This document shows positions 1 to 63,708 of a DNA stretch of 63,708 nucleotides, in pieces. Every line of letters begins with the position of its first letter. The first letter of the stretch is position 1. The stretch is from Peptococcaceae bacterium (lineage in GTDB: Bacteria > Bacillota > DSM-12270 > Thermacetogeniales > Thermacetogeniaceae): assembly GCA_023249405.1 (NCBI GenBank), contig JAHFCR010000008.1, forward strand, positions 13,295 to 77,002, given 5' to 3'. Under the pieces are notes generated by a model. That model made no database searches and was not told the origin of the DNA. It saw only the letters and a program-made list of their open reading frames with translations. Made by a program: the position numbers and the translations under genes.

Positions 1-644
1 GCCAGCAGTTCCCTGACCCGGGTGATCGCCTCGGAGGCATTGCCGGCATAACCGTCTGCCCCGATCTTGGCCACCCATTCCGCGGAAACGGGAGCGCCGC
101 CGAACAGGCACTTGAACCGGTCCCTGATCCCCTCCTCCACCAATATCTTGATGATGTCGCGCATGGCCGGCATCGTGGTGGTCATCAGGGCCGAGCCGGC
201 AATGATGTCTACCTGCAGCTCCTTGGCCTTGGCCACGACCTCTTCCACGGGAACATCGCGCCCCAGGTCGATCACCTGGTATCCGGAGGCCGAGAGCATG
301 GTCTTGACAATGTTCTTGCCCACGTCATGGATATCGCCCTGCACGGTATGGATGAGGATCTTGCCCAGGTAGCTCTTGTCCTTATTTTCCTGCGATATAT
401 TGGTGGTGAGAATGGCAACCGCTGCCTCGAAGGCGTCCGAGGCCAACAGGATCTGCGGTACGAAGATCTCCCCATCGTCGAAGAGATCGCTGATGGTGCC
501 CATGCCCTTGGATAGCCCGGATTGAATGGCGTCAAGCGGTCCGATCCCCGCCTCCAGGGCCTCGGTTGCCGCCTGTCTGGCCAAATCTTCGTCGAATTCC
601 TCGATCGCCTGCTGCAGCTTGGCAAAAATGGCATCATGGCTCAT
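1..644 (-). CDS. methyltransferase corrinoid protein (partial, 3' end cut by window)
   Basis: This is a cobamide-binding methyl carrier of the MtbC/MttC/MtgC family, which shuttles a methyl group between two methyltransferases in the cytoplasm. Seen: an N-terminal helical cap (about residues 1-90), then a Rossmann B12 domain with the motif GDIHDVGKN, whose His106 is the expected lower cobalt ligand, and later GGAPVS and GADGYA. The ATG at 644 follows a very strong site (AAGGAGGTGATAACA). It overlaps the stop of the upstream UroD-type gene by 11 bases, so the two are translationally coupled. About 214 codons lie in the window, close to full family length, with no stop reached. The methylated substrate cannot be read from this subunit. 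Confidence 0.9.
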   Translation of the reverse strand, partial: MSHDAIFAKLQQAIEEFDEDLARQAATEALEAGIGPLDAIQSGLSKGMGTISDLFDDGEIFVPQILLASDAFEAAVAILTTNISQENKDKSYLGKILIHTVQGDIHDVGKNIVKTMLSASGYQVIDLGRDVPVEEVVAKAKELQVDIIAGSALMTTTMPAMRDIIKILVEEGIRDRFKCLFGGAPVSAEWVAKIGADGYAGNASEAITRVRELL

Positions 645-1680
645 TGTTATCACCTCCTTGCTGCTGTGACCTGGCTGCTGCAACCATTGCCAACAGGTTG
701 CCGGTCGGAGTATCCGGAGCGATTGCGCATCCGGGAGAGACGATGCCGATACCGGCGCCGACAGCCTGTCTTACTGCCGCATTTACGGATTCCGGGTCTG
801 CCTGGCATAGCACCTTGACCGGGTCGATGTTGCCGATGATCGGGGTGGTGATCCCCTCGTCCTGGAAGCGTTTCCGGACCGCGGCGACATCGACCCGGTG
901 TTCGACACTGATGGCCGCGGCGCCGGTACGGGCGATCTCCGGCATGATCGGATCGACCGCGCCGCAGATATGGACGATCACCGGCGCCGGAATCTGCGCA
1001 AACTGCCTCTGCTCATATGGCGCCACCAGTTCCCGGTAGATTTTCGGGCTGATCATGTCCATGGAGGCCATCATGTCCTCCACCACGATGATATCGGCGC
1101 CGGCTTCGAGCAGAGCCTTTGCCAGCAGCGTTCCCACCTTTTCTCCGGCTTCGATGTACGGGCGCACGGCAGCAGGGTTCTTGTAGCTGGTCTTCAGCAT
1201 CGGCGGAGTCCCGAGCAGGCTGGTGGCAATGCTGAAGGGCCCGGTGATCCCCGCCATCACAGCGATCTCGCCTCCCAGCCTCGCCTTGAGAATGCGAACA
1301 GCCTGCAGCAACCCCGGAATACAGCCTCGCTCCAGAAAGTCCTCCGGGATCAGGACCTCTTCGCCAATCTTGTAGGGGTGGATGTCGATGCTGGGAATGA
1401 TGTTCCGCCCGCCCTTTTTCAGAACTGCGCCCAACACTTCGGCCTCGTTGGTCTGGCAGAAGGGCACCCTCACGGCGTCGAACCCCAGGGCCTCATAACC
1501 GCCGGCGGCCAGATCGGCCATCTTCCGGCCGTCGCCGTGAGCCTCGGGCCAGTAAGCGTCAAACCTGTCCATCTGTTCGTAGGTGGCGTGCTGGCACACG
1601 CTCAACACCGGCACACGCCCGGTTTGTTCGCCTTTAAGCGCCGCCAAAACCAGATCTCGAGATGTCATCGTTCCTATCAT
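634..1680 (-). CDS. UroD-fold methyltransferase (MtaA/MtbA/CmuA family)
   Basis: This is a uroporphyrinogen-decarboxylase-fold protein of the zinc methyltransferase branch, not a heme enzyme. Seen: the metal-ligand pattern His237-x-Cys239 in VIVHICG and Cys318 in VSPGCAIAP, the usual zinc site of MtaA/MtbA-like enzymes. Length is 348 residues, typical. In methanogens the relatives methylate coenzyme M. In bacteria members act either as substrate:corrinoid or corrinoid:acceptor methyltransferases, so the direction here is open. It is followed by its corrinoid protein with overlapping ends. The start is ATG 1680 or ATG 1668: AGGAGG lies only two bases from the first, which is tight. A terminator-bearing leader precedes it. 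Confidence 0.85.
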   Translation of the reverse strand: MIGTMTSRDLVLAALKGEQTGRVPVLSVCQHATYEQMDRFDAYWPEAHGDGRKMADLAAGGYEALGFDAVRVPFCQTNEAEVLGAVLKKGGRNIIPSIDIHPYKIGEEVLIPEDFLERGCIPGLLQAVRILKARLGGEIAVMAGITGPFSIATSLLGTPPMLKTSYKNPAAVRPYIEAGEKVGTLLAKALLEAGADIIVVEDMMASMDMISPKIYRELVAPYEQRQFAQIPAPVIVHICGAVDPIMPEIARTGAAAISVEHRVDVAAVRKRFQDEGITTPIIGNIDPVKVLCQADPESVNAAVRQAVGAGIGIVSPGCAIAPDTPTGNLLAMVAAARSQQQGGDNNEP

Positions 1681-1708
1681 GGCCTCCTATTGTTTAAATA
1701 GTCACTGA

Positions 1709-1744
1709 AAAACAAAAAACGCCCAAATGCTGAACATTTGAGCG
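1709..1744 (-). terminator. intrinsic terminator in the leader of the UroD/corrinoid operon
   Basis: On the minus strand CGCTCAAATG (1744-1735) pairs with CATTTGGGCG (1729-1720) around a TTCAG loop, followed by a T-rich run (1719-1709). It sits only about 30 bases before the start codon, downstream of a structured region. It is therefore probably a conditional terminator (attenuator) rather than the end of another gene, as no minus-strand gene lies just upstream. Confidence 0.75.
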
Positions 1745-1835
1745 TCTGCGCCCTGTATGCAACTCTTCCTCGAGTTGAAGGCCATCCCCCGGTGAGGGTG
1801 GAACAGCCTTTAGCGGCACTTCCTCGTACCGTTGC
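1745..1835 (-). promoter_or_regulatory. structured 5' leader with two hairpins sharing a GAGGAA loop
   Basis: Read as minus-strand RNA, the first hairpin (1831-1814) has stem CGGUAC/GUGCCG and the second (1777-1760) has stem CAACUC/GAGUUG. Both close the identical six-base loop GAGGAA. Between them is a weaker CCA-CCC/GGG-GG stem. The terminator at 1744-1709 follows. Twin hairpins with a common loop ahead of a terminator are the layout of RNA-binding antiterminator targets. GGA-containing loops would also fit a CsrA-type protein. I do not recognise a known riboswitch class. Confidence 0.45.
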
Positions 1836-1913
1836 CATAATCATACCCGCATTTATTTTTTTACGCAAGATTATTTTAATATTAGTAAATTTAATTTTGA
1901 ACTATATGTAAAC

Positions 1914-2045
1914 GTTACTGTCAGTGGATCGCAGCGCTTTTTCCAATTTATCTGCACGATCTACGGTTCATAACAAGATAATAATATACTGTATACATGA
2001 ATGTGGAGGATGGCCGTTGATATGACGCACTGATAGTGATATCAG
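1914..2045. promoter_or_regulatory. divergent intergenic region with CTGATAGT-type sites
   Basis: The gap between the two divergent methyltransferase operons (about 1870-2120) is AT-rich and non-coding. It holds GTTACTGTCAGTGG at 1914-1927 and, at 2030-2045, an inverted repeat CTGATA-GTGA-TATCAG. The same motif (GTTRCTGATAGT) recurs at 26201-26251, 29246-29295 and 48717-48724, so it is a candidate operator for a shared regulator. Confidence 0.5.
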
Positions 2046-2123
2046 CCGATAATAGTGGCTATATCCGCTTTATATCTCATTTATCTTAAATAATGACTCG
2101 AACTGCTGTTGACAATTCCCCCC

Positions 2124-2152
2124 TTGACATAGTTTAAACTGTTGGTTAAAAT
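2124..2152 (+). promoter_or_regulatory. sigma-A type promoter
   Basis: TTGACA at 2124-2129 and TAAAAT at 2147-2152 are separated by exactly 17 bases. The predicted start near 2159 lies just ahead of the hairpin leader of the corrinoid/RACo operon. Confidence 0.8.
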
Positions 2153-2158
2153 TTTAAC

Positions 2159-2235
2159 AAATATCAGCATGCAAAGCCGCATGCATAAGCGACGACGCTT
2201 TGAGGATCAGGCATTCTTACTCAGGGCGTTTTTTT
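2159..2235 (+). promoter_or_regulatory. tandem-hairpin attenuator leader ending in an intrinsic terminator
   Basis: Three elements follow the promoter. Hairpin P1 (2167-2184) is GCATGC-AAAGCC-GCATGC with a six-base loop having A1 and G4. Hairpin P2 (2187-2200) is AAGC-GACGAC-GCTT. The terminator (2196-2235) pairs CGCTTTGAG with CTCAGGGCG and ends in seven T. The 3' arm of P2 is part of the 5' arm of the terminator, so the two exclude each other. This is the architecture of ANTAR-protein (EutV-type) antitermination sites, although the P2 loop lacks A1. No ANTAR protein is encoded in the window. Confidence 0.6.
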
Positions 2236-2364
2236 ATTTTTTATCACCTGCTGCAGTAACTTTAGTAACGGTTAATACTGCTTTTGACTTGGTAGCGGGT
2301 CAGGCCGGTTTCAATCGCAGGCAGAACGCCCAAATCAGTAAACAACAGATGAGGAGGCAGGCAA

Positions 2365-3027
2365 ATGGCGACCGAGGATCGAACCAGGGAGCTGTTCGAG
2401 GCATTGAAGCAGGGAGTGATCGACTTCGACGAGGATGCGGTCAGAGAGACCGCCCAACAGGTGCTCGCTGAAGGAGTGGACCCGTACAGGGCGGTTTTTG
2501 AGGGTATGCTCGACGGCATGAGCGAGGTGGGCCGGCTCTATGAGGAGCAGGAGTATTTCGTGCCGGAGATGTTGATGTGCGCCGACGCCCTTTACGCCGG
2601 ACTGGATATTCTCAAACCGCACATGCCCAAGAACGGGGGCAAGGCCAGGGGGACGGTGGTCATGGGCGTCGTCCAGGGAGACGTCCATGATATCGGGAAG
2701 AATATCGTCAAGATGATGTTCGATGTGGCCGGCTTTGAGGTCCACGATCTGGGGCGGGACGTGCCCCTGGAAAAATTCGTCGAGGAGCAATTGAACACCA
2801 ACTCCGATCTGGTCTGCCTGTCGGCGATGATGACCACCACCATGATCGGCATGAAAGAGGTCATCTCCGCCATCAAAGCCAAGAATCCCAACTGCAGGAT
2901 CATGATCGGCGGCGCCCCGGTCTCCGAGGCGATCGCTGAAAAGTGGGGCGCCGACGGCTACGCCAAGGATGCCAACAATGCTCTTAAGGATGCGCTCCGG
3001 ATGATCCAGTCGCTGAAGGAAATCTGA
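2365..3027 (+). CDS. methyltransferase corrinoid protein
   Basis: A 220-residue cobamide-binding methyl carrier of the MtbC/MttC family. It has an N-terminal helical cap (residues 1-90) and a B12-binding Rossmann domain with GDVHDIGKN, in which His108 is the predicted cobalt ligand. GGAPVSEAI and GADGYAKDA follow, as usual for the family. ATG 2365 is preceded by GAGGAGGCAGGCAA. It is the first gene of an operon running into the corrinoid activase, the MtrH-like protein and the UroD-fold protein. It is therefore likely the methyl acceptor for that set. Expression should depend on the attenuator at 2159-2235. Confidence 0.93.
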   Translation: MATEDRTRELFEALKQGVIDFDEDAVRETAQQVLAEGVDPYRAVFEGMLDGMSEVGRLYEEQEYFVPEMLMCADALYAGLDILKPHMPKNGGKARGTVVMGVVQGDVHDIGKNIVKMMFDVAGFEVHDLGRDVPLEKFVEEQLNTNSDLVCLSAMMTTTMIGMKEVISAIKAKNPNCRIMIGGAPVSEAIAEKWGADGYAKDANNALKDALRMIQSLKEI

Positions 3028-3061
3028 TTGGCTGGCCAGGGAAACCCGAGGAGGATGCAGC

Positions 3062-5041
3062 ATGCATCATAACGTGATCTTCCAACCGTCAGGCCGCAGG
3101 GGCAGTGTCGCTTCCGGGATAACACTCCTCCAGGCCGCCCATGAACTCGGAGTCGATATCGAGGCGCCCTGCGGGGCCACCCAGGTCTGTGGCAAGTGCA
3201 AGGTAAAGATCGAGACCGGCTATTTCGAGAAGTTCAACATGGATTCCCAACTGGACCACCTGTCCCCCCTGACCACAGAGGAGACAGACATACTGGAGGA
3301 GGGCGAACTGCGGGAGAACTACCGGCTGTCCTGCTGCACCACGGTGCTCGGAGACCTCCTGGTGTTCGTGCCTGAGGAGAGCCGCGGCGCCGACCAGGTG
3401 GTGCTGGAAACGGGAGTGGCGCGCCACTTCAAGGTAGACCCCGCCCTGCGCAGCTACTACGTGGAGATGCAGGCGCCCACCCTCGAGGACCAGCGCAGCG
3501 ACCTGCAGCGGCTGCAGGATGCCCTGGAGGAGAGCCATGGCCTGCAAGGCCTGACCATAGATTATTTTGTGCTGACCGAACTGCCGAACATCCTGCGCCG
3601 GGGCCAGTGGAAAACGACGGTGGGAGTGCTCCATGACCGGGAGATCCTCTGCGTAAAACCCGGCCTGGATGAGAAATTATACGGCATCGGCATCGACGTG
3701 GGCACCACGACGGTAGCGGCCTACCTCTGCGACCTGGGCAGCGGCGCCGTCCTGGCCAGGGATTCCATGATGAACCCGCAGGTTCGCTACGGAGAGGATG
3801 TGCTGTCCCGGATCACCTATGCCATGACCAACGAGGACGGGCGCCAGAAACTGCACCGAACGATCATCGAGGGGCTGAACGCCCTGATCGGGCGCATGGC
3901 GGAGACGGCCGGCCTGGCCTGGCAGGAGGTGCACCTGATCACCCTGGTCTTCAACACGGCCATGCACCACTGCCTGTTGAACATCGAGCCCAGCTATCTC
4001 GGCCGCTCGCCGTTCGCTGCCGCCATCAAGGAGTCGTTCGAGGTCAAGGCCCGCGACCTCGGCCTGCAGGTCGCCAGATCGGGCGTTGTTCATGTGCTGC
4101 CTGTGGAATCCGGTTTTGTGGGGCCCGACAACGTTTCCGTGCTGATCGCCGAGGAGCCGCATCACCAGGAGGAGGAGATCCGGCTGATCATCGACATCGG
4201 CACCAACGGAGAGATCGACCTGGGAAACAAACACAAGCTGCTCTCCACCTCCTGCGCCACCGGCCCCGCCCTGGAGGGCGCCCAGATCAAATTCGGCATG
4301 AGGGCCGCCCCGGGCGCCATCGAGCGGATCAGGGTCGACCCGCAGACCCTGGAGTGCACCTACAGGGTGATCGGCAGCGACCGGTGGTACGGACGGGGCG
4401 CCAACTCGGGCGCCAAGGGGATCTGCGGCTCCGGGATCATCGACATGGTGGCGGAGATCTTCAAGGCGGGAATCATCGACAGGACCGGACGCTTCAGCAA
4501 AAAGCTGCAATCCGACCGCCTCCGCAAGGACGAGAACGGACGGCCGGAATACATCCTGGTGTTTGCAGAGGATACCGGCATCAACCGGGACATCACGGCC
4601 ACACAGGGAGATGTCCGGGCGGTGCAGCTGGCCAAGGCGGCCCTCTATGCCGGAGCCAAGCTGCTGATGCGGCGGCTCGGCGTCAGCAAGATCGACCGGG
4701 TCACCCTGGCGGGAGCCTTCGGCAGCTACATCGACCGGGAGTCGTCGCTGGTGATCGGCATGTTTCCGGACTGCGGCCTGGACCGGGTGCAGGCCGTGGG
4801 CAATGCCGCCGGCGACGGCGCCCAGCTGGCGCTGCTCAACCGGGAGAAGATGGCCGAGGCCAGCGTGGTCGCCGCCGGGGTAGAATTTGTGGAGACGGCC
4901 ACGGAACCGGATTTTCAGCAGCACTTCGCCGAGGCCATGATGCTGCCGCACGCGGTCGACCGCTTCCCCAGCATCCAGGCGATATTGGACCGGATACCGG
5001 TCAGCGATAGTTTACAATCAACCAGAAACAGGGGTGTCTAA
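3062..5041 (+). CDS. reductive activator of corrinoid proteins (RACo-like, 2Fe-2S + ASKHA domain)
   Basis: This is an ATP-dependent activase that returns accidentally oxidised Co(II) corrinoid proteins to active Co(I). Seen: an N-terminal plant-type [2Fe-2S] domain with Cys37, Cys43 and Cys46 in APCGATQVCGKC plus a Cys91-Cys92 pair. A linker follows, then a large actin-like ATPase (DUF4445) part with phosphate motifs [22 protein letters not shown] and GAFGSYID. Length (659) matches the RACo family and differs from methanogen RamA, which carries 4Fe-4S clusters. Its start has GAGGAGGATGCAGC before the ATG. It probably serves several corrinoid proteins in the region. Confidence 0.92.
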   Translation: MHHNVIFQPSGRRGSVASGITLLQAAHELGVDIEAPCGATQVCGKCKVKIETGYFEKFNMDSQLDHLSPLTTEETDILEEGELRENYRLSCCTTVLGDLLVFVPEESRGADQVVLETGVARHFKVDPALRSYYVEMQAPTLEDQRSDLQRLQDALEESHGLQGLTIDYFVLTELPNILRRGQWKTTVGVLHDREILCVKPGLDEKLYGIGIDVGTTTVAAYLCDLGSGAVLARDSMMNPQVRYGEDVLSRITYAMTNEDGRQKLHRTIIEGLNALIGRMAETAGLAWQEVHLITLVFNTAMHHCLLNIEPSYLGRSPFAAAIKESFEVKARDLGLQVARSGVVHVLPVESGFVGPDNVSVLIAEEPHHQEEEIRLIIDIGTNGEIDLGNKHKLLSTSCATGPALEGAQIKFGMRAAPGAIERIRVDPQTLECTYRVIGSDRWYGRGANSGAKGICGSGIIDMVAEIFKAGIIDRTGRFSKKLQSDRLRKDENGRPEYILVFAEDTGINRDITATQGDVRAVQLAKAALYAGAKLLMRRLGVSKIDRVTLAGAFGSYIDRESSLVIGMFPDCGLDRVQAVGNAAGDGAQLALLNREKMAEASVVAAGVEFVETATEPDFQQHFAEAMMLPHAVDRFPSIQAILDRIPVSDSLQSTRNRGV

Positions 5042-5990
5042 CGTGTTCAGTCTGAACCGTGAACAAAAAATATGCCAGATCGGCAATCTGAGGGTCGGCG
5101 GCCAGTACGGCGAGAATCCCCCGCTGCTGATCGCCTCGATGTTCCAAAAGGGAGACCAGATCCTGGACAGCCGCAAGGAAGGCCGGTTTGATCAGGACAA
5201 GGCCGCAGAGTATGTGCGGAGGCAGGAGCAGCTGTCACAGGAGACCGGCATTCCTTCACTGGTGGCGATGGTGGCCAATTCAGCGGAGGAGATGGCGCGG
5301 TACATCGACTGGTTTACCAGCATCAGCGACCAGCCCTTCGGGATCGACATGTGGATGCAGGATAAAAGGCTGGAGGCGGCGGAGTATGCCGCAAAAAAGG
5401 GGCTCCAGGAACGGTTGCTCTACAACAGCATCACGCCCTGGGACCAGGATATCCGCGGCCAGATCATCCGGCTGAAAGAACTGGGCATCAAGCACGCCGT
5501 GGTGCAGGCCTTCGAGGAGGCCGACCCCACCCCCCGGGGCCGGTTGACCTGCTTAAACCGCCTGCTGGATCTGATCGCCGAGGGAGGGTTCGCCTCGGTG
5601 CTGATCGATACCTCGGTGATGAACCTGCCGGCGATCGCCTTCTCCGGGATCGCCAACCGGATCGTCAAGGAGGCCACCGGCCTGCCCTGCGGTCTGGCCA
5701 GTTCGAACGGCACCTACATGTGGAAGGAAGCGCGCCGCCTGTTCGGGGCTGAAGGCTTCGCCGCCATGAATACTTCGGCGCAGGCCTGCTCCGCCCTGCT
5801 GTGGTCCGACTTCATCTTCTACGGCCCGATCGCGGCCGCTCCCAAAATTTTTCCGGCGCTGGTATCAGCCTCGGTAATGGCGGCCACCCTCAGGTATCAC
5901 GAGACCGGAGCACTGCCGGCGGACGACAGCAATCCGCTCCACCGGTATTTCAGCGATTTTGTACAGAAGTTGCATACGGCACAAGCCTAG
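5034..5990 (+). CDS. MtrH-like methyltransferase (methylcorrinoid:tetrahydropterin type)
   Basis: A 318-residue homologue of subunit H of the methanogen Mtr complex. Bacterial relatives move methyl groups between corrinoid proteins and tetrahydrofolate. Seen: a TIM-barrel-like sequence with the family stretches RVGGQYGENPPLLIASMFQKGD and GLPCGLASSNGTY. The start is GTG 5034 (overlapping the RACo stop) or GTG 5043. It ends in TAG at 5988-5990, and that TAG is in frame with the following gene, with only four codons between. In this pyrrolysine-decoding genome readthrough would fuse the two proteins. The stop also forms part of the next gene's ribosome binding site (TAGGAGGATGAG). Confidence 0.85.
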   Translation: MSNVFSLNREQKICQIGNLRVGGQYGENPPLLIASMFQKGDQILDSRKEGRFDQDKAAEYVRRQEQLSQETGIPSLVAMVANSAEEMARYIDWFTSISDQPFGIDMWMQDKRLEAAEYAAKKGLQERLLYNSITPWDQDIRGQIIRLKELGIKHAVVQAFEEADPTPRGRLTCLNRLLDLIAEGGFASVLIDTSVMNLPAIAFSGIANRIVKEATGLPCGLASSNGTYMWKEARRLFGAEGFAAMNTSAQACSALLWSDFIFYGPIAAAPKIFPALVSASVMAATLRYHETGALPADDSNPLHRYFSDFVQKLHTAQA

Positions 5991-6002
5991 GAGGATGAGA
6001 AA

Positions 6003-7052
6003 ATGAACTCTAGAGAGAGAGTGCTGGAGATGCTGCAGGGCCGGCAGGTAGACCGCATACCCTGCTACAGCGGGATGGGAAACGTGACCCTGGCAGGGCT
6101 GGAGCAATACGGGTACCGGTTCTGCGACGTGCACAGCAACGCCGGGATGATGGCGGATGCCGCCGCCTCTTCCTACAAACTGTTCGGCTACGAGTGCGCC
6201 GTGGCCCCCTTCGACCTGTGCGTGGAGGCGGAGGCGGTCGGCTGCAGTATCAATGATTACGAAGCAGTGAACGCCATCCTGTACCCGACGATCAGGGAGA
6301 AGATCAGCGAGGACCTGGACCAATTGCTCGCCTATCCCCTGCCGGCCGACGTGGCCTCGAGAGGCAGGGTGCCCCTGGTCTGCGAGGCGCTCCGGTTGCT
6401 GCGGCAGGATATCGGGGCGGAGGTGGCGATCGGCGCCTACGTGCTGGGTCCGTATACCCTGGCCGGGCAGCTGACCGACCTGGACAAACTGTTCAAACTG
6501 ACCTACAAAAAGCCGGACCTGGTCAATGCCGTGCTGGACCGCCTGGCCGACGTCACCATCGCCGTGGCCGGGGCCTACCGCGCCGCCGGAGCAGACTACC
6601 TCTGCATCCGGGAGATGGGAGCGACCACCGATGTCCTGGGTCCCAGACTGTTCGACAAAACGATCTCCCCGCACCTGAAAAAGGTCAGCGCCGCCTGCGG
6701 GAACTTCCCCACCATCCTGCACATCTGCGGGGGCACCAACAAGATCGTGAAGGAGATGCACGGAGTCGGGTGCAGCGCCATTTCAGTGGAGGCCAAGAAC
6801 GACCTCCACAAGAGCCGGGCGGATATCGGGCAGGAGGCGCTGATCTTCGGCAACGTCGACTCCTATAACGTGCTCGCCAACGGCAGCCCGGAGGAGGTCG
6901 AGCAGTCAGTGCTGCGCTCGATCGAAGGAGGCGTCGATGCGGTCTGGCCGAGCTGCGATATCTGGCCGACCGCTCCTCTGGCCAACCTGACGGCCATGGT
7001 AGAGACCGTCAAAAAGTATGGTCTCGAAAAGTGGGTACGCAGGGCCGTATAG
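6003..7052 (+). CDS. UroD-fold methyltransferase (MtaA/MtbA-like)
   Basis: The second UroD-fold protein of the zinc methyltransferase group in the window (349 residues). Seen: His240-x-Cys242 in TILHICGG and Cys318 in VWPSCDIW, the same spacing as in the 634-1680 protein. It also has the N-terminal signature NSRERVLEML and a C-terminal barrel strand with TAPLANLTAMV. ATG 6003 follows AGGAGG at proper distance. Neighbours (corrinoid protein, RACo, MtrH-like) suggest it completes a two-methyltransferase system: one loads the corrinoid from a donor, the other unloads it to tetrahydrofolate. The stop is TAG at 7050-7052. Confidence 0.85.
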   Translation: MNSRERVLEMLQGRQVDRIPCYSGMGNVTLAGLEQYGYRFCDVHSNAGMMADAAASSYKLFGYECAVAPFDLCVEAEAVGCSINDYEAVNAILYPTIREKISEDLDQLLAYPLPADVASRGRVPLVCEALRLLRQDIGAEVAIGAYVLGPYTLAGQLTDLDKLFKLTYKKPDLVNAVLDRLADVTIAVAGAYRAAGADYLCIREMGATTDVLGPRLFDKTISPHLKKVSAACGNFPTILHICGGTNKIVKEMHGVGCSAISVEAKNDLHKSRADIGQEALIFGNVDSYNVLANGSPEEVEQSVLRSIEGGVDAVWPSCDIWPTAPLANLTAMVETVKKYGLEKWVRRAV

Positions 7053-7070
7053 CAGCGATCAGGCGATCGT

Positions 7071-7121
7071 GGGAACGGCTCTCGCAGCACCCGGCAGCTG
7101 ACGATCAAGAGAGCCGTTCCC
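7071..7121 (+). repeat. 13-bp perfect inverted repeat between genes
   Basis: GGGAACGGCTCTC (7071-7083) and GAGAGCCGTTCCC (7109-7121) could form a strong stem with a 25-base loop. There is no T-run, so it is more likely an mRNA-stability or processing hairpin separating the UroD gene from the ferredoxin-like gene than a terminator. Confidence 0.6.
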
Positions 7122-7171
7122 CTGCCATGACCGCGCCCTGTCCCCTGATCTGTCAACAGGAGGCGCCCGTC

Positions 7172-7915
7172 ATGATCAATTTCCCTCTGCTCAGAAAGGG
7201 CTGCGATGGCAGGTATGTCGACTCCGATGACCTGAAGTTCACGGTCAGGGAATGGGGCGCCACGCTGGTCGGTTTCGGTGACGTGGGGACCGGCCTGGCG
7301 CCCGAATTCTACCAGATACCGACCGCCATCTCCATCGCCATCAAACACCCCGCCGGAGGCGGAGCGCGCCAGGCGGGCTCACTGAGGGCCTATTCCAACC
7401 AGTTTGAAGACGTGGATGAACTCCTGGAATCGATCCAGGCCCGGGTGGCCACCCTGCTCAAATCCAGAGGCTGGCGCACCCTGATCATCCCGCCCGACTC
7501 GGCCAGGGCGGATGGCCGCTTCGTATCCATCCTGTATTCGCTGTTTCCGCATAAAACAGCCGCCACCTGCTCGGGGCTGGGGTGGATCGGCAAGAGCGGA
7601 TTGCTGGTGACCCCCGAATTCGGGCCCAGGCTGAGCTGGGGAACGGTCCTGACCGACGCCCCCCTGGAGGTATGCGGCAACCCCTATACGGAAAGCAAGT
7701 GCGGCAGTTGCCGCCGGTGTGTCCGGGCCTGCCCCGCCTCCGCCATCAGAGACCTCCTCTGGAAACGCAGCGCCACCACCTCTCTCTTCATCGATGTCAA
7801 TGCCTGCGCCGATTACCTGAAGTATTCCGCCCGGTATTTTCACAAATACATCTGCGGCCTGTGCATTCTGGCCTGCCCCCTCGGGGCAACCGGACGGACC
7901 CCGGCAGCGGAATAA
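7172..7915 (+). CDS. double 4Fe-4S protein related to epoxyqueuosine reductase (QueG) C-terminal part
   Basis: A 247-residue cytoplasmic iron-sulfur protein. Seen: a ferredoxin motif CGSCRRCVRACPASAI near residue 185, then CADYLKYSARYFHKYICGLCILACP, giving two 4Fe-4S clusters as in QueG-like proteins. It is shorter than genuine QueG. I chose ATG 7172 because CAGGAGG stands eight bases before it; a longer frame from 7031 overlaps the upstream gene and has no such site. It follows the methyltransferase genes on the same strand, so it may donate electrons for corrinoid reduction or RACo. That role is inferred only from position. Confidence 0.7.
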   Translation: MINFPLLRKGCDGRYVDSDDLKFTVREWGATLVGFGDVGTGLAPEFYQIPTAISIAIKHPAGGGARQAGSLRAYSNQFEDVDELLESIQARVATLLKSRGWRTLIIPPDSARADGRFVSILYSLFPHKTAATCSGLGWIGKSGLLVTPEFGPRLSWGTVLTDAPLEVCGNPYTESKCGSCRRCVRACPASAIRDLLWKRSATTSLFIDVNACADYLKYSARYFHKYICGLCILACPLGATGRTPAAE

Positions 7916-8283
7916 GGACGCATCGGGCACCCCCGCAGCCACAATCAGCCAGACCTGACCGGCAAAGGATTGTGCCGCCCCGGCATTTCTGTCTGCGCTG
8001 TCGGATCAACTACAGCCCGATGAGCTGATACTGATCGCAACAGCCATGGGCCGCTGCACCGCCCGATATCTTCTCTAAAGTCAAAGTGCGGATTTATCCC
8101 GTCCCCATCCTGCCTCTCCTGGTCGTCACCCTAGTGAGCCGCTGGTCCACTTTTAATTTGCTCTTTGATCGCGGGGCGTCTATACTTTTGTCTTGGAAAT
8201 ACAATTCATCGCCACGGCAGCCCTCATTGCCGGAGGCATACCGCCAGGCCGGAATCAAGCAATCACCAAAGAGAGGAAAAACG
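7916..8283. other. intergenic region, no supported gene
   Basis: About 370 bases between the ferredoxin-like gene and the broken permease. Short reading frames exist on both strands but have no ribosome binding site or recognisable protein. I see no convincing promoter or terminator. Confidence 0.5.
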
Positions 8284-9002
8284 GTGCATCTTCCGATCAA
8301 CATTTCAGACCTGATTGCAGCCATAGCAATGCTGGCAGATACGATCGGAGAGGGATTTGCCGCCCTGGCCATGGGTTTTGCAGCGTTGCCCACCGGCCTG
8401 GGCTTCATCCTGGCCGGGCTGCTGGTCTTCGGGCTCAACTCCGTGGCCGTGTTATCCTTCCAGGTCGAATCGCTCACCGTGGTCTCCCGGATCGCCGCCC
8501 GGGACTGGCGCAAAATGTGCCTGATAACGCTGCTGGCCGGATTGCTCGGGGCCTTGATGGGGTTTTGCGGAGCCTTCGGAGCGATCGCCAGGTTTATCGA
8601 GGGGCCGATCTTGTCGGGGATGATGGTCTGTGTCGGCATCATCCTCTGTTTTGTAGCAGTGGACATGTTCAGGGAGAATAGGGTGGTCGGAGGGACGTCG
8701 ATCGCCCTGTCGCTGGTCACCTACCTGGCGCCCTGCTGATGCTGCTGATGGGCATCATCCTGCTCTCCGGTTTGCTGCCGCGGCTGGCCAGATACAACCC
8801 CGCCGCCTCCATCGCCGGCTTTCTGCTGGTCATCGGCACCGCCCTGGCGATACCGGCAAACCTCGGCGGCGTCATCACTCCGGCAGACAGCATCAGCGGA
8901 CCGGCGGCGATCGTGGTCACGACCACCACCTCAGATCCCTTCCTGGGCATCGTCGCCGGCGTCGTGGTGAGAACGGCGATGCGCCTGCTGGCAGGGATCT
9001 GA
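8284..9002 (+). pseudogene. broken membrane permease (NCS2-like), frameshifted
   Basis: Two adjoining frames, GTG 8284 to TGA 8739 and ATG 8739 to TGA 9002, meet in a TGATG overlap. Together they encode about 240 residues rich in transmembrane helices: AMGFAALPTGLGFILAGLLVFG, then SFQVESLTVVSR, and in the second half NPAASIAGFLLVIGTALAIPANLGG. This resembles NCS2/xanthine-uracil type permeases, but full members have about 430 residues. It is therefore either a shortened remnant with a frameshift or two coupled small membrane proteins. After TGA 9002 the same frame continues open to 9098 with a coding-like tail (ERKQMLPEIREFAND), supporting decay. Function is not assigned with confidence. Confidence 0.45.
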
Positions 9003-9116
9003 GGGTGCAAGAACCGCTTTGCCGTGTCCACGGTCTCCAATGCGGAACGCAAGCAGATGCTGCCTGAAATCAGGGAGTTCGCCAACGACAACGCTTGAAC
9101 ATCCCCCAGATCGATT

Positions 9117-9155
9117 CAGGCTCCGGAGCCAATACCCCTGGAGCCTGTTATTTTT
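9117..9155 (+). terminator. intrinsic terminator after the permease remnant
   Basis: CAGGCTCC (9117-9124) pairs with GGAGCCTG (9140-9147), followed by TTATTTTT. It closes plus-strand transcription ahead of the convergent pylT/pyl genes. Confidence 0.75.
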
Positions 9156-9232
9156 CAGGTCACCTGCCATAGAAGAATGGGAGAAAAGGTAAGATTTTTG
9201 AAACTGCCGGCTGAAGAGAATTGGAATTATAT

Positions 9233-9304
9233 TGGCGGGGAGTCCGGGAGTCACACCCGGCTGCATGGATTTAGAGTCCATGTGATCCTGCCGATCCACC
9301 CCCC
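9233..9304 (-). tRNA. pylT: pyrrolysine tRNA (anticodon CUA)
   Basis: A 72-base amber suppressor tRNA, with CCA encoded (3' end at 9233). Diagnostic features of tRNA-Pyl are visible: a six-base-pair anticodon stem (CATGGA/TCCATG) around CTCTAAA with anticodon CTA at 9274-9272, a very small D-loop in GATCGGCAGGATC, a short variable region, and a G-rich acceptor stem GGGGGGT. It closely resembles the Desulfitobacterium tRNA-Pyl as I remember it. It lies just downstream of pylD and inserts pyrrolysine at UAG, as in mttB. Confidence 0.97.
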
Positions 9305-9322
9305 GCATAGTCAACTTCATTT

Positions 9323-9340
9323 TATCCGATAGCTAACCGC
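9323..9340. repeat. 18-bp repeat between pylT and pylD
   Basis: TATCCGATAGCTAACCGC here is identical to 26397-26414 and, inverted with one or two changes, to 27138-27121. Read on the minus strand it supplies GGATAAAAT about 15 bases before pylT and could contribute a -10 element. It may be a REP-like or transposon-end sequence. Confidence 0.6.
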
Positions 9341-9350
9341 AAGTCTCGCT

Positions 9351-10169
9351 TTATCTTTTACTGACGGCCAGCGCCAGCATGGCGGCCACCCCGATCTGCA
9401 GCGGGTCATAGAGCACCCGGTCCTGCATGGAGGCATGGGCGGGGGCGGTCAAGCCCAGGGGAACCCCCGGGGCGGCCACCAGGGCCCCCGGCTGCAAGTC
9501 ACCCGGACCGATAAATGACCCCTGGGGAGTCGCCTCCACAATGTAGCGGTGACCGGCCAGCGCCTGGTGAAGTTCCTGCTCGACAACAGCCCCGGCCGGG
9601 GCCGCGGCTTTCCGCGCCCGATCGATATCGATATCGTAGACAGCCGGATGGGCGCCGATCTCCTGCAGCATGGCCAGGGCGCCGCGCCCGACCGGACCCG
9701 CGCCCAGCACCAGCGCCGCTTTGTCCCGCAGTCCTCCGGCCATGGCATCCAGCGCCGCAGAGTAACCCCTGCCGGTGGCCTCGCCATTGTCGGCCAGGGC
9801 GCCGGAGCGCAGGTCGATCGCCACGAAGCGCAGTTCGTCGGCCATGAACAGGATCTCCGCTCCAGACTCCATCCCCTCGGCGATGCCGGCCACATCGGTC
9901 TGCCCGGTGATCACCGCCCGGCAGCCCAGATATGCCAAGATACCGCAGACAGACTGGGCGAAATACTCGATCAGGCCCTCTCCGGCGGTGATCGGCACCA
10001 CGGCCGTCAGGCGGGATGCTGTGGCCGCGATCAGCGTCTGCTCTGCCATGCCTGCCGCCGCAGCGGCAATCTGCCGCAGGGTCAGCCCCGTCCGGCGAAC
10101 CAGTGTGGCATCGTAGCCGTACAACTCCCGCTCGATATTCTCGACATCGCTCCTGACCAGCCGGGTCAT
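9351..10169 (-). CDS. pylD: pyrrolysine biosynthesis protein PylD
   Basis: An NAD-dependent dehydrogenase that oxidises 3-methylornithyl-lysine so that it cyclises to pyrrolysine, the last biosynthetic step. Seen: an N-terminal helical half and a C-terminal Rossmann domain with ALVLGAGPVGRGAL. About 272 residues, normal for PylD. I take ATG 10169 (GGAAAGAGGG upstream) over the TTG two codons earlier. It ends in TAA. It follows pylSc on the same strand and precedes pylT, completing the bacterial cassette. Confidence 0.93.
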   Translation of the reverse strand: MTRLVRSDVENIERELYGYDATLVRRTGLTLRQIAAAAAGMAEQTLIAATASRLTAVVPITAGEGLIEYFAQSVCGILAYLGCRAVITGQTDVAGIAEGMESGAEILFMADELRFVAIDLRSGALADNGEATGRGYSAALDAMAGGLRDKAALVLGAGPVGRGALAMLQEIGAHPAVYDIDIDRARKAAAPAGAVVEQELHQALAGHRYIVEATPQGSFIGPGDLQPGALVAAPGVPLGLTAPAHASMQDRVLYDPLQIGVAAMLALAVSKR

Positions 10170-10259
10170 TGGCAAAACCCTCTTTCCATGCTATACTTTC
10201 AGTTTTTAGTTTGCCGTCTCTGCGTTGCCTTCATACAATACTGTCTGCTGAAGCACGGC

Positions 10260-11105
10260 CTAGATGTTCAGGCGCGCCCCGTCCAGGTAGGAGAGGCTGC
10301 GTCCCGCCCGATGAATGTTCCGGTGCCCCTCGACGGCCACCGCCAGACGCTCCAGCCCAAAACCGATCCCCACCCAGGGATCGATGATCCCCCACTGTTG
10401 GTCCAGCCGGTGCGGGCCATAGGCCCCGGACCCCAGCTCCAGGTCGCCGGCAAGCACATCTATCGTCTCTCCATAGACTTCAGATTCGCTGGTTTCCAAC
10501 CGGTAATCCTTAAAGCCGATCGCCCCCATCGCCAGATCCGCCAGTTCTTGCAGCCTGGATTGCTGCCTGCCCTCCAGGTCGTCTATCTCCACCAGGTTCA
10601 GCATGGTGAACTCGTTGAGATGCAATGCTCCCTGGGATTCCTTGCGGAAGCAGGGCCCCACCTCGAAGATCCGCATCGGCTTGCCCCACAGCCGCACCAG
10701 ATCCCGCATCAGGTGATAGAGATTGGGGGCCAGCATCGGACGCAGGCACTTGTCTTCTTCAACCCAGAAGACCTGCCTGGTGAGAGGATGGTCACGGGTG
10801 ATCGTCATCTTGGCCAGCATGCCCCTGGATAGCAAAATGGGCGTGACCACCTGTACAAAACCGGCGGCAGTGAGTCCGTCGATCAGGCTGCTCTCCAAAC
10901 GGCAGGTCAAAGGCCGCCGGGTGGTATTCTTGAGCGACTGCAGATGCTCTTTATGCCGCTCCGCCAACTGCCGTTCGCTCTGGCGATAGGATTGATCCCG
11001 CTCCCCGGCATCGGCGAAAACCCGGTCGAGCAGATTCTCCTTGGCGTTCAGTTCACTCAATCGCTGCCTCTGTGAAATTGTCCAGGATAAGCCCACTAGC
11101 CACAC
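10260..11105 (-). CDS. pylSc: pyrrolysyl-tRNA synthetase, catalytic C-terminal subunit
   Basis: Class II aminoacyl-tRNA synthetase catalytic domain that charges tRNA-Pyl. Seen: class II motif 2 region FEVGPCFRKESQG and motif 3 GIGFGLERLAV, plus the PylSc hallmarks KCLRPMLAPNLY and LHLNEFTMLNL. The end, SLSYLDGARLNI, matches the family terminus. About 281 residues, as in other bacterial PylSc. The start is GTG 11105 or GTG 11096, with no clear ribosome site. Notably its own stop is TAG (10262-10260). Suppression would add 18 residues before TAA at 10208-10206, so the enzyme's product could affect its own C-terminus. Confidence 0.96.
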   Translation of the reverse strand: MWLVGLSWTISQRQRLSELNAKENLLDRVFADAGERDQSYRQSERQLAERHKEHLQSLKNTTRRPLTCRLESSLIDGLTAAGFVQVVTPILLSRGMLAKMTITRDHPLTRQVFWVEEDKCLRPMLAPNLYHLMRDLVRLWGKPMRIFEVGPCFRKESQGALHLNEFTMLNLVEIDDLEGRQQSRLQELADLAMGAIGFKDYRLETSESEVYGETIDVLAGDLELGSGAYGPHRLDQQWGIIDPWVGIGFGLERLAVAVEGHRNIHRAGRSLSYLDGARLNI

Positions 11106-11119
11106 CGCCAGTCGTTTTT

Positions 11120-11488
11120 TTAGTCTGAAGCAATTGCAGCGGTACCGATTTTACTGCTTTTTTCCGGTTCCAGCTGCGAGCCATAATGCTGAGTGAAATG
11201 TGTCGTGCTGTACTTTTCCAGCTTCCAGTCCGGAATGTGGCAGGCGCTGCAGGCGCCCGCCGTCAGCTTGTTGCGCAGCCACCGGGCGGCCCGGCTGTGT
11301 TTGGAGTTGTGCACCAGGAAGGTCTTGTTGCAGTGGGTGGTCAATTCCGCATAATCCCCTTTTTCCACGAAGGATTTGACCCCGTGCAGCAGCCCGGTGC
11401 GCGACGGCCATAGCTTGATCTTGGCCACCAGCCGGAAAAAATCGACCCGCTTCCGGTAATAGCGCTTGGTTATTTTGGTCTCGCTCAT
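11120..11488 (-). CDS. pylSn: pyrrolysyl-tRNA synthetase, N-terminal tRNA-binding subunit
   Basis: Small basic protein that binds the variable and T arms of tRNA-Pyl and helps PylSc; in archaea it is fused to the catalytic domain. Seen: KIKLWPSRTGLLHGVKS, the CNK...HSRAARWLRNK segment and CSACHIPDWKLEKY. The His/Cys residues there fit the zinc site of PylSn. 122 residues with a C-terminal tail slightly longer than usual. It lies 14 bases before pylSc on the same strand, the split arrangement typical of Bacillota and Deltaproteobacteria. Confidence 0.95.
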   Translation of the reverse strand: MSETKITKRYYRKRVDFFRLVAKIKLWPSRTGLLHGVKSFVEKGDYAELTTHCNKTFLVHNSKHSRAARWLRNKLTAGACSACHIPDWKLEKYSTTHFTQHYGSQLEPEKSSKIGTAAIASD

Positions 11489-11548
11489 CTCTGACCCCTG
11501 CTTCCGTTAATGGTAGCTCGGCTTGAAGATGGCCCGGGCTTAATCATA

Positions 11549-12715
11549 TCAGGATGGCTCATCTAAAGCAAAGGTTGGCGGCGGCAGGTGATTCTGGCGG
11601 CAGATGTCCCCGATCGTTTCCCGTCGCCTCCCCCAGGCCTCAGCCGCTCTGTCAGCTTGGAAGATCAGCGTTGCAGCCCAACATTCGGCGCCCGGCGCAT
11701 AATCCGTGATCGCCTCGTCCGCCCCGAAGAAACCGGGCAACAGCCGCAAGGGGCCGGCGGCGGCGATGGCGTGCTCCCCCGGGAAGGACAATCTGCCCTG
11801 CGCCACCAGGATATGCTCGTAGATCACCGTCCGGGGGTCAGTCCGCGGTAAGCCGGCGGGCAGTTGGTGATGAACAAAAAGATCGCGGAGCAGGGTCAGC
11901 ATGTTGACACCGGTGGAGTTGTAGACAGTGGCGGGCGTCTGGCTGGGCAGGCGGGCGTCGATCTCCAGCACCTTCAGCACCCCGCCGTGATCGATCACCT
12001 CCACGTCCATGATTCCGTTTAAGTTGATCAGGCCGGCGATCCTGGCCGCCAGGGCCTGAAACTCCGCCACCCTGACGGGCGGCAGCTTGGTCGGGGCGGT
12101 GACGCCCCGGCAGTCATAATCCGCATCCATCTCCAGGTCGGTCACCTGCAGGGGGAGATAATGGCCGTCGCAGCCGAGCACCTCGATCGAGTAAGAGTCC
12201 CCCTGTAGAAATTCCTGGATCACCCACTGCTCTGCCTGGATTCCCTCATCGGCCAGCAACCGCTCGATCTCCACGGGCTGTTCCAGCAGGCGCACGCCCC
12301 TGCTGCCGCTGGATTCCGAAGGCTTGGCGATCACCGGCAGGCTGCAGTCGGGCCAGTAGCGCGGCGCCGGAATGCCTCGCCCCGCAAACAGGGCGTCTGA
12401 CATCTGCTTGGAGGAGGTGATCGCATAAGCGGCGGCATCATGGGCCAGGGGCGCACCGACGCCTCTGGCGGCCTGCTCCAAACGGTGCAGCGCCTCCTGG
12501 TTCTCCAGCGCCGGCACCACGAAGTCGGCCTGTTGCAGCAGGTGTTCCAGCGCCTGGCTGTCTTCCAGCAGATCCAGCCTGACAAAGCGGTCGCACAGGC
12601 CGGAGGCGGGCGCAGACTCCCTCCTGTCGATCAGGGTGGTCTCCCACCCGGCTTTTCCGGCCAGGTAGGCGGCCTCGGACCCCTGCAAGCCCCCTCCGGC
12701 CACCACGATCCTCAT
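11549..12715 (-). CDS. pylC: 3-methylornithine:lysine ligase PylC
   Basis: An ATP-grasp ligase that joins 3-methyl-D-ornithine to the side-chain amine of lysine. Seen: an N-terminal nucleotide-fold start MRIVVAGGGLQGSEAAYLA and a central ATP-grasp with VIAKPSESSGSRGVRLL. The metal and phosphate segment is LKVLEIDARLPSQTPATVYNS. I chose ATG 12715 because it overlaps the pylB stop as ATGA and matches family starts; a longer frame reaches back into pylB. 388 residues. Ends in TGA. Confidence 0.94.
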   Translation of the reverse strand: MRIVVAGGGLQGSEAAYLAGKAGWETTLIDRRESAPASGLCDRFVRLDLLEDSQALEHLLQQADFVVPALENQEALHRLEQAARGVGAPLAHDAAAYAITSSKQMSDALFAGRGIPAPRYWPDCSLPVIAKPSESSGSRGVRLLEQPVEIERLLADEGIQAEQWVIQEFLQGDSYSIEVLGCDGHYLPLQVTDLEMDADYDCRGVTAPTKLPPVRVAEFQALAARIAGLINLNGIMDVEVIDHGGVLKVLEIDARLPSQTPATVYNSTGVNMLTLLRDLFVHHQLPAGLPRTDPRTVIYEHILVAQGRLSFPGEHAIAAAGPLRLLPGFFGADEAITDYAPGAECWAATLIFQADRAAEAWGRRRETIGDICRQNHLPPPTFALDEPS

Positions 12716-13815
12716 ATCGCCGGCACCAGCCTGTCGGCATTCTGCCTCGCTAATTGGCGCTTCTCCGCTGTCACCCAATCCCGGTAGCGCCCCGGCGCCA
12801 CAGGCTCCAGACCCAACTGTTCCAGGATGGGGAGTATCCCCGCCACGGTGCGGCAACCGTCATCGATGTCCCTGGTGCTCTGGGCCACCCCGGCCAGCCC
12901 CTGACGGGGCGGAATCAGGGAGGTGACTACATTCGCCCCGGCATTCAGCCTGGCTTGCAGACCGGCCGACCCGTCGATGTCGAGGGAGGCCGGGATCAAC
13001 CGGTCCGGGAAGAGCAGGCGCATCACGGCGATCACCTTCAGCTCCTCACTCCGGTCCGGAGTGGGCCAGATCTCCATCGGCGTGCCCGCCTGCGGCACGA
13101 AGCTCATCACCCGCACCTGCTGCGCCCCGATCAGCTCCATACTTTCAAAAGAGTCGACAACATCATGGGCGGTCTCTCCCACTCCCTTGAGAATCCCCTC
13201 CTCCACCAGCAGGCCGTGCCGGAGGGCTTGAAGCTTGGCTTCCCATCTCTCGTCGATGCTCTGATCCAGTCTCAAGCGCTGGAACAACGCCCGGTTATGC
13301 GTTTCCTGGTAGCAGGCGTACCAATCAGCGCCCGCTGCCGCCAACTGTTTCAGCGCCGCTGCGGTCACGACCCCCGGGGAGACCATCACCGGCAGTTCGA
13401 ACCGCCTTTTGATCTCACCGACCAGGTTCGCCAGCGGCTCATATCCATCCGGTTGTTCCAGACAGGGAGCGTCCTCACCGGAGGTCAGATCGATCAGGTG
13501 CACCCCGGATGAGGCCAGACTGCCGGCTATGTCCAGGATCTCGCCGGAGGTCTTGCGATAGCGCGGGCTCTGGAGATTCGACCGGCGGTAATAGCAAAAA
13601 GTGCAGTCGTTGCGGCACCAGGTGGAAAAATAGATAAAGCCGTAGAGAAAGATCTGGTCATGAAAATGCCGGCTCCTGAGGGCGCGGGCCGCCTCAAAGA
13701 TCGCCTCCGCCTCTTCTTCCCCCGCTTCCAGCAAGGAGACGATCTCGCCCCTGGATAATGCCTGCTGCTGTTCGGCCTTGCTCAGCACCCGCTCCAGATT
13801 GATCAAGGACCCCAC
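12712..13815 (-). CDS. pylB: methylornithine synthase PylB (radical SAM)
   Basis: A radical S-adenosylmethionine mutase that turns lysine into 3-methyl-D-ornithine, the first pyrrolysine step. Seen: the cluster motif Cys67-x3-Cys71-x2-Cys74 (CRNDCTFC), a (beta-alpha)8 barrel, and LTSGEDAPCLEQPDGY and SLDIDGSAGLQARLNAGANVVTS, typical of PylB and related to HydE/BioB. 367 residues. The GTG start at 13815 follows AGGAGGCG. It is the first gene of the cassette, ahead of pylC (4-base overlap). A Fur-box-like palindrome lies just upstream. Confidence 0.95.
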   Translation of the reverse strand: MGSLINLERVLSKAEQQQALSRGEIVSLLEAGEEEAEAIFEAARALRSRHFHDQIFLYGFIYFSTWCRNDCTFCYYRRSNLQSPRYRKTSGEILDIAGSLASSGVHLIDLTSGEDAPCLEQPDGYEPLANLVGEIKRRFELPVMVSPGVVTAAALKQLAAAGADWYACYQETHNRALFQRLRLDQSIDERWEAKLQALRHGLLVEEGILKGVGETAHDVVDSFESMELIGAQQVRVMSFVPQAGTPMEIWPTPDRSEELKVIAVMRLLFPDRLIPASLDIDGSAGLQARLNAGANVVTSLIPPRQGLAGVAQSTRDIDDGCRTVAGILPILEQLGLEPVAPGRYRDWVTAEKRQLARQNADRLVPAI

Positions 13816-13867
13816 CCGCCATACGCCTCCTGATTACTTCTACTCATATTCGTCGTTTACTTTATTT

Positions 13868-13888
13868 AAATGACGATCATTATCGTTA
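13868..13888. promoter_or_regulatory. Fur-box-like palindrome upstream of pylB
   Basis: On the minus strand the sequence reads GATAATGATCGTCATTT, which matches about 14 of the first 16 positions of the classical Fur consensus GATAATGATAATCATTATC. It lies about 55-75 bases before the pylB start in the probable promoter region. Iron control of a cassette whose first enzyme is a 4Fe-4S protein would make sense, but this rests on sequence alone. Confidence 0.4.
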
Positions 13889-13927
13889 TGGTATCCTCGC
13901 TTTGGTTCTCTAGCTCCGAAGAACGGA

Positions 13928-14539
13928 TCAATCCTGGCTGAAAAGAGCGGCCAGTTCAGCCGGGGTATCCGCCAGGTAGTCCGGGCAGCCCTCTCCGAGC
14001 TTGGCGGAGGTATGCCAGCCCCAGGTGACGCCCACGGTCAGCGCTCCTGCCTGGCGCCCCTCCAGCATGTCCCCCTTGGTGTCCCCCACGTAATAGGCGG
14101 CCAGGCCGGGGTGCCTGGCCATCACCCCGGTGATCTTCCTGATCTTGCTCTTTTCCTGCTCGGCGCCGATCACGTCGGCGACGCAGCGCACGCCGCTGCG
14201 CTCCAGCACGGCCATTGTCGGCGCCATCAGGTTGGAGGTAATGATGATCACCGCGTTCCGGACGGCGATCGCCTCCAGGGCCGCAGCCATCCCCGGGAAC
14301 AATTCCACTTCAGTGGTGGGCTCGATCTGCTCGTAATACTCCAGGATCCGGTCGATGGTGGCATTATCCACGCCGAGCCGTCCCATCGTCACGTAGACGT
14401 TGTCGTCAAACATGGCGATCGCCTCTTCCATACTGCCGATGATAAATCCACCCTGGCGGCAGGCCCGGATCCAGCCCTCCGTGAACTGCGCCAGCGAATC
14501 GACGATCACCCCGTCGTAGTCGAACATCACCAGTGACAT
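13928..14539 (-). CDS. HAD-family hydrolase (phosphatase-like)
   Basis: A 203-residue haloacid-dehalogenase superfamily phosphatase. Seen: motif I MFDYDGVIVDS with the paired aspartates, motif II IIITSN, a lysine-containing EQEKSKIRK (motif III), and motif IV YYVGDTKGDM. The cap is of the helical phosphoglycolate-phosphatase type. Substrate unknown. It is transcribed separately, between the pyl cassette and the terminator of the methyltransferase operon. It ends in TGA. Confidence 0.85.
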   Translation of the reverse strand: MSLVMFDYDGVIVDSLAQFTEGWIRACRQGGFIIGSMEEAIAMFDDNVYVTMGRLGVDNATIDRILEYYEQIEPTTEVELFPGMAAALEAIAVRNAVIIITSNLMAPTMAVLERSGVRCVADVIGAEQEKSKIRKITGVMARHPGLAAYYVGDTKGDMLEGRQAGALTVGVTWGWHTSAKLGEGCPDYLADTPAELAALFSQD

Positions 14540-14586
14540 CGCACTCTCCTTCTCCGGCCGGTTTGCGCCTGTTGCCGATACCGCCT

Positions 14587-14619
14587 AAAAAAGTGCCCCT
14601 ACGATAAAGTGAGGGGGCG
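14587..14619 (-). terminator. intrinsic terminator of the corrinoid/MtrH-like operon
   Basis: On the minus strand GCCCC (14618-14614) pairs with GGGGC (14598-14594), and a run of six T follows two bases later (14592-14587). It lies 41 bases after the stop of the MtrH/AcsE-like gene and before the HAD gene. Confidence 0.65.
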
Positions 14620-14659
14620 TAAAGGGAGGTAATAGTATATAAGCTAAGGTTAGAATGCG

Positions 14660-15457
14660 TTAGAATACAAATTTGTTGGCGCGATAGGCCTTCAGGTAGC
14701 GCATGCAGTAGTCGTCACGCCCGGCCAGGGTCTCGGCGGCGATCAGTCCGGCCATCATGTTCCTGTCCAGCGGATCGATGATCAGTCCGTCCAGGCCTCT
14801 GCTGATCGCCATGGTGGCGAAGACCGTGTTCAGATACTTGCGCCCGGGCAGCCCGAAGGAGATGTTGGACAGTCCGCACATGGTGTGCACTCCCTGGAAC
14901 CGGGTCATGATCAGCTGGATGGCGTCGAGGAACTCGGACCCGAACCTGCCGTCGGTGGACACCGGCTGCACCAGGGGGTCGACATAGATGTTCTCCAGCG
15001 GCACGTTTTTCCGGGTCAGTCCCTCGATCAGCTTGTCGGCGATCTTCACCCGCGCCTCCGCCGTCTGGGGCATGCCCTCGTCGCTCATGCAGAGGGCGAC
15101 TATTTTTAAGTCGGTGCCGGCCACCAGCGGCAGCAGCGCCTCATAGCGGGCATTTTCCAGGGAGATGGAGTTGATCATGGCCACACCCTTGTGCACTGCC
15201 AGGGCCTTTTCAATCGCCTTGGGGTCCGGGCTGTCGATACAGCAGGGACCGTCCACCGCAGACTGGACTGTTTTGACCAGCCACTCCAGGTAATCCCCCT
15301 CCTTGCCGACGAAGATCCCGGCGTTGACGTCGATATAGTCGGCGCCGGCCTCGTGCTCATCCAGGGCGACCTTCTTGATCGCCTCCGCATCCTGGGCCTC
15401 GATCACCGGGCCGATCACCTTGCGGCTGGCGTTGATCAGTTCTCCTACGATAACCAT
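14660..15457 (-). CDS. methyltetrahydrofolate:corrinoid methyltransferase (MtgA/AcsE-like)
   Basis: A dihydropteroate-synthase-fold methyltransferase of about 265 residues that exchanges methyl groups between tetrahydrofolate and a corrinoid protein. Seen: IVGELINASRK at the N-terminus, the pterin-site stretch GADYIDVNAGIF, a conserved CIDSPDP, and GLSNISFGLPGRKYLN, all typical of the AcsE/MtgA/MtvA branch. It follows its corrinoid protein (30 bases) and the MttB-family methyltransferase, the same gene set as glycine betaine demethylation operons. It would deliver methyl-THF to the Wood-Ljungdahl pathway. Confidence 0.9.
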   Translation of the reverse strand: MVIVGELINASRKVIGPVIEAQDAEAIKKVALDEHEAGADYIDVNAGIFVGKEGDYLEWLVKTVQSAVDGPCCIDSPDPKAIEKALAVHKGVAMINSISLENARYEALLPLVAGTDLKIVALCMSDEGMPQTAEARVKIADKLIEGLTRKNVPLENIYVDPLVQPVSTDGRFGSEFLDAIQLIMTRFQGVHTMCGLSNISFGLPGRKYLNTVFATMAISRGLDGLIIDPLDRNMMAGLIAAETLAGRDDYCMRYLKAYRANKFVF

Positions 15458-15487
15458 ACAGCAACCTCCTGTTTTTATGTTTTGAGT

Positions 15488-16111
15488 TTAAGCGGAGAGT
15501 AGCCCGCGGGCAGTTTCTACGGCGCCCGGAGCATCCTCTCCGTAACCGTCGGCGCCGATCTTCCGGGCGTAGGCCGGAGTCACCGGAGCGCCGCCGACCA
15601 TCGTCTTATAGCTCAGCCCCTGTTCACGGACTGTCTTGATCAGGGCTTCCATACCCGGCATGGTGGTAGTCAGCAGGGCCGACATGCAGATGATGTCCGC
15701 CTGCTTCTCCGCCGCCGCGGCCAGGAACTTGTCGGCGTCCACGTCCACGCCCAGGTCGATGACCTGGAATCCGGCCCCCTCCAGCATCATGGCCACCAGG
15801 TTCTTGCCGATGTCATGCAGGTCCCCCTTGACGGTTCCAATGACGATGGTGCCCTTGTTGCCGGAGTCGCCTTTGGCCAGGTGCGGCTTGAGCACATCCA
15901 GCCCGGCCTTCATGGCATGGGCCGCCTGCAGCATTTCGGGGACAAAGAACTCCCCCTCGGCAAAGAGACGGCCAACCTCATCCATGGCCGCGATCAGACC
16001 CTCGTTCAGGATCTTGGAGACATCACCACCAGCAGCGATCTCCTCTTTGACCAGTGACTCCACACGCTCCTGTTCCATTTCGATAACTGCATCGTAAATA
16101 TCCTTTATCAT
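15488..16111 (-). CDS. methyltransferase corrinoid protein (MtgC-like)
   Basis: A 207-residue corrinoid carrier with an N-terminal helical cap and a Rossmann B12 domain. GDLHDIGKN places the cobalt ligand at His99. GLDVLKPHL, GSALL-type core strands and GADGYGEDA are as in relatives. It stands between the MttB-family methyltransferase (53 bases upstream) and the MtrH-like methyltransferase. It is therefore the methyl carrier of this three-component system. The ATG at 16111 is preceded by AGGAGGATAGCCCGAA. Confidence 0.93.
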   Translation of the reverse strand: MIKDIYDAVIEMEQERVESLVKEEIAAGGDVSKILNEGLIAAMDEVGRLFAEGEFFVPEMLQAAHAMKAGLDVLKPHLAKGDSGNKGTIVIGTVKGDLHDIGKNLVAMMLEGAGFQVIDLGVDVDADKFLAAAAEKQADIICMSALLTTTMPGMEALIKTVREQGLSYKTMVGGAPVTPAYARKIGADGYGEDAPGAVETARGLLSA

Positions 16112-16164
16112 TTCGGGCTATCCTCCTGCACATGTTTAGTTTAAACCTTCGAAGACCGATGCGT

Positions 16165-17607
16165 CTACTCGTACCAGCGGGCATCCCCGGGCACCAGCCC
16201 CGGGAAGTGGGCCCGGAGCTTCTTATCCAGCTCTGCCGGGAATTTTGCCGGGTTTTCCTTGCTGAGGATGCGCTTGGCCTCTTTCAGGGCACGGGCGTGG
16301 GCATCCGGACGCCCCTCATCCTCCCAGCGGCCGCGCATCTCGCGGGTGGCCACCTTGGGCAGGACGGCGGCAGTGCGCATGTTCTTCAGGGTATGCTTCT
16401 CGTCCATGTATGAGCCTCCCGGACCTACCTTGGCGATCAGGTCGAGGCACAGGTTCTCCTCGCTGAACTCCATGCCGCGCTTGATCCGCTTCAGCATCAT
16501 GGAGATCTCGTTATCGATCACCATCTTGGCAAAGTCAAAGGCCATCAAGCTGCTCAGGAGACCGCCCATGTTGAACAGGTCGGCTCCCGCCAGCAGTGCC
16601 GCCGTGACGTTCATGCCGGTCTCGTAACCGGACTGGGCGTCATTGGAGTGGGCATTGGTCAGCCCGATATAGCCGCCTGACGGAACATTGTAGTAGCGGG
16701 CCATCTCGGTGTGCGCCATCTGCAAAATGCCGGTCTCGATGGCGCCGGGGGCATAGTTGCCGCTGCGCATATCGGCCACGGTCGACAGCACGGCGTAGAT
16801 CAGCGGGGCGCCCGGACGGATCAACTGGATCAACGTGCTCAGCGCCAGGAATTCGGCGTTGCCGAGTGCCAGCGTTCCCATCAGGCTCATCGGAGAGGTC
16901 ATACCGGCGTTGGGCACCACCGTGCCGTATACCGGCAACCCTTTTTCGGTCAGGTAGACCACCGACTCGGTGGACTCCACGTCCATGGTCAACGGGGAGA
17001 CGACCGGACAGTAATGATGATTGATAAAGGGGCGCTCATAGTAAGCCTCTTTGCTGCCGGCAATGGTGGAGCCCAGGTCCAGCACCTGCTCCAGGTCACT
17101 GATGGCCGGTGTGTTGCTGCGCACCGGCTTCAGACAGTTCTTCAGGGCCGGGTAGAAGCGGGACAGGCTGAACATGCCAGCCGGCGCATCGTCCGCCAGG
17201 GTGGAGATGGAGAAGACGTCGAACCCCGGCAATTCATTGAACAGATAGGCGATGTTGGCGATGTCTCCGGAGGTGGCGCGCCGCTCCTCACCGGTGACCG
17301 GGTCGATGATGTTGGGGGCGGAGCTGCCGGTCACCACAATCGGCCGGTCGCCGGGAATTGTCCGGTCAAATTTCGGGTCGCGGGCGGTAAAGGTGTAGGT
17401 CGGAGGGTAAGACTGACGGCACGATTCCACGACCCGCCGCGGCAGCTTGACCAGGCCGGTGCTGGCATCGACGGAGCAGCCCCCCCTGGCGAAATAGTCC
17501 CGCGCCTTCTGATTGCGCACCAGCAGGCCGATCTTCTCCAGAATCTCCAGCGAGGCCTCGTGAACCCGTTCGATCTCCTGACGGGAGAAGTAATTGGTAA
17601 AATCCAT
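16165..17607 (-). CDS. MttB-family methyltransferase without pyrrolysine (MtgB-like)
   Basis: A 480-residue member of the trimethylamine methyltransferase superfamily. Where Pyl-MttB has an amber codon this protein reads YIGLTNAHSNDAQSGYE, with no UAG, so it belongs to the non-Pyl group that includes glycine betaine, proline betaine and carnitine demethylases. I start at ATG 17607 (AAGGGAATGTGAGAAC upstream). Its substrate is probably a quaternary amine but cannot be named from sequence. It stops at TAG (16167-16165) with TAA seven codons later. It is cotranscribed with a kinase-fold protein, a corrinoid protein and an MtrH/AcsE-like enzyme. Confidence 0.9.
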   Translation of the reverse strand: MDFTNYFSRQEIERVHEASLEILEKIGLLVRNQKARDYFARGGCSVDASTGLVKLPRRVVESCRQSYPPTYTFTARDPKFDRTIPGDRPIVVTGSSAPNIIDPVTGEERRATSGDIANIAYLFNELPGFDVFSISTLADDAPAGMFSLSRFYPALKNCLKPVRSNTPAISDLEQVLDLGSTIAGSKEAYYERPFINHHYCPVVSPLTMDVESTESVVYLTEKGLPVYGTVVPNAGMTSPMSLMGTLALGNAEFLALSTLIQLIRPGAPLIYAVLSTVADMRSGNYAPGAIETGILQMAHTEMARYYNVPSGGYIGLTNAHSNDAQSGYETGMNVTAALLAGADLFNMGGLLSSLMAFDFAKMVIDNEISMMLKRIKRGMEFSEENLCLDLIAKVGPGGSYMDEKHTLKNMRTAAVLPKVATREMRGRWEDEGRPDAHARALKEAKRILSKENPAKFPAELDKKLRAHFPGLVPGDARWYE

Positions 17608-17665
17608 GTTCTCACATTCCCTTCTTTTTGATGACATTTTAGTAATGCATCCGTGGCCGGTCCGG

Positions 17666-18874
17666 TTAGATCCGCTCCGCTATACCGGCAATCTCCCGGC
17701 GGTGGGCATCGATCCAGTTCATCAGCTTGACCTGGTGCGTCAGGTAGACCTGGTACTCGTATTCGTTCATGGTCGTATCGCCGTAATAGGCCCGCAGGCA
17801 CCAGAAGATCAGGTACATGTTGCCGGCATCCAGTATGGTCACCAGGTGCTTCTTCTCCACCTCGTTCAGCGGGGCCAGCCCGCCCAGTTCCCGCAGCTTC
17901 TGCTGGTATGCCTTCAGAAAAATCTCACACTGGTCCAGCATCAGGGTGCCGTCCAGTTCGTCGATCCAGTTGCCGCAGAAATAGACCAGGCCGAGGCCGA
18001 TGTCGAACATGCGCAGGTCGATCTTCGACCAGTCGAAGTCGAACAGCCCCACTACCTTGCCATCCTGGAACTTCTCGTTGCCAGGATGAAAATCGCAGTG
18101 TACCGGGATAAACGGCATCTGCGCCAGATCCTGCGGCGGGAACTGGATCCGTTTGATGGCGGCGAGGATGGAATCCAGGTTCTTCAGATAGTAGGAGTGG
18201 AAGCGGTTGCTGATATCGGTGGCGGCATACTCCTTGAAGATGGCGGGCAGGGTGGGAATCAGTTCCGCAATCTGGAGTTCGACCCGCTCCAGTCCGGCCG
18301 GGTCGAAGTTCCTGGCGCCGTTGTGAAAGGCGGCGAGCATCTCGGCGCTGCTGGCATATTCCTCGTCTGTCAGCAGATTGTCCACCCAGGTATACTTGTC
18401 CTCGCCCGGGAGGTACTCGTAGACAGCGAAGTAGCGATGCTCGTTCGAGCCCTGTCCGCCCCCCTCGGCGATCTTGACGAAGGTCTTGCCGCCCCGGGTC
18501 TTGAGCAGGTTGGCGGCGATGGAGAGCCCGTTTTCGATGGCAAACATGATCAGCTTATGCTCGAACAGGATCTCCTGCTCGACGATGCCGTCCTTGTATT
18601 TCCTGATAAAATACTCGTACCGCCGGCCGTCCTTTTCTGTATAAATGCCAAAGCTGCGGTTGACGTAACCCCCGAAGATCTCGTAGACTGCCGTCACTTT
18701 GCCGAGGTCGTAATTATTTTCGACTACCTCGACGATCTGATTTCTGAGCAGCGAGAAGTCCAGCGCCGTGAAGAAATCAGCGGCGATCGTCCGCAGCGTC
18801 TGGCTCTGTACCAACAGATTGGCCATCTGCGAAGAATCGAGCGGTTGCAGGTTTTGCATTTTGCTAGTATCCAT
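17666..18874 (-). CDS. aminoglycoside/choline kinase-fold phosphotransferase
   Basis: A protein of about 402 residues with the APH/choline kinase fold. Seen: a glycine-rich N-lobe (IFGGYVNRSFGIY), the lysine-containing strand YFIRKYK, the catalytic loop VHCDFHPGN and the metal motif LFDFDWSKID. The first ATG of the frame (18889) contains the ribosome binding site (AAGGAGG), so the real start is ATG 18874. The next gene on the strand is the MttB-like methyltransferase, 58 bases downstream. A second protein of this fold sits near Pyl-mttB. It may phosphorylate the hydroxylated amine substrate, but the substrate is unknown. Confidence 0.8.
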   Translation of the reverse strand: MDTSKMQNLQPLDSSQMANLLVQSQTLRTIAADFFTALDFSLLRNQIVEVVENNYDLGKVTAVYEIFGGYVNRSFGIYTEKDGRRYEYFIRKYKDGIVEQEILFEHKLIMFAIENGLSIAANLLKTRGGKTFVKIAEGGGQGSNEHRYFAVYEYLPGEDKYTWVDNLLTDEEYASSAEMLAAFHNGARNFDPAGLERVELQIAELIPTLPAIFKEYAATDISNRFHSYYLKNLDSILAAIKRIQFPPQDLAQMPFIPVHCDFHPGNEKFQDGKVVGLFDFDWSKIDLRMFDIGLGLVYFCGNWIDELDGTLMLDQCEIFLKAYQQKLRELGGLAPLNEVEKKHLVTILDAGNMYLIFWCLRAYYGDTTMNEYEYQVYLTHQVKLMNWIDAHRREIAGIAERI

Positions 18875-19491
18875 AATGGCCTCCTTCATAAAGTGTCAAA
18901 CCCGGTCCCAGATCACGATCAAGCCAGTCATGTTTATGCCCTGTCATGCTGCCGGTTTGTTGTTTTAACTGGAAACCCGAAGGTTCTCTCCGCCTTTTTT
19001 ACCATTCCCCCTTTTCGGCAAGATATTTGTCTATAAATTTGTTTATTGCCAGAATTCCCGCCAGGCAGAATCTAAGGATCATCAATACGCATACAGTCAG
19101 ATTGTTCAATAGTCAGCAGGGCCAAACCTCTGGACAATTTTGCTCACAGATGGCATATCTTGCGAAGTTACTGTCAGTGACTTTTTCTATCAGCAGCTGC
19201 GCTCTTGACAGGCCCCGGTATTGCCATGAGCGCTATCCCGGCCCCGAAATGTCGTTGATGGTCTGCGCCGGCTATGGCCCGATGTTCAACCCCGATAACA
19301 GCCGGCCGATAATTTTAAGCATTTCCTGCTCGGGAGCCATCTCGATCAGGAGGTCAAAAACCTGCTCCAGCAGCTTCTTTTCCGGAACGGCCAGCCCGAC
19401 AGAACGATTCAACACCCGGTACTTGGTATCATTGGGCGGCGAATTACCTCTGCAACTCCTCATCATCGAATCTTGCCCGAACTATTACAGC
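18875..19491. other. non-coding gap with a CTGTCAG site and a dispersed repeat
   Basis: About 615 bases between eutP and the kinase-fold gene. It holds one copy of a 50-bp dispersed repeat (19121-19170), directly followed by GTTACTGTCAGTGA (19167-19180), which is like the regulatory motif seen elsewhere. A 64-codon minus-strand frame (19272-19466) has no convincing homology or ribosome site, so I do not call it. Confidence 0.5.
19121..19170. repeat. 50-bp dispersed repeat, copy 1
   Basis: It starts GCCAAACCTCTGGAC and ends ATCTTGCGAAGTTA. The copy at 50591-50640 has the same length and spacing, with about 39 of 50 bases identical and the two ends best conserved. Nature unknown; it could be a remnant of a mobile or REP-type element. 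Confidence 0.55.
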
Positions 19492-19944
19492 TCAGTGATT
19501 CTGGCGCCGGTCGATCGACAGCAATCTCCGGCCCAGCTCTTCATAACCGGCGCCGGTCACGGCCGAAGTCAGGTAAAACGGCTGCTGCAGGCCGGCCTGT
19601 GCCAGCAACGAGACCGCTCTTTCAGGGTTGGCTTCCGGGAGATCGATCTTGGTGACCACCCCCACCACCGGCTTGGTAAAGACCTTGGTGAAGCCGGGAG
19701 GATAGATCGCCCGGGCCGCCTTGGCATCCTGCAAGGCCCAGATCTCCGACACCATGTGGCTGGCATCGATCAGCACGTGGTAGTAGCGGGGTATCTCCAG
19801 GTACTCCCCCGGGCAGTCGATGAAGGCCTCCGTGTAGGTCAGGACCTGGGTTTTGGGCGCCTTGCCGGTGTTATTGGACATGCGCATCTTGAGCGAGGTC
19901 TTGCCGGCGCCGACCCCGCCGATCAACAGGATTCTCCCGGCCAT
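19492..19944 (-). CDS. eutP: EutP/PduV-type small GTPase-like protein
   Basis: A 150-residue P-loop protein of the EutP/PduV family associated with microcompartments; EutP has been described as an acetate kinase-like or GTPase protein. Seen: Walker A GGVGAGKTS, DCPGEY in place of the switch DxxG, and TKID for the base-specificity motif. It begins as TGATG overlap with eutS. It lies about 11 kb from the main shell operon, with a transporter and methyltransferase genes between. Confidence 0.9.
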   Translation of the reverse strand: MAGRILLIGGVGAGKTSLKMRMSNNTGKAPKTQVLTYTEAFIDCPGEYLEIPRYYHVLIDASHMVSEIWALQDAKAARAIYPPGFTKVFTKPVVGVVTKIDLPEANPERAVSLLAQAGLQQPFYLTSAVTGAGYEELGRRLLSIDRRQNH

Positions 19945-20306
19945 CAGCTTCTGGTCACTTCCGTGGAGGTGAAACCCAGGATGGTCACCAGGGTGGCCAC
20001 GGCGGCCCTGATGGCAGTCTCCACATCCGCCACTGGTCCGGTGATGATCAGCGACCCCGTAAAGCGGTCGACAAAGCCGATCTCGATGTCCCCGGCCTTG
20101 GAGGCGGCATCAGCGGCGATGATCGCCGCCTCGCTGGGGGTGATGGTCATGATACCGATGGCGCCCTCATTGCCGATCCCCAGGCGCTCGTGGATGCCGC
20201 CCAGGGGATTGGGAATGATGTGAGCCATGGTCACCTGTTTGCCAGGCACATATTCCTGAATGATGCGTTGCTTTTCGGGCTTATCTTCGGACAAGCTTCC
20301 CCTCAC
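19944..20306 (-). CDS. eutS: BMC shell protein EutS
   Basis: A circularly permuted BMC-domain hexamer protein of the shell edge type. Seen: IIQEYVPGKQVTMAHIIPNP at the N-terminus and then GAIGIMTITPSEAAIIAADAASKAGDIEIGFVDR, hallmarks of EutS/PduU. The start is GTG 20306 or TTG 20294 (GAGGGGAAGC before it). The protein ends in TGA overlapping the eutP start. It presumably contributes to the microcompartment encoded at 36-48 kb. Confidence 0.92.
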   Translation of the reverse strand: MRGSLSEDKPEKQRIIQEYVPGKQVTMAHIIPNPLGGIHERLGIGNEGAIGIMTITPSEAAIIAADAASKAGDIEIGFVDRFTGSLIITGPVADVETAIRAAVATLVTILGFTSTEVTRS

Positions 20307-20338
20307 CCCTCTGGACTATCTAAACAGCCCTCCGGCAC

Positions 20339-22369
20339 TCAAGCAGGGCTGTCATTCGGATCGCCGGCATCCCGGACGCTCCCGGCCGCATCTTTAGAAC
20401 CGGCAGGCATCCCTTCTTGATCGTTCCCGCTGCCCATATCATCCAGAGAGAACGGCAGCACTGAGACGACGATGTTCTTCTCGTGGAAGAGGGCGTTGGC
20501 GACAAAAATACTGGTGTTGTTGTGCAGCGCCAGGTCCCACCACTTGGTGACGATAAATTGCGGCAACAGCACCGTGATCATATCCCCCGGCCGGGAGGCG
20601 TGCTCCTCGGATTCAATGTACTCGATCAGCGGGCGAACCACCTCACGGTAGGGGGAATGCTTGATGATCAGCGGCACATCGGTGCCGAGTCTCGCCCATT
20701 TGTGGCGCAGCTTGTCGGCCTCGCCGATAAAGGTTTCCACATGAAAGGCCTCGACGTTGGCGCTGATGCTCTTGGCATAACGCAGGGCACTGACCACCAT
20801 GGCGTTGAGGCTGTCGATCGGAACGATCACATGATGAGAATACTTGACCTCGAAGTTGATCCGGGACAATTCCTCATTGGGGATGTTCAGGCGGCAGGCC
20901 ACGCTCTGGTAGTGGCGGTGAATGCCCAGCATTCCCAGGATGATCAGCGGTATTAACAGGACGACGATCCAGGCGCCCATCATAAACTTGGTAACGGCGA
21001 TGATCAGCACGGCGACCAGAGTGACGGCGGCGCCCAATCCGTTGATGAAGGCCTTATAGTGCCAGTGCTCCCCCCTGAGACGCAGCCAGTGCACCAGCAT
21101 CCCCGATTGCGACAGGGTGAACGAGGTGAATACGCCGACCGCGTAGAGCGGGATCAGCAGGTGGGTGTCCCCCCGAAAGATGACGATCAGGACCGACGCC
21201 AGTACGGCCAGCACCAGGATGCCGTTGGAGAAGTTCAACCGGTGGCCGCGCAGGGCCAGCTGCCGGGGGACATAGCGGTCCTGGGCGATCACCGACAGCA
21301 GGATCGGAAAGCCGGCAAAGGCGGTGTTGGCCGCCATCGCCAGGATCACGGCGGTAGTCGCCTGAATGACATAGAAGATCCAGCCTTTGCCGAAGACATC
21401 GAATGCCAGTTGAGCCGTGACCGTGATGTACGGATTGGGCACGGCCTGATAGACTCGGGCCAGCCAGGCCACGCCGAAGAAGGTCGCGAAAACGGACAGC
21501 CCGAGCAGCGCATAGGTGGCCTGCGCATGCTTGATGCTGGGACGCTCGAAGTTGGGTACGGCGTTGCTGACCGCCTCCACCCCGGTAACTGCAGCACAGC
21601 CGGAGGAGAAGGCCCTGAGAATCAGGAATACGAAAGCCGCCTGGTCCAGCGGAGTCAGCGATACCGGAGGCAGGTTGGGGATCAGGGTCTGCCCGGTAAA
21701 ATGGCCGGTGGCAAACTTGATCATGCCGGCGATCACCAGGGCCATAATAGCCGCGATAAAAACGTAGGTGGGCAGGCTGAAGACCCGCGAGGACTCCCTG
21801 ACACCCCGCAGGTTGCCGATCACCATCAGGGCAACTATCGCCAGAGAGATGACCACCCGGTCCGGGTAGAGGCCGGGAAAGGCCGAAGTGATGGCGGCAG
21901 TGCCGGCGGCGATGCTCACCGCCACAGTCAGCGTGTAATCGACCGCCAGTGAGGCCCCGGCGATCAGGCCGTAGTTCCGCCCCAGGTTTTCCGAGGCCAC
22001 GATGTAGGCGCCGCCACCGTTCGGATAGGCCGCCACCGTCTGCCGGTAGGAAAAAACGAGGATGAACAAGAGCAAAACGATGATACCGGCGATGCGGGGC
22101 ATCCAAAGATAGGAGGCGGCGCCGATCGCCGGCGCCAGGATATACAGCATCTCGTCCACGGCGTAGGCCACCGAGGAGATGGCATCGCTGGCCAGGATCG
22201 GCAAGCCCCACAACACGTTGTATTTTTCATCGCCCAACTGAGTGTTGGCGAGCTTCTCTCCAAGGAGCCAGCGCAGCAGTTGCCTGAACAAGGCCGCGTA
22301 CCCCCATTCGTTTTCTAAAACAGACCAGAGAATAGATGCATTGAATCCGTCAACAGCCCGCCTGCTCAA
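20339..22369 (-). CDS. APC-superfamily transporter (KimA/potassium importer-like)
   Basis: A large polytopic membrane protein with about 12 transmembrane helices (first about 500 residues) and a cytoplasmic C-terminal domain of about 170. Seen: LASDAISSVAYAVDEML and YRQTVAAYPNGGGAYIVASENLG, typical of KimA/YdaO-type APC proteins, which import potassium. It could equally import another cation or amino compound. The longest frame begins at TTG 22369; a TTG near 22288 has a better GGGGG site and matches the family N-terminus. It ends 32 bases before eutS. No c-di-AMP riboswitch is visible upstream. Confidence 0.8.
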   Translation of the reverse strand: MSRRAVDGFNASILWSVLENEWGYAALFRQLLRWLLGEKLANTQLGDEKYNVLWGLPILASDAISSVAYAVDEMLYILAPAIGAASYLWMPRIAGIIVLLLFILVFSYRQTVAAYPNGGGAYIVASENLGRNYGLIAGASLAVDYTLTVAVSIAAGTAAITSAFPGLYPDRVVISLAIVALMVIGNLRGVRESSRVFSLPTYVFIAAIMALVIAGMIKFATGHFTGQTLIPNLPPVSLTPLDQAAFVFLILRAFSSGCAAVTGVEAVSNAVPNFERPSIKHAQATYALLGLSVFATFFGVAWLARVYQAVPNPYITVTAQLAFDVFGKGWIFYVIQATTAVILAMAANTAFAGFPILLSVIAQDRYVPRQLALRGHRLNFSNGILVLAVLASVLIVIFRGDTHLLIPLYAVGVFTSFTLSQSGMLVHWLRLRGEHWHYKAFINGLGAAVTLVAVLIIAVTKFMMGAWIVVLLIPLIILGMLGIHRHYQSVACRLNIPNEELSRINFEVKYSHHVIVPIDSLNAMVVSALRYAKSISANVEAFHVETFIGEADKLRHKWARLGTDVPLIIKHSPYREVVRPLIEYIESEEHASRPGDMITVLLPQFIVTKWWDLALHNNTSIFVANALFHEKNIVVSVLPFSLDDMGSGNDQEGMPAGSKDAAGSVRDAGDPNDSPA

Positions 22370-22562
22370 TTCAAACTGCAGATCAGACAGGGCTGGAAGG
22401 AAAGCTGCGCATAATCCGCAACATTATCCTCCCCGGCCAGTCTGAAAAGCTCTTAATGCACCGGCGCTGCCGGTTCCGCAAGTGCGAACCGGATTGCTTC
22501 ATTAACCATGTTGCACAGATTGCGGCTATTTTACACTTTTTGAAGCGACATTTTCAAACAGC

Positions 22563-23564
22563 CTAATGACCCGCTGCCTTTGTCTGAAAAACCACGCTGT
22601 CGTTATCGATGCGGATCGCTTCAATATAGGAGTCGAAGTCCGGTTCGTTCATCAGGGCCACACAGCGGTTGAAGCGGTTCAGTCCATACGGCCAGTAATC
22701 CTCTCTTGGCTTGCCGGTGGCGATCTGCAGCAGCGCCCAGACTGACCACAGCACGTCGCACAGGAACTTGTGCATAACCACCAGGCCATACTGTTTCCTG
22801 GTTACTTTGCCGCCAAAATACTCACATAGAAAGATGCTCTCTTCCTCTTTGGTCAGGTTGTTCTCGATGCTGAAGTCGCCGAGGTCGAACATCGGGTCGT
22901 TCATTCCCGAATACTCCCAGTCAATCAGGTACATGCCGGTCTTGCTGACCAGGAAGTTCTCGGGCAGAGGGTCGTTGTGGCTCGGCACGAAAGCCTGGGG
23001 GCGCACCTGGAACAGCTGCTTGATCTCCTCGACCTTCCTGGTCAGGTTGTCATATCCGTCGAACAACTCGGCATTTTTCTGTTCCAGTAAATCATTATAA
23101 CCGTCCGTGACCTTGATCGGGTCAAAGACGCTCAGGAACTCCCGGCCACAGGTATGGTACTTGTGGAAGATCCGGGCCGCCTGTTTTAAATTCTCCGCTT
23201 CCTTGAAGTCGGCTATATGCAGTGTCTGGCAATCGTCGACATACTTGCAGACCTGGTCGCCGGTGGCAACGTTGTAATAGATGATCGGGGCGTTGATATT
23301 CATCTCAGCCATCATGGAGGCGTTGTGCTGCTCGGCCTTGCGGTCGAGGTATTCGAGGGTGCCGTCGCCGGCCACCCTGAGGGCATAGGTGACGTTGTCC
23401 ACGGTGACCTTGAAGTTGTAGTTGGTCAATCCGCCGGGCAGGGTCTCGATGTTGTTGATGCGGGCGTTCTTGTCAGCGAAGAAGGGTATCTCGCTGGTCA
23501 TCTTGATCACCCTGGAGATCAGGCTCAGGCTGATCGGGCCGTCTACTACGATTGTCTCTTCCAC
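22563..23564 (-). CDS. choline/ethanolamine kinase-like phosphotransferase
   Basis: A 333-residue protein of the choline kinase/APH fold. Seen: N-lobe LPGGLTNYNFKVTV, strand YALRVAG, catalytic loop PSHNDPLPENFLV and metal site YLIDWEYSGMNDPMFDLGDF. These are very close to bacterial choline kinase-like (LicA-type) proteins. I choose GTG 23564, with AGGAGGA 12 bases upstream. It ends in TAG. It lies 160 bases after the corrinoid gene of mttB, with a terminator between. An enzyme phosphorylating choline or dimethylethanolamine would fit the locus, but this is inference. Confidence 0.82.
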   Translation of the reverse strand: MEETIVVDGPISLSLISRVIKMTSEIPFFADKNARINNIETLPGGLTNYNFKVTVDNVTYALRVAGDGTLEYLDRKAEQHNASMMAEMNINAPIIYYNVATGDQVCKYVDDCQTLHIADFKEAENLKQAARIFHKYHTCGREFLSVFDPIKVTDGYNDLLEQKNAELFDGYDNLTRKVEEIKQLFQVRPQAFVPSHNDPLPENFLVSKTGMYLIDWEYSGMNDPMFDLGDFSIENNLTKEEESIFLCEYFGGKVTRKQYGLVVMHKFLCDVLWSVWALLQIATGKPREDYWPYGLNRFNRCVALMNEPDFDSYIEAIRIDNDSVVFQTKAAGH

Positions 23565-23591
23565 CGCTCGTTGTCTCCTCCTATACTTGTG

Positions 23592-23607
23592 GTTGCCGAT
23601 CGGCAAC
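23592..23607. promoter_or_regulatory. 16-bp perfect palindrome upstream of the choline-kinase-like gene
   Basis: GTTGCCGATCGGCAAC lies about 28 bases before the GTG start and just after the terminator. It is a candidate operator or short hairpin in the 5' untranslated region. Confidence 0.45.
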
Positions 23608-23627
23608 TTGACTGTACCCTTAGCGCT

Positions 23628-23695
23628 AAAAATGCGGCCCTACTTCGTTTTGATCCGGTTGTTGTTATTGTTCTGCCAGTTCAAGAAGTAGGGCT
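23628..23695 (-). terminator. intrinsic terminator between mttB-corrinoid genes and the kinase-like gene
   Basis: On the minus strand GCCCTACTTC (23694-23685) pairs with GAAGTAGGGC (23646-23637) across a 38-base loop, and TTTTT (23632-23628) follows after CGCA. It probably ends or attenuates the mttB transcript. Confidence 0.65.
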
Positions 23696-23723
23696 ATATG
23701 TGGCATTTAACGGTCTTCAGCTG

Positions 23724-24362
23724 CTATTTGACGCTCAGGAGTTCCCGGCAGAGGTCGGTAGCTGCAGCGGCGTCCGGCGCAAAGCCATCGGCGCCGATCA
23801 GATCGGCAAATTCCTGGGAGATCGGCGCTCCGCCGACCACGATCTTGACCTTGTCGCGCAGCCCTTCCTCGACGATCAGGTCGATCGTCTCTTTCATAAA
23901 CGGCATGGTGGTCGTCAGCAGGGCTGACAGCCCGACGATGTCCGGTTCGTGCTCGTCGATCGCATCCAAAAACTGCTCCGGGTCGATGTCGATACCCAGG
24001 TTGACCACTGTAAAGCCGGCGCTTTCCAGCATCATCGCCACCAGGTTTTTGCCGATATCGTGCAGGTCGCCCTTGACAGTGCCGATCAGGATCTTGCCGG
24101 AACTCGGCATATCGGCATCGGCGATCAGCGGCTTGACAATCTCCATGGCGGCGCTCATCGTCTTGGCCGACATCAGCACCTCCGGCACGAACATGTCGCA
24201 GGCCTTGAAACGGGCTCCCACCACGTTCATCCCGGCGATCAGCCCCTGGTTGATGATGTCGACCGGGCTCTTGCCATCCTCGATCAGGCTCTTGGTGGCG
24301 CTCTTCACCTGGTCAAACTGCCCTGTAATGACATACTGAGCAAGCTCTTGAAAACTTGCCAT
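23724..24362 (-). CDS. mttC: trimethylamine corrinoid protein (MttC-like)
   Basis: A 212-residue corrinoid carrier encoded directly downstream of Pyl-mttB. It is therefore the expected acceptor of the methyl group from trimethylamine. Seen: helical cap, then GTVKGDLHDIGKN with His101 as cobalt ligand, LGIDIDPEQFL, GLSALLTTTMP and GADGFAPDA. The ATG at 24362 follows AGGAGGAACGATCG; the longer frame to 24404 is not needed. It ends in TAG (23726-23724). Confidence 0.9.
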   Translation of the reverse strand: MASFQELAQYVITGQFDQVKSATKSLIEDGKSPVDIINQGLIAGMNVVGARFKACDMFVPEVLMSAKTMSAAMEIVKPLIADADMPSSGKILIGTVKGDLHDIGKNLVAMMLESAGFTVVNLGIDIDPEQFLDAIDEHEPDIVGLSALLTTTMPFMKETIDLIVEEGLRDKVKIVVGGAPISQEFADLIGADGFAPDAAAATDLCRELLSVK

Positions 24363-24491
24363 CGATCGTTCCTCCTCTGTGATTCGTGGTTGTAAGCGGT
24401 TCATAATCAGGGACTGGCAATCATCAGGTTGTTTCTGCCACAGCGCAGACCATAAGCACTCCCCGTGTCACCAGCCCCATATGAGTCTTGC

Positions 24492-25997
24492 CTACTTCTT
24501 CCTGCGGTCTCTCCTGGCCTTGGCCTTGATCTCCTTGGTCTCTTCTTCCGCTTCTGCCAGAACGGTTTTCAACTGCTTCTGGATCTCTTCGGGCAGCGGC
24601 TCCGGCTTGTAGCTGTCGATCAGGTCGATCGCCCTCTCATAGGACTTCTCGACCAGATCTTTGCCTCCCGCGGCCTTCCAGCCGTCACGGTTTCTACGGT
24701 CGATCAGGTCTGATTGCGACAGTTCCCGGAAATGCTTGAAAGTATGCTCGTGGCTGATGTACTCACCGCCGGCGCCTACCTGCTCGAGCACATCAAGAGC
24801 CATCCTCTCGTCATTGATCGGCATTCCCTTGACTGTGTGCATGATCATCCGCGCCATCTCGTTCTCCATCACGAGCATGGCATAGTCCCAGGTCAATCCG
24901 CCTTCGAGCATCCCCAGACCATAGATCATGTTGGCGCCTGCCAACGCTGGTAATAGAGCGGTCAGGGTGAACTCGTGAGCTGCCTGGGCGTCTGGCAATT
25001 TGCTGTCAGTCTACCCGCCGGCAACCCAGACCGGAATATGGTAGAACTGGGCCATCTTCGCCACTGCAGCGCTGAACAGGGCCAGTTCCGGCGTCCCCAC
25101 GCAGGCCACTGTTGTCCGCAGGTCCATCATGGTGGTCGAAGTCCCATAGACCATCGGATGCCCCTTCTTGACCAGCTGTGACAGCACGAACATGCTGAGC
25201 TTCTCGGCGTTTTCCGTCACCAGCGTCCCTGCCAGGTTGACGCAGGTAGTGCCGCCGGCCAGTCCCATGGAGTTGATCTTGGCCGGAACACCGCAGCGGA
25301 TCGCCTCGATCAGGGTGTCGGTGGCGCCCTTGGATTGCACCAGCGGGCTCACCGGGTCGGTGCTCTGGGAGAAGAGCGGGCGCGCCCTGAACTTGTCCTC
25401 CCCGCCGGAGACCGCATAGCCCATCTTGGCCACCGCCCGCATATTCTCCGGACGGTTCATCCCGATATAGGCGTGCTTGGTGCAGTTGTTATAGAAAGAA
25501 TCGGCGATGTGCACCTGAGCCACGTCCGGATCGACCTCCGAAGGGGCGATCGCCCGCTCGAAGAGGACGATCTGATCCATGGCATCGCAGATCTTGGTAG
25601 CGTCATCGACGTCTTTACGAACAGCTTTTCTGATCTCCCTGGTATGGGGATCGATCATCTGGACTGCCTCGCCGAAGTTGACGAAACCCGGCCGGTTGTT
25701 TTCGCAGATCCAATCCTTCTTGGAGTCCCTGCCACAGGCCCGGAAGGTCTTCGGGATGGAACGCAGGGCGTCTTCAACCAGGTGAGCCGGAATCTTCACG
25801 ATATTGGTCACCGGGTCGAGGATACATCCGCTGTCTGATAATATCTGCCGCGCCTCTTCGCTTTCCACTTTGACTCCGACGTTCCAGAGCAGGTCCAGTG
25901 TCGCCAGGTGGACGTCGTACAGTTCGTCGTCGGTAAACATGTTCAGGCCGATTCCCTCCATGCGGGCGGAACCGCTGTGTAAACCCCGAACTGCCAA
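24492..25997 (-). CDS. mttB: trimethylamine methyltransferase MttB with in-frame amber codon (pyrrolysine)
   Basis: Moves a methyl group from trimethylamine to its corrinoid protein. The gene is split by a single TAG at 25013-25011. Reading through gives 501 residues with residue 329 as pyrrolysine in WVAGG-O-TDSKLPDAQAAHE. This lines up with YVAGS-O-SDAKVPDDQAGHE of methanogen MttB, where Pyl is residue 334. All other motifs (LAGTLVT, GTPELALFSAAVAKMAQFY, LLPALAGANMIYG) are intact, so this is not a pseudogene. The TTG start at 25997 has GGAGGTG upstream. The natural stop is also TAG (24494-24492), with TGA nine codons on. The pyl cassette and pylT are 11-16 kb away. Confidence 0.96.
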
Positions 25998-26200
25998 AAG
26001 CTTTCACCTCCGTGTGTTATGCACCGCACGAATGCCGTCAAGACTGATGACATCCAGCGGTACCGGGTAGATTGGGATGTCTGTCCGCAACTCTTCCGGC
26101 TAAATCATCCTCCTCCTCAGAAATTAAGAGTGTATCAATTGCCACGCCCTCTGCCCACAGGTATTTTTGGTATGGATATTCCGCCAAGTCGGTGTATAAT

Positions 26201-26251
26201 ACTATCAGTAACGTATGTGTGCTTTTATTAGTGTTTTTTGTTGCTGATAGT
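26201..26251. promoter_or_regulatory. paired inverted CTGATAGT sites upstream of mttB
   Basis: ACTATCAG (26201-26208) and CTGATAGT (26244-26251) face each other across 35 bases. Flanking sequence to about 26310, including a run of A and ATTATAGTTACT, is also similar to 29246-29360 ahead of the SSF transporter. It is a candidate operator pair about 200-250 bases before the mttB start. Confidence 0.55.
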
Positions 26252-26479
26252 CACCATACCAGGTAAAAAAAATGCCCCACTAAAACTAATTATAGTTACT
26301 ATGGGTGATATTGCAATAGCAATCTAGGAATAATTGTTGCCATCCGTAGATGCATATTCTGGGATACCGGCAATAGGCTAGTATTTTCCCCTTGATTATC
26401 CGATAGCTAACCGCCGCTAAGACTCCCGCTTCAGAAGCGGGAAATAAGCGGCGCTAAGCTCCTGGATAACATCTTCTAA

Positions 26480-26511
26480 GATTCAGATGGGGTTAAAACC
26501 CCATCTGAATC
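26480..26511. repeat. perfect 15-bp hairpin
   Basis: GATTCAGATGGGGTT pairs exactly with its complement across two A. It is part of the repeat-rich segment upstream of mttB. No T-run follows. Confidence 0.75.
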
Positions 26512-26662
26512 AAGAATTTGTTTATCTATACTGAGATCGTTACGTTCGACTGCCGGCATTCTCCCAGGTCAGGTTTAGGTTCCCGATGCATAAAAAATAC
26601 CGTAAGCGGCAACTGGTATTACCGCGATGCTTTTTATTCCATACGAGAGAGGGGCTGTTAAG

Positions 26663-26863
26663 GTGGATCTGCATCAATTGGCGAGGTCCGTGCTCATTCC
26701 GTTATTTGTGCTGAATATGGCAGCAATAGCAACGACCCTATATATGAAGAAAAATATCAGGCCGGAGTTTTCCGCCAACATCAACAAGGTATTTTTTGCC
26801 GAAAATATAATCGGCATAATTATTGTTTTAGCCTTAGCCTGCATTTCTTTTTTTGTAAAGTAA
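26663..26863 (+). CDS. small membrane protein, unknown
   Basis: About 66 residues. Two hydrophobic helices are visible: LIPLFVLNMAAIATTLYM near the N-terminus and IIGIIIVLALACISFFV at the C-terminus, with a charged loop between. GTG 26663 is chosen because GAGAGGGG precedes it; an ATG at 26627 is in frame but unsupported. It ends in TAA. It lies inside the inverted-repeat-bounded segment, is AT-richer than its neighbours, and has no function I can name. Confidence 0.5.
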   Translation: MDLHQLARSVLIPLFVLNMAAIATTLYMKKNIRPEFSANINKVFFAENIIGIIIVLALACISFFVK

Positions 26864-26988
26864 TTTTTGCAAAGTGATCATTTTAACTATGGCGCCGAAC
26901 GTCACGGGAGATCCTGGCCGTTGCCCAATCTCGTATCCGGCAGCTTATAATCAAATCCCACCCGATGAAACTATAATCGGATAAAGAA

Positions 26989-27033
26989 AACTAAACTTCA
27001 GGCGGGGTTTAAAACCCCGCCTGAAGTTTAGTT
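26989..27033. repeat. 22-bp near-perfect hairpin
   Basis: AACTAAACTTCAGGCGGGG and its exact complement are separated by a few A/T bases. It is of the same style as the hairpin at 26480-26511 and within the same inverted-repeat segment. Confidence 0.75.
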
Positions 27034-27142
27034 GACCCATCGCGCCACTACCTGTGCCCTGTGCCGTTTTCTTTCAGGCCGGGCGTTACGGCACTTCTGC
27101 CTCTCAGGCAGGAGTCTGCGGTGGTTAGCCATCGGATATAAA

Positions 27143-27170
27143 TGGGCCGGGGAAGTACTTCCCCGGCCCA
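27143..27170 (-). terminator. 28-bp palindromic terminator of the SSF transporter gene
   Basis: TGGGCCGGGGAAGT followed by its exact complement forms a perfect palindrome, with T-rich sequence on both sides. It lies 47 bases after the stop of the minus-strand transporter gene and may work in both directions. Confidence 0.7.
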
Positions 27171-27216
27171 TTTTGCGCAATCTCAATCTGAAAATAGCGT
27201 TCGTTCTTTTTACGGC

Positions 27217-28899
27217 TCAGGCGTTGTTTTTCAATCCGGCAAAGAATTCTTCATTATCATCGACCGGCTGATCAGAGACGGCTGCAAGCAGCTCCTTGGA
27301 AGGAGGCGGGGTCAGGTAAGTACCGATGATCAGACCGACCAGACCGAAGACCAATCCGACCACGCAATAGCCGTAGTAGGAATTGGCCATCGCCCCCTTG
27401 CCGAAGATCCAGTCCCAGACCGGCATGGTATAGGCGTTCTTCCACACCACATATTCCAGGATGAAGAAGACCACCGTACCCACGGTTCCGCACAAGCCGC
27501 CCAGCAGCACGCCGGTAAGATTGGCCCGCTTCCACCACAGCACGTAGAGCATCACGGAGATACCGGCGGTCAGCAAGCCCGAGGACAACTGATAGGCGAG
27601 GTTCAGGGACGCTCCGATGACAGGGCTGTTGTAGAGCTCCGCCAACAGGATGTTGACGATGATCATGAACACTGTGATCACGCGGGCGCAGAGCACGGTC
27701 GTCTCGTCCTTCCACTTCCGCGGCCGGTACACCAGGGGCTGCAGCACGTCGTAAGACAGGTTCATGGCGCAGATGTTGCTGTAGTTGGCCACCGTGGACA
27801 TGGTGTGGGCTGACAGCAGGAAAATCAGCAGCGCCTTCAGGTACGGGGACATGTACATATTGATGTAGGTGGAGATCACGTTATAGCCGCCCTTGTCCCC
27901 CAGGGCCGCGGCAGCAGCCAGAGCGCCGTTCTTCGCCTCCGGCGGGAACACTATCAGGGCGAGCAGGCCGATGATGGCGGCCGGCCCCACGATGATGAAG
28001 GTGTTGAAGATGATGCTGTAGATACCGCCCAGGCGGGCCTCACCGGTGCTTCTGGCCGCCTGGGCCTTCAGCCAGAAATCCTCAGCGGAAGCCCAGCCCG
28101 GCAGCAGTCCGATCATCACGATCAGAGGAAGCGAGATGCCGATATAGGAGAACAGGCTGGTGGCATGCTTGGCCGTATCAATATGGTAACCGTAACTGTT
28201 GACCACCGGTTGGGCCTGCAGCATTCCCCAGACCGTGGTGCCATGGGCGACAGCGATGCCGTGTGCGGTGAGGTAGATGGCAATAGAGGTGGTGACCAGG
28301 ATGATGGCCCCCATGAAGAACTGGATCACGTTGGCGTTGATTACCGACCGAAAACCGCCCATGTACATGTAAATAGCGATGGGAATGGCATAGATGACGA
28401 TCATCGCCGGAATAGAAATGCCGAGTGCCGGCGCCATGATCAGCGAGGCGGCATAGAGTTCGGCCGCCGACCAGACAGTGTAGGAGAAGATGTTGATCGG
28501 AGCGGACAGGATCCGGGCCGACAGCCCGAAGCGATTCTGCAGCATCTCGCACTGGGAGATGGCCTTGATTCTTCTCAGCGGCCGGGCCATCAGGAACTGC
28601 CAGATGTTGGAGACGAACCAGGGGATGGCGGCCAGCCAAAGGCCGGATAATCCCATGTCGTAGGTGGCCCATGTCATCCAGGTGATCATACCGATCAGCA
28701 TCCACCCGGAGGCGACAGACATGCCAACCATATAGGCAGGCTGCGAACGCCCGGTGATCCAATAGTCATTTTGCTCTTCTTCAGCGCTGGCACAGGCTTT
28801 CTGCTTTTTATAGGCATCCAGCCCTACATAGAGAAGAAAAGCGATATAAAGGAAAAACACGAACCAGTACCACAGAGGGCTAATATCTGCATTGGCCAT
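27217..28899 (-). CDS. sodium:solute symporter (SSF family)
   Basis: A 560-residue membrane protein with about 13-14 transmembrane helices. Seen: YWITGRSQPAYMVGMSVASGWMLIG near the N-terminus and the SSF core SAPINIFSYTVWSAAELYAASL. ATG 28899 has GGAGGTATATTTA upstream; the longer frame to 29049 is not supported. The substrate is not identifiable. Its upstream region shares operator-like sites with mttB, so a methylated amine or amino-alcohol such as choline or a betaine is plausible. It ends in TGA, followed by the palindromic terminator. Confidence 0.85.
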   Translation of the reverse strand: MANADISPLWYWFVFFLYIAFLLYVGLDAYKKQKACASAEEEQNDYWITGRSQPAYMVGMSVASGWMLIGMITWMTWATYDMGLSGLWLAAIPWFVSNIWQFLMARPLRRIKAISQCEMLQNRFGLSARILSAPINIFSYTVWSAAELYAASLIMAPALGISIPAMIVIYAIPIAIYMYMGGFRSVINANVIQFFMGAIILVTTSIAIYLTAHGIAVAHGTTVWGMLQAQPVVNSYGYHIDTAKHATSLFSYIGISLPLIVMIGLLPGWASAEDFWLKAQAARSTGEARLGGIYSIIFNTFIIVGPAAIIGLLALIVFPPEAKNGALAAAAALGDKGGYNVISTYINMYMSPYLKALLIFLLSAHTMSTVANYSNICAMNLSYDVLQPLVYRPRKWKDETTVLCARVITVFMIIVNILLAELYNSPVIGASLNLAYQLSSGLLTAGISVMLYVLWWKRANLTGVLLGGLCGTVGTVVFFILEYVVWKNAYTMPVWDWIFGKGAMANSYYGYCVVGLVFGLVGLIIGTYLTPPPSKELLAAVSDQPVDDNEEFFAGLKNNA

Positions 28900-29441
28900 T
28901 AAATATACCTCCATCATAAAATTAGGCGTAAGAGTTTTGGTAATAAATAATCCTGAATCATACAGGATAAGATGTTCAAAGCGTTCGTATCTGATGCGGT
29001 AGGCAGCATCGTTAGAGTGCTTGTCGCCAGTCTGTGATGCTGAAGCCATTGCTGGTCAACCCCAAAAGCATTGCTGACAGGTTGTTGCGTTTATGCGAAT
29101 TGCAGTGGCTGGTATTACGGAGTAAAGGTATGGCTGAATGTCTCGTGAACCTGGACGATGGAGCAGATAGCTCTTGTATCTGGGTTGCAGGCATCAACTC
29201 CCCTTCCATATATTCGGTGGGGCAAGTGGGGCATGGGTGTGCAATACTATCAGTAACTATACTGTGCTACACTGTTTTTAATAGTTTCTGATAGTCACCT
29301 TACAGGATAAAAAAAATTCCTGCACTAATACCTATTATAGTTACTGTTAGTAATAATTCAAGATGTTAATTGAAATAAATGTTACCATGTGTATCTCCAA
29401 ATTATGGTCCGGCACCGTCCCCGATAGCCCTTTAAAACAGT
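28900..29441. promoter_or_regulatory. intergenic control region with paired CTGATAGT sites
   Basis: About 540 bases without a gene. ACTATCAG (29246-29253) and CTGATAGT (29288-29295) face each other across 34 bases. The neighbouring sequence to about 29345 resembles the mttB upstream region (run of A, ATTATAGTTACTG). I see nothing else that I can support here. Confidence 0.55.
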
Positions 29442-30227
29442 TCATATGGCTATAAACTGCCGTCCCCGGAAAATTCCCGGCTGCAACTGATAGCAGTTAA
29501 CAAGTTTTTGGGCGTGATCAAAGTCTGCGGCAATCTCCTTGCTGGAATGGGCATCCGACCCGATGGTGACTCTCGTGCCACCGGCGTCGACGTACCGTTG
29601 TAAAATATCGGCATCCGGGGCGCTCTCCCGGCATCCCCTTCTCAGGGGAGAGGTGTTGATCTCCGGCACCAGATCTTTACCAACCAGTTCATGCACGATC
29701 TCATCGATCAGTTCCGTCTCCGGTCCGGACCCCTGCAGGTATCTTTTAGGGTTGTCAAAATGGGCCAGAACGTCAAAACCGCCCAGCTTTACAACCTGCA
29801 GCAACTCCTCGTAATAGTGGCGGAAGAGATCGTGGGCGGCATACTCGCGGAAGCTTCTGTCATCCTCGAACCAGTGCAGGCCGACGCCCAGCCTGACATA
29901 GTGAATGCCCACCATGACCAGATCGAACTCTTTACCCAGCAGCTCCTCGTATTCCCGGCGAAATATATGAGGCTCGCTGAATTCGATCCCTTTCAGGACC
30001 CGAATCCGGCCCTCGTATTCCGCTCTCACCCGGTCGATGGCCGCGGAATACCGGTCGTAATCATAACAACCATAGCTTTCATCGGTGGGGTTAAGATCGA
30101 GATGATCGGTGAAGCAGATGCAGTTCAGGCCCTTGGCAATGGCTTGCCGGCACATCTCGGACATATCATCTCTGGCATCACCCGAAAAATTTGTATGCGT
30201 ATGCGCATCCGTTATAATGGACAACAA
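29442..30227 (-). CDS. PHP-domain phosphoesterase (histidinol-phosphatase-like)
   Basis: A 261-residue metal-dependent phosphoesterase. Seen: PHP motif I DAHTHTNFS, FTDHLD, the glutamate in GIEFSE, GIHY, and TIGSDAHSS near the C-terminus, which together hold a trinuclear metal site. It resembles the HisK family of histidinol phosphate phosphatases, but no histidine genes are nearby. A role on a phosphorylated amino-alcohol from the kinase-like proteins is conceivable but unproven. The TTG start at 30227 has GGGGGGAG close upstream. Confidence 0.8.
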   Translation of the reverse strand: MLSIITDAHTHTNFSGDARDDMSEMCRQAIAKGLNCICFTDHLDLNPTDESYGCYDYDRYSAAIDRVRAEYEGRIRVLKGIEFSEPHIFRREYEELLGKEFDLVMVGIHYVRLGVGLHWFEDDRSFREYAAHDLFRHYYEELLQVVKLGGFDVLAHFDNPKRYLQGSGPETELIDEIVHELVGKDLVPEINTSPLRRGCRESAPDADILQRYVDAGGTRVTIGSDAHSSKEIAADFDHAQKLVNCYQLQPGIFRGRQFIAI

Positions 30228-30300
30228 CTGCTCCCCCCGACAATCTGATAACCTTCAATTGCTCATCTTCCGGTGAGCGCCATGATCCCGGCGGTATCGA

Positions 30301-30948
30301 TTACATAAAGTCTTCCAGCAAAACTGTCTTGCCGGGATGGATGACCAAGAATTCTTCGTCCCATTTTCCATCGACCAGATTCTGCACATAACCCGTAGAA
30401 CCCTGCAGAACCGTGTGTTCCAGTCCTAGAAAAGCGGCCACGCTCCTGCTGTATTCCAGATCCTCCTGACGCTCGCCCACAGTTTGAATGAAAGCAATTC
30501 TCTTGTAATTAGCGTATTCCAGCTCCATGAACATGCGGGCCTTGGCTTCACCGTACTTGTCGCAGTACCGCCGGTAGCTGGACAGGGGGTCTCCCTGCTG
30601 TCTGATCCAGCCGCTGCTCAGGTAATAGGTGCCCGGGCATTTAAAGAATTCTTGCTGATAGTACTCTCTTGAACCAAGCAACAGGCTGATGCAGTCATGT
30701 ACTCTGGGGATGATCAGGGTATGCCGGTCCGAATGCAGACCGGCAGTGCCGTTGGAGCAGAGCCCATAGCCCAACAGGATCAGATCATGTTGGGAATCAG
30801 CGTCTATCTTTTGCTGGAGTTCCTGCTGCAATTTAGCCGGTGTGTTGTGCAGGCCGTATTCCAGGAACTCGCACTCCACGGTGTCATTCAGGGAGGTGTT
30901 GACCTCATCCTCAAGCGTCCTACAGGCAAATAGCTTGGCTCTGCTCAT
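30301..30948 (-). CDS. DUF1638 protein
   Basis: About 215 residues of the DUF1638 family, which is often encoded next to corrinoid methyltransferases and whose activity is unknown to me. Seen: FACRTLEDEVN at the start, a GYGLCSNGT turn with Cys, HDCISLLLGSREYY, and a C-terminal LVIHPGKTVLLED. ATG 30948 follows AAAGGACGTGCATC. It is on the same strand between the second-copy EutC gene and the PHP gene. Confidence 0.75.
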   Translation of the reverse strand: MSRAKLFACRTLEDEVNTSLNDTVECEFLEYGLHNTPAKLQQELQQKIDADSQHDLILLGYGLCSNGTAGLHSDRHTLIIPRVHDCISLLLGSREYYQQEFFKCPGTYYLSSGWIRQQGDPLSSYRRYCDKYGEAKARMFMELEYANYKRIAFIQTVGERQEDLEYSRSVAAFLGLEHTVLQGSTGYVQNLVDGKWDEEFLVIHPGKTVLLEDFM

Positions 30949-31085
30949 GATGCACGTCCTTTCTGAGTCCACCGGTTGCTCAGCCACACTAAATTATAAG
31001 GCATCCTGAAGGTTAAAACAGCAGTATAGGAAAATTCACTGTCGATTTTTTCACGACAACGCATGCCCGATGAAATAATTGCGAC

Positions 31086-31967
31086 TTATCCCTCTAGCTT
31101 TACACCCGACGCCTTGGCGTCCAAAATCTTTTTGACCAGGGTGGACAGGTGCGCCCCCGCCTCGGCGGCAGGTGTGCCTCCCCTATGAATGTTGCTCAGC
31201 ACCGTCCGCTCGCTCTCCAGCATCCCCGCCCTGGGATGGTAGCCGATATAGGCGCTGAGGCTCTCGGCGGTGCCTAGCCCGGGCCGCTCACCGATCAGAA
31301 TGACAGCCGCCTGTGGCTGGAGTTCTTCACCGATGACATCCATCACCGCAACCCGGGCATACTTGATAAAAAGTGGAGGGTTGCACTTGACCCCCACGGA
31401 GGACAGGCCCTGGATCAGAGCGGGGAGCAGATCGGGAACGTTGGCCTCCGCCGCCTTGCTCGACAGGCCGTCGGCAACCACGATCTGCACCTGCGCCCCC
31501 TTGGGGCAGGCCTGCCTGATCTGCTCCAGGGCATCATTGCCCAACCTGCGCCCGAGGTCGGGCCGGGTTAGATACTCATCCTTGTCCTGGCAGAGAGTCT
31601 GGACCGCCACCATGTTCATTTTGGCTATGAAATCGGCGGACACTTCCCCCATTACGGAGTCCTGGGCCACCGCATGATCAGCCCGAAAGCGGAGCAGGGT
31701 ATCCGTCAGCGGCCTGGTGCCGCAGCGCCACACCCCGAGGCGCGCCGGGGTGGAGAGCTTCATCTCCTCGTAATGCAGGCGGTTGACCGGGTTCGGCACC
31801 TGAAGGTAGCGCTGCAGGTCCACCCCGGACAGATCGCTCAGTTCCATGCCCTCTCCGGCCGGAACGGCTGTCGCCGGCTGGGGACTATCGCCTGCCGGCC
31901 CCCGCCTCCTGTCCAGTTCCCCGATCACTTGCTCGACGATGGTGCGGATATTGTCTTCCAGCGCCAT
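31086..31967 (-). CDS. eutC: ethanolamine ammonia-lyase small subunit, copy 1
   Basis: Small subunit (293 residues) of the adenosylcobalamin-dependent lyase that splits ethanolamine to acetaldehyde and ammonia. Seen: an N-terminal amphipathic helix NIRTIVEQVIGELDRR, of the encapsulation-peptide type. Then come [30 protein letters not shown] and [23 protein letters not shown], where B12 is held. ATG 31967 lies 13 bases after eutB1 with AAGGGGGAG upstream. It pairs with the canonical EutB1. Confidence 0.95.
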   Translation of the reverse strand: MALEDNIRTIVEQVIGELDRRRGPAGDSPQPATAVPAGEGMELSDLSGVDLQRYLQVPNPVNRLHYEEMKLSTPARLGVWRCGTRPLTDTLLRFRADHAVAQDSVMGEVSADFIAKMNMVAVQTLCQDKDEYLTRPDLGRRLGNDALEQIRQACPKGAQVQIVVADGLSSKAAEANVPDLLPALIQGLSSVGVKCNPPLFIKYARVAVMDVIGEELQPQAAVILIGERPGLGTAESLSAYIGYHPRAGMLESERTVLSNIHRGGTPAAEAGAHLSTLVKKILDAKASGVKLEG

Positions 31968-31979
31968 GTGAACTCCCCC

Positions 31980-33344
31980 TTATCTGGCGAAAATAGTGGC
32001 ATCGCCCGCCCGTGATGTCAATTTTCCGTTCTCCATGATGCCCATTGATTCCAGCCACAGTTCGAATTCCTGCAGAGGCCGCAGCCTGAAGACCTCTCTC
32101 AGGGTCGCGACGTCGTGATAGCTGGTGCACTGATAGTTGAGCATCACATCGTCCCCCATGGGCACACCCATGAAATAGGTGCATCCGGCCGCAGCCAGCA
32201 GTCCCGCCAGGTTCTCGATATCGTTCTGGTCGGCTTTCATATGGTTGGTGTAACAGGCGTCACAGCCCATCGGGATGCCTGTCAGCTTGCCCATGAAATG
32301 GTCTTCCAGCCCCGCCCTGATCACCTGGCGGTTGTCGTAGAGGTACTCGGGGCCGATAAACCCGACCACCGTATTGACCAGGTAGGGCTTGTAATGACGG
32401 GCCAGGCCGTAGCAGCGGGCCTCCAGCGTCACCTGGTCGGCTCCGAGATGCCCCTCCGAAGACAGTTCCGATCCCTGCCCGGTCTCGAAGTACATGATAT
32501 TCGGACCGGTGGCCCGGCCTAATTTCAGGCCGGCGGCATAGGCGTCATCGAGGATCTCCCTGGTCACCCCGAAGGCATTGTTCGCCGCTTCCGTGCCGGC
32601 TATGGACTGGAACAGGCATTGGACGGGAGCGCCCTGGCGCAGCGCCTTCACCTGGGTAGTGATGTGCGCCAGCACGCAGATCTGGGTGGGCACTTTCCAT
32701 TCGGTCACAAAATCATACAGCTTCTCCAGGCTGCGGATGGTGGCGGGTACGGAGTCATCCACCGGGTTCAGCCCGATGACGGCATCGCCGACGCCATAGG
32801 CCAGGCCTTCCTGAACGCTGGCCAGGATCCCCTCGGCAGAGTCGGTGGGGTGGTTCGGCTGCAAACGGGATGCCAGAGTCCCCGGAACGCCGATGGTGGT
32901 GTTGCAGTGGGCGCTGTTGATGATCTTGGACGCCCCCAGGATCAGGTCCAGATTGCTCATCAGCTTGGCTGCCGCCGCCACCATCTCGGATGTGAAGCCG
33001 CGGCTCAGCCGGCGTAGATCGCCGCCAGTGGTCTCACTGGCCAGAATATGCTCACGCAGCTTGGCCACGGTCCAATTCTTGATCTCGCTATAGACCGGCT
33101 CGTTGACGTCGCCGTCGATCACGCGGGAGACCTCATCCTCCTCCAATGGGACGACAGGGTTGTGGCGCAGGTCCTCCAGGGTCAATTCCGACAGTACCTG
33201 CTTGGCGGCGATCCGCTCGGCGGCATTCCCGGCAGCGATACCGGCCAGAATATCTCCCGACTTGACCTCGTTTGCCTTGGCTAAGACATCCTTCACCGAC
33301 TGGAAGGCGTAACTCTGGCCAAAAAGGCGGGTCTTCAAGTTCAA
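31980..33344 (-). CDS. eutB: ethanolamine ammonia-lyase large subunit, copy 1 (canonical)
   Basis: The 454-residue catalytic TIM-barrel subunit. Numbering is collinear with E. coli EutB, and the substrate residues known from that enzyme are all present: Arg160, Gln162 (SRLQPN), Asn193 (GLNPV), Glu287 (YFETGQG) and Asp362 (MGCDACYTNH, codon 32261-32259). It should therefore use ethanolamine. The TTG start at 33344 follows GGAGGGATGAGCC. It lies upstream of eutC1 and downstream of eutJ and the ethanolamine permease. Confidence 0.95.
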   Translation of the reverse strand: MNLKTRLFGQSYAFQSVKDVLAKANEVKSGDILAGIAAGNAAERIAAKQVLSELTLEDLRHNPVVPLEEDEVSRVIDGDVNEPVYSEIKNWTVAKLREHILASETTGGDLRRLSRGFTSEMVAAAAKLMSNLDLILGASKIINSAHCNTTIGVPGTLASRLQPNHPTDSAEGILASVQEGLAYGVGDAVIGLNPVDDSVPATIRSLEKLYDFVTEWKVPTQICVLAHITTQVKALRQGAPVQCLFQSIAGTEAANNAFGVTREILDDAYAAGLKLGRATGPNIMYFETGQGSELSSEGHLGADQVTLEARCYGLARHYKPYLVNTVVGFIGPEYLYDNRQVIRAGLEDHFMGKLTGIPMGCDACYTNHMKADQNDIENLAGLLAAAGCTYFMGVPMGDDVMLNYQCTSYHDVATLREVFRLRPLQEFELWLESMGIMENGKLTSRAGDATIFAR

Positions 33345-33522
33345 GGCTCATCCCTCCGTTGCTATTCAAGTACTCAGAATTCAGCAATCAGTATTTATAT
33401 ACTCCGCATTCTTTCAGGCCTGTCCGAAGGCCTGGATACGGAGGAATGCCAACGTCTACGGCAACCTTCAGCCATATTCGCTGCTATAAAGACGGGTAAG
33501 CCAGATGTTTGCGCCGGTTCTC

Positions 33523-34383
33523 TCATCCTGGCTCCTGACTCCTGTCTACCGACTCCTGATCAGCGGCGACAGCATGCAGGGCAATTCCCAGCGGAGTCAC
33601 CAGGAAGGGATTGCCGGGCTTGACTACGGTCAGGCCAGTTTCCTGGGCGATGACCCCGCCGATGTATTTGTTGCAACTGGTGCCGCCTACCAGGTAGAGC
33701 GTTGGCACCGTGTATTCCTTTATGTGAGTGCGGATGATGCTGGCCACCTTCTCCATCACCGGCCTGATCAGGGGCTGGAGCCGGTCCTCCTGGGCCGGGT
33801 CTATCTTCATGGTCTCGGCTTCTTCGAAAGGGATCTTCAGGGCGCCGGCGATCACCAGGCTGAACTGCGTGCCGCCGGTAGGCTCATCGGCCACGTAGAC
33901 CACCTCGCCCTTCCTGAAGACCGCCACACCGGTAGTGCCGCCGCCAATATCCACCACCGCCCCGTCGGTGATGCCCAGCACCGCGTTGGCGGCCGTCGGT
34001 TCGTCAATAGAGCCCCGGACATCAAAACCGGCAGACTGGGCCACGTATCTGATCGCCCTCATGTCAGCGCCACCGGTTCCCGGCGGGTAGGCGGTGGCCG
34101 CGGCGTACAGTTCCGTTCCCAGCCTGGCTTCCAGTTCAGCCTTCAGCTCCTTGACGATCTCCACCGCCCGCATGTACTCCACTACCAGCCCGTCCTTGAC
34201 CACCTGGGCAAAGCGCATGGCGCCGGCCACCGGTTGGCCCTGGCCATCCACCACCGCCAGCACAATGTAGGCCGTGCCCAGGTCCACGCCGGTGTACAGG
34301 CTGGAACCGGGAACCGGCCTTACCGGATTGGCGATGGTCTCTTCAAACCGCTGGATCAGATGATTGCAGCCATCTAGTGCCAC
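33523..34383 (-). CDS. eutJ: EutJ chaperone-like ATPase
   Basis: About 286 residues of the actin/Hsp70-like fold. Seen: phosphate-1 motif TGVDLGTAYIVLAVVD, VVDIGGGTTGVAVF, and a C-terminal LYLVGGTSCNKYIG, all as in EutJ. In ethanolamine loci it is thought to help shell or lyase assembly. GTG 34383 is placed nine bases after GGAGG; an ATG at 34392 touches that site. It precedes eutB1 on the same strand. A gap of about 180 bases separates them, in which I see no gene. Confidence 0.88.
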   Translation of the reverse strand: MALDGCNHLIQRFEETIANPVRPVPGSSLYTGVDLGTAYIVLAVVDGQGQPVAGAMRFAQVVKDGLVVEYMRAVEIVKELKAELEARLGTELYAAATAYPPGTGGADMRAIRYVAQSAGFDVRGSIDEPTAANAVLGITDGAVVDIGGGTTGVAVFRKGEVVYVADEPTGGTQFSLVIAGALKIPFEEAETMKIDPAQEDRLQPLIRPVMEKVASIIRTHIKEYTVPTLYLVGGTSCNKYIGGVIAQETGLTVVKPGNPFLVTPLGIALHAVAADQESVDRSQEPG

Positions 34384-34493
34384 GAGCAACATCCTCCGGA
34401 ATTGACGCTGTCAGATCTTTCTTTATGATTGCCCATTCACCAGGTTTTTTCACATTGCAAATATAGAAGTTAGAGATTCACCGGCCAGCCTTG

Positions 34494-35879
34494 CTAAACA
34501 TCAAGCTCGTCCAGGGCGGCGAACTCTTCCTCAAACGGACGGACGTTCTTGTTGCCCCAGATGTAGTAGTAGATGATCGCCAGTATGTAAATGACCACCG
34601 TCCACTTGAGCGCCGGTAGGCTGGAGATGGCCACCCCGTACAGGCAGAACAGACCGGTAATGAAGCTGATGATCGGGATCCACGGGTACCAGGTAACCCT
34701 GAAGGGCCGCTTCAGGTTGGGCTCCTTCGCCCGCAGCACGAACAGGGAGATCAGGCTGAGCAGGTACAGGGCGACCGCCCCGAAGGCCGAGATCGTGATC
34801 ACCGTTGCCGTCAGTCCTGTCAGCACCGCGGCGATGCCGACGATGCCGGGAACGACCAGCGCCCAGACGGGGGAGTGATGCCTCGGGTCGACATAGGCCA
34901 GGAACTTCGGCAAATAGCCGGAGCGGGCCATGGCGTAGGTCTGCCGGGAGTAACCGACCATGATCCCGTGCAGTGAGGCGATCAGGCCGGCCAGAGCGAT
35001 AAAGTTCACGGCCAGCACGATGAAGCTCCTGGCGCCGTAAACCGCCCCCAAAGCCACCGGCAGCGGGTAGTCAACCGCGGTCACCAGCTTCCAGTCGGCA
35101 ATGCCGGCGGTCAGGAACAGGACGAGCAGCGCCATTACCACCAGCGTGCCCATACCGCTCAGGAATCCCTTAGGAATGTCCTTCTGCGGGTCGACACATT
35201 CCTCCGCCGCCATCGCTCCGCCCTCGATAGCCAGGTAGAACCAGATGGCAAAGGGTACGGCAGCCAAAACTCCATTCCAACCGAACGGCAGCAGCGGCTG
35301 AGTGATCACCAGAGACCAGTGGAAATGGGGCGCCGCCGCCGCATAGAACATCACCAAGCCGATCGAGGCCAGGATGGTCACGACCAGTTCCACGGTCGAG
35401 GAGGTTCTCATCCCCAGGTAGTTGAGAAAGATGAAGAACAGGAAGGCCACCACGGCGGCGGGGATGGTTGCTACGCCGGGTATCCAGTAGTGGATGGCGC
35501 CGCCGACCGCCAGGGCTACCGCCGGAGGGGCGAAGACAAACTCGACCAGGCAGCTGATCCCGTTGAGGTAGCCCCAGAAGGTTCCCAACGCCCGCCTGGC
35601 ATAGGCGGAGGGGCCGCCGGCGTGCGGTATGGCCGTCGCCAGTTCGGAATAGGACAGGATAAAGGTTACGTAAAAGATCGTCACCGGAATCACGGCGATC
35701 GCCATCCCGATTGGTCCGGCGACACCAAAGCCGTAGCTCCAGCCAAAGTACTCGCCCGAGATCACCAGCCCTACCGCCAGCGCCCAGAGATGGATCGGTT
35801 TCAGGCACCGGACCAGCCTGGCGCCGTCTTCCTTTTTGCCTGCGTCCGGTTTGCCCAGGGCTTCTGCTGCTGTGCTCAT
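34494..35879 (-). CDS. eat: ethanolamine permease (APC superfamily, Eat type)
   Basis: A 461-residue inner-membrane transporter with 12 predicted helices. Seen: LKPIHLWALAVGLVISGEYFGWSYGFG at the N-terminus, a signature of ethanolamine permeases, and IPHAGGPSAYARRALGTFWGYLNG. It replaces EutH in this locus. ATG 35879 has AAGGAGGCAAGCAG upstream. It ends in TAG (34496-34494). Its place between the lyase genes supports uptake of ethanolamine or a methylated relative. Confidence 0.88.
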   Translation of the reverse strand: MSTAAEALGKPDAGKKEDGARLVRCLKPIHLWALAVGLVISGEYFGWSYGFGVAGPIGMAIAVIPVTIFYVTFILSYSELATAIPHAGGPSAYARRALGTFWGYLNGISCLVEFVFAPPAVALAVGGAIHYWIPGVATIPAAVVAFLFFIFLNYLGMRTSSTVELVVTILASIGLVMFYAAAAPHFHWSLVITQPLLPFGWNGVLAAVPFAIWFYLAIEGGAMAAEECVDPQKDIPKGFLSGMGTLVVMALLVLFLTAGIADWKLVTAVDYPLPVALGAVYGARSFIVLAVNFIALAGLIASLHGIMVGYSRQTYAMARSGYLPKFLAYVDPRHHSPVWALVVPGIVGIAAVLTGLTATVITISAFGAVALYLLSLISLFVLRAKEPNLKRPFRVTWYPWIPIISFITGLFCLYGVAISSLPALKWTVVIYILAIIYYYIWGNKNVRPFEEEFAALDELDV

Positions 35880-35911
35880 CTGCTTGCCTCCTTGTAGTTT
35901 TAAAAAAGTGC

Positions 35912-36250
35912 TTATTTTTGATAAGCAGACAGTTCCGCCCAGTTGGCCGGATAGGTGACGAAGAAGAACTTCACCTTGCCGGGGGCCGAGAAGGTGACGC
36001 TGGCATTGGCAGGAATGTAGAAAACATCGCCCGCCTGGCCGCGATAGGTCTGCCCGTTGACCTTGAATTCCAGCATGCCGTCGACGACGTAATCGATCTC
36101 CTCATACTTCAGCGTCCAGTCAAAGCTAGTTTTTTCCATGGTCATGAAACCGCTGGCCATGTTGGGGCTTTCCTTGATGCTCAGGATCTCCCCGATCCCT
36201 ACCTTGTCGTCCGGGTGTTTTTCATGTTTGTTCACCAGCTCCCCGTGCAT
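35912..36250 (-). CDS. cupin protein similar to the EutQ C-terminal domain
   Basis: A 112-residue single cupin. Seen: GFMTMEKTSFDWTLKYEEIDYVVDG and GQAGDVFYIPANASVTFSAPG, then the ending TYPANWAEL. This is nearly the same ending as the full EutQ at 40606-41238 (TYPANWDELS). It is therefore a second, domain-only EutQ, paralleling the duplicated lyase. It has lost the N-terminal EutQ segment and its encapsulation helix. EutQ family proteins have been linked to acetate kinase activity or shell assembly; the role of this short form is unknown. Confidence 0.8.
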   Translation of the reverse strand: MHGELVNKHEKHPDDKVGIGEILSIKESPNMASGFMTMEKTSFDWTLKYEEIDYVVDGMLEFKVNGQTYRGQAGDVFYIPANASVTFSAPGKVKFFFVTYPANWAELSAYQK

Positions 36251-36331
36251 TTATGCCCCAAAATATCTTCTTTGCCACCTGTTTCCAGGTCCCCCGCAGG
36301 TTGTCTTCCAAGTAAAATTGCTATGAAATCG

Positions 36332-36640
36332 TTATGAATCCTCATGTTCTTTGTCTATGAAGCGTTTCCTCACCGCATCCAGCGCCGCCCCGACCTCGGC
36401 AATATCGCCCAGGATGGCGATCATGGTAAAGTGTTGGGGACAGATCCCCCTGATCTCCTCCACCCAGACCTCCGCTGCCTTCTCGGCCACATCCGTGGCG
36501 GCGATCATATCCGCCAGCATCCCCTGCACCAGTCCCACGGCCCCTGGATTGGTCGTCAGGAGGCGTTCACGGTCGGCTGCCCGCCGGGACAGCATCTGCA
36601 TGACGCCCACAGTCGGGGCCTTGATGAACTGCAGTTTCAT
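36332..36640 (-). CDS. BMC-domain-like small protein
   Basis: About 102 residues. The pattern KAPTVGVMQMLSRRA, GAVGLVQGMLADMIAATDVAEKAA and HFTMIAILGDIAEVGAALDAV fits a BMC shell fold. The usual order of BMC segments is altered and the sequence is far from EutM. ATG 36640 follows AGGAGGCGCGGCC; the longer frame to 36709 is unsupported. It lies between eutA and the cupin gene. It could be a minor shell protein or a shell-associated factor. Confidence 0.6.
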   Translation of the reverse strand: MKLQFIKAPTVGVMQMLSRRAADRERLLTTNPGAVGLVQGMLADMIAATDVAEKAAEVWVEEIRGICPQHFTMIAILGDIAEVGAALDAVRKRFIDKEHEDS

Positions 36641-36733
36641 GGCCGCGCCTCCTATCAACAGAGTTTGTTTGCTCCTCTTCCTAGGAAGCCTATAAAGCAT
36701 GAAGCGCAACTTGGCTTCCGCCTGCGCCGGGCA

Positions 36734-38242
36734 TCAGAGTGGGTAGTCCTCCGGAAAATCATCTGCAGCTGCGGGGCTGTTGAAGACCAGCGTTTTTACC
36801 ACCACCGGCACCACACTGCCGCCCATGATCGGTTTTCCGATGTCGATGTAGTCTCCCTCGTCGACCCAGACCTGGTCGATGCAGATGACCTCATTCTGGC
36901 TGCCGAGGACTGCCGCCAGGCACTGCCCCAGCACCTTGCCGCAGTCCTCCTCCAGCACCACCACCAGTGGCCTGCCGCCTGACAGGTACTGCTCCAGCCC
37001 CCGGATCATCCCCGCCGCCAGGGTTTGGATATCCTGAAAGCTGGCACTGCGAGGGCCCCTGAGGGCCACTGCGATCTGCTGACCGTAAACGTCGTCATCC
37101 ATACGGTCCAAAAATTGCCTGAGCACCGCCGCGATCTGTTCCTGGTGCTCGGGAACGCCGCCGCCGAAGGGGGAGATCACCATACAGTTGCGCAGCGGCA
37201 GGGTCTGTTCACTGACCTGAATGGTACTGCCGCTGATATTCACCGATTGGGCGCCGGTGCCGATCACCGTAGCCCGGATCGTCTCTCTGGGCTTGACCAG
37301 AGTGATGCCGGCTTCCAGGAAGGCGTTTTTCAACGCCCAGCCCAGCAGGGGGCCATAATCCCCGTAGACCGTGACGGCATCGACGGTGGCCGGAACGTGG
37401 TCGTTATACACGTAGTCAGCCACACCGCCGGAGATCATCACCTTGTCAAACCGGTAATCCAGCTCCAGGGGAGCGGACATCAGCAACGCCCTGGTCAGAT
37501 CGGAAAGATTATGGGCGGTGATGGCTTCCACCACGCAGTTGGCCATGGCATTGACGATCGCCTGCAACTGATGGAGGCGCACCCGCTCTCCGGCCGTCAA
37601 GCTCATTCCCAAAGCCTGGAGCACGATCCGGGCCGGTTCCGAGACAAAGATCACCTTGCCCCCATGCGGCTCGGTCTCGATCAGGCGCCCGCCGATATTC
37701 AGACAGGTAGTGTCGATGGAGCGCCCTTCCCGGAACACGGCGATGTTGGAAGTGCCCCCGCCCACGTCGATGTTCATGGTGACCTGGTGATGCAGCTTCG
37801 AGTAGGCAGCGGCGCCCGACCCCTTGCCGGCAAAGATCGATTCCAGGTTGACGCCGGCAGTGGCGACCACAAAGTCTCCCGCATAGCCGGTCAGGGCATC
37901 CATGATGTTCCTGGCATTTTCCTTTTTAGCCGTCTCCCCGGTAATGATCACCGCCCCGGTGTCGATCTCGGCCGGCGTCACCCCGGCAGCCCGGTATTCC
38001 CGGTCCACGATCCCGGACACGGCCACAGCGTTGATCAGGTCATGGCTCAGCAGCGGAGTCAAGTAAATGTCGCTCCTGTGCAGCACTTCCTTGTTGGTGA
38101 TCTCCATTCGCGGCACCGCCGTGGTGGGAGCGGTATTTTCCACGGTGAGGCGGCTGATAATCAGTTGTGTCGTAGTCGTTCCCACGTCGATGCCGACGCT
38201 GATGATCACCTGCGAACGGGAGCTTTTCACCTGCTTCGCCAC
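36734..38242 (-). CDS. eutA: ethanolamine ammonia-lyase reactivating factor EutA
   Basis: A 502-residue ASKHA-fold ATPase that expels damaged cobalamin from the lyase. Seen: [45 protein letters not shown] and [11 protein letters not shown], the standard EutA motifs. It starts with GTG 38242, 20 bases after eutC2. Only one EutA serves the two lyases encoded here. Confidence 0.94.
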
Positions 38243-38261
38243 CTTTGACCCCGTTCTACCG

Positions 38262-39167
38262 CTATTTCGTCGACTGCGTGAACCTTACCCCGCTCACTTT
38301 GGCGGCCAATATCTGTTTCAATAATGTGGCCAGGTGCGCCCCGGCCTCCGCCGGAGGGATGCCGCCCTTGTGAATGTTGGAGATCACTGTCCGGTCAGCC
38401 TCCACCGTGTTCGCATCCGGCCGGTAGATGATGTAGGCGCTCAGGCTGTCCGCCGTTACCAGACCGGGCCGCTCTCCGATCAGGGAGATCACCACTTCCG
38501 AATTGAGCAGCATGGCTACCGGGTCCTGGACCCACACCCGCCCGTACTTGATGAAGAAGGTGGAGCTGGCCACCTTGATGCCCTGGGCGTTCAACCCCTG
38601 GACGAGAGCCGGCAGCAGGTCGGGCACATTGGCCTCGATAGCGCTGGAACTCAGGCCGTCTACCACCAGGATCTGCACCTGGGCGTTTTGCTGGCCCTTT
38701 TCTCTGACGGTTTGAGCCGCCGCCTCCGAGAGCTTCCGTCCCTGTCCGGGGCGGGTCAAAAATTCGTCCCGGTCCCGGGCGGCGCTCTGGATCGGAACCA
38801 GGTTCAGGCGCTGGATAAACTCCCCGGAAACATCGGTGAAGACCGCGTCCTGGGCGGCGGCATGATCGGCCAGGAAACGCAGCCAGGAAACCGTCTTCGG
38901 CCTGGCGCCGGCCCTCCAGATGCCGATCCGGGCTGGAGTCGCCCTCCTCATCGCCCGGATCTCCTCCAGGCTGACCGGGTCTGGCACCAGCACATCATCC
39001 GGTGGCAGAGATATCGCCTGATCGTCGGAGACAGCCGACGGCCTGGCGGCCGTCGGCTGGGCCAGCGGTTGCTGGGCCGCGCCGCCGCCGTCCAGCATGC
39101 CTTTCCTGGCCAGCTCCTTGATCACGTTTTCCACTATCAATTTTTCAAAGGCGCTGTCTGTGCTCAT
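38262..39167 (-). CDS. ethanolamine ammonia-lyase-like small subunit, copy 2
   Basis: A 301-residue EutC paralogue. Seen: N-terminal amphipathic helix [19 protein letters not shown] of the encapsulation type and a Pro/Ala/Gln-rich linker. The core follows with [29 protein letters not shown] and [23 protein letters not shown]. It sits 17 bases after the divergent EutB2 and should form its complex. It ends in TAG (38264-38262), unlike copy 1. Substrate range probably follows EutB2. Confidence 0.93.
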
Positions 39168-39183
39168 CGCTGGTCACCTCCTG

Positions 39184-40548
39184 TTATTTCTCGAAGATCG
39201 ACGGGTCGCCGGCGCGTTTGGTCAGTTGCCCGTCCTTCCAGACTCCGATTTTTTCCAGCCACCGTTCGAACTCCGGCAGCGGCCGCAGGCCGAGCATCTC
39301 CCGCACCGTGGCGTCATCGTGGAAACTGGTGTCCTGGTAGCTGAGCATGATGTCGTCACCGCCGGGAACTCCCATGAAATAGTTCGCTCCGGCTGCGGCG
39401 CAGACCAGCGTGCCCAGCTCCTGATCGTTCTGGTCCGATTTCATGTGGTTGGTGTAGCAGGGGGCAATGCCCATGGGGATACCGTGCAGCTTGCCCATGA
39501 ACAGGTCTTCCAGGTCGGCCCTGATCACTTCCCGGCCGGAATAGATCGTCTCCGGCCCGATGAAGCCGGACACATTGTTGAGCATGAACGGCCTGAAGCG
39601 GCGCCCGAAGCCGTAGGTCCTGGCCTCGAGAGTCTGCATATCCACGCCGAGGTCGGCATCCAGCGACACCTCGGAGCCCTGCCCGGTCTCGAAGTACATC
39701 AGGTTGGGGCCGGCAGCCGTGCCCTTGCGGGTCACCAGGTCGTACGCCTGGCTCAGCAGGGCAGCGTCGATCCCGAAGGCCTCGTTGGCCTTCTGGGTTC
39801 CGGCAATGCTCTGAAAGACCACGTCTACCTGAGCGCCCAGTTCGATCGCCTTCATGGTGGTGGTAACATGACAGAGCACGCAAGCCTGGGTGGGGATCTC
39901 CCACTTGTGTATGAAGGCCTTGACGGTATCCAGCATGCGCGTCACCTGATCGGCGTCATCATTTACCGGGTTGATGCCGATCACCGCATCACCGGAACCG
40001 TAGGTCAGCCCCTCCTTGATGGAGGACATGATCCCCTCGATGTTGTCGGTCGGATGGTTGGGCTGGTTGCGAAAAGCCAGCGTGCCCGGAACGCCGAGCG
40101 TGGTATTGCAGTGGACCTGCACACGCATCTTTTTGGAGGCGTATGCCAGGTCGAGGTTGGACATCAGCTTGGCGCAACCGGCAATCATCTCACTGGTCAG
40201 ACCGCGGCTGATATTCAGGATGTCGTCGTTGCTGGTCTCGTGCTCCATGAGATATTCCCGCAACTGCCCCACCGTCCAGCCCTTGATCCGGTTATAGACG
40301 GTCATGTTCAGGTCATCGTAGATCACCCGGGTGACCTCGTCCGACTCATAGGGAATAGTAGGGTTGTTGTAGATATCCTCCAGGGTGAGGCTGGCCAGCA
40401 CCAGCTTGGCGGCAACCCGCTCCGAGGCGGTATTGGCAGCCACGCCCACCAGGGCGTCGCCTGATTTCTCCTCGCTGGCCTTGGCAAGCACATCCTTGAC
40501 ACTGTTGAAAGCATAGATCTTGTTGTGCAGGTTAGCCTTCAAGATCAC
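39184..40548 (-). CDS. ethanolamine ammonia-lyase-like large subunit, copy 2 (divergent active site)
   Basis: A 454-residue EutB paralogue aligned without gaps to EutB1 and E. coli EutB through the positions discussed. It keeps Arg160, Gln162, Asn193 and Glu287. Asp362 is replaced by Ala (MGIAPCYTNH, codon 39465-39463), and Leu161 by Asn (FRNQPN). Nearby positions also change, for example NNVSGF for NTVVGF around 324-329. In E. coli EutB Asp362 is described as contacting the substrate amino group, so this copy probably uses another amino-alcohol, such as an N-methylated ethanolamine. The GTG start at 40548 follows GGAGG at eight bases. Confidence 0.92.
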   Translation of the reverse strand: MILKANLHNKIYAFNSVKDVLAKASEEKSGDALVGVAANTASERVAAKLVLASLTLEDIYNNPTIPYESDEVTRVIYDDLNMTVYNRIKGWTVGQLREYLMEHETSNDDILNISRGLTSEMIAGCAKLMSNLDLAYASKKMRVQVHCNTTLGVPGTLAFRNQPNHPTDNIEGIMSSIKEGLTYGSGDAVIGINPVNDDADQVTRMLDTVKAFIHKWEIPTQACVLCHVTTTMKAIELGAQVDVVFQSIAGTQKANEAFGIDAALLSQAYDLVTRKGTAAGPNLMYFETGQGSEVSLDADLGVDMQTLEARTYGFGRRFRPFMLNNVSGFIGPETIYSGREVIRADLEDLFMGKLHGIPMGIAPCYTNHMKSDQNDQELGTLVCAAAGANYFMGVPGGDDIMLSYQDTSFHDDATVREMLGLRPLPEFERWLEKIGVWKDGQLTKRAGDPSIFEK

Positions 40549-40605
40549 CGCTCTAGCCTCCAATCATCAGTATTGGTTCAGCCTCGATCTCCGGCAGGGT
40601 CAAAC

Positions 40606-41238
40606 TCACGACAGTTCGTCCCAGTTGGCCGGATAGGTGACGTAAAAAACCTTGGCGAAACCGGGGGAACTGAACACCACCTGGGACTCCCTGGGAATAT
40701 AGAGCACGTCTCCCGGTTTCGCCCTGAAGACCTGATGATCGACCTTCAAAACGTAGTCTCCCTCGATCACGTAGTTGACCTCATCGTAGGTCATGCGCCA
40801 GGGGAGTTCCGAATGGTCGAAGGTCATGAATCCTGCCGCCAGGTTGGCTTCCCGGGAGGTGATCACGTTCGCCAGCCCCATCTTCAGACCGGGCACTGAC
40901 GTGCCGAAGGGGGGAATCTCGATGCCGGCGCCCTTCACATGGGTGGCCCGGGGGTTGGAACAGGCCGGCCTTTGAAACTCGGCCAGCACTTTCTGTACCA
41001 GTTCGTTGACATCGGTGGCCCCGATGTTTGCCGGCGCTGTTGATGGCTTTGGTGGCTCCGGCTGGACAAAACGCCTGCTCTCCCGCGTGATGTAACGGTC
41101 ATGCTCCTGGATGATCGTCAACCCCATCATGGACGCCAGGTCCTTGGCCGACGGAGTGAGCCTGCTGCCCGGTTCCAGGACGATCTCCCGGCTCTTGGCA
41201 GCCATCTCCTGCAACATGCCTTCAGTAATCAGTTTCAT
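40606..41238 (-). CDS. eutQ: EutQ
   Basis: About 210 residues. Seen: an N-terminal segment with RLTPSAKDLASMMGLTI, a shared microcompartment motif, and an amphipathic helix VNELVQKVLAEF preceded by a Pro-rich linker. The C-terminal cupin has GFMTFDHSELPW and KPGDVLYIPRESQVVF. ATG 41238 follows AGGAGGTGAGCATC. EutQ is reported to be needed for shell assembly and to have acetate kinase-like activity. It lies between pduT and eutB2. Confidence 0.92.
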   Translation of the reverse strand: MKLITEGMLQEMAAKSREIVLEPGSRLTPSAKDLASMMGLTIIQEHDRYITRESRRFVQPEPPKPSTAPANIGATDVNELVQKVLAEFQRPACSNPRATHVKGAGIEIPPFGTSVPGLKMGLANVITSREANLAAGFMTFDHSELPWRMTYDEVNYVIEGDYVLKVDHQVFRAKPGDVLYIPRESQVVFSSPGFAKVFYVTYPANWDELS

Positions 41239-41328
41239 GATGCTCACCTCCTAACCCAAAATGGCCGTTGGCCGTTGGTCGTTGGAAAAAGTTTGGTCCA
41301 ACCACCAACTACTTAAAATGGCTATGTC

Positions 41329-41877
41329 TTATAGAAGACTTTCGATCAACTGTTGATGCGGGCGCGGAATGACCACCTTGCGCACCAGCAGGCCCTTGTC
41401 TGCAGCCACCGCGCTGCCGGCCTCCACTGCCGACTTCACGGCTGCCACCTCTCCGGTCACGATGGTGTAACTCTTGCCACCGATCCCGAAGGCCAGGTGC
41501 AGCCGCAGCGGATCCACCTCGCCGGTCTTGACGGCTTTATCAGCAGCCTCGATCAGGGAGGCGACGCTGAAGGTCTCGATGATGCCGATCGCCTTGATCT
41601 CCGGCACCACGTTGGCGCAGCTGATCGCCGGGATAATGGTGCTGTGCACGTTGGGGATCACAAACTGATCAACCACGGTCTCCGCCCCCAACTCCACTCC
41701 GGCGGCCACCGACTGCTGCACTGCCGAGGTATCTCCGGCGACCAGAACGATATATTTGCCGGGGCAGATGGTCTTGGCCACCAATAACTCCACGTTGGCT
41801 GTCTTCAGCATGATGTCGCAGCCGTCGATCCCCTGGGCGATACTCGCAAACTCTACCAGCCCTATGGCGTTGATCAT
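41329..41877 (-). CDS. pduT: tandem-BMC trimeric shell protein with cluster cysteine (PduT)
   Basis: A 182-residue protein of two BMC domains that forms a trimer whose central pore carries a 4Fe-4S cluster. Cys38 in AKTICPGKYIVLVAGD matches the cluster ligand of PduT. The second domain has KAIGIIETFSVASLIEAADKAVK and KGLLVRKVVIPRPH. It starts by overlapping the pduS stop by four bases, so electron transfer across the shell from PduS through PduT is likely. A PduS-PduT pair is typical of propanediol loci rather than classic enteric eut operons. Confidence 0.93.
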   Translation of the reverse strand: MINAIGLVEFASIAQGIDGCDIMLKTANVELLVAKTICPGKYIVLVAGDTSAVQQSVAAGVELGAETVVDQFVIPNVHSTIIPAISCANVVPEIKAIGIIETFSVASLIEAADKAVKTGEVDPLRLHLAFGIGGKSYTIVTGEVAAVKSAVEAGSAVAADKGLLVRKVVIPRPHQQLIESLL

Positions 41878-43202
41878 GACCTGCCGCCACCCTTTCTCAC
41901 TGTAATTGCCTCCGGGGTCACCCCGGACACCACGCCGTCGATGCTGGCGTGCACCCTGGCTCCCAGCGCCCCCTCGGGGATCTCGCCGACCAGCATGCCC
42001 CTGGTCACCAGGTCCCCTTGCTTGACCACCGGCACTGCAGGCGCTCCCACATGCTGTTTCAGGCTGAGCGCCACCGTATCCGGTTCAAAATCATCCAAGG
42101 AAAGGGAGGCCTCCTGATGGTACCAGGCGGCCAGACCCATCCGCTGCGCCACCCGTAACGACGGGATCAGGCGGTACTCGGCCATCGGGTCCTCTTTGCC
42201 CAGCGTGCCCTGGTACTTGACCCCCCTGGCACGCAGCTCGCCTTTCAGGGCGGCGTTGATCCGCCGCGGGGAGATGCCGACCGGGCAGGCATAGATCTCG
42301 CAGAGACCGCACTCCGAACAGATCAGGGCAGCGGTCAGCAGTTCCGGGTCGCCGATATTGTTGTAGTTGGCGGCCCGCACGATCAGGTGCGGCGACAGGC
42401 GGTGGCCGATGATGTGCCGCGGACAGAGTTCGGTGCAATAACAGCACTGCTCGCAGACTGTCTTGGCCGTCTGCACCACGGATCGGATTCCCGACAGTTT
42501 CTGCCGGATCAGTGGATGATCCGCCGGCAGGGCGATCAACCCGCCGGTGGTCTTGGTCACCGGGCGTGACAGATCGGTGACCAGACTCCCCATCACCGGC
42601 CCGCCGTCGATGAAGGCCACATCGGGAGATGGACCCCCGCCGGCCAGGAGCAGCACCGCTGTCAGGGGTGTGCCGATCGGCACAGTCACCGTGATCGGCG
42701 CCGGTACGATGCCGGTCACGGTCAGGGTGCGCCTGGTTACCGGCTCACCCTGCATCGCCCTGGCCACGTTGATCAGAGTCTGGACATTGTTCACCACGAC
42801 CCCGATGTTCAGGGGGATGCCTCCCGGAGGCACCCTGCGTCCGGTGGTCAGCCAGATGGTGATCGCCTCGTCGCCGGCCGGGTAGATGTCCCGCAGGATC
42901 TCGATGCGCATCCCGGGCCTCAGATGCGGCTTGAGGGCACTGATGGCGGCCTGGTACTTGGCCTTGAGGGCGATGATCCCCTCGCCCGCCCCCGTGGATT
43001 CCATGGCGCGGGCCAGCCCTTCGACCAGCAGCGACGGGTAAACGGCAGCCAGTTGCTGGTCCGTCCGCAGCAGCGGTTCGCACTCCGCCCCGTTGACGAT
43101 CACGATCTCCGCCCGGGCGTCAAATTTGACATGAGTGGGAAAACCTGCGCCCCCGGCCCCGACGACTCCCGCCTCGCAGACCCTGGCGCTGATCTCGTTC
43201 AT
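41874..43202 (-). CDS. pduS: cobalamin reductase PduS (RnfC-like flavo-iron-sulfur protein)
   Basis: A 442-residue flavoprotein with two 4Fe-4S motifs that reduces Co(III) cobalamin and links cytosolic electrons to the compartment. Seen: the flavin and nucleotide region GVVGAGGAGFPTHVKF, cluster motifs CEQCCYCTELCPRHIIG and CSECGLCEIYACPVGIS, and a C-terminal lipoyl-like fold with VHASIDGVVSGVTPE. It is encoded between eutN and pduT, with overlaps or short gaps, and works with the EutT adenosyltransferase two genes upstream. Confidence 0.92.
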   Translation of the reverse strand: MNEISARVCEAGVVGAGGAGFPTHVKFDARAEIVIVNGAECEPLLRTDQQLAAVYPSLLVEGLARAMESTGAGEGIIALKAKYQAAISALKPHLRPGMRIEILRDIYPAGDEAITIWLTTGRRVPPGGIPLNIGVVVNNVQTLINVARAMQGEPVTRRTLTVTGIVPAPITVTVPIGTPLTAVLLLAGGGPSPDVAFIDGGPVMGSLVTDLSRPVTKTTGGLIALPADHPLIRQKLSGIRSVVQTAKTVCEQCCYCTELCPRHIIGHRLSPHLIVRAANYNNIGDPELLTAALICSECGLCEIYACPVGISPRRINAALKGELRARGVKYQGTLGKEDPMAEYRLIPSLRVAQRMGLAAWYHQEASLSLDDFEPDTVALSLKQHVGAPAVPVVKQGDLVTRGMLVGEIPEGALGARVHASIDGVVSGVTPEAITVRKGGGRS

Positions 43203-43217
43203 CTATGTCACCTGTCT

Positions 43218-43514
43218 TTAATGTTGTTCAAATGTTTCTTTGTCAATGATGCCGACTACCATGGCGTCGACGGGAATGCTCTTGTCCGGCATGGTCTGCC
43301 GGGCCGAGGAGCCTCCGACCACCATGACGATCTCCGTCTCGCCGGCGCCGATCTTGTCAGCGGCGATCATGGTCTGCCCGTACTCGGCCAACTTGACCTC
43401 GCCGTCTTTGTCGTATTCCAGGGTCACTGGCTGCACTACCAGAAACTTGAGGCCGCGCAGCGACTCTTCCTTGCGGGTCGACCAGACGTTGCCGATCACG
43501 CGCGCCAGGATCAT
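43218..43514 (-). CDS. eutN: pentameric shell vertex protein EutN/CcmL
   Basis: A 98-residue BMC-P protein capping the vertices of the shell. Seen: MILARVIGNVWSTRKEESLRGLKFLVVQPV and GETEIVMVVGGSSARQT, then MVVGIIDKE. ATG 43514 overlaps the stop of the preceding gene, with GGGAAGGGG upstream. The longer frame to 43616 only runs into that gene. Confidence 0.94.
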   Translation of the reverse strand: MILARVIGNVWSTRKEESLRGLKFLVVQPVTLEYDKDGEVKLAEYGQTMIAADKIGAGETEIVMVVGGSSARQTMPDKSIPVDAMVVGIIDKETFEQH

Positions 43515-44275
43515 CGGCGAACATCCCCTTCCCGGCGAATCTCTATCCGCCGCCGCCTGATCATGTCTTTGGCCAACGGTGAGATGATGGCGGCCGGGTT
43601 GAGCCTGACGGTGCAATCGGCCGGCCAGGCCAAGACGTCCTTTTCGGTCAGCAGCTTGCTGCCCCAGTTGATCACCGGTCCGCCGGGGGCGGCGATTGCC
43701 TGACCACTGCCGGACGCCGGTTGAAAAACGGCGGCGGCGGCGGTCTGCTCACCGCTCAGATTGTTTCCGACGATCACGCCGTAACTTTGCACCTGCTTGA
43801 GATAGCCCTCGTAGAGCTGCCGGTAGGCAGCCGGTGCCTGTGGCGTGAAGCCTGGATGCGCCGCCTCCAGTTCCACCGGTATCCCCTTGGAGATCCCCTC
43901 CGCCGCCATGATGCAGACCGGCGTGTCCCGCAGCCCCAGGGCGATCTTGGCCAGAGTGTTGGCGGAACAGTTGGGCAGCACCATTCTCTGCCATGCTCCG
44001 GCCAGCGCCTCCTGGCAGGTTACCCAGGACATTCCTGCAGGGAGCGCCGGTTTGGAGCGCTCCACCGCTGCTGTCGGCAGCACCTTCAGGGCATAGGAGG
44101 CGCCCCACTGATTGCAGAGCCGCACCAGCAGCTGCGGCAGATCCGGACTGTAATTAAGCAGCACCAGCAGCTCCGGCTGCCCGGAGGCCGGCGCCAATTG
44201 CGCCCCGAGCAGCGCCTGGATGCGGGGGTCTGCCAATACCTGGCGGATGGCCTGGACGATCAGATCCTCATTCAC
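43511..44275 (-). CDS. flavoprotein-like microcompartment cargo protein, unknown function
   Basis: A 254-residue protein I cannot name. Seen: an N-terminal amphipathic helix EDLIVQAIRQVLAD of the encapsulation type, and a flavoprotein-like core with LVLLNYSP, LPNCSANTLAKIALGL and DTPVCIMAAEGISKG. The C-terminal segment AAIISPLAKDMIRRRRIEI matches the short motif also found in EutT and EutQ. It overlaps eutT upstream and eutN downstream by four bases, so it is an integral part of the operon. It could be a flavin enzyme for cobalamin reduction inside the shell. Confidence 0.65.
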   Translation of the reverse strand: MNEDLIVQAIRQVLADPRIQALLGAQLAPASGQPELLVLLNYSPDLPQLLVRLCNQWGASYALKVLPTAAVERSKPALPAGMSWVTCQEALAGAWQRMVLPNCSANTLAKIALGLRDTPVCIMAAEGISKGIPVELEAAHPGFTPQAPAAYRQLYEGYLKQVQSYGVIVGNNLSGEQTAAAAVFQPASGSGQAIAAPGGPVINWGSKLLTEKDVLAWPADCTVRLNPAAIISPLAKDMIRRRRIEIRREGDVRR

Positions 44276-45117
44276 GTTCGCACCCCCAATGTGCTCGCGC
44301 CCGGCTGGTTTTCATACCGGGCCCTGGCCTTGCAGGCCAGGATATAAAAGGCGCTGGAGAGCCGGTTCAGTGCCGTGACAATGTCGGTCCGGGTGCAGTT
44401 TTCCTGCTCATCTATGAACGCCTCATTGGCATACAATTCCACTTCCCGGACCTTGGCCCGGAGATAGTGCAGCCTGATGGCGACCGGCCCCTGGGAGACG
44501 CTCAGGTGGGTATGTTTGACCCCGATATACTGGTGGGGATGGTGGGATACCTGCCGCAGCTCGTCCGCCGTGTAGCCGATCAGGGTATCCAGCCGGAACG
44601 GTTCCTGGCGCACCTCCGCCACCATCAGTTGACGGGCGAAGGCAGCGATCTCCTCCAGTTGGCCGACCAGCTCCTGCTCGCCCTGCTCTTGAAACCACAG
44701 CTGTGCGGCCATCAACTCGCACTGGAGCAGGTCCAGCTGCCCCCGCAGGGCGATGACCGGGTGGTTCTTGCAGACCAGGGTATTGCCATAGAGATGCGTC
44801 ATATGCTCGGGCTTGGCCTGGGCTGACGGAGCTGGCTTGCAAGCGTCATCCCGGGCGTAATTCAGCCCGGCTGCAGCCGGACGCATGTGATTCTGCCAGG
44901 CCGGCGAACTCTGGCTGGCGATCAGGCTGTGCAGGGTGGTGGAATAGTTGGATCTGTTCAGGTCCATCATCCCGTCCCCCTCGATCTGCACCTGGATCCC
45001 CTTGTTGCGCAGAAAATCCCTGGCCGCCGGCGTGATCACGCTGCCCTGCGGCACGGTGATCACCTGGGCCTTGTTCTTGTGCCAGTTGGCCCGCAATTCG
45101 TATTCCGTGATGATCAT
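44272..45117 (-). CDS. eutT: corrinoid adenosyltransferase EutT
   Basis: A 281-residue ATP:cobalamin adenosyltransferase that makes coenzyme B12 for the lyases. Seen: N-terminal GSVITPAARDFLRNKGIQV, as in EutT; the central LYGNTLVCKNHPVIALRGQLDLL; and a helical bundle ending LRAKVREVELYANEAF and ALNRLSSAFYILAC, typical of the family. The enteric metal motif H-x11-CC-x2-C is reduced to a single Cys. It therefore may not need the ferrous ion used by Salmonella EutT. It lies between the second eutM and the flavoprotein-like gene. Confidence 0.9.
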   Translation of the reverse strand: MIITEYELRANWHKNKAQVITVPQGSVITPAARDFLRNKGIQVQIEGDGMMDLNRSNYSTTLHSLIASQSSPAWQNHMRPAAAGLNYARDDACKPAPSAQAKPEHMTHLYGNTLVCKNHPVIALRGQLDLLQCELMAAQLWFQEQGEQELVGQLEEIAAFARQLMVAEVRQEPFRLDTLIGYTADELRQVSHHPHQYIGVKHTHLSVSQGPVAIRLHYLRAKVREVELYANEAFIDEQENCTRTDIVTALNRLSSAFYILACKARARYENQPGASTLGVRT

Positions 45118-45138
45118 GTCCTCACCCCGAAATTATCC

Positions 45139-45453
45139 TTATTTGTCCCCGTAGGACTTGTTGTCGCCCACAGGCAGGATGTACTCCACTTCATGATGGG
45201 GACGGGGGATGACATGCACGCTGATCAGTTCCCCGATCCGCTGAGCAGCTGCAGCCCCGGCGTCCACCGCGGCCTTCACGGCGCCGACGTCTCCGCGCAC
45301 CATGACCGATACATAACCGCCGGTGACATGCTCCTTGCCCGCCAGTTCAACATTGGCTGCCTTGAGCATCTGGTCGGCCGCCTCGATGGAGGCGATCAGA
45401 CCCTTTGTTTCAATCATGCCAAGAGCGATGACGCTGCGTTCTGGTTGAGGCAT
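45139..45453 (-). CDS. eutM: BMC hexamer shell protein EutM, copy 2
   Basis: A 104-residue hexameric shell protein with one BMC domain: [51 protein letters not shown] and [12 protein letters not shown]. It is slightly shorter at the C-terminus than the copy at 47777-48124. Two EutM paralogues probably mix in the facets. It precedes eutT by 21 bases. Confidence 0.94.
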
Positions 45454-45509
45454 TTCAGAAACCTCCTTAGATCTGGTCTGTTAATATTGTTCACATTCCA
45501 AATCCGGGC

Positions 45510-46997
45510 CTAGCTGCGGCCACCTTGCACGGTCTTCAGCACCCGGTTCACAATCTCCTGAACTAACTGGGAATCAATCTGAGCATCGCCCGCGGACGCC
45601 GGTTGGCTCTCACAGGGTTGCAGCGGGGCCACCGGAGGGCGCTCGACGCTGCGAATCGGCCAGGCCACCCGTTTGATGTTGATCAGGTGCAGCGGGCTGA
45701 CATTCTCTGAAACGCTGGAGCCGCCCCAGGTGCCGCAGCCCAGGGTGAACGCCGGGGCAAGACCGGTGGTGGCCCCGATGCCTCCGAAGGTGGACGGCGT
45801 GTTGACCAGGATCCGAAAGATCGGCTTTTTCAGGGCGAACTCCCGGATCACCGCTTCGTTGTTGCTGTGGATGGCCAGGCTGTGCCCGATGCCTCCGGCT
45901 TTTAACAGCTCGAAGCAGCGCTCGCAGCCCTCGTGCCAATCAGCCACCCGGTAGAAGGCCAGCACCGTAGTCAGCTTCTCGTGGGAGAGCGGCCACTGCG
46001 GCCCGACTCCGCCCAGCGGCGCCACCAGGCACCTGGTGCCGTCAGGAATGCTGATCCCGGCCAGTTGGGCGATCACCTTCGGGTCCCTGCCCACCACCTT
46101 GGGGTTCATGCTGCATCCCGGAAGCATCACCACCGCCGACACCTTGGCAGTCTCCTCGGCGCTCAGAAAATGCGCCCCGTTCTCCCGGAGATAGCCGATC
46201 AGCTCCTCGGCGATGCAATCCTCGGCGACGATCGACTGCTCGGAGGCGCAGATCGTCCCGTTGTCGAAAGTCTTGCCGGTGACGATATCCCTGGCAGCCT
46301 GACGCAGGTCGGCCGAGCGCTCCACGAAGGCGGGAACATTGCCCGGACCAACCCCCAGCGCCGGTTTGCCGCTGCTGTAAGCCGCCTTGACCAGGGCGCT
46401 GCCGCCGGTGGCCAGGATCATCGCAGTATCCGGATGCTTCATCAGTTCCTGGGTGGCCCCCATGCTGACCGTGCTGATGCAGCCGATCACCCCATCGGGG
46501 GCGCCCGCGGCCACCGCCGCCCCGTTCATCAGCCGGGCCGCCTCGTTGGTGCAGCGCACCGCCGAGGGATGCGGAGAAAAGACGATGGCGTTGCGGGACT
46601 TGAGGGCGATCATCGATTTGTAGATCACTGTAGCCGTGGGATTGGTGGTCGGCACGATACCGGCGATGACACCCACCGGCTCGGCGATCTCCCAGATCTT
46701 GTTGGCCTTGTCTTCCCGGACGATCCCCACCGTCTTCATCTCTTGGATGTATTCGAAGACGTACCTGGAAGCAAAGAAGTTTTTAAAGCATTTATCCTCG
46801 TATTTACCCATGCCGGTTTCGGAAACAGCCATCTGGGCCAGGCGGCAGGCATTGGCCTCACCGGCCTGGCGCATAGCGTTGATAATGGTATCGACCTGGG
46901 CCTGGGTAAATTCCTGAAGACAGTCCTGTGCCCTGCGTGCCGCCTTGACCAGGTTTCTCGTCTCCTGAATTGATGAAAGGTCTCGGTCTAGTTCCAT
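45510..46997 (-). CDS. eutE: CoA-acylating acetaldehyde dehydrogenase EutE
   Basis: A 495-residue NAD-dependent enzyme converting acetaldehyde to acetyl-CoA inside the compartment. Seen: the catalytic cysteine in TFDNGTICASEQS, GIVPTTNPTATVIYKS and KPALGVGPGNVPAF. The N-terminus begins directly with the enzyme domain. A Gln/Pro/Ala-rich linker and an amphipathic helix DSQLVQEIVNRVLKTV stand at the C-terminus, so the encapsulation helix is at the opposite end from enteric EutE. It ends in TAG (45512-45510). Confidence 0.94.
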   Translation of the reverse strand: MELDRDLSSIQETRNLVKAARRAQDCLQEFTQAQVDTIINAMRQAGEANACRLAQMAVSETGMGKYEDKCFKNFFASRYVFEYIQEMKTVGIVREDKANKIWEIAEPVGVIAGIVPTTNPTATVIYKSMIALKSRNAIVFSPHPSAVRCTNEAARLMNGAAVAAGAPDGVIGCISTVSMGATQELMKHPDTAMILATGGSALVKAAYSSGKPALGVGPGNVPAFVERSADLRQAARDIVTGKTFDNGTICASEQSIVAEDCIAEELIGYLRENGAHFLSAEETAKVSAVVMLPGCSMNPKVVGRDPKVIAQLAGISIPDGTRCLVAPLGGVGPQWPLSHEKLTTVLAFYRVADWHEGCERCFELLKAGGIGHSLAIHSNNEAVIREFALKKPIFRILVNTPSTFGGIGATTGLAPAFTLGCGTWGGSSVSENVSPLHLINIKRVAWPIRSVERPPVAPLQPCESQPASAGDAQIDSQLVQEIVNRVLKTVQGGRS

Positions 46998-47016
46998 GAA
47001 CTCCCTCTCCTCTTAT

Positions 47017-47673
47017 TTAACTGGCATACTTGAGGGGATTGGTGGCAACGTCGATAACGGCGCGCTGGAAAGCCTCACAGGCTGCCTTGCAAGCGCTCTG
47101 GGTACCCGTCAACAAGCCGCCGGCAAAGTTGGTCTCGGTCGGCGGTCCGTACCATACCTGCATGGTCACTTCGGCCGCCTTGAGGGCAGCATCAGTGCCA
47201 TACACGGCTTCGAGCGGCGGGGCGATCAGATAGGCGAGTGGCTGGCCCTCCGGAATGCCCGCCTGCTTGGACAGGTAACTCCCGGTGCGGGAGATGGTGT
47301 GCGGAAACCACACTGTTTTCCCGCCGTCACAGGAATAGAACCAGGCCTCGTTCTCCAGGTAATCGGTGCAGGCGTCCAGCCCGGCGCGCACCTCGGCCGG
47401 GTTTGGACCAGCCATGATGCCGATGATCTCTCCGGAGATCGGCCCTGAGGCATGGTTGGCGCCCGCATAGAAGCTCTTGGCGTAGACGATCTCCACCTCT
47501 GCCTTTTTAGTCGCCTCATCGAGGGCGGTGTAGGTGGAATCATCGATATTGGCCGTGACCAGGCCAATGGAGCGCTGATATGGTTTCAGTTTCAGATCTC
47601 TGGCCAGGTCCGGGGCAACGTTGGGGATGATCCTGACCGCCAGGGTCTTTGGTTTGACCGGTTCAATGACCAT
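47017..47673 (-). CDS. eutL: trimeric shell protein EutL
   Basis: A 218-residue tandem-BMC trimer with a gated central pore. Seen: LAVRIIPNVAPDLARDLKL, RSIGLVTANIDDSTYTALDEATK, and the conserved ending FAGGLLTGTQSACKAACEAF, all diagnostic of EutL. ATG 47673 follows GAGGATATTC. It stands between eutM copy 1 and eutE. Confidence 0.95.
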   Translation of the reverse strand: MVIEPVKPKTLAVRIIPNVAPDLARDLKLKPYQRSIGLVTANIDDSTYTALDEATKKAEVEIVYAKSFYAGANHASGPISGEIIGIMAGPNPAEVRAGLDACTDYLENEAWFYSCDGGKTVWFPHTISRTGSYLSKQAGIPEGQPLAYLIAPPLEAVYGTDAALKAAEVTMQVWYGPPTETNFAGGLLTGTQSACKAACEAFQRAVIDVATNPLKYAS

Positions 47674-47776
47674 GAATATCCTCCTCGTAATACAGGCGTG
47701 TTTTGAGACTGAAGCGCTCGCGTCCGAGCCCGCAGTGGGAGCATCGGTCTTTAATCAGCGCCGGATTGCAGTGCCC

Positions 47777-48124
47777 TTATTTTTGAGCCTCATCCTTCTT
47801 GGGCGGCTTGTCTGACCTGTTGCCATTGGGTATCAGTTTGGGGAGAATCTCTTCCAGTTCCGGGTGCGGACGGGGGATGACATGGCAGCTGATCAGTTCG
47901 CCTACCCGCTCGGCAGCGGCAGCACCGGCGTCAACTGCGGCCTTCACGGCGCCGACGTCCCCACGGACCATTACTGTTACCAGCGCCCCTCCTACCTTTA
48001 CCTTACCGATCAGAGTGACGTTGGCGGCTTTGACCATGGCATCGGCGGCCTCGATCGACCCCACAACACCCCTGGTCTCCACCATTCCGAGAGCGATAAA
48101 CTCGTTGTTCTCCTTAATGCCCAT
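47777..48124 (-). CDS. eutM: BMC hexamer shell protein EutM, copy 1 (first gene of operon)
   Basis: A 115-residue hexameric shell protein: [52 protein letters not shown] and [15 protein letters not shown], followed by a Lys-rich tail that copy 2 lacks. It is the first gene of the roughly 17 kb minus-strand BMC operon, with AAGGAGAGATT before ATG 48124. The 790-base region upstream should hold its promoter. Confidence 0.94.
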
Positions 48125-48916
48125 AATCTCTCCTTCTCCTTTCTGGAGCTTAGGTTTAAGACGCTAATGATACAATGCTTGCTCTCCCAATTCCCCGGTT
48201 CATTAAACAGACGGAGCCTACTGGACATAAAAATGCTGTTGAAGCTCTTGTTCACCTGCGTTCTGTCATGAATACGATCAATTACCAGTTCGGATCTACG
48301 CAGGCATGTCGTTGGCTGCGGCAGCTGCTACGGTTAGTGTGGTAAAGAGAGAATACAGTGTCTGCCCCAAAAAAAACGCGCGAAACATCAGGAACGCTTG
48401 AGATTCTTAGGCACCCTGATTTTTTCTGCTCCAGCCATCACCCACTTTCAAGCCATGAAAGTATTTAGTGCCGGAAACAAGTAATGTAACTGATTTTCCC
48501 ATGCAGGAATCTAAGACGGAGGGCCTAGCCTGTTTCCGCTCTGACTCAATAAAAACAGGCGCCAAACTGGCCAGCATCTACTTACAGTATTACTAAAAGA
48601 GTTATAATCAAACCTATGGTTTCTATGGGTAACCTTTTTGGAGAAAAAAATTAGCCGATATAATTTTTCCCCGATTAACAAACCGCAGGCTGACTATACT
48701 AGTTATTATAAAGTTGCTGATAGTGATATAGCAATAGTATTATCTAAATTATTATTTCCCTATGTAGACTTTGTTTTAATGCGCTGCCTTAAATAGGAAA
48801 TTAAAATAACCTGGCTAAATCGGGAAAATACCATTTAAAATATATTATTTATTTGAACACTCTTTCCTGAGCCGGTATACTATATGTTTAAGGAGTAGCC
48901 GGAGGGAGAACAGGTC
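48125..48916. promoter_or_regulatory. control region of the BMC operon and the XRE gene
   Basis: About 790 bases without a gene. Seen: CTGATAGTGATATAGC at 48717-48732, matching the motif upstream of mttB. At about 48388-48426 ATCAGG and CCTGAT close a 28-base loop followed by six T, a plus-strand terminator with no gene before it. Around 48509-48555 GCCTGTTT and AAACAGGC form another hairpin. I found no cobalamin riboswitch (no GCCACTG-type B12 box) and no clear EutV dual-hairpin site. Confidence 0.5.
48853..48881 (+). promoter_or_regulatory. sigma-A promoter of the XRE regulator gene
   Basis: TTGAAC (48853-48858) and TATACT (48876-48881) have a 17-base spacer. They lie about 35 bases before the ATG, with GGAGGGAG as ribosome site. 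Confidence 0.75.
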
Positions 48917-49294
48917 ATGCCAAACAGTTTTGGGAGCAAACTGCATAACCTTCGCAAGCTCAGGGAACTGACAGCAGATGAGTTGGCCAAACTGTCGGGG
49001 GTATCCCGTTCGTATATTCTGCTGATCGAATCAGGCAAACGCAGTGAAGTTTCCAGCAAAATAACCGACAAACTGGCCACCTCTTTGCGAGTCAATCCGG
49101 ATTACTTCAAGATCGAGAACGCCTCTCTGCCGACGGAGATCCTGCCGGACCTGCCGCAGGAGATCATCGAACTGATCCTGTCGGCGGATAGCATGCCTTA
49201 CCTGAAGCTCACGGAAAAGGCCAAGAAGAGCGGGCTCTCGCCTGTGGCCCTGGAGAAAATTATCGACATCCTGATCGAGGGGGCGGAGAAATAA
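48917..49294 (+). CDS. XRE-family helix-turn-helix regulator
   Basis: A 125-residue DNA-binding protein. Residues 5-60 form a lambda-repressor-type HTH (LHNLRKLRELTADELAKLSGVSRSYILLIESGKR). The C-terminal half is a short helical region without a recognised ligand domain (LPQEIIELILSADSMPYLKLTEKAKKSGLSP). It is divergent from the BMC operon and so a good candidate for its regulator and for the CTGATAGT motif. That link is positional only. Confidence 0.85.
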   Translation: MPNSFGSKLHNLRKLRELTADELAKLSGVSRSYILLIESGKRSEVSSKITDKLATSLRVNPDYFKIENASLPTEILPDLPQEIIELILSADSMPYLKLTEKAKKSGLSPVALEKIIDILIEGAEK

Positions 49295-49298
49295 CCGG

Positions 49299-50318
49299 CT
49301 ATTTGAGATATAGGTACTCGCGTCCGTTGAAGATGAACTCCACATCCTGTCCCAACTGTGTGTAGCCGGCAAAGTCAATGTCGGTTTTTTTATGGGATGC
49401 AATCAATTTCGACTGCATGTGCACAATGGTCTTGATGCATTTTTTAAGTTCCCCGGAGGCGTGCTGTTTATCCTCCTTGAGCACGGACTGCAGGTTGAGC
49501 AAGCTGGCCACGGCCTCAGCGCTGAGATCCGCAACTTCCCCGATCAGGTGATCCTGGCTCGCCAGCGACGCCTTGATCTGCTCTTCGGCGAGCTTGCGCT
49601 CCGTGACATCGGTGATAAATCCCTCGATGGACTGCTCACCCTTGTAGGTCTTCACGCCACGGCACTGTTCCCAGACCCACTTTTCAGCGCCGCTGGCAGT
49701 GACAATACGGTATTCCTGCTGAAAGGGTCCGCCCTCTTTGAAGGCCAACATGGCCACGTCCCAGACCCGCTCGCGGTCATCCGGATGGATCAGCTGGTTC
49801 CATGTGAGCGTCTTGCTGTCGATCAGGTCGTCGGCATGATAACCGGTCAACTCATGGCACCCGCCCACGATCCATTTCATCGTCCAATCCCTGTCGTTGA
49901 CGCAGCGATAGGCGATGCCGGGAAGATTGCCCATCAGCGTGAAATGGGCGCGCTGCCGCTCCCAGGGGAGCCTTTTCTTGGACTCGTCGCCGGTGACATC
50001 GGTGACGAACGTGTTGTAATAATGCAAATTCCCGTCTTCATCGTGAACCAGTTGACGGAACAGCTCCACCTGAATACGGGAACCGTCCTTGCGGATATAT
50101 TCCTTCACAAAAGGCCGGGCCTGGCCGGTCAGATACAACTCCTCGATCAGGGTGGCATCCAGTTTCTGCCACTCCGGCGGTGTCAGCTCTATATCCCATC
50201 TCATGTTCCGAAGCTCCTCCTCGCTATAACCGGTTAACTCACAGAAGGACTGATTGCAGATCATGATCCGGCCGTCAGGGTAAGTAACAACAAATGGCTG
50301 CTCAGTGGTCTTTTTCAC
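49299..50318 (-). CDS. PAS-domain sensor protein without kinase domain
   Basis: About 339 residues with two PAS/PAC domains. The first runs from residue 1 to about 120 (FVVTYPDGRIMICNQSFCELTGYSEEEL ... TFVTDVTG), the second from about 130 to 250 (ECHELTGYH-like core, HPDDRERVWDV, ITDVTERK). The C-terminal helical part has ASQDHLIGEVADLSAEAVASLLNLQSVL, which resembles the dimerisation region of HisKA_2/HWE kinases. There is no phosphoacceptor His and no ATPase domain, so it may act by protein contact. GTG 50318 follows GGGAGGCTTATAGC. It ends in TAG, convergent with the XRE gene. Confidence 0.75.
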   Translation of the reverse strand: MKKTTEQPFVVTYPDGRIMICNQSFCELTGYSEEELRNMRWDIELTPPEWQKLDATLIEELYLTGQARPFVKEYIRKDGSRIQVELFRQLVHDEDGNLHYYNTFVTDVTGDESKKRLPWERQRAHFTLMGNLPGIAYRCVNDRDWTMKWIVGGCHELTGYHADDLIDSKTLTWNQLIHPDDRERVWDVAMLAFKEGGPFQQEYRIVTASGAEKWVWEQCRGVKTYKGEQSIEGFITDVTERKLAEEQIKASLASQDHLIGEVADLSAEAVASLLNLQSVLKEDKQHASGELKKCIKTIVHMQSKLIASHKKTDIDFAGYTQLGQDVEFIFNGREYLYLK

Positions 50319-50590
50319 GCTATAAGCCTCCCTTGCATACCTAGAGAATGCGCTGCCGCCATAGATTAGGGCCTTATGGCCTCGGTCCACTCTTCCGATG
50401 CTAGGATTGCCATTGCTGAAACTAACTATTAGGGGCGCCAATTCATTTTTACGGTTGCCAAACAAGCCGCCGGTGCGCCTGCCAATCCTTGGCGCAACCA
50501 GCTCTAGACCGGTGTGGAATAGCATCATCAAGGCAAGCTGGCTGAAGTTTACATTTTCTTTACACTACCGATGATTCCATGGCCTGAAGA

Positions 50591-50640
50591 GCCAAACCTT
50601 TGGACTATTTTGCGGTGACCTGACTGATCTTGCGAAGTTA
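50591..50640. repeat. 50-bp dispersed repeat, copy 2
   Basis: It starts GCCAAACCTTTGGAC and ends ATCTTGCGAAGTTA. It has the same length as the copy at 19121-19170, with conserved ends around a variable 13-base middle. Confidence 0.55.
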
Positions 50641-50720
50641 TCGCCAAACAAAAGAGCACCAGTGCCATCGCACGGCCCGGGTGCTGCAGATCCTTGATCA
50701 ATTAACAACAATTGCCTCGT

Positions 50721-51383
50721 TCAGTTCTGGTTTCCCCTGGATCGGGGCGCATTGGCGAGCACCCACTCCGCCGCCGATTTGGCGTCGTAGGCATAGCCGT
50801 CTGCCCCGATCCGTTCGGCGAAGGTCTTGGTGACGGGGCCGCCGCCGATCAGTACCTGGACGCGGTCCCGCAATCCGGCTTTTTTCAGGGCCTCGATCGT
50901 TTCCAGCATCGCCGGCATGGTGGTGGTCAACAGCGAGGACAGGCCCAGCACATCCGGTTTGTACTGGCGCACCGCCCAGACAAACTGCTCAGGCGGCACA
51001 TCGATCCCCAGGTTGATCACCTCGAACCCCTTGATGTTCAGAAACATGCCGACCAGGCTCCGGCCAATGTCATGCAGGTCTCCGGCCACCGTACCGATCA
51101 GGATGCGAACGGGCTTCTTGTTGGTCTGAGCCGGCACGAACTGGCCGCGCAGGGCATAGATGCCCGCCTTCACCGCCCGTGCAGTCAACAACACCTCGGG
51201 AATGAACACCTCGTTTTTCTTGAACTGCTGCCCGATCAGCTCCATCGCCGGCAGCAGCGCCTTGTTGATGATCTCCTCTGCCGGGTATCCCTGGGCCAGG
51301 GCATCAGTGGTATACCGCCGGACATCCCCGGCCTGGCCCTCCATGACTGCAGCCACAATGCGGGAAAAAGCCAAAGCCCTCAC
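50721..51383 (-). CDS. corrinoid protein next to a PocR-type regulator
   Basis: A 220-residue member of the methyltransferase corrinoid protein family with GTVAGDLHDIGRS (His104 as cobalt ligand), LGIDVPPEQF, GLSSLLTTTMP and GADGYAYDA. The Asn after Gly-Lys in the usual GKN is replaced by Arg-Ser. It begins at GTG 51383, 15 bases after the AraC regulator stop, on the same strand, with no methyltransferase gene beside it. It may carry methyl groups for an enzyme elsewhere or act as a sensor partner of the regulator. Confidence 0.85.
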   Translation of the reverse strand: MRALAFSRIVAAVMEGQAGDVRRYTTDALAQGYPAEEIINKALLPAMELIGQQFKKNEVFIPEVLLTARAVKAGIYALRGQFVPAQTNKKPVRILIGTVAGDLHDIGRSLVGMFLNIKGFEVINLGIDVPPEQFVWAVRQYKPDVLGLSSLLTTTMPAMLETIEALKKAGLRDRVQVLIGGGPVTKTFAERIGADGYAYDAKSAAEWVLANAPRSRGNQN

Positions 51384-51397
51384 CCTTCCGCAGGCGA

Positions 51398-52687
51398 TCA
51401 GATCAGCTGTTTTTTAAAGGTTGAGGGAGTGACTCCCTCGTTCTTTTTAAATACCCTGCTAAAGTAACCGGAATCTCTATAACCGATCCGCTCGGCGACG
51501 TTGACTATCGACAGGCCTTTTCTGCGCAGCAGCTTCTTGGCCTCCTCGATCCGCACCCTGGTCAGATAGTCGATCACCGTAGCGCCCAACTGCTCCTTGA
51601 AGATGTGGCTGAGATAATAGGGGCTGATAAAAACCGCCCTGGCGATATTGTCCAGAGTCAGGTTCTTGCTGAAGTTGCTGCGGATATACCTGGTAGCCGC
51701 ATCCACCACGATCAGGTTGTTGTGCGGAGCGCAGACACGCTCCATCAGGCCGTCCAGCACCTGGAAGATGCGGGAGCAGACGGCATCAACCTCGTCTGTC
51801 CGCAAGATCTCGTCCATATGCTGCGAGTTCAGGTTCAGGAGATCATCCAGGTCGGCGCCCACCTCGATGGCGGCCCGGGACATGACGACCAACAGTTCCA
51901 GGATGCGGGCCTTAAACAGCCGCGGCCGGGAGATGTATTTCTCCATGATCTCCGACACCAGCCGGTTCAACACCCGGTAAGCGCCATCCTGGTCCCGCAG
52001 ACGGATCTTGCCGAGCAGTTCCTTCTCCCGCTGCAGGGAATAGCCACCGTAGATGCGCCCATCTACCTGCTGCAGCTTATTTTCCAATGTCTTGCGCGCC
52101 CGGATGATCTCGGATAGCTGCGCCTGCCGGTAGGTGTTCTCCTTGTTCTGCTGCAAGGCCTGGGCACCCTTCTGCATGATCTGGTTGGCCACTACAAACA
52201 ACAGGTCGGCGGCGGCCTGCACCTTGTGGCCGGAGATCACTTCCATCTCTCCGGCTGCGGCGATCAGGCCGGCGGTTTCGATGTTCAAACCCGCCGTCAT
52301 CTCGGCGATCTCTTCCCAGAAGAAGTCCTCCGGCTCCCACATCATCACCTGCCCACAGATAATCGAGCCTACCGCCTGGCCCTCGATGACGATGGGGGCG
52401 GCAAAGGCGATCAGGCCGGCATGGCACCGGAAGATGTACGGCTCCCCAAACTTGGCGGCCTCCACCCCGGCTCGGGCATAGGAGCCGCAGCATTTATTCA
52501 ATCCCACCGGATCGCTCTTGACGATCCGGCAGAAACGGCAATCATCCCGCTGATTGATCGGCAGTTGCGTCTGCCCCTCGCTATCGACTACCAGGGCGCG
52601 CAAACCAGTGGCGCCCGCGAAGGAGGACAGGATCCGGACCAGCACTTCCTCAGATATATACTTGATGTGTTCTTGCAGTACACTCAA
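51398..52687 (-). CDS. AraC-family regulator with PocR sensory domain
   Basis: About 429 residues. The N-terminal PocR domain has the Cys pattern CRFC ... CGSYARAGVEAAKFGEPYIF-C-HAGL, thought to bind small ligands such as diols or amines. A helical linker follows, and residues about 330-429 are an AraC DNA-binding domain (ISPYYLSHIFKEQLG, IGYRDSGYFSRVFKKNEGVTP). I choose TTG 52687 because GGGAGGGG precedes it and family members begin there; the longer frame to 52942 has no support. It probably responds to a substrate of the nearby methyltransferase or BMC pathways. Confidence 0.88.
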   Translation of the reverse strand: MSVLQEHIKYISEEVLVRILSSFAGATGLRALVVDSEGQTQLPINQRDDCRFCRIVKSDPVGLNKCCGSYARAGVEAAKFGEPYIFRCHAGLIAFAAPIVIEGQAVGSIICGQVMMWEPEDFFWEEIAEMTAGLNIETAGLIAAAGEMEVISGHKVQAAADLLFVVANQIMQKGAQALQQNKENTYRQAQLSEIIRARKTLENKLQQVDGRIYGGYSLQREKELLGKIRLRDQDGAYRVLNRLVSEIMEKYISRPRLFKARILELLVVMSRAAIEVGADLDDLLNLNSQHMDEILRTDEVDAVCSRIFQVLDGLMERVCAPHNNLIVVDAATRYIRSNFSKNLTLDNIARAVFISPYYLSHIFKEQLGATVIDYLTRVRIEEAKKLLRRKGLSIVNVAERIGYRDSGYFSRVFKKNEGVTPSTFKKQLI

Positions 52688-53010
52688 GCCCGTTCCCCTC
52701 CCGCAGCAGCGCTCAACCGGGAAAGATACGCGACATATTTCGACATCTTTATTATAAATAACTTGTCCCCGGTTTAAAACACGGTTTTTAATGGCTATCT
52801 TCCCATAGCATGACGGATCTCTGCCAGGGCCTGTCCAGGACCCGTGTGCAGGTCTTTCTGCAAACCTTGTAGAAAAATAACAGTAAGTGCTGTTTGCCCT
52901 TAATGGACACCGGCTTTGCAGGAAAATGTTTTCTATAGCCAAAAATAATGTAAAATATCAACACCGTAGACAGTAATCAATAATGAAGCAAATTCAGGGA
53001 GGTGGACTCA
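52688..53010. other. intergenic region between divergent genes
   Basis: About 320 bases separating the PocR-AraC gene and the lipoprotein gene. It should hold both promoters; a TAAAAT around 52951 could serve the latter. I see no CTGATAGT motif here and no RNA gene. Confidence 0.4.
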
Positions 53011-53991
53011 ATGAGGAAAACTTTGGCATCGTTGGTACCGTTAAGCCTGGTAGCACTGCTATATCTGGGAGCAGCCGGCTGCAGTCCAAAAACCAGCGGA
53101 GTGCAGGGAACGGCAGGAAATAGTCAGCCACCCGCGGCTGTAACCACCCAGGATCTCTCCTCCGGGCCACCTAGCCAGGCGGCATCGGTTCCTCCCGCAG
53201 GGTCATCCGCCCAGGCAACAGCGCCATCCGCTGCAAGGTCTCCGGCACAAGGAAAAACGCCCCCTGCGGCGGCCACCAAACCACCAGCCCCCGCTCGGGA
53301 GCAACCGGCGACGCCATCCTCTGCGCAGCCTGCCGCCGTACCGGCGCCGGTGACGGTCACCGCCAAGAAAGTACAGCAGAACAGCGATACTATCCAGATC
53401 GACCTGAGCATCCCGGTGGTCGCCGGGCTGGCTGACAGCAGCCTGCAGACCCGGATCAACGCCCGGTTTGAGCAGGATGCGCTGCAATTGCAAGACGAGA
53501 TTACCAAACAGGCGGCAGAGGACGTCAAGGAAGCCGCCAAGGCCGGCTACCCCTTCAGGCAGTACAACGTCACCACCGCTTACAGCGTGGCCTACAATCA
53601 GAACGGCCTGCTGAGCATCACCGTGGATTACTACCAGTTCACAGGCGGGGCCCACGGCGGCACCGAGCGCAGGCCCTACAACTACGACCTGACAACAGGG
53701 CAGGAACTGGCCCTGAAGGACCTGTTCAATCAGGGAGTAGACTACAAAGCGATTATCAACCAGGAGATCGGGGCGCAGATCAAGGCCAATCCGGATGGCG
53801 GCTACTTCACTCAGCCTGATATGGGTTTCAAGACCATCGCCGACGATCAGCCGTTCTCCCTGGCGGAAGGCAGCCTGGTGGTCCACTTCGCGCAGTACGA
53901 GATCGCTCCCTACGCCGCCGGCATGCCGGAGTTCAAGATTTCCTTCAGCCTGTTCAACGGAGGCGTGAGGGCCAGGTTCCTTGCAAAATAG
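53011..53991 (+). CDS. lipoprotein with DUF4163/DUF3298 domains
   Basis: A 326-residue secreted lipoprotein. Seen: a signal sequence with lipobox LGAAGC, a long Pro/Ala/Ser/Gln-rich linker (to about residue 115), then DUF4163 (VTVTAKKVQQNSDTIQIDLSIPVVAGL). DUF3298 follows (YQFTGGAHGGTERRPYNYDLTTGQELALKDLF), as in RsiV and PdaC. It is likely anchored to the outer face of the membrane; the enzyme or ligand role is unknown. ATG 53011 follows GGGAGGTGGACTCA. Ends in TAG. Confidence 0.82.
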   Translation: MRKTLASLVPLSLVALLYLGAAGCSPKTSGVQGTAGNSQPPAAVTTQDLSSGPPSQAASVPPAGSSAQATAPSAARSPAQGKTPPAAATKPPAPAREQPATPSSAQPAAVPAPVTVTAKKVQQNSDTIQIDLSIPVVAGLADSSLQTRINARFEQDALQLQDEITKQAAEDVKEAAKAGYPFRQYNVTTAYSVAYNQNGLLSITVDYYQFTGGAHGGTERRPYNYDLTTGQELALKDLFNQGVDYKAIINQEIGAQIKANPDGGYFTQPDMGFKTIADDQPFSLAEGSLVVHFAQYEIAPYAAGMPEFKISFSLFNGGVRARFLAK

Positions 53992-54174
53992 AGTCCGTGG
54001 GCCGCTCAGGTACTCTCGATTTGCCTTATCGCACCATCTCGCATAGTCATCTATATTTTTACTGGGTAATACACATAAGTCATTTGACTTCTGTGCATTA
54101 CTTCAGAATGTTGTGGAGTTCCGTCCCGGCTTAGCTTGCTGGTTAATACTGATCATGAATGGGGGGAGATAGCA

Positions 54175-54363
54175 ATGAGGACCAGGGATGCGCTGGAAAT
54201 GGCCATTGAGGCCGAGAAGAAGGCCAGGGAAAAATACCGGGAATTGGCCAAGCAGGCGGAAGACCCGGAAAGCAGGCTTCTGTTCGAGCAACTGGCAAAA
54301 GAGGAAGATACGCATCATAAAAAGTTGACGGATATGCTCAAGGCGATCAAATTGCTGGGGTAA
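54175..54363 (+). CDS. small rubrerythrin/ferritin-like protein
   Basis: A 62-residue, entirely helical protein: ALEMAIEAEKKAREKYRELAKQ and SRLLFEQLAKEEDTHHKKLTDML. The spaced Glu and ExxH residues are those of one half of a ferritin-like di-iron bundle, so it may dimerise. ATG 54175 follows GGGGGGAGATAGCA. Function, perhaps peroxide or iron handling, is inferred from the family. Confidence 0.7.
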   Translation: MRTRDALEMAIEAEKKAREKYRELAKQAEDPESRLLFEQLAKEEDTHHKKLTDMLKAIKLLG

Positions 54364-54376
54364 AGAATGGGCCAGC

Positions 54377-55735
54377 TTAATGAGGAGCATTTCCTTGTAG
54401 AATTATACTGGCGAGAATAATCATGGCTAAAAATAAAAACAGTACAATAGCAAAGAAAGCCAGCCTGCCTTTGACCTGTTTTTCTCCCTGCTGGTATTCG
54501 GCCAGCAGGTGAGTGAAATCTACGGCGGTGGCGGACAAGAGAACCGACCCGGCAAGCTGGAGCCAGGGGGGAACCAGCATATAGGCAGTAGGGGCAAGTT
54601 CTTTCCATAGGGAAAGGCTGTAATAAACCAAGACTATAAATTCGATGATGCCGGCGGCAACTTGAAAGGTTAAGCTCTGTCTCTGTATCGAAGTGTTACT
54701 TTCCAGGAGATCCTTGATCCGTTCCTGGGTTGCAATATTCTCCCGGCTCATCATAATATCGATGCGGCTGCGCACCACTTCGATGGCGGCTTGATGATTC
54801 TCCCGGGACATGCGCAGGTCTTCTTCCGCCTTTTTCAACTGAGCCAGGCGATCACGGTAGGGCTGCAAGACCGTTTCCATCTGGTCCAGTTTCAAGTGCA
54901 CGACATATTTGCCTTTTGTCTGCCTGATCACATCATCCACCAGGCCGGCGATACGATTGCTGCCTTCGGAGATCAGGCTGTAATCCCCGGCAAGTATACC
55001 GTAAGAAAAGGAGAGTTCCCGAACCTGTTCTTCCAGCTCTTCCACCTCTTTCAGGGGGACCCGCTCCGATACCAGTTGCGTATGCAGGATATGAGAGAGC
55101 CTGGTATCACACTCCTGTCTCTCTTTTGAGACGATAGCGAGGCGATCCCAGTAGAGATCGCTCACCATGTTGAGCCTGATCATTGCAGCCTCAATGAGGG
55201 GAAGACTAGCGCCGAAAAAAGAATCGAGGGCAGGAGAGAGGCCCTCCTGGCGAAAAAGATAGCAGGCGTTACCGTGCGGCCATTTCCAATTCAGCCGGGC
55301 TAACTGCCCGTGATCAATATCAAAACGGATCGCATCCCGGTATGCACAAACTCCATGAGCGGATTCCAGTAATTGCTCCCAAGACCCTTCGTCGGAACCG
55401 AAAATGGTTACCCTGGCCAGGATGTCGCTGCCTGGTAAACCGGCTTCCTGCTCCGCCTCATCCAGTGGCCCCAGGATTGAAGCCCACCTTCCTTGCAACC
55501 GCCTGACGCCCAAGACCAGAAGCAACATATTGCCATAGCGCATGCGGTTAAGCTGTTGCCCCTCTTCGCTGCTGAAGAGGCGCCAGGACCCAGCGCCTTC
55601 ATCCGGCTTAAAATCTGATCGCTTCAGTTCGCTGCATAGCTGGTCCATCTTGGCCATGTCATCTTCCAGGAAATAGTAATACCTGAGCACGGATATAGCC
55701 ACGGTAGCCTGGTCACTCCCTTTCGTCCCGGACAC
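54377..55735 (-). CDS. membrane protein with coiled coil, unknown
   Basis: A 452-residue protein that I do not recognise. Residues 1-200 look soluble. About 200-350 is strongly helical and probably coiled coil (KEVEELEEQVRELSF, LAQLKKAEEDLRMSRENHQ). The C-terminal 110 residues hold about three hydrophobic segments (IIEFIVLVYYSLSLW, LAGSVLLSATAVDF, FFAIVLFLFLAMIILASIIL). It starts at GTG 55735 without a clear ribosome site. Its stop is 13 bases from the convergent rubrerythrin-like gene. Confidence 0.65.
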   Translation of the reverse strand: MSGTKGSDQATVAISVLRYYYFLEDDMAKMDQLCSELKRSDFKPDEGAGSWRLFSSEEGQQLNRMRYGNMLLLVLGVRRLQGRWASILGPLDEAEQEAGLPGSDILARVTIFGSDEGSWEQLLESAHGVCAYRDAIRFDIDHGQLARLNWKWPHGNACYLFRQEGLSPALDSFFGASLPLIEAAMIRLNMVSDLYWDRLAIVSKERQECDTRLSHILHTQLVSERVPLKEVEELEEQVRELSFSYGILAGDYSLISEGSNRIAGLVDDVIRQTKGKYVVHLKLDQMETVLQPYRDRLAQLKKAEEDLRMSRENHQAAIEVVRSRIDIMMSRENIATQERIKDLLESNTSIQRQSLTFQVAAGIIEFIVLVYYSLSLWKELAPTAYMLVPPWLQLAGSVLLSATAVDFTHLLAEYQQGEKQVKGRLAFFAIVLFLFLAMIILASIILQGNAPH

Positions 55736-55977
55736 TGTTCAGCCATTCACCATTTAAAAGGTGCGCAGTCTGAAGACCCCACAAGGGCTGACTAAAAAAT
55801 AAATAGTGGTATTTATTACTTGTTATTCTAATTTTTATATGTTACGCTTACCAAGACATGTTAAAGAATCAGGGAAAACTTAAAAGTTCTTGCGCCCTCC
55901 TGTTTAGCAGTATGGACAAAGGCACTTGAAGGAATTCCGCTTTTGCATGAACTAGCACGGAAGGAGGCGCAATCTTA

Positions 55978-56175
55978 ATGGAAGGTAAAGTAAAGTGGTT
56001 CAACGCCGAAAAGGGCTTTGGCTTCATCGAGAAGGAAGAGGGCGGTGACGTTTTCGTTCATTTCTCCGCTATTCAGGGTGAAGGCTACAAATCCCTTGAT
56101 GAGAACGAAAAAGTCAGATTTGATGTCACTAAAGGTGATCGTGGACCTCAGGCGAGCAACGTCGAACGCCTGTAA
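55978..56175 (+). CDS. csp: cold shock protein (CspA family)
   Basis: A 65-residue OB-fold nucleic-acid chaperone. RNP1 is KGFGFIE and RNP2 is VFVHFSAI, with the usual [13 protein letters not shown] start and [10 protein letters not shown] end. ATG 55978 follows GGAAGGAGGCGCAATCTTA. A terminator follows the stop. Single-gene unit. Confidence 0.97.
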
Positions 56176-56192
56176 GGTTTAACCAGCAAAAG

Positions 56193-56230
56193 ACTCTCTC
56201 CAACCTAAAATTTGGAGGGAGTTATTTATT
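56193..56230 (+). terminator. intrinsic terminator of the cold shock gene
   Basis: ACTCTCTCCAA (56193-56203) pairs with TTGGAGGGAGT (56212-56222), then TATTTATT. Confidence 0.75.
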
Positions 56231-56446
56231 TACTCAAATGTACCCGGAGCGTTTTCCTTTGAGATCGCGCCTAAAATAATGCGAACGCCATTTGCTCCCC
56301 AAAACAAAACATCCCCTTAGAGTTTTGGTTAAAGAAAAGGATGTCAAGTGATCTAAAGGCAGATTTCTGTCCTTACTTGATTCAAATTAAGGGCCTTTTT
56401 AAGCACGATTTTCAAATATATAGCAATCTCTGAATTCCAATAAAAA

Positions 56447-56539
56447 TGGCGGAGAGAGAGGGATTCGAACCCCCGATAGGCTCATCACCTATACTCGATT
56501 TCGAGTCGAGCGCATTCAACCGGACTCTGCCATCTCTCC
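56447..56539 (-). tRNA. tRNA-Ser (anticodon CGA)
   Basis: A 93-base class II tRNA with encoded CCA. Acceptor arm GGAGAGA/TCTCTCC, anticodon loop ACTCGAAAT with anticodon CGA, a long serine-type variable arm (ATAGGTGATGAGCCTAT) and T-loop GGTTCGAATCC are all visible. Confidence 0.96.
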
Positions 56540-56572
56540 GCGCAAACTATTCTATTCACTTTTACAACTGTC

Positions 56573-56717
56573 TACCTGGATCGTACCAGCTTATAGGCCC
56601 CCAATGCAACTAGAAAAACGATGCAATCACCGTAGATGTTTTCGGGCTGAGCATGGCTGAAAATAACACCAGAAAAGCTGCCAGGATCGCCATCCGGCCT
56701 TCGGTTTTAGAATTCAT
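56573..56717 (-). pseudogene. small membrane protein, possibly frameshifted
   Basis: ATG 56717 overlaps the end of tadA and reads NSKTEGRMAILAAFLVLFSAMLSPKTSTVIASFF to TAG at 56610. In the next frame the sequence continues with LVALGAYKLVRSR to a TAG near 56573, as expected for a second hydrophobic stretch of a roughly 48-residue membrane protein. A single-base deletion in the TTTTTC run would explain the break; a genuine 35-residue protein is the alternative. Confidence 0.4.
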
Positions 56718-57279
56718 CCCGGTTTTCATCCCCATCAGCAGTCTCTTCTGGAGATAAGGCCTTGTCACCAGCGGCGCGCAGCCGCTTGAAAAACCCCTGG
56801 ACGATGCCGGCGCAGGCCTCGCCGCAGACACCGCCGGTCACCGCCACCTGGTGGTTGAAGCAGGTCAGGGCCAACAGATCGAGGCAACTGCCGGCCGCCC
56901 CGGCCTTCGGGTCGGGGGCTCCGTAGACCAGACGCTGGAGACGGGACAGTATGGCCGCCCCGGCACACATCGGACAGGGCTCCATGGTTATATACAGGGT
57001 GCAGTCGTTGAGACGCCAGCCACCAACCACCTGGGCCGCCTGTCTGATGGCCAGCAGTTCGGCGTGAGCGGTCGGGTCTCCGAGGCGCTCTCTCAGGTTA
57101 TGTCCGCGCCCGACGATCTGCCCGTCCCGGACGATCACGGCGCCAACCGGCACCTCGCCCTTGTCCGCCGCCCGGCGCGCCTCCTTGAGGGCCTCCCGCA
57201 TGAACCTCTCATCGTCGGTGCCAGATAACTCTGATGGCACCCCGCCCATGGCCTCATTTTCCAAGCCTTCGCCCTCCAA
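56707..57279 (-). CDS. tadA: tRNA adenosine(34) deaminase TadA
   Basis: A zinc deaminase converting A34 to inosine in tRNA-Arg(ACG). Seen: HAELLAIRQAA with the catalytic His/Glu, and EPCPMCAGAAILSRL with the zinc cysteines. The C-terminal tail is somewhat long (190 residues in the longest frame) and includes an acidic ending. The start may be internal, for example ATG at DERFMREALKEAR. Standard housekeeping gene. Confidence 0.93.
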   Translation of the reverse strand: MEGEGLENEAMGGVPSELSGTDDERFMREALKEARRAADKGEVPVGAVIVRDGQIVGRGHNLRERLGDPTAHAELLAIRQAAQVVGGWRLNDCTLYITMEPCPMCAGAAILSRLQRLVYGAPDPKAGAAGSCLDLLALTCFNHQVAVTGGVCGEACAGIVQGFFKRLRAAGDKALSPEETADGDENRDEF

Positions 57280-57426
57280 AATCAGCCGCCCCGCTCATGA
57301 TCGAGGCAAACCTGCACCCCACATTGTAAAAGATACACCGGCAGGTGTCAATCAATCGTCAATCGCCACCGGAACATTGTTTCACCTTAAAGTGACGCAG
57401 GCGCCGTGCAATGCCAACGCCGGCCG

Positions 57427-57918
57427 CTATGCCTCTTGCCACGTTCTGATCAGGGCAACAACATCCTCCGGAGTATCGGCAGAGGTTAGCAAGCCCTGGC
57501 GTCGGTAGAGATCGAAGACGCTGCCCACGTCGAAATTCAATAAGATCACCATCTTGCCGTTTTTAATAGCCAGGGCGATCTCGGAGATGGTACCCGCCTG
57601 ACCGGGTAGAGCCACCACGACGTCGCTGGACAGCACATTGATGTAGTTGCGCCCATCCCCCATGTTGGTGACGATGGGAATGTCGATGCAGTCGCAGGCA
57701 TCGGCGCGGGTGCGGCCGGGCAGAATGCCCACAGTCAGCCCGCCCTGCTCCCGGGCGCCTCTGGCCGATGCCTCCATCACGCCCCAGGGCCGGCCCCCGC
57801 CGAGCAGCACCCAGCCCTCCCGGGCGATCAGGGCACCCAGCCGATAGGCAGCCTGGCAATCCTCCGCGGAGGCTCCCTCACCGCCGCCCATCACCCCGAC
57901 AATAAACCTTCCAGCCAT
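57427..57918 (-). CDS. SLOG/LOG-type Rossmann protein (TIGR00725-like)
   Basis: About 163 residues of the lysine-decarboxylase-like/DprA-related SLOG superfamily. Seen: FIVGVMGGGEGAS, VLLGGGRPWGVMEASARGA and the PGQAGTISEIALAIKNGK signature. Such proteins bind nucleotides or cleave nucleoside monophosphates. ATG 57918 has TTGAGGCGC upstream; ATG 57945 is possible. Ends in TAG (57429-57427). Confidence 0.8.
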   Translation of the reverse strand: MAGRFIVGVMGGGEGASAEDCQAAYRLGALIAREGWVLLGGGRPWGVMEASARGAREQGGLTVGILPGRTRADACDCIDIPIVTNMGDGRNYINVLSSDVVVALPGQAGTISEIALAIKNGKMVILLNFDVGSVFDLYRRQGLLTSADTPEDVVALIRTWQEA

Positions 57919-57989
57919 CCGCATGCGCCTCAAAAAGACAGACATCAGCACTGGTTTAAACCTGGATGTATGAAACCTATAAACAGCGG

Positions 57990-58655
57990 CTACGCTGGCG
58001 GTTTTTCTCCACAGATCGCCAGGCTGACGATCGACTTGATCACAGTGAACCCCTCCAGCCCGGCCTGCCCGAGTATCTCCTCGATCTCCCGCAGGGTATA
58101 GGCCGTTCCCAGGGATACCAACAGGCCGTCCCGCATCTCCCTCGGCCTGGCCATCAGATACAGCAGGCACCGCACCGCCGGATTGATATCCCGCCGCAGG
58201 TCGCTGATGAAATACCGTCCTCCCGGTTTCAGAACGCGGCGGATCTCCTGGAATACCCGTACCGGCTCCGTCCACTCGTGCAGTGACCCGTTGGAAAACA
58301 CTCCCTCGAAGCTATCGCGTTCAAAAGGCATCTGTAGGGAGTTTCCCTGCACGTACCGGGCACGGTCGCCCAGCCCGTACTCCGTAGCGTTCTTCTCGGC
58401 CACCTGAATCATCGCCTGGCCGATCTCCAGGGCCACCAGGCTGGTCTCCTGAGTCTGCCGCAGCCATTCCAGGCCGAGGTAGCCGGGACCGGGGCCGATC
58501 TCCAGAGCCAGCCCCCTGTTGATGCCGGACTTGATGACCTGGGCGAATGGAACCCGTCCATGATCCCGAAGCTCCCGCATCATGCTGTCGTATGCCTGAA
58601 CGTCGAGTTCATCCTCGATCTCCTGGTCAGTTTCTACCGCTCTCGGTCTGATCAC
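57990..58655 (-). CDS. class I SAM-dependent methyltransferase
   Basis: A 221-residue methyltransferase with motif I ALEIGPGPGYLGLEWL, acidic LVALEIG, post-motif ARYVQGNSLQMPF and motif III LKPGGRYFISDL. The C-terminal part has a helical insert. Substrate unknown. The GTG start at 58655 follows GGAGGGGCCGGCT. Ends in TAG (57992-57990). It is just upstream of the SLOG gene on the same strand. Confidence 0.85.
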   Translation of the reverse strand: MIRPRAVETDQEIEDELDVQAYDSMMRELRDHGRVPFAQVIKSGINRGLALEIGPGPGYLGLEWLRQTQETSLVALEIGQAMIQVAEKNATEYGLGDRARYVQGNSLQMPFERDSFEGVFSNGSLHEWTEPVRVFQEIRRVLKPGGRYFISDLRRDINPAVRCLLYLMARPREMRDGLLVSLGTAYTLREIEEILGQAGLEGFTVIKSIVSLAICGEKPPA

Positions 58656-58870
58656 AGCCGGCCCCTCCGTCTTCTTAATCCCCGGTCAGCCTGCTGCAAG
58701 TCCTGCCGCCGGCCCCTTGGGGGAGTTTACCTAACAAGTTCCACACTGAGGCGACAACTCCCTGCCGTCAGCAAGTCAACAGGAGCAAAGGGCATGCATG
58801 CGGGTTCATATATCGGCGCCGGATGATCAATCCGGCCGCTGTTCAGCATCCTATTTGCCACTGGTCAAGC

Positions 58871-60034
58871 CTAAGACTTCTGCCGGTGCAGCAGCCTGCC
58901 GATGCCGGTGTATCGCAGTTCGATGGCGCCCTCCGGGCAGAGTTCCTGGCAGCAGAAGCACCTGATACAAGCATCCATATTCCAGCGGGGCATGGGTTTG
59001 CCGCTGTGGTCTATAAAGCTGATCACCTGCGGCTTCACGGGACAGACCTCGGCGCACCGGCGGCACCCGATGCATTTATCCGGGCGCACGGTCGGTCTGG
59101 GAACCATGGCGCCTCTCAGCAGAGGCATCATTGAGTCGGTGATCCGGTTTGAGGATGTGGAGCTTCTCACCAGCTTGAAGTGGGCGGCTTTCAGATGCTC
59201 GACACTCTCGCCGAGCACCTCTATCTCCTCGGGCAGCACCGCTCCCCATCCATTGTCATATGCCACCTTCAGAGCAGGCACTTCCAGCGGGTTGTCGTAA
59301 CCGATCAATCTGGCCGCCACCGCATCCACGGCACTGGGACCAGCACCCATGATCAACGCCTGCAGTTGGTACGGGTTGCCGTTGCGCGGCCCGTTCCCAT
59401 CCATGGCGGTGATCCCGTCCAGAACGGCAAAGCTGGTGTTGACTACGGTATTCAAGTCGAGCAGCATCCGGCTGAAATTTTGGGGATCGGTCATCCTGGT
59501 ATGCCAGGCCGGTTTCTGAAGTCCCGGCACACACCCAAACTGGTTCTTGATCGCCCCCGTCATAAAGGCCAGACCATGTGTCTTGAGCTTGGGCAGAGTG
59601 ATCAGCACGTCCGCCTCGTAGGGCGCCCTGGCGATGTCCCAGGATTTGCAGAGCAGCGCCTGCTCACACTTGACGTGGACAGTTTCCTTGAAATCCTCGA
59701 ACTTGGCCCCATAGCGCCCGGCCACCGCGATCAGACCGGCCTTGTCGGCGGCCCTCCGGGAATCGCCGAAACCAGGTGAATCGCCGAAGGAGAGTTTGTC
59801 CGAATAGTCCTTGACTATGCGCAGCACCGCCTCGAAGAGGGCGTAGTGGGTGACCACCGGAGAGCCTGCCGTTTCGATGCTCAGCAGGTTGGGCTTCAGC
59901 AGCACCGAGCTGCCGGCGGGGATCAGGCGACGCAGGAATGACTCGCCCCCTAACAGTTCGAAACCGTCTCTCAACTTTTGCTCGAGCTGATCCACATCGT
60001 ATGATTCGCACCTGATCAGGGCAACACGTTCCAT
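58871..60034 (-). CDS. DUF362 protein with two 4Fe-4S clusters
   Basis: A 387-residue protein: a DUF362 domain (residues 1-300; SVLLKPNLLS, LPKLKTHGLAFMTGAIKNQFG) and a C-terminal double ferredoxin, CIGCRRCAEVCP and CIRCFCCQELCP. The family is common in anaerobes; its reaction is unknown to me, probably electron transfer or oxidative-stress related. ATG 60034 follows AAGGAGGCCGAAAC. Ends in TAG (58873-58871). Confidence 0.88.
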   Translation of the reverse strand: MERVALIRCESYDVDQLEQKLRDGFELLGGESFLRRLIPAGSSVLLKPNLLSIETAGSPVVTHYALFEAVLRIVKDYSDKLSFGDSPGFGDSRRAADKAGLIAVAGRYGAKFEDFKETVHVKCEQALLCKSWDIARAPYEADVLITLPKLKTHGLAFMTGAIKNQFGCVPGLQKPAWHTRMTDPQNFSRMLLDLNTVVNTSFAVLDGITAMDGNGPRNGNPYQLQALIMGAGPSAVDAVAARLIGYDNPLEVPALKVAYDNGWGAVLPEEIEVLGESVEHLKAAHFKLVRSSTSSNRITDSMMPLLRGAMVPRPTVRPDKCIGCRRCAEVCPVKPQVISFIDHSGKPMPRWNMDACIRCFCCQELCPEGAIELRYTGIGRLLHRQKS

Positions 60035-60284
60035 GTTTCGGCCTCCTTGTAATACTTATAATCCCCGTTTCTTCATCCTCATACTTAATTTCTAAAGCAT
60101 TGATTCTTTTTCCTGTCTCTTTTTTCCTGTCTGAGGGTAAGTGCCAGTCTCTACCGCAAGCCGTTTTGAGCAACAAAAATCAATGGCGATTGGCAATGAA
60201 ATGCCCCGGATTGCAACCCGGGGCTCCAGCGCCTTCTCGTCCACTTTGTCAGTACCAGTTTTTAAATCTATAAGCAGAAGTTTA

Positions 60285-60545
60285 TCATTTAACATAGCCG
60301 CGCTTCATTACCCATAAAGCTTCCTGCCAGATGGAAACACGGGCCGGATCGTCGCTGATCTCCCAGTTATCATCCATCCAGTACCAGGGCAACTGCCACA
60401 CGCCACCGCCAACATCCTTGATCGTCAAGTTATAACGCCGGTAATCGACGTCCAGTATCTTTACGGGATAGTCCATGAAACTACGATCACCGTGGACAGG
60501 AGCCGTCCTCCTGGCCCAACGTTCAATTAACTGCTCAGGTCTCAT
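60285..60545 (-). CDS. hypothetical protein
   Basis: About 86 residues, Trp-rich (VWQLPWYWMDDNWEISDD). It may be a small beta-rich domain: the middle reads VKILDVDYRRYNLTIKDVGGGVW. ATG 60545 lies seven bases after AAGGG. No function recognised and no operon context. Confidence 0.55.
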   Translation of the reverse strand: MRPEQLIERWARRTAPVHGDRSFMDYPVKILDVDYRRYNLTIKDVGGGVWQLPWYWMDDNWEISDDPARVSIWQEALWVMKRGYVK

Positions 60546-60800
60546 CGTCATCCCTTCTTTGTCAATGTTCCAGATTCTATTACCGTTAATGGAACGTCAT
60601 TTCCTATTAACTTTGCATATCAGAGAGCACGCCGGCATCAAATTGCCAGCAGCAAGTAAAAGAGGCGGCAGCCCTTCCTAATATTGGTATGCTGCATGAT
60701 GCTGTTTGGGACTAGGGACGAGGAGATCTGAAGGCTGCATCCGCCAAAGCAGAAAAAATAAACCCCGGGCCGAAGTCCGGGGTGATGCCCTTTGTACAGT

Positions 60801-60828
60801 AAAAAGCCCCGTTGGATGCGGGGCTTTT
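60801..60828. terminator. bidirectional hairpin with A- and T-rich flanks
   Basis: AAAAGCCCC pairs with GGGGCTTTT around GTTGGATGC. It can stop transcription in either direction, between the hypothetical gene and the tRNA fragment. Confidence 0.65.
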
Positions 60829-60835
60829 CTTTCTC

Positions 60836-60875
60836 TGGCGCGCCCGGACGGACTCGAACCGCCGACACGCGATTG
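60836..60875 (-). tRNA. 3' fragment of a tRNA (tRNA-Arg-like), not functional
   Basis: Minus-strand TCGGCGGTTCGAGTCC followed by GTCCGGGCGCGCCA looks like the T-arm, acceptor 3' strand and CCA of a tRNA, similar to tRNA-Arg genes beginning GCGCCCG. No D-arm, anticodon arm or 5' acceptor strand can be found upstream. Such fragments often mark a former integration site. Confidence 0.6.
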
Positions 60876-60941
60876 TGATGTGGCCGCCGAGGCAAAAAAA
60901 GATGATGAAACCCCACCAGATGTGGGGCCTCTTATATTAAT

Positions 60942-62492
60942 TTATGGGTTGACCCTGCCAACGAAGATCGATCTCTTGTCTTTGCCGTCGATCTGCAGGA
61001 TCACAGCGGCCTTGACCGGGTTGCCGTCCTGGCCAAAGGTGATCTTGCCGGTGACGGTCTGGAAGTCCTTGAGGTTCTGGATGGCATCCTTGATCTTGGT
61101 CGGGTCGTTGGACTGTGCGTCCTCGATACCCTTCAATACGATATTCGTCGCATCATAGGCCAGGGTCGCCAGGGCATCCGGTACGGAGCCGTAAGCTGCC
61201 TGATAGCTCTTGACCCAGTTCTGTACTAGCGGATCCGGATCATCGGAGAAGTAATGATTGGTAAAGTAACATCCATCCATGGCCGTCCAGTCGATGTCAG
61301 CGGCATCCCAGCCGTCGCCGCCCATGAACACGGCCTGGATGCCCTTCTCCCGGGCCTGCTTGCCGATCAGGCTGACCCTCTGGTAGTAGTCGGGCAGGTA
61401 GAGCACGTCCGGCTTTTCGGAGGCAATCTTGTTCAGCTCCGCCGCAAAGTCGAAGTCGGCGGCAGTATAGGCCATGGCGTCCAGGACCTGGCCACCGCCA
61501 GCAGTGAAGCCCTGGGTGAAGTAGTCTTTCAGGCCGATGGAATAAGGATTGCCCTGGTCATACAGGACGGCTGCAGTCTTGGCTTTAATGGTGCCGAGGG
61601 CGAACTTTGCGCCCATGGTACCCTGGAGCGGGTCGATGAAGCAGGCGCGGAAAGCGTAGGCCTTCCTGTAGGGGTCCATCGTGACCTTAGGATTGGTGGC
61701 GGTCGGAGATACGAAAGGCACCTTATACTGCTTAGTGACCACCGAGATCGGGATGGTGGTCACGGATGTCACAGAACCGACGATGGCAGACACCTTGTCA
61801 GCGGCGATCAGTTTGGTCGCCGCGGCGGTAGCCTGGACGGCATTGTTCTGATCATCGGCGATCACAGCCTGGATCGCATAGCCTGCCACCTGGTTGTCGT
61901 GCTCCTTCAGGGCCAGCAGGAAGCCGTTCTTGGTCGATTCGCCGAAGGTTGCCACATCACCGGTGAGCGGCCCGATGAAGCCGATTTTTACAGTGTTTGG
62001 TGATACGCTACTGCCGTTTTGTGCTGCAAATATCTGGACGTTGAGGGTCACCGGATTCCAGCCTACGTCATAGCCGAGAGCCTCGGCCACCCAGCGGGCG
62101 GGAAGCATGATGCGGCCACCGGTGATCTGCGGGACAACGTCCATGGCCGTGGGAATCCCGTTTAATGTCTCAGTAGCGCTACCGATGGTCAAGACCACGA
62201 TGTTAGAACCGCTAGTGATTGCCAGGGTCTGCTTTACGCCGTCCCAAGCTATACCGCTGTCAGGCACACCGAGGGCGTAAGCCATGTAGCGGATCGGTAC
62301 GAAGACCCGGCCGTCTGAAATAAACGGCGCTGCATCCATAGCATAATTTTGACCGTTTGACGTATAGGTCGTGTAACCAACTGTAAAAACAGCAGTATTC
62401 GCACCTGGAGGCGAGTTAGCAAATACTGAAGTAACGAAACAAAGACCTGATAATAAAACGATCATTAAGGTAATGATACATTTTCTAACCAT
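60942..62492 (-). CDS. ABC-type branched-chain amino acid-like binding protein with stalk domain
   Basis: A 516-residue secreted protein. It has a signal peptide (residues 1-25) and a copper amine oxidase-like N-terminal (stalk) domain, residues about 30-150, with APFISDGRVFVPIRYMAYALG and GGRIMLPARWVAEALGYDVGW. A LivK-type periplasmic binding domain follows (VKIGFIGPLTGDVATFGES ... KVSAIVGSVTSVTTIPIS ... TLAYDATNIVLKGIEDA). No lipobox is seen, so the stalk domain probably attaches it to the wall. ATG 62492 follows AAGGAGCAGAAAA. Its permease genes are not next to it. The ligand is unknown. Confidence 0.88.
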   Translation of the reverse strand: MVRKCIITLMIVLLSGLCFVTSVFANSPPGANTAVFTVGYTTYTSNGQNYAMDAAPFISDGRVFVPIRYMAYALGVPDSGIAWDGVKQTLAITSGSNIVVLTIGSATETLNGIPTAMDVVPQITGGRIMLPARWVAEALGYDVGWNPVTLNVQIFAAQNGSSVSPNTVKIGFIGPLTGDVATFGESTKNGFLLALKEHDNQVAGYAIQAVIADDQNNAVQATAAATKLIAADKVSAIVGSVTSVTTIPISVVTKQYKVPFVSPTATNPKVTMDPYRKAYAFRACFIDPLQGTMGAKFALGTIKAKTAAVLYDQGNPYSIGLKDYFTQGFTAGGGQVLDAMAYTAADFDFAAELNKIASEKPDVLYLPDYYQRVSLIGKQAREKGIQAVFMGGDGWDAADIDWTAMDGCYFTNHYFSDDPDPLVQNWVKSYQAAYGSVPDALATLAYDATNIVLKGIEDAQSNDPTKIKDAIQNLKDFQTVTGKITFGQDGNPVKAAVILQIDGKDKRSIFVGRVNP

Positions 62493-62709
62493 TTTTCTGC
62501 TCCTTCCTACGTGCGCCTTCAAGAAGTTTAAGCAATGAAGACCATCATCCATCTCTTTCAAGGATAATAATTGTTATTTCCCCATCCATTTCCATAATCC
62601 TCTAAAGAAATAGTTAATGCCGCAGTTTCCTTTCTAATATCTGCATTTGTTTTTAATCCGGGATGCCTTTCTTGGCAATCCCTATGTCCCAAGTTGCGGT
62701 GATGCCTGA

Positions 62710-62808
62710 TTAGGCGTTACCGGGCTGAGTAGTCACGTTATTCTTGAAGTTGAAGGCAGTGTCTACTTCGATCTCTGTCTGACCGTCCAGCATCCTTACC
62801 CAATATCT
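62710..62808 (-). pseudogene. 3' end of an interrupted gene
   Basis: A coding-like tail, KRYWVRMLDGQTEIEVDTAF then NFKNNVTTQPGNA and TAA (62712-62710), has no beginning. It stops at the junction with the insertion-sequence remnant near 62815. The parent protein is not recognised. Confidence 0.45.
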
Positions 62809-62825
62809 TTTCTGATGGCGCCGTC

Positions 62826-62969
62826 GATGAGATCTACAGGTTTTCCAGCGGTGCTCTTAGGGTGATCAACAAGGCGTGCAACCATTGCCTGATCTACGGA
62901 GCTCAAAACGGCAAATGGATCGTCGATGATCATATGGTTAAGCGGGTGGTCGAGGGAGAGTTGTCATGA
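62826..62969 (+). pseudogene. C-terminal remnant of a transposition ATPase (ExeA/TniB-like)
   Basis: An open frame of 47 codons, DEIYRFSSGALRVINKACNH, CLIYGAQNGKWIVDDHM, VKRVVEGELS, matches the C-terminus of AAA ATPases that accompany some transposases. The rest of the gene and the transposase are absent, so it is the 3' scar of an insertion sequence. Confidence 0.7.
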
Positions 62970-63002
62970 CTCTCCCGTTTACGGCCAATAATCCCGTCAA
63001 TT

Positions 63003-63045
63003 TGCGGACATCATACATTTGCTATTTCCGGACATTCTATTCCGG
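63003..63045. mobile_element. probable end of the same insertion sequence
   Basis: Just after the ATPase remnant two related blocks, CGGACATCATAC and CGGACATTCTAT, are spaced 24 bases apart. Repeated end sites of this kind flank ExeA-type insertion elements. Confidence 0.45.
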
Positions 63046-63058
63046 CAGTAACACTATA

Positions 63059-63700
63059 TTAGTATTTAAGGCCCATAAAAAATGCCAGGGAAGGTAGTAA
63101 ATCAATTCCATAATGCAAAGCCATATTTAATAAAACATTTCGATATCTGTTCCATAAGAAGCCAAATATGACACCGATAATAAAAACCGGAATTAATGTA
63201 CCCAAAATAACAGATGGTAGATTGCCAGCTTTACCCTCTACGCCTGATGCAAGTAGCATTCTTGATGGAAAGTGAAATAACGTAGATAATATAGATGAAA
63301 CGGTTATACTCAAAAACCATCCATAGCATTTTTCAATACGTGTCTGCAATATAACCCGGTAAAACAATTCTTCCGGCACGGCAGCTTGAAAGAAAGGTAA
63401 CAATATACCAACTAGAATACTCCATAATGAAGTAACCTTGAAACTATGATTCAATATCTTCCAAAGAACCGGAGTATTTATCAAAATACCGATCATAAAG
63501 AAGATAAAAATGAGAAATATATTTTTTATCATATTTTCGTTTTTAAAACCAAGCAATGTCGAGAGCCGGTATCCCATTTTCCGATAAATAAAGAGCGGAA
63601 CACTTAAAAGAAATATAAGTTTAATACAAACAACATACCAAAAGTCATCAACGAAATTTACACTGTTTAAAATCGGTAAAGGTTCATACTTTATTGCCAA
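63059..63700 (-). CDS. CPBP-family intramembrane metalloprotease (may extend past window)
   Basis: At least 213 residues with about six to eight transmembrane helices. CPBP motifs are visible: EELFYR, the FH pair in TLFHFPS, and the late His in MALHYGIDLLP. These form the glutamate/histidine active site of Rce1-like proteases. The gene is clearly AT-richer than the rest of the window and adjoins insertion-sequence debris, suggesting transfer. ATG 63700 is eight bases from the window end, so the start is not certain. Role unknown; relatives act in bacteriocin immunity or protein processing. Confidence 0.8.
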   Translation of the reverse strand: MAIKYEPLPILNSVNFVDDFWYVVCIKLIFLLSVPLFIYRKMGYRLSTLLGFKNENMIKNIFLIFIFFMIGILINTPVLWKILNHSFKVTSLWSILVGILLPFFQAAVPEELFYRVILQTRIEKCYGWFLSITVSSILSTLFHFPSRMLLASGVEGKAGNLPSVILGTLIPVFIIGVIFGFLWNRYRNVLLNMALHYGIDLLPSLAFFMGLKY

Positions 63701-63708
63701 TGAAAATA

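Follow-up and report, generated by a model that had tools for sequence, protein, structure and literature searches.

Ethanolamine and choline breakdown in described systems

The closest described relatives of the enzyme considered here are the EutBC ethanolamine ammonia-lyases of E. coli (3abo) and Listeria (2qez). EutB2, the second EutB of a Peptococcaceae genome, resembles them in fold, length and sequence (54-58% identity), in keeping Arg160, Gln162, Asn193 and Glu287, and in its association with an EutC partner, EutA and a microcompartment. We take these four residues to be substrate contacts of E. coli EutB and Asp362, going by the E. coli structures, to hold the substrate amine; an open-literature search on Asp362 and the active-site residues of the E. 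coli enzyme found no paper naming Asp362. EutB2 and its clade differ from these enzymes in carrying D362A, T325N, V327S, Y334T, C363P and T406D, and in the choline-demethylation genes that neighbour eutB of the Ala362 type in many genomes.

Choline demethylation has been described in E. limosum, in which MthK phosphorylates choline, MthB demethylates phosphocholine and the demethylation ends at DMAE, with an EamA gene located between mthB and mthA/C (PMC12155760). Sporomusa malonica and Ca. Formimonas warabiya are listed as choline users with mthB-mthK (PMC12155760), and both have an Ala362 EutB. The locus analysed here likewise brings together a kinase, a non-pyrrolysine MttB, a corrinoid protein and a tetrahydrofolate methyltransferase, matched to MthK, MthB, MthC and MthA by family and context, and in some Ala362 loci an EamA gene also lies between demethylation genes. 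It differs from the E. limosum system in linking a pyrrolysine MttB (Pyl-MttB), a HAD phosphatase and a eut microcompartment, a linkage suggesting further demethylation and cleavage.

Ca. F. warabiya forms acetate and methylamine from choline but neither dimethylamine nor trimethylamine, does not metabolise trimethylamine, and has had its methylamine attributed to glycine betaine and sarcosine reductase (PMC8163858). The substrate of pyrrolysine MttB has been raised as an open question for this organism (PMC9768040), which has orthologues of the Pyl-MttB described below. That protein shares an in-frame TAG with the pyrrolysine trimethylamine MttB and scores above the trimeth_pyl cut-off, but its orthologue group is a separate one, associated with choline genes and occurring in genomes that lack the dimethylamine enzyme. 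A last comparison is the CutC microcompartment, in which an N-methylated ethanolamine is split into an amine and acetaldehyde, as is only proposed for EutB2; CutC, however, is a glycyl-radical enzyme acting on choline, whereas EutB2 is a B12 enzyme of another fold.

The eut operon and its demethylation genes

The window, a stretch of 63,708 nucleotides analysed as a whole, holds both EutBC pairs in its one eut microcompartment operon, together with two sets of demethylation genes and a pyrrolysine system (Table 1).

Table 1. Features of the window, in order of position (strand given relative to the window).
Feature	Coordinates	Strand	Basis
Corrinoid activase (RACo/RamA type), MtrH-type methyltransferase, URO-D-type methyltransferase	3062..7052	+	Pfam
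Pyrrolysine system: tRNA-Pyl 9233-9304; pylD 9351-10175; pylSc 10260-11105; pylSn 11120-11488; pylC 11549-12856; pylB 12712-13815	9233..13815	-	tRNA-Pyl and pyl genes
HAD-family phosphatase	13928..14539	-	Family match; conserved neighbour in Desulfosporosinus
Methyl-corrinoid:tetrahydrofolate methyltransferase, MthA-like	14660..15457	-	Family match
Corrinoid protein, MthC-like	15488..16111	-	Family match
Non-pyrrolysine MttB, probable MthB	16165..17637	-	Pfam MTTB; below trimethylamine cut-off; orthologue distribution
APH-family kinase adjoining non-pyrrolysine MttB	17666..18889	-	Pfam APH; conserved neighbour
Choline/ethanolamine-kinase-like protein, MthK-like role proposed	22563..23606	-	Pfam Choline_kinase 4e-22
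Corrinoid protein adjoining Pyl-MttB	23724..24404	-	Pfam B12-binding
Pyrrolysine mttB, in-frame TAG 25013-25011 (Pyl329)	24492..25997	-	trimeth_pyl above cut-off
eutC1, EutB1 partner	31086..31967	-	Pfam EutC
eutB1, ordinary Asp362-type EutB	31980..33344	-	Alignment, family profile
eutJ	33523..34392	-	NCBIfam EutJ
Ethanolamine permease	34494..35879	-	NCBIfam 2A0305 above cut-off
EutQ-like cupin (35912-36250) and BMC-domain shell protein (36332-36709)	35912..36709	-	Pfam EutQ, BMC
eutA, reactivating factor	36734..38242	-	Pfam EutA 2e-176
eutC2, small-subunit partner of EutB2 (50% identity to EutC1)	38262..39167	-	Pfam EutC, NCBIfam PRK05465
eutB2, Ala362-type ethanolamine ammonia-lyase large subunit	39184..40563	-	AlphaFold model, alignment, family profile
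Remaining eut microcompartment operon genes: EutQ-like, two-domain BMC shell protein, PduS-like flavoprotein, flavoprotein, EutT-like adenosyltransferase, EutE acetaldehyde dehydrogenase, BMC shell proteins	40606..48124	-	Pfam, NCBIfam

The use of pyrrolysine in the window is indicated by an mttB with an in-frame TAG occurring together with tRNA-Pyl and pylSBCD, and the encoded Pyl-MttB is proposed to be a methyltransferase of DMAE-phosphate (or DMAE). The second MttB has no in-frame stop and lies next to the APH kinase both in the window and in Desulfosporosinus; judging by family, adjacent kinase and orthologue distribution, it is probably MthB, the phosphocholine methyltransferase. The HAD phosphatase is proposed to dephosphorylate the demethylated product. 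Directly left of the window lies a gene for a pyrrolysine MtmB (Pyl-MtmB) with one TAG (C109:12265-13200). The source genome (98.8% complete) yielded no MtbB and no match to the CutC glycyl-radical family. Elsewhere in it is an MtmB homologue without a TAG (C3:21433-22779); a recent report connects a non-pyrrolysine MtmB homologue with the use of choline and tetramethylammonium in a methanogen (PMC13044021).

EutB2 lacks one presumed substrate contact

EutB2 is encoded by a complete open reading frame of 454-459 amino acids, with a start at GTG 40548 or TTG 40563, the former being the likelier. It passes the EutB family profile NCBIfam PRK15067 (640 bits, cut-off 554), shows no gaps over its active-site region when aligned to E. 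coli EutB (3abo, 2.1e-162) and Listeria EutB (2qez), and has an AlphaFold model (pLDDT 91.6) which superposes on 3abo with a TM score of 0.96. A low-confidence stretch of the model covers residues 403-408 (E. coli 398-403), near position 406. By descent and fold EutB2 is thus a member of the EutB family, with an incomplete substrate-contact set in which four residues are kept and Asp362 is replaced; deamination of ethanolamine by it is putative.

A sequence-only reading of this DNA had placed Ala at position 362 of EutB2 (codon GCC, 39465-39463) with Gln162, Asn193 and Glu287 retained, and had given EutB1 all five of the E. coli residues. The alignment to E. coli EutB bears out both statements and adds Arg160 to the residues retained in EutB2. 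Leu161 is replaced by Asn, as had also been read; this residue was rejected as part of the signature of the clade, since position 161 varies among the relatives (N 22, C 13, L 11, I 8, V 1 of 55). The further claim that the acid had been lost holds for Asp362 itself but overlooked a new acid at position 406, by which the count of charges is restored.

The Ala362 clade

A DNA pattern for Met-Gly-x-Ala-x-Cys-Tyr-Thr-Asn-His, which covers Ala at position 362 only, was scanned over about 85,000 species genomes and matched 104 stretches, from which the EutB proteins read share one common signature. After removal of rows above 88% identity, 55 Ala362 and 32 Asp362 proteins (the latter mostly from Bacillota) were placed in a tree with the signature columns omitted, and a single branch with an SH-aLRT support of 99 parts the two groups. 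The Ala362 rows span six phyla: Bacillota, Thermodesulfobacteriota, Myxococcota, Synergistota, Spirochaetota and Actinomycetota. D362A, T325N, Y334T and T406D are present in all 55 non-redundant members and V327S and C363P in 54, while R160, Q162, N193 and E287 are invariant in both the Ala362 and the Asp362 group. At least six signature positions lie in or adjoin barrel strands. In a phylum sample of 398 genomes, close Ala362 homologues occur in 12, eleven at 67-76% identity (the window itself at 100%) and one at 65%, whereas ordinary EutB proteins of the same sample reach at most 62% identity to EutB2.

Random drift or a sequencing error at codon 362 was ruled out, since Ala362 is fixed in 55 of 55 members of one multi-phylum clade and travels together with T325N, Y334T and T406D. 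To judge by these alignments, Ala362 EutB is a separate and widespread branch of EutB whose active site appears altered, and the signature suggests an altered amine side with the other contacts retained. The family models label these proteins ethanolamine ammonia-lyase. The six co-varying positions provide a natural set for the study of a change in amine specificity in a B12 radical enzyme. One member of the clade, an Ala362 EutBC in an Egibacter-type actinomycete (L180:9208-11462), had no recognised microcompartment genes in the 12 kb read at its locus.

The presence of T406D with D362A in every non-redundant member, restoring the number of acids, means that D406 may simply replace D362. EutB2C2 could accordingly be read as an ordinary ethanolamine ammonia-lyase in which the carboxylate has moved from 362 to 406, with EutB1 and EutB2 differing only in affinity, regulation or corrinoid use and ethanolamine being supplied by the complete demethylation of choline. 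Against this, a signature of at least six positions is maintained across six phyla, and several organisms hold both EutB types side by side, some of them in tandem, which is hard to explain if the two have the same function.

The tandem arrangement raises another alternative. In Geosporobacter, Alkaliphilus, HGW-Firmicutes-2 and others, eutB(Asp362) and eutB(Ala362) lie directly in tandem before a single eutC (loci with this order include L042:1852-4599, L052:1577-4338 and L075:2159-4915), suggesting two large subunits that share one small subunit, and Ala362 EutB might then be a companion subunit assembling with ordinary EutB and the shared EutC and not an enzyme of its own. This seems very improbable, as EutB2 is paired with an EutC of its own both in this window and in most of its close relatives, Ala362 EutB is the sole EutB of a few genomes, and the remaining presumed substrate contacts are invariant.

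Gene neighbourhood across genomes

In the phylum sample, 7 of 13 Ala362 loci have an MttB superfamily gene no more than about 10 kb away, compared with none of 23 Asp362 loci (p = 2e-4), and an MthB-like orthologue (at least 61% identity, the next best match being 36%) is present in 6 of 12 Ala362 genomes against 5 of the 386 others (p = 7.5e-8), both comparisons treating related genomes as independent. Among EutB-bearing genomes the difference for the MthB-like gene is not significant (6 of 12 against 4 of 22, p = 0.11), so that part of the MthB signal reflects a general association between demethylation and eut. Of the 11 phylum-sample genomes with an MthB-like gene, 10 also have an orthologue of the window's Pyl-MttB (at least 61%).

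Genomes named from outside the phylum sample were picked after short stretches of them had been seen, and serve as examples and not as statistics. Behind eutB2-eutC2-eutA, four Desulfosporosinus species have pocR and then genes for a corrinoid protein, a kinase, MttB, a second corrinoid protein, a methyltransferase, a HAD phosphatase and an activase; the MthB-like protein of these loci is 78-79% identical to that of the window. The Desulfosporosinus eut operon includes the MthB-like gene but not Pyl-MttB, an orthologue of which is located elsewhere in the same genomes. In Sporomusa malonica, pylB, pylC, pylSn and the pyrrolysine mttB lie directly ahead of the Ala362 eut genes, and the S. acidovorans locus additionally has a choline-kinase-like gene and pylS. 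On a distant branch, a termite-gut deltaproteobacterium combines Ala362 eutB with a pyrrolysine mttB, an MthB-like gene (66%), EamA and a kinase; in 8-kb stretches from several of its relatives, part of that set is visible.

Other genomes count against an N-methylated substrate. Geosporobacter subterraneus, a Clostridiales MAG (G422) and Clostridium bowmanii have Ala362 eut operons, and searches of these genomes turned up neither a Pyl-MttB orthologue nor MtmB or MtbB; in G422 the Ala362 EutB is the sole EutB and belongs to a complete eut operon. Several other Ala362 genomes do have MtbB. Moreover, two genomes of the window's family, G005 (L183) and G008 (L184), combine these demethylation genes with an EutB of the Asp362 type: choline-kinase-like genes stand beside the Asp362 eut operon in both, and Pyl-MttB and corrinoid genes as well in G005 only. 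G422, G005 and G008 all favour an ordinary ethanolamine ammonia-lyase, whereas the absence of MttB neighbours from the sampled Asp362 eut loci speaks against it; taken with the maintained signature and the coexistence of both EutB types, this makes an ordinary lyase the less probable reading. A survey of the co-occurrence of D362A-type eutB with mttB had been put forward in the sequence-only reading, with the substitution scattered in single-copy eut loci free of methylamine genes as the contrary outcome. The association was found in the loci counted above, but some Ala362 operons without methylamine genes exist too, once with the only EutB of its genome. G005 and G008 offer a ready-made contrast by which the role of Ala362 can be judged.

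Proposed substrate and pathway

We propose, with a probability of roughly one half, that EutB2C2 is an AdoCbl-dependent lyase with an amine pocket altered for an N-methylated ethanolamine, most likely N-methylethanolamine, reading every substrate and the order of steps from the observed sequence change, its fixation across the clade, the conserved neighbourhood and the gene inventory. Choline would be taken up and converted by a kinase to phosphocholine, a quaternary amine from which the non-pyrrolysine, MthB-like MttB would detach a single methyl group, yielding dimethylaminoethanol phosphate. This tertiary amine would lose a second methyl group to the pyrrolysine MttB, and the HAD phosphatase or a kinase exchange would release N-methylethanolamine. 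In the microcompartment, EutB2C2 would then cleave N-methylethanolamine to acetaldehyde and methylamine, with EutE converting the acetaldehyde to acetyl-CoA, while the pyrrolysine MtmB encoded just outside the window would remove the last methyl group from methylamine and leave ammonia.

N-methylethanolamine fits the loss of one acid with Glu287 kept, which would correspond to a single N-H giving way to N-CH3. The gene inventory of the source genome, two Sporomusa and four Desulfosporosinus, in all of which Pyl-MtmB is present and MtbB was not found, agrees with the release of methylamine. The methylamine formed by Ca. F. warabiya is consistent with the proposal but, given the published sarcosine reductase route, is not proof of it.

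Cleavage of dimethylethanolamine with release of dimethylamine, after a single demethylation of choline, would agree with the end point at DMAE in E. limosum (PMC12155760), with a Desulfosporosinus eut operon that has the MthB-like gene and not Pyl-MttB, and with the fact that seven of the Ala362 Bacillota in the phylum sample have MtbB, which uses dimethylamine. It is nonetheless improbable, with just one acid contact lost, Pyl-MtmB but no MtbB in the source genome, Sporomusa and Desulfosporosinus, and a Pyl-MttB orthologue elsewhere in those same Desulfosporosinus genomes.

As for choline itself, EutB2C2 would be a B12-dependent counterpart of CutC releasing trimethylamine, a view to which the lack of CutC in the source genome and the score of Pyl-MttB above the NCBIfam trimethylamine cut-off lend some weight. 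However, CutC was found in 8 of 31 Ala362 genomes tested, among them Desulfosporosinus, S. malonica and Desulfoluna, where it coexists with Ala362 EutB, and in the source genome, without MtbB, the breakdown of trimethylamine would end at dimethylamine; choline was on these grounds judged an unlikely substrate. The kinases and the probable phosphocholine demethylase in the gene sets, the retention of Glu287, Gln162 and Asn193, and the absence of trimethylamine among the choline products of Ca. F. warabiya (PMC8163858) also argue against such an enzyme, to which we give hardly any credence. The expectation of a bulkier or permanently charged amine in the sequence-only reading is therefore borne out in so far as a methylated amine is best supported by the context, but N-methylethanolamine fits better than choline or dimethylethanolamine, with one acid lost, no MtbB in the source genome and CutC available for choline in some of the genomes.

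A broader version of the N-methylethanolamine proposal, which we hold more tentatively, is that the Ala362 clade as a whole may represent an unrecognised B12-dependent N-methylethanolamine lyase and that the linked Pyl-MttB may act on dimethylaminoethanol phosphate and not on trimethylamine. If so, anaerobes could use choline in full without forming trimethylamine, with the Ala362 lyase completing the route; dimethylaminoethanol phosphate would add a new substrate to those of pyrrolysine enzymes, and the pyrrolysine MttB that acetogens and sulfate reducers possess would gain a substrate. An N-methylated substrate would also mean that about a hundred genome stretches contain eut operons with a wrong annotation. 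A literature search linking ethanolamine ammonia-lyase with N-methylethanolamine found no relevant paper.

Two further features of the source genome concern its other eut genes. A third EutB is fused to EutC in a single frame of 764 amino acids, has Asp362 and adjoins a gene for an APC-type permease (contig C113, L001:739-3033). Within the window, a gene for a DUF1638 protein (30301-30987) adjoins eutC1, and a DUF1638 gene is also found near the demethylation genes of one Desulfosporosinus Ala362 locus (L167).
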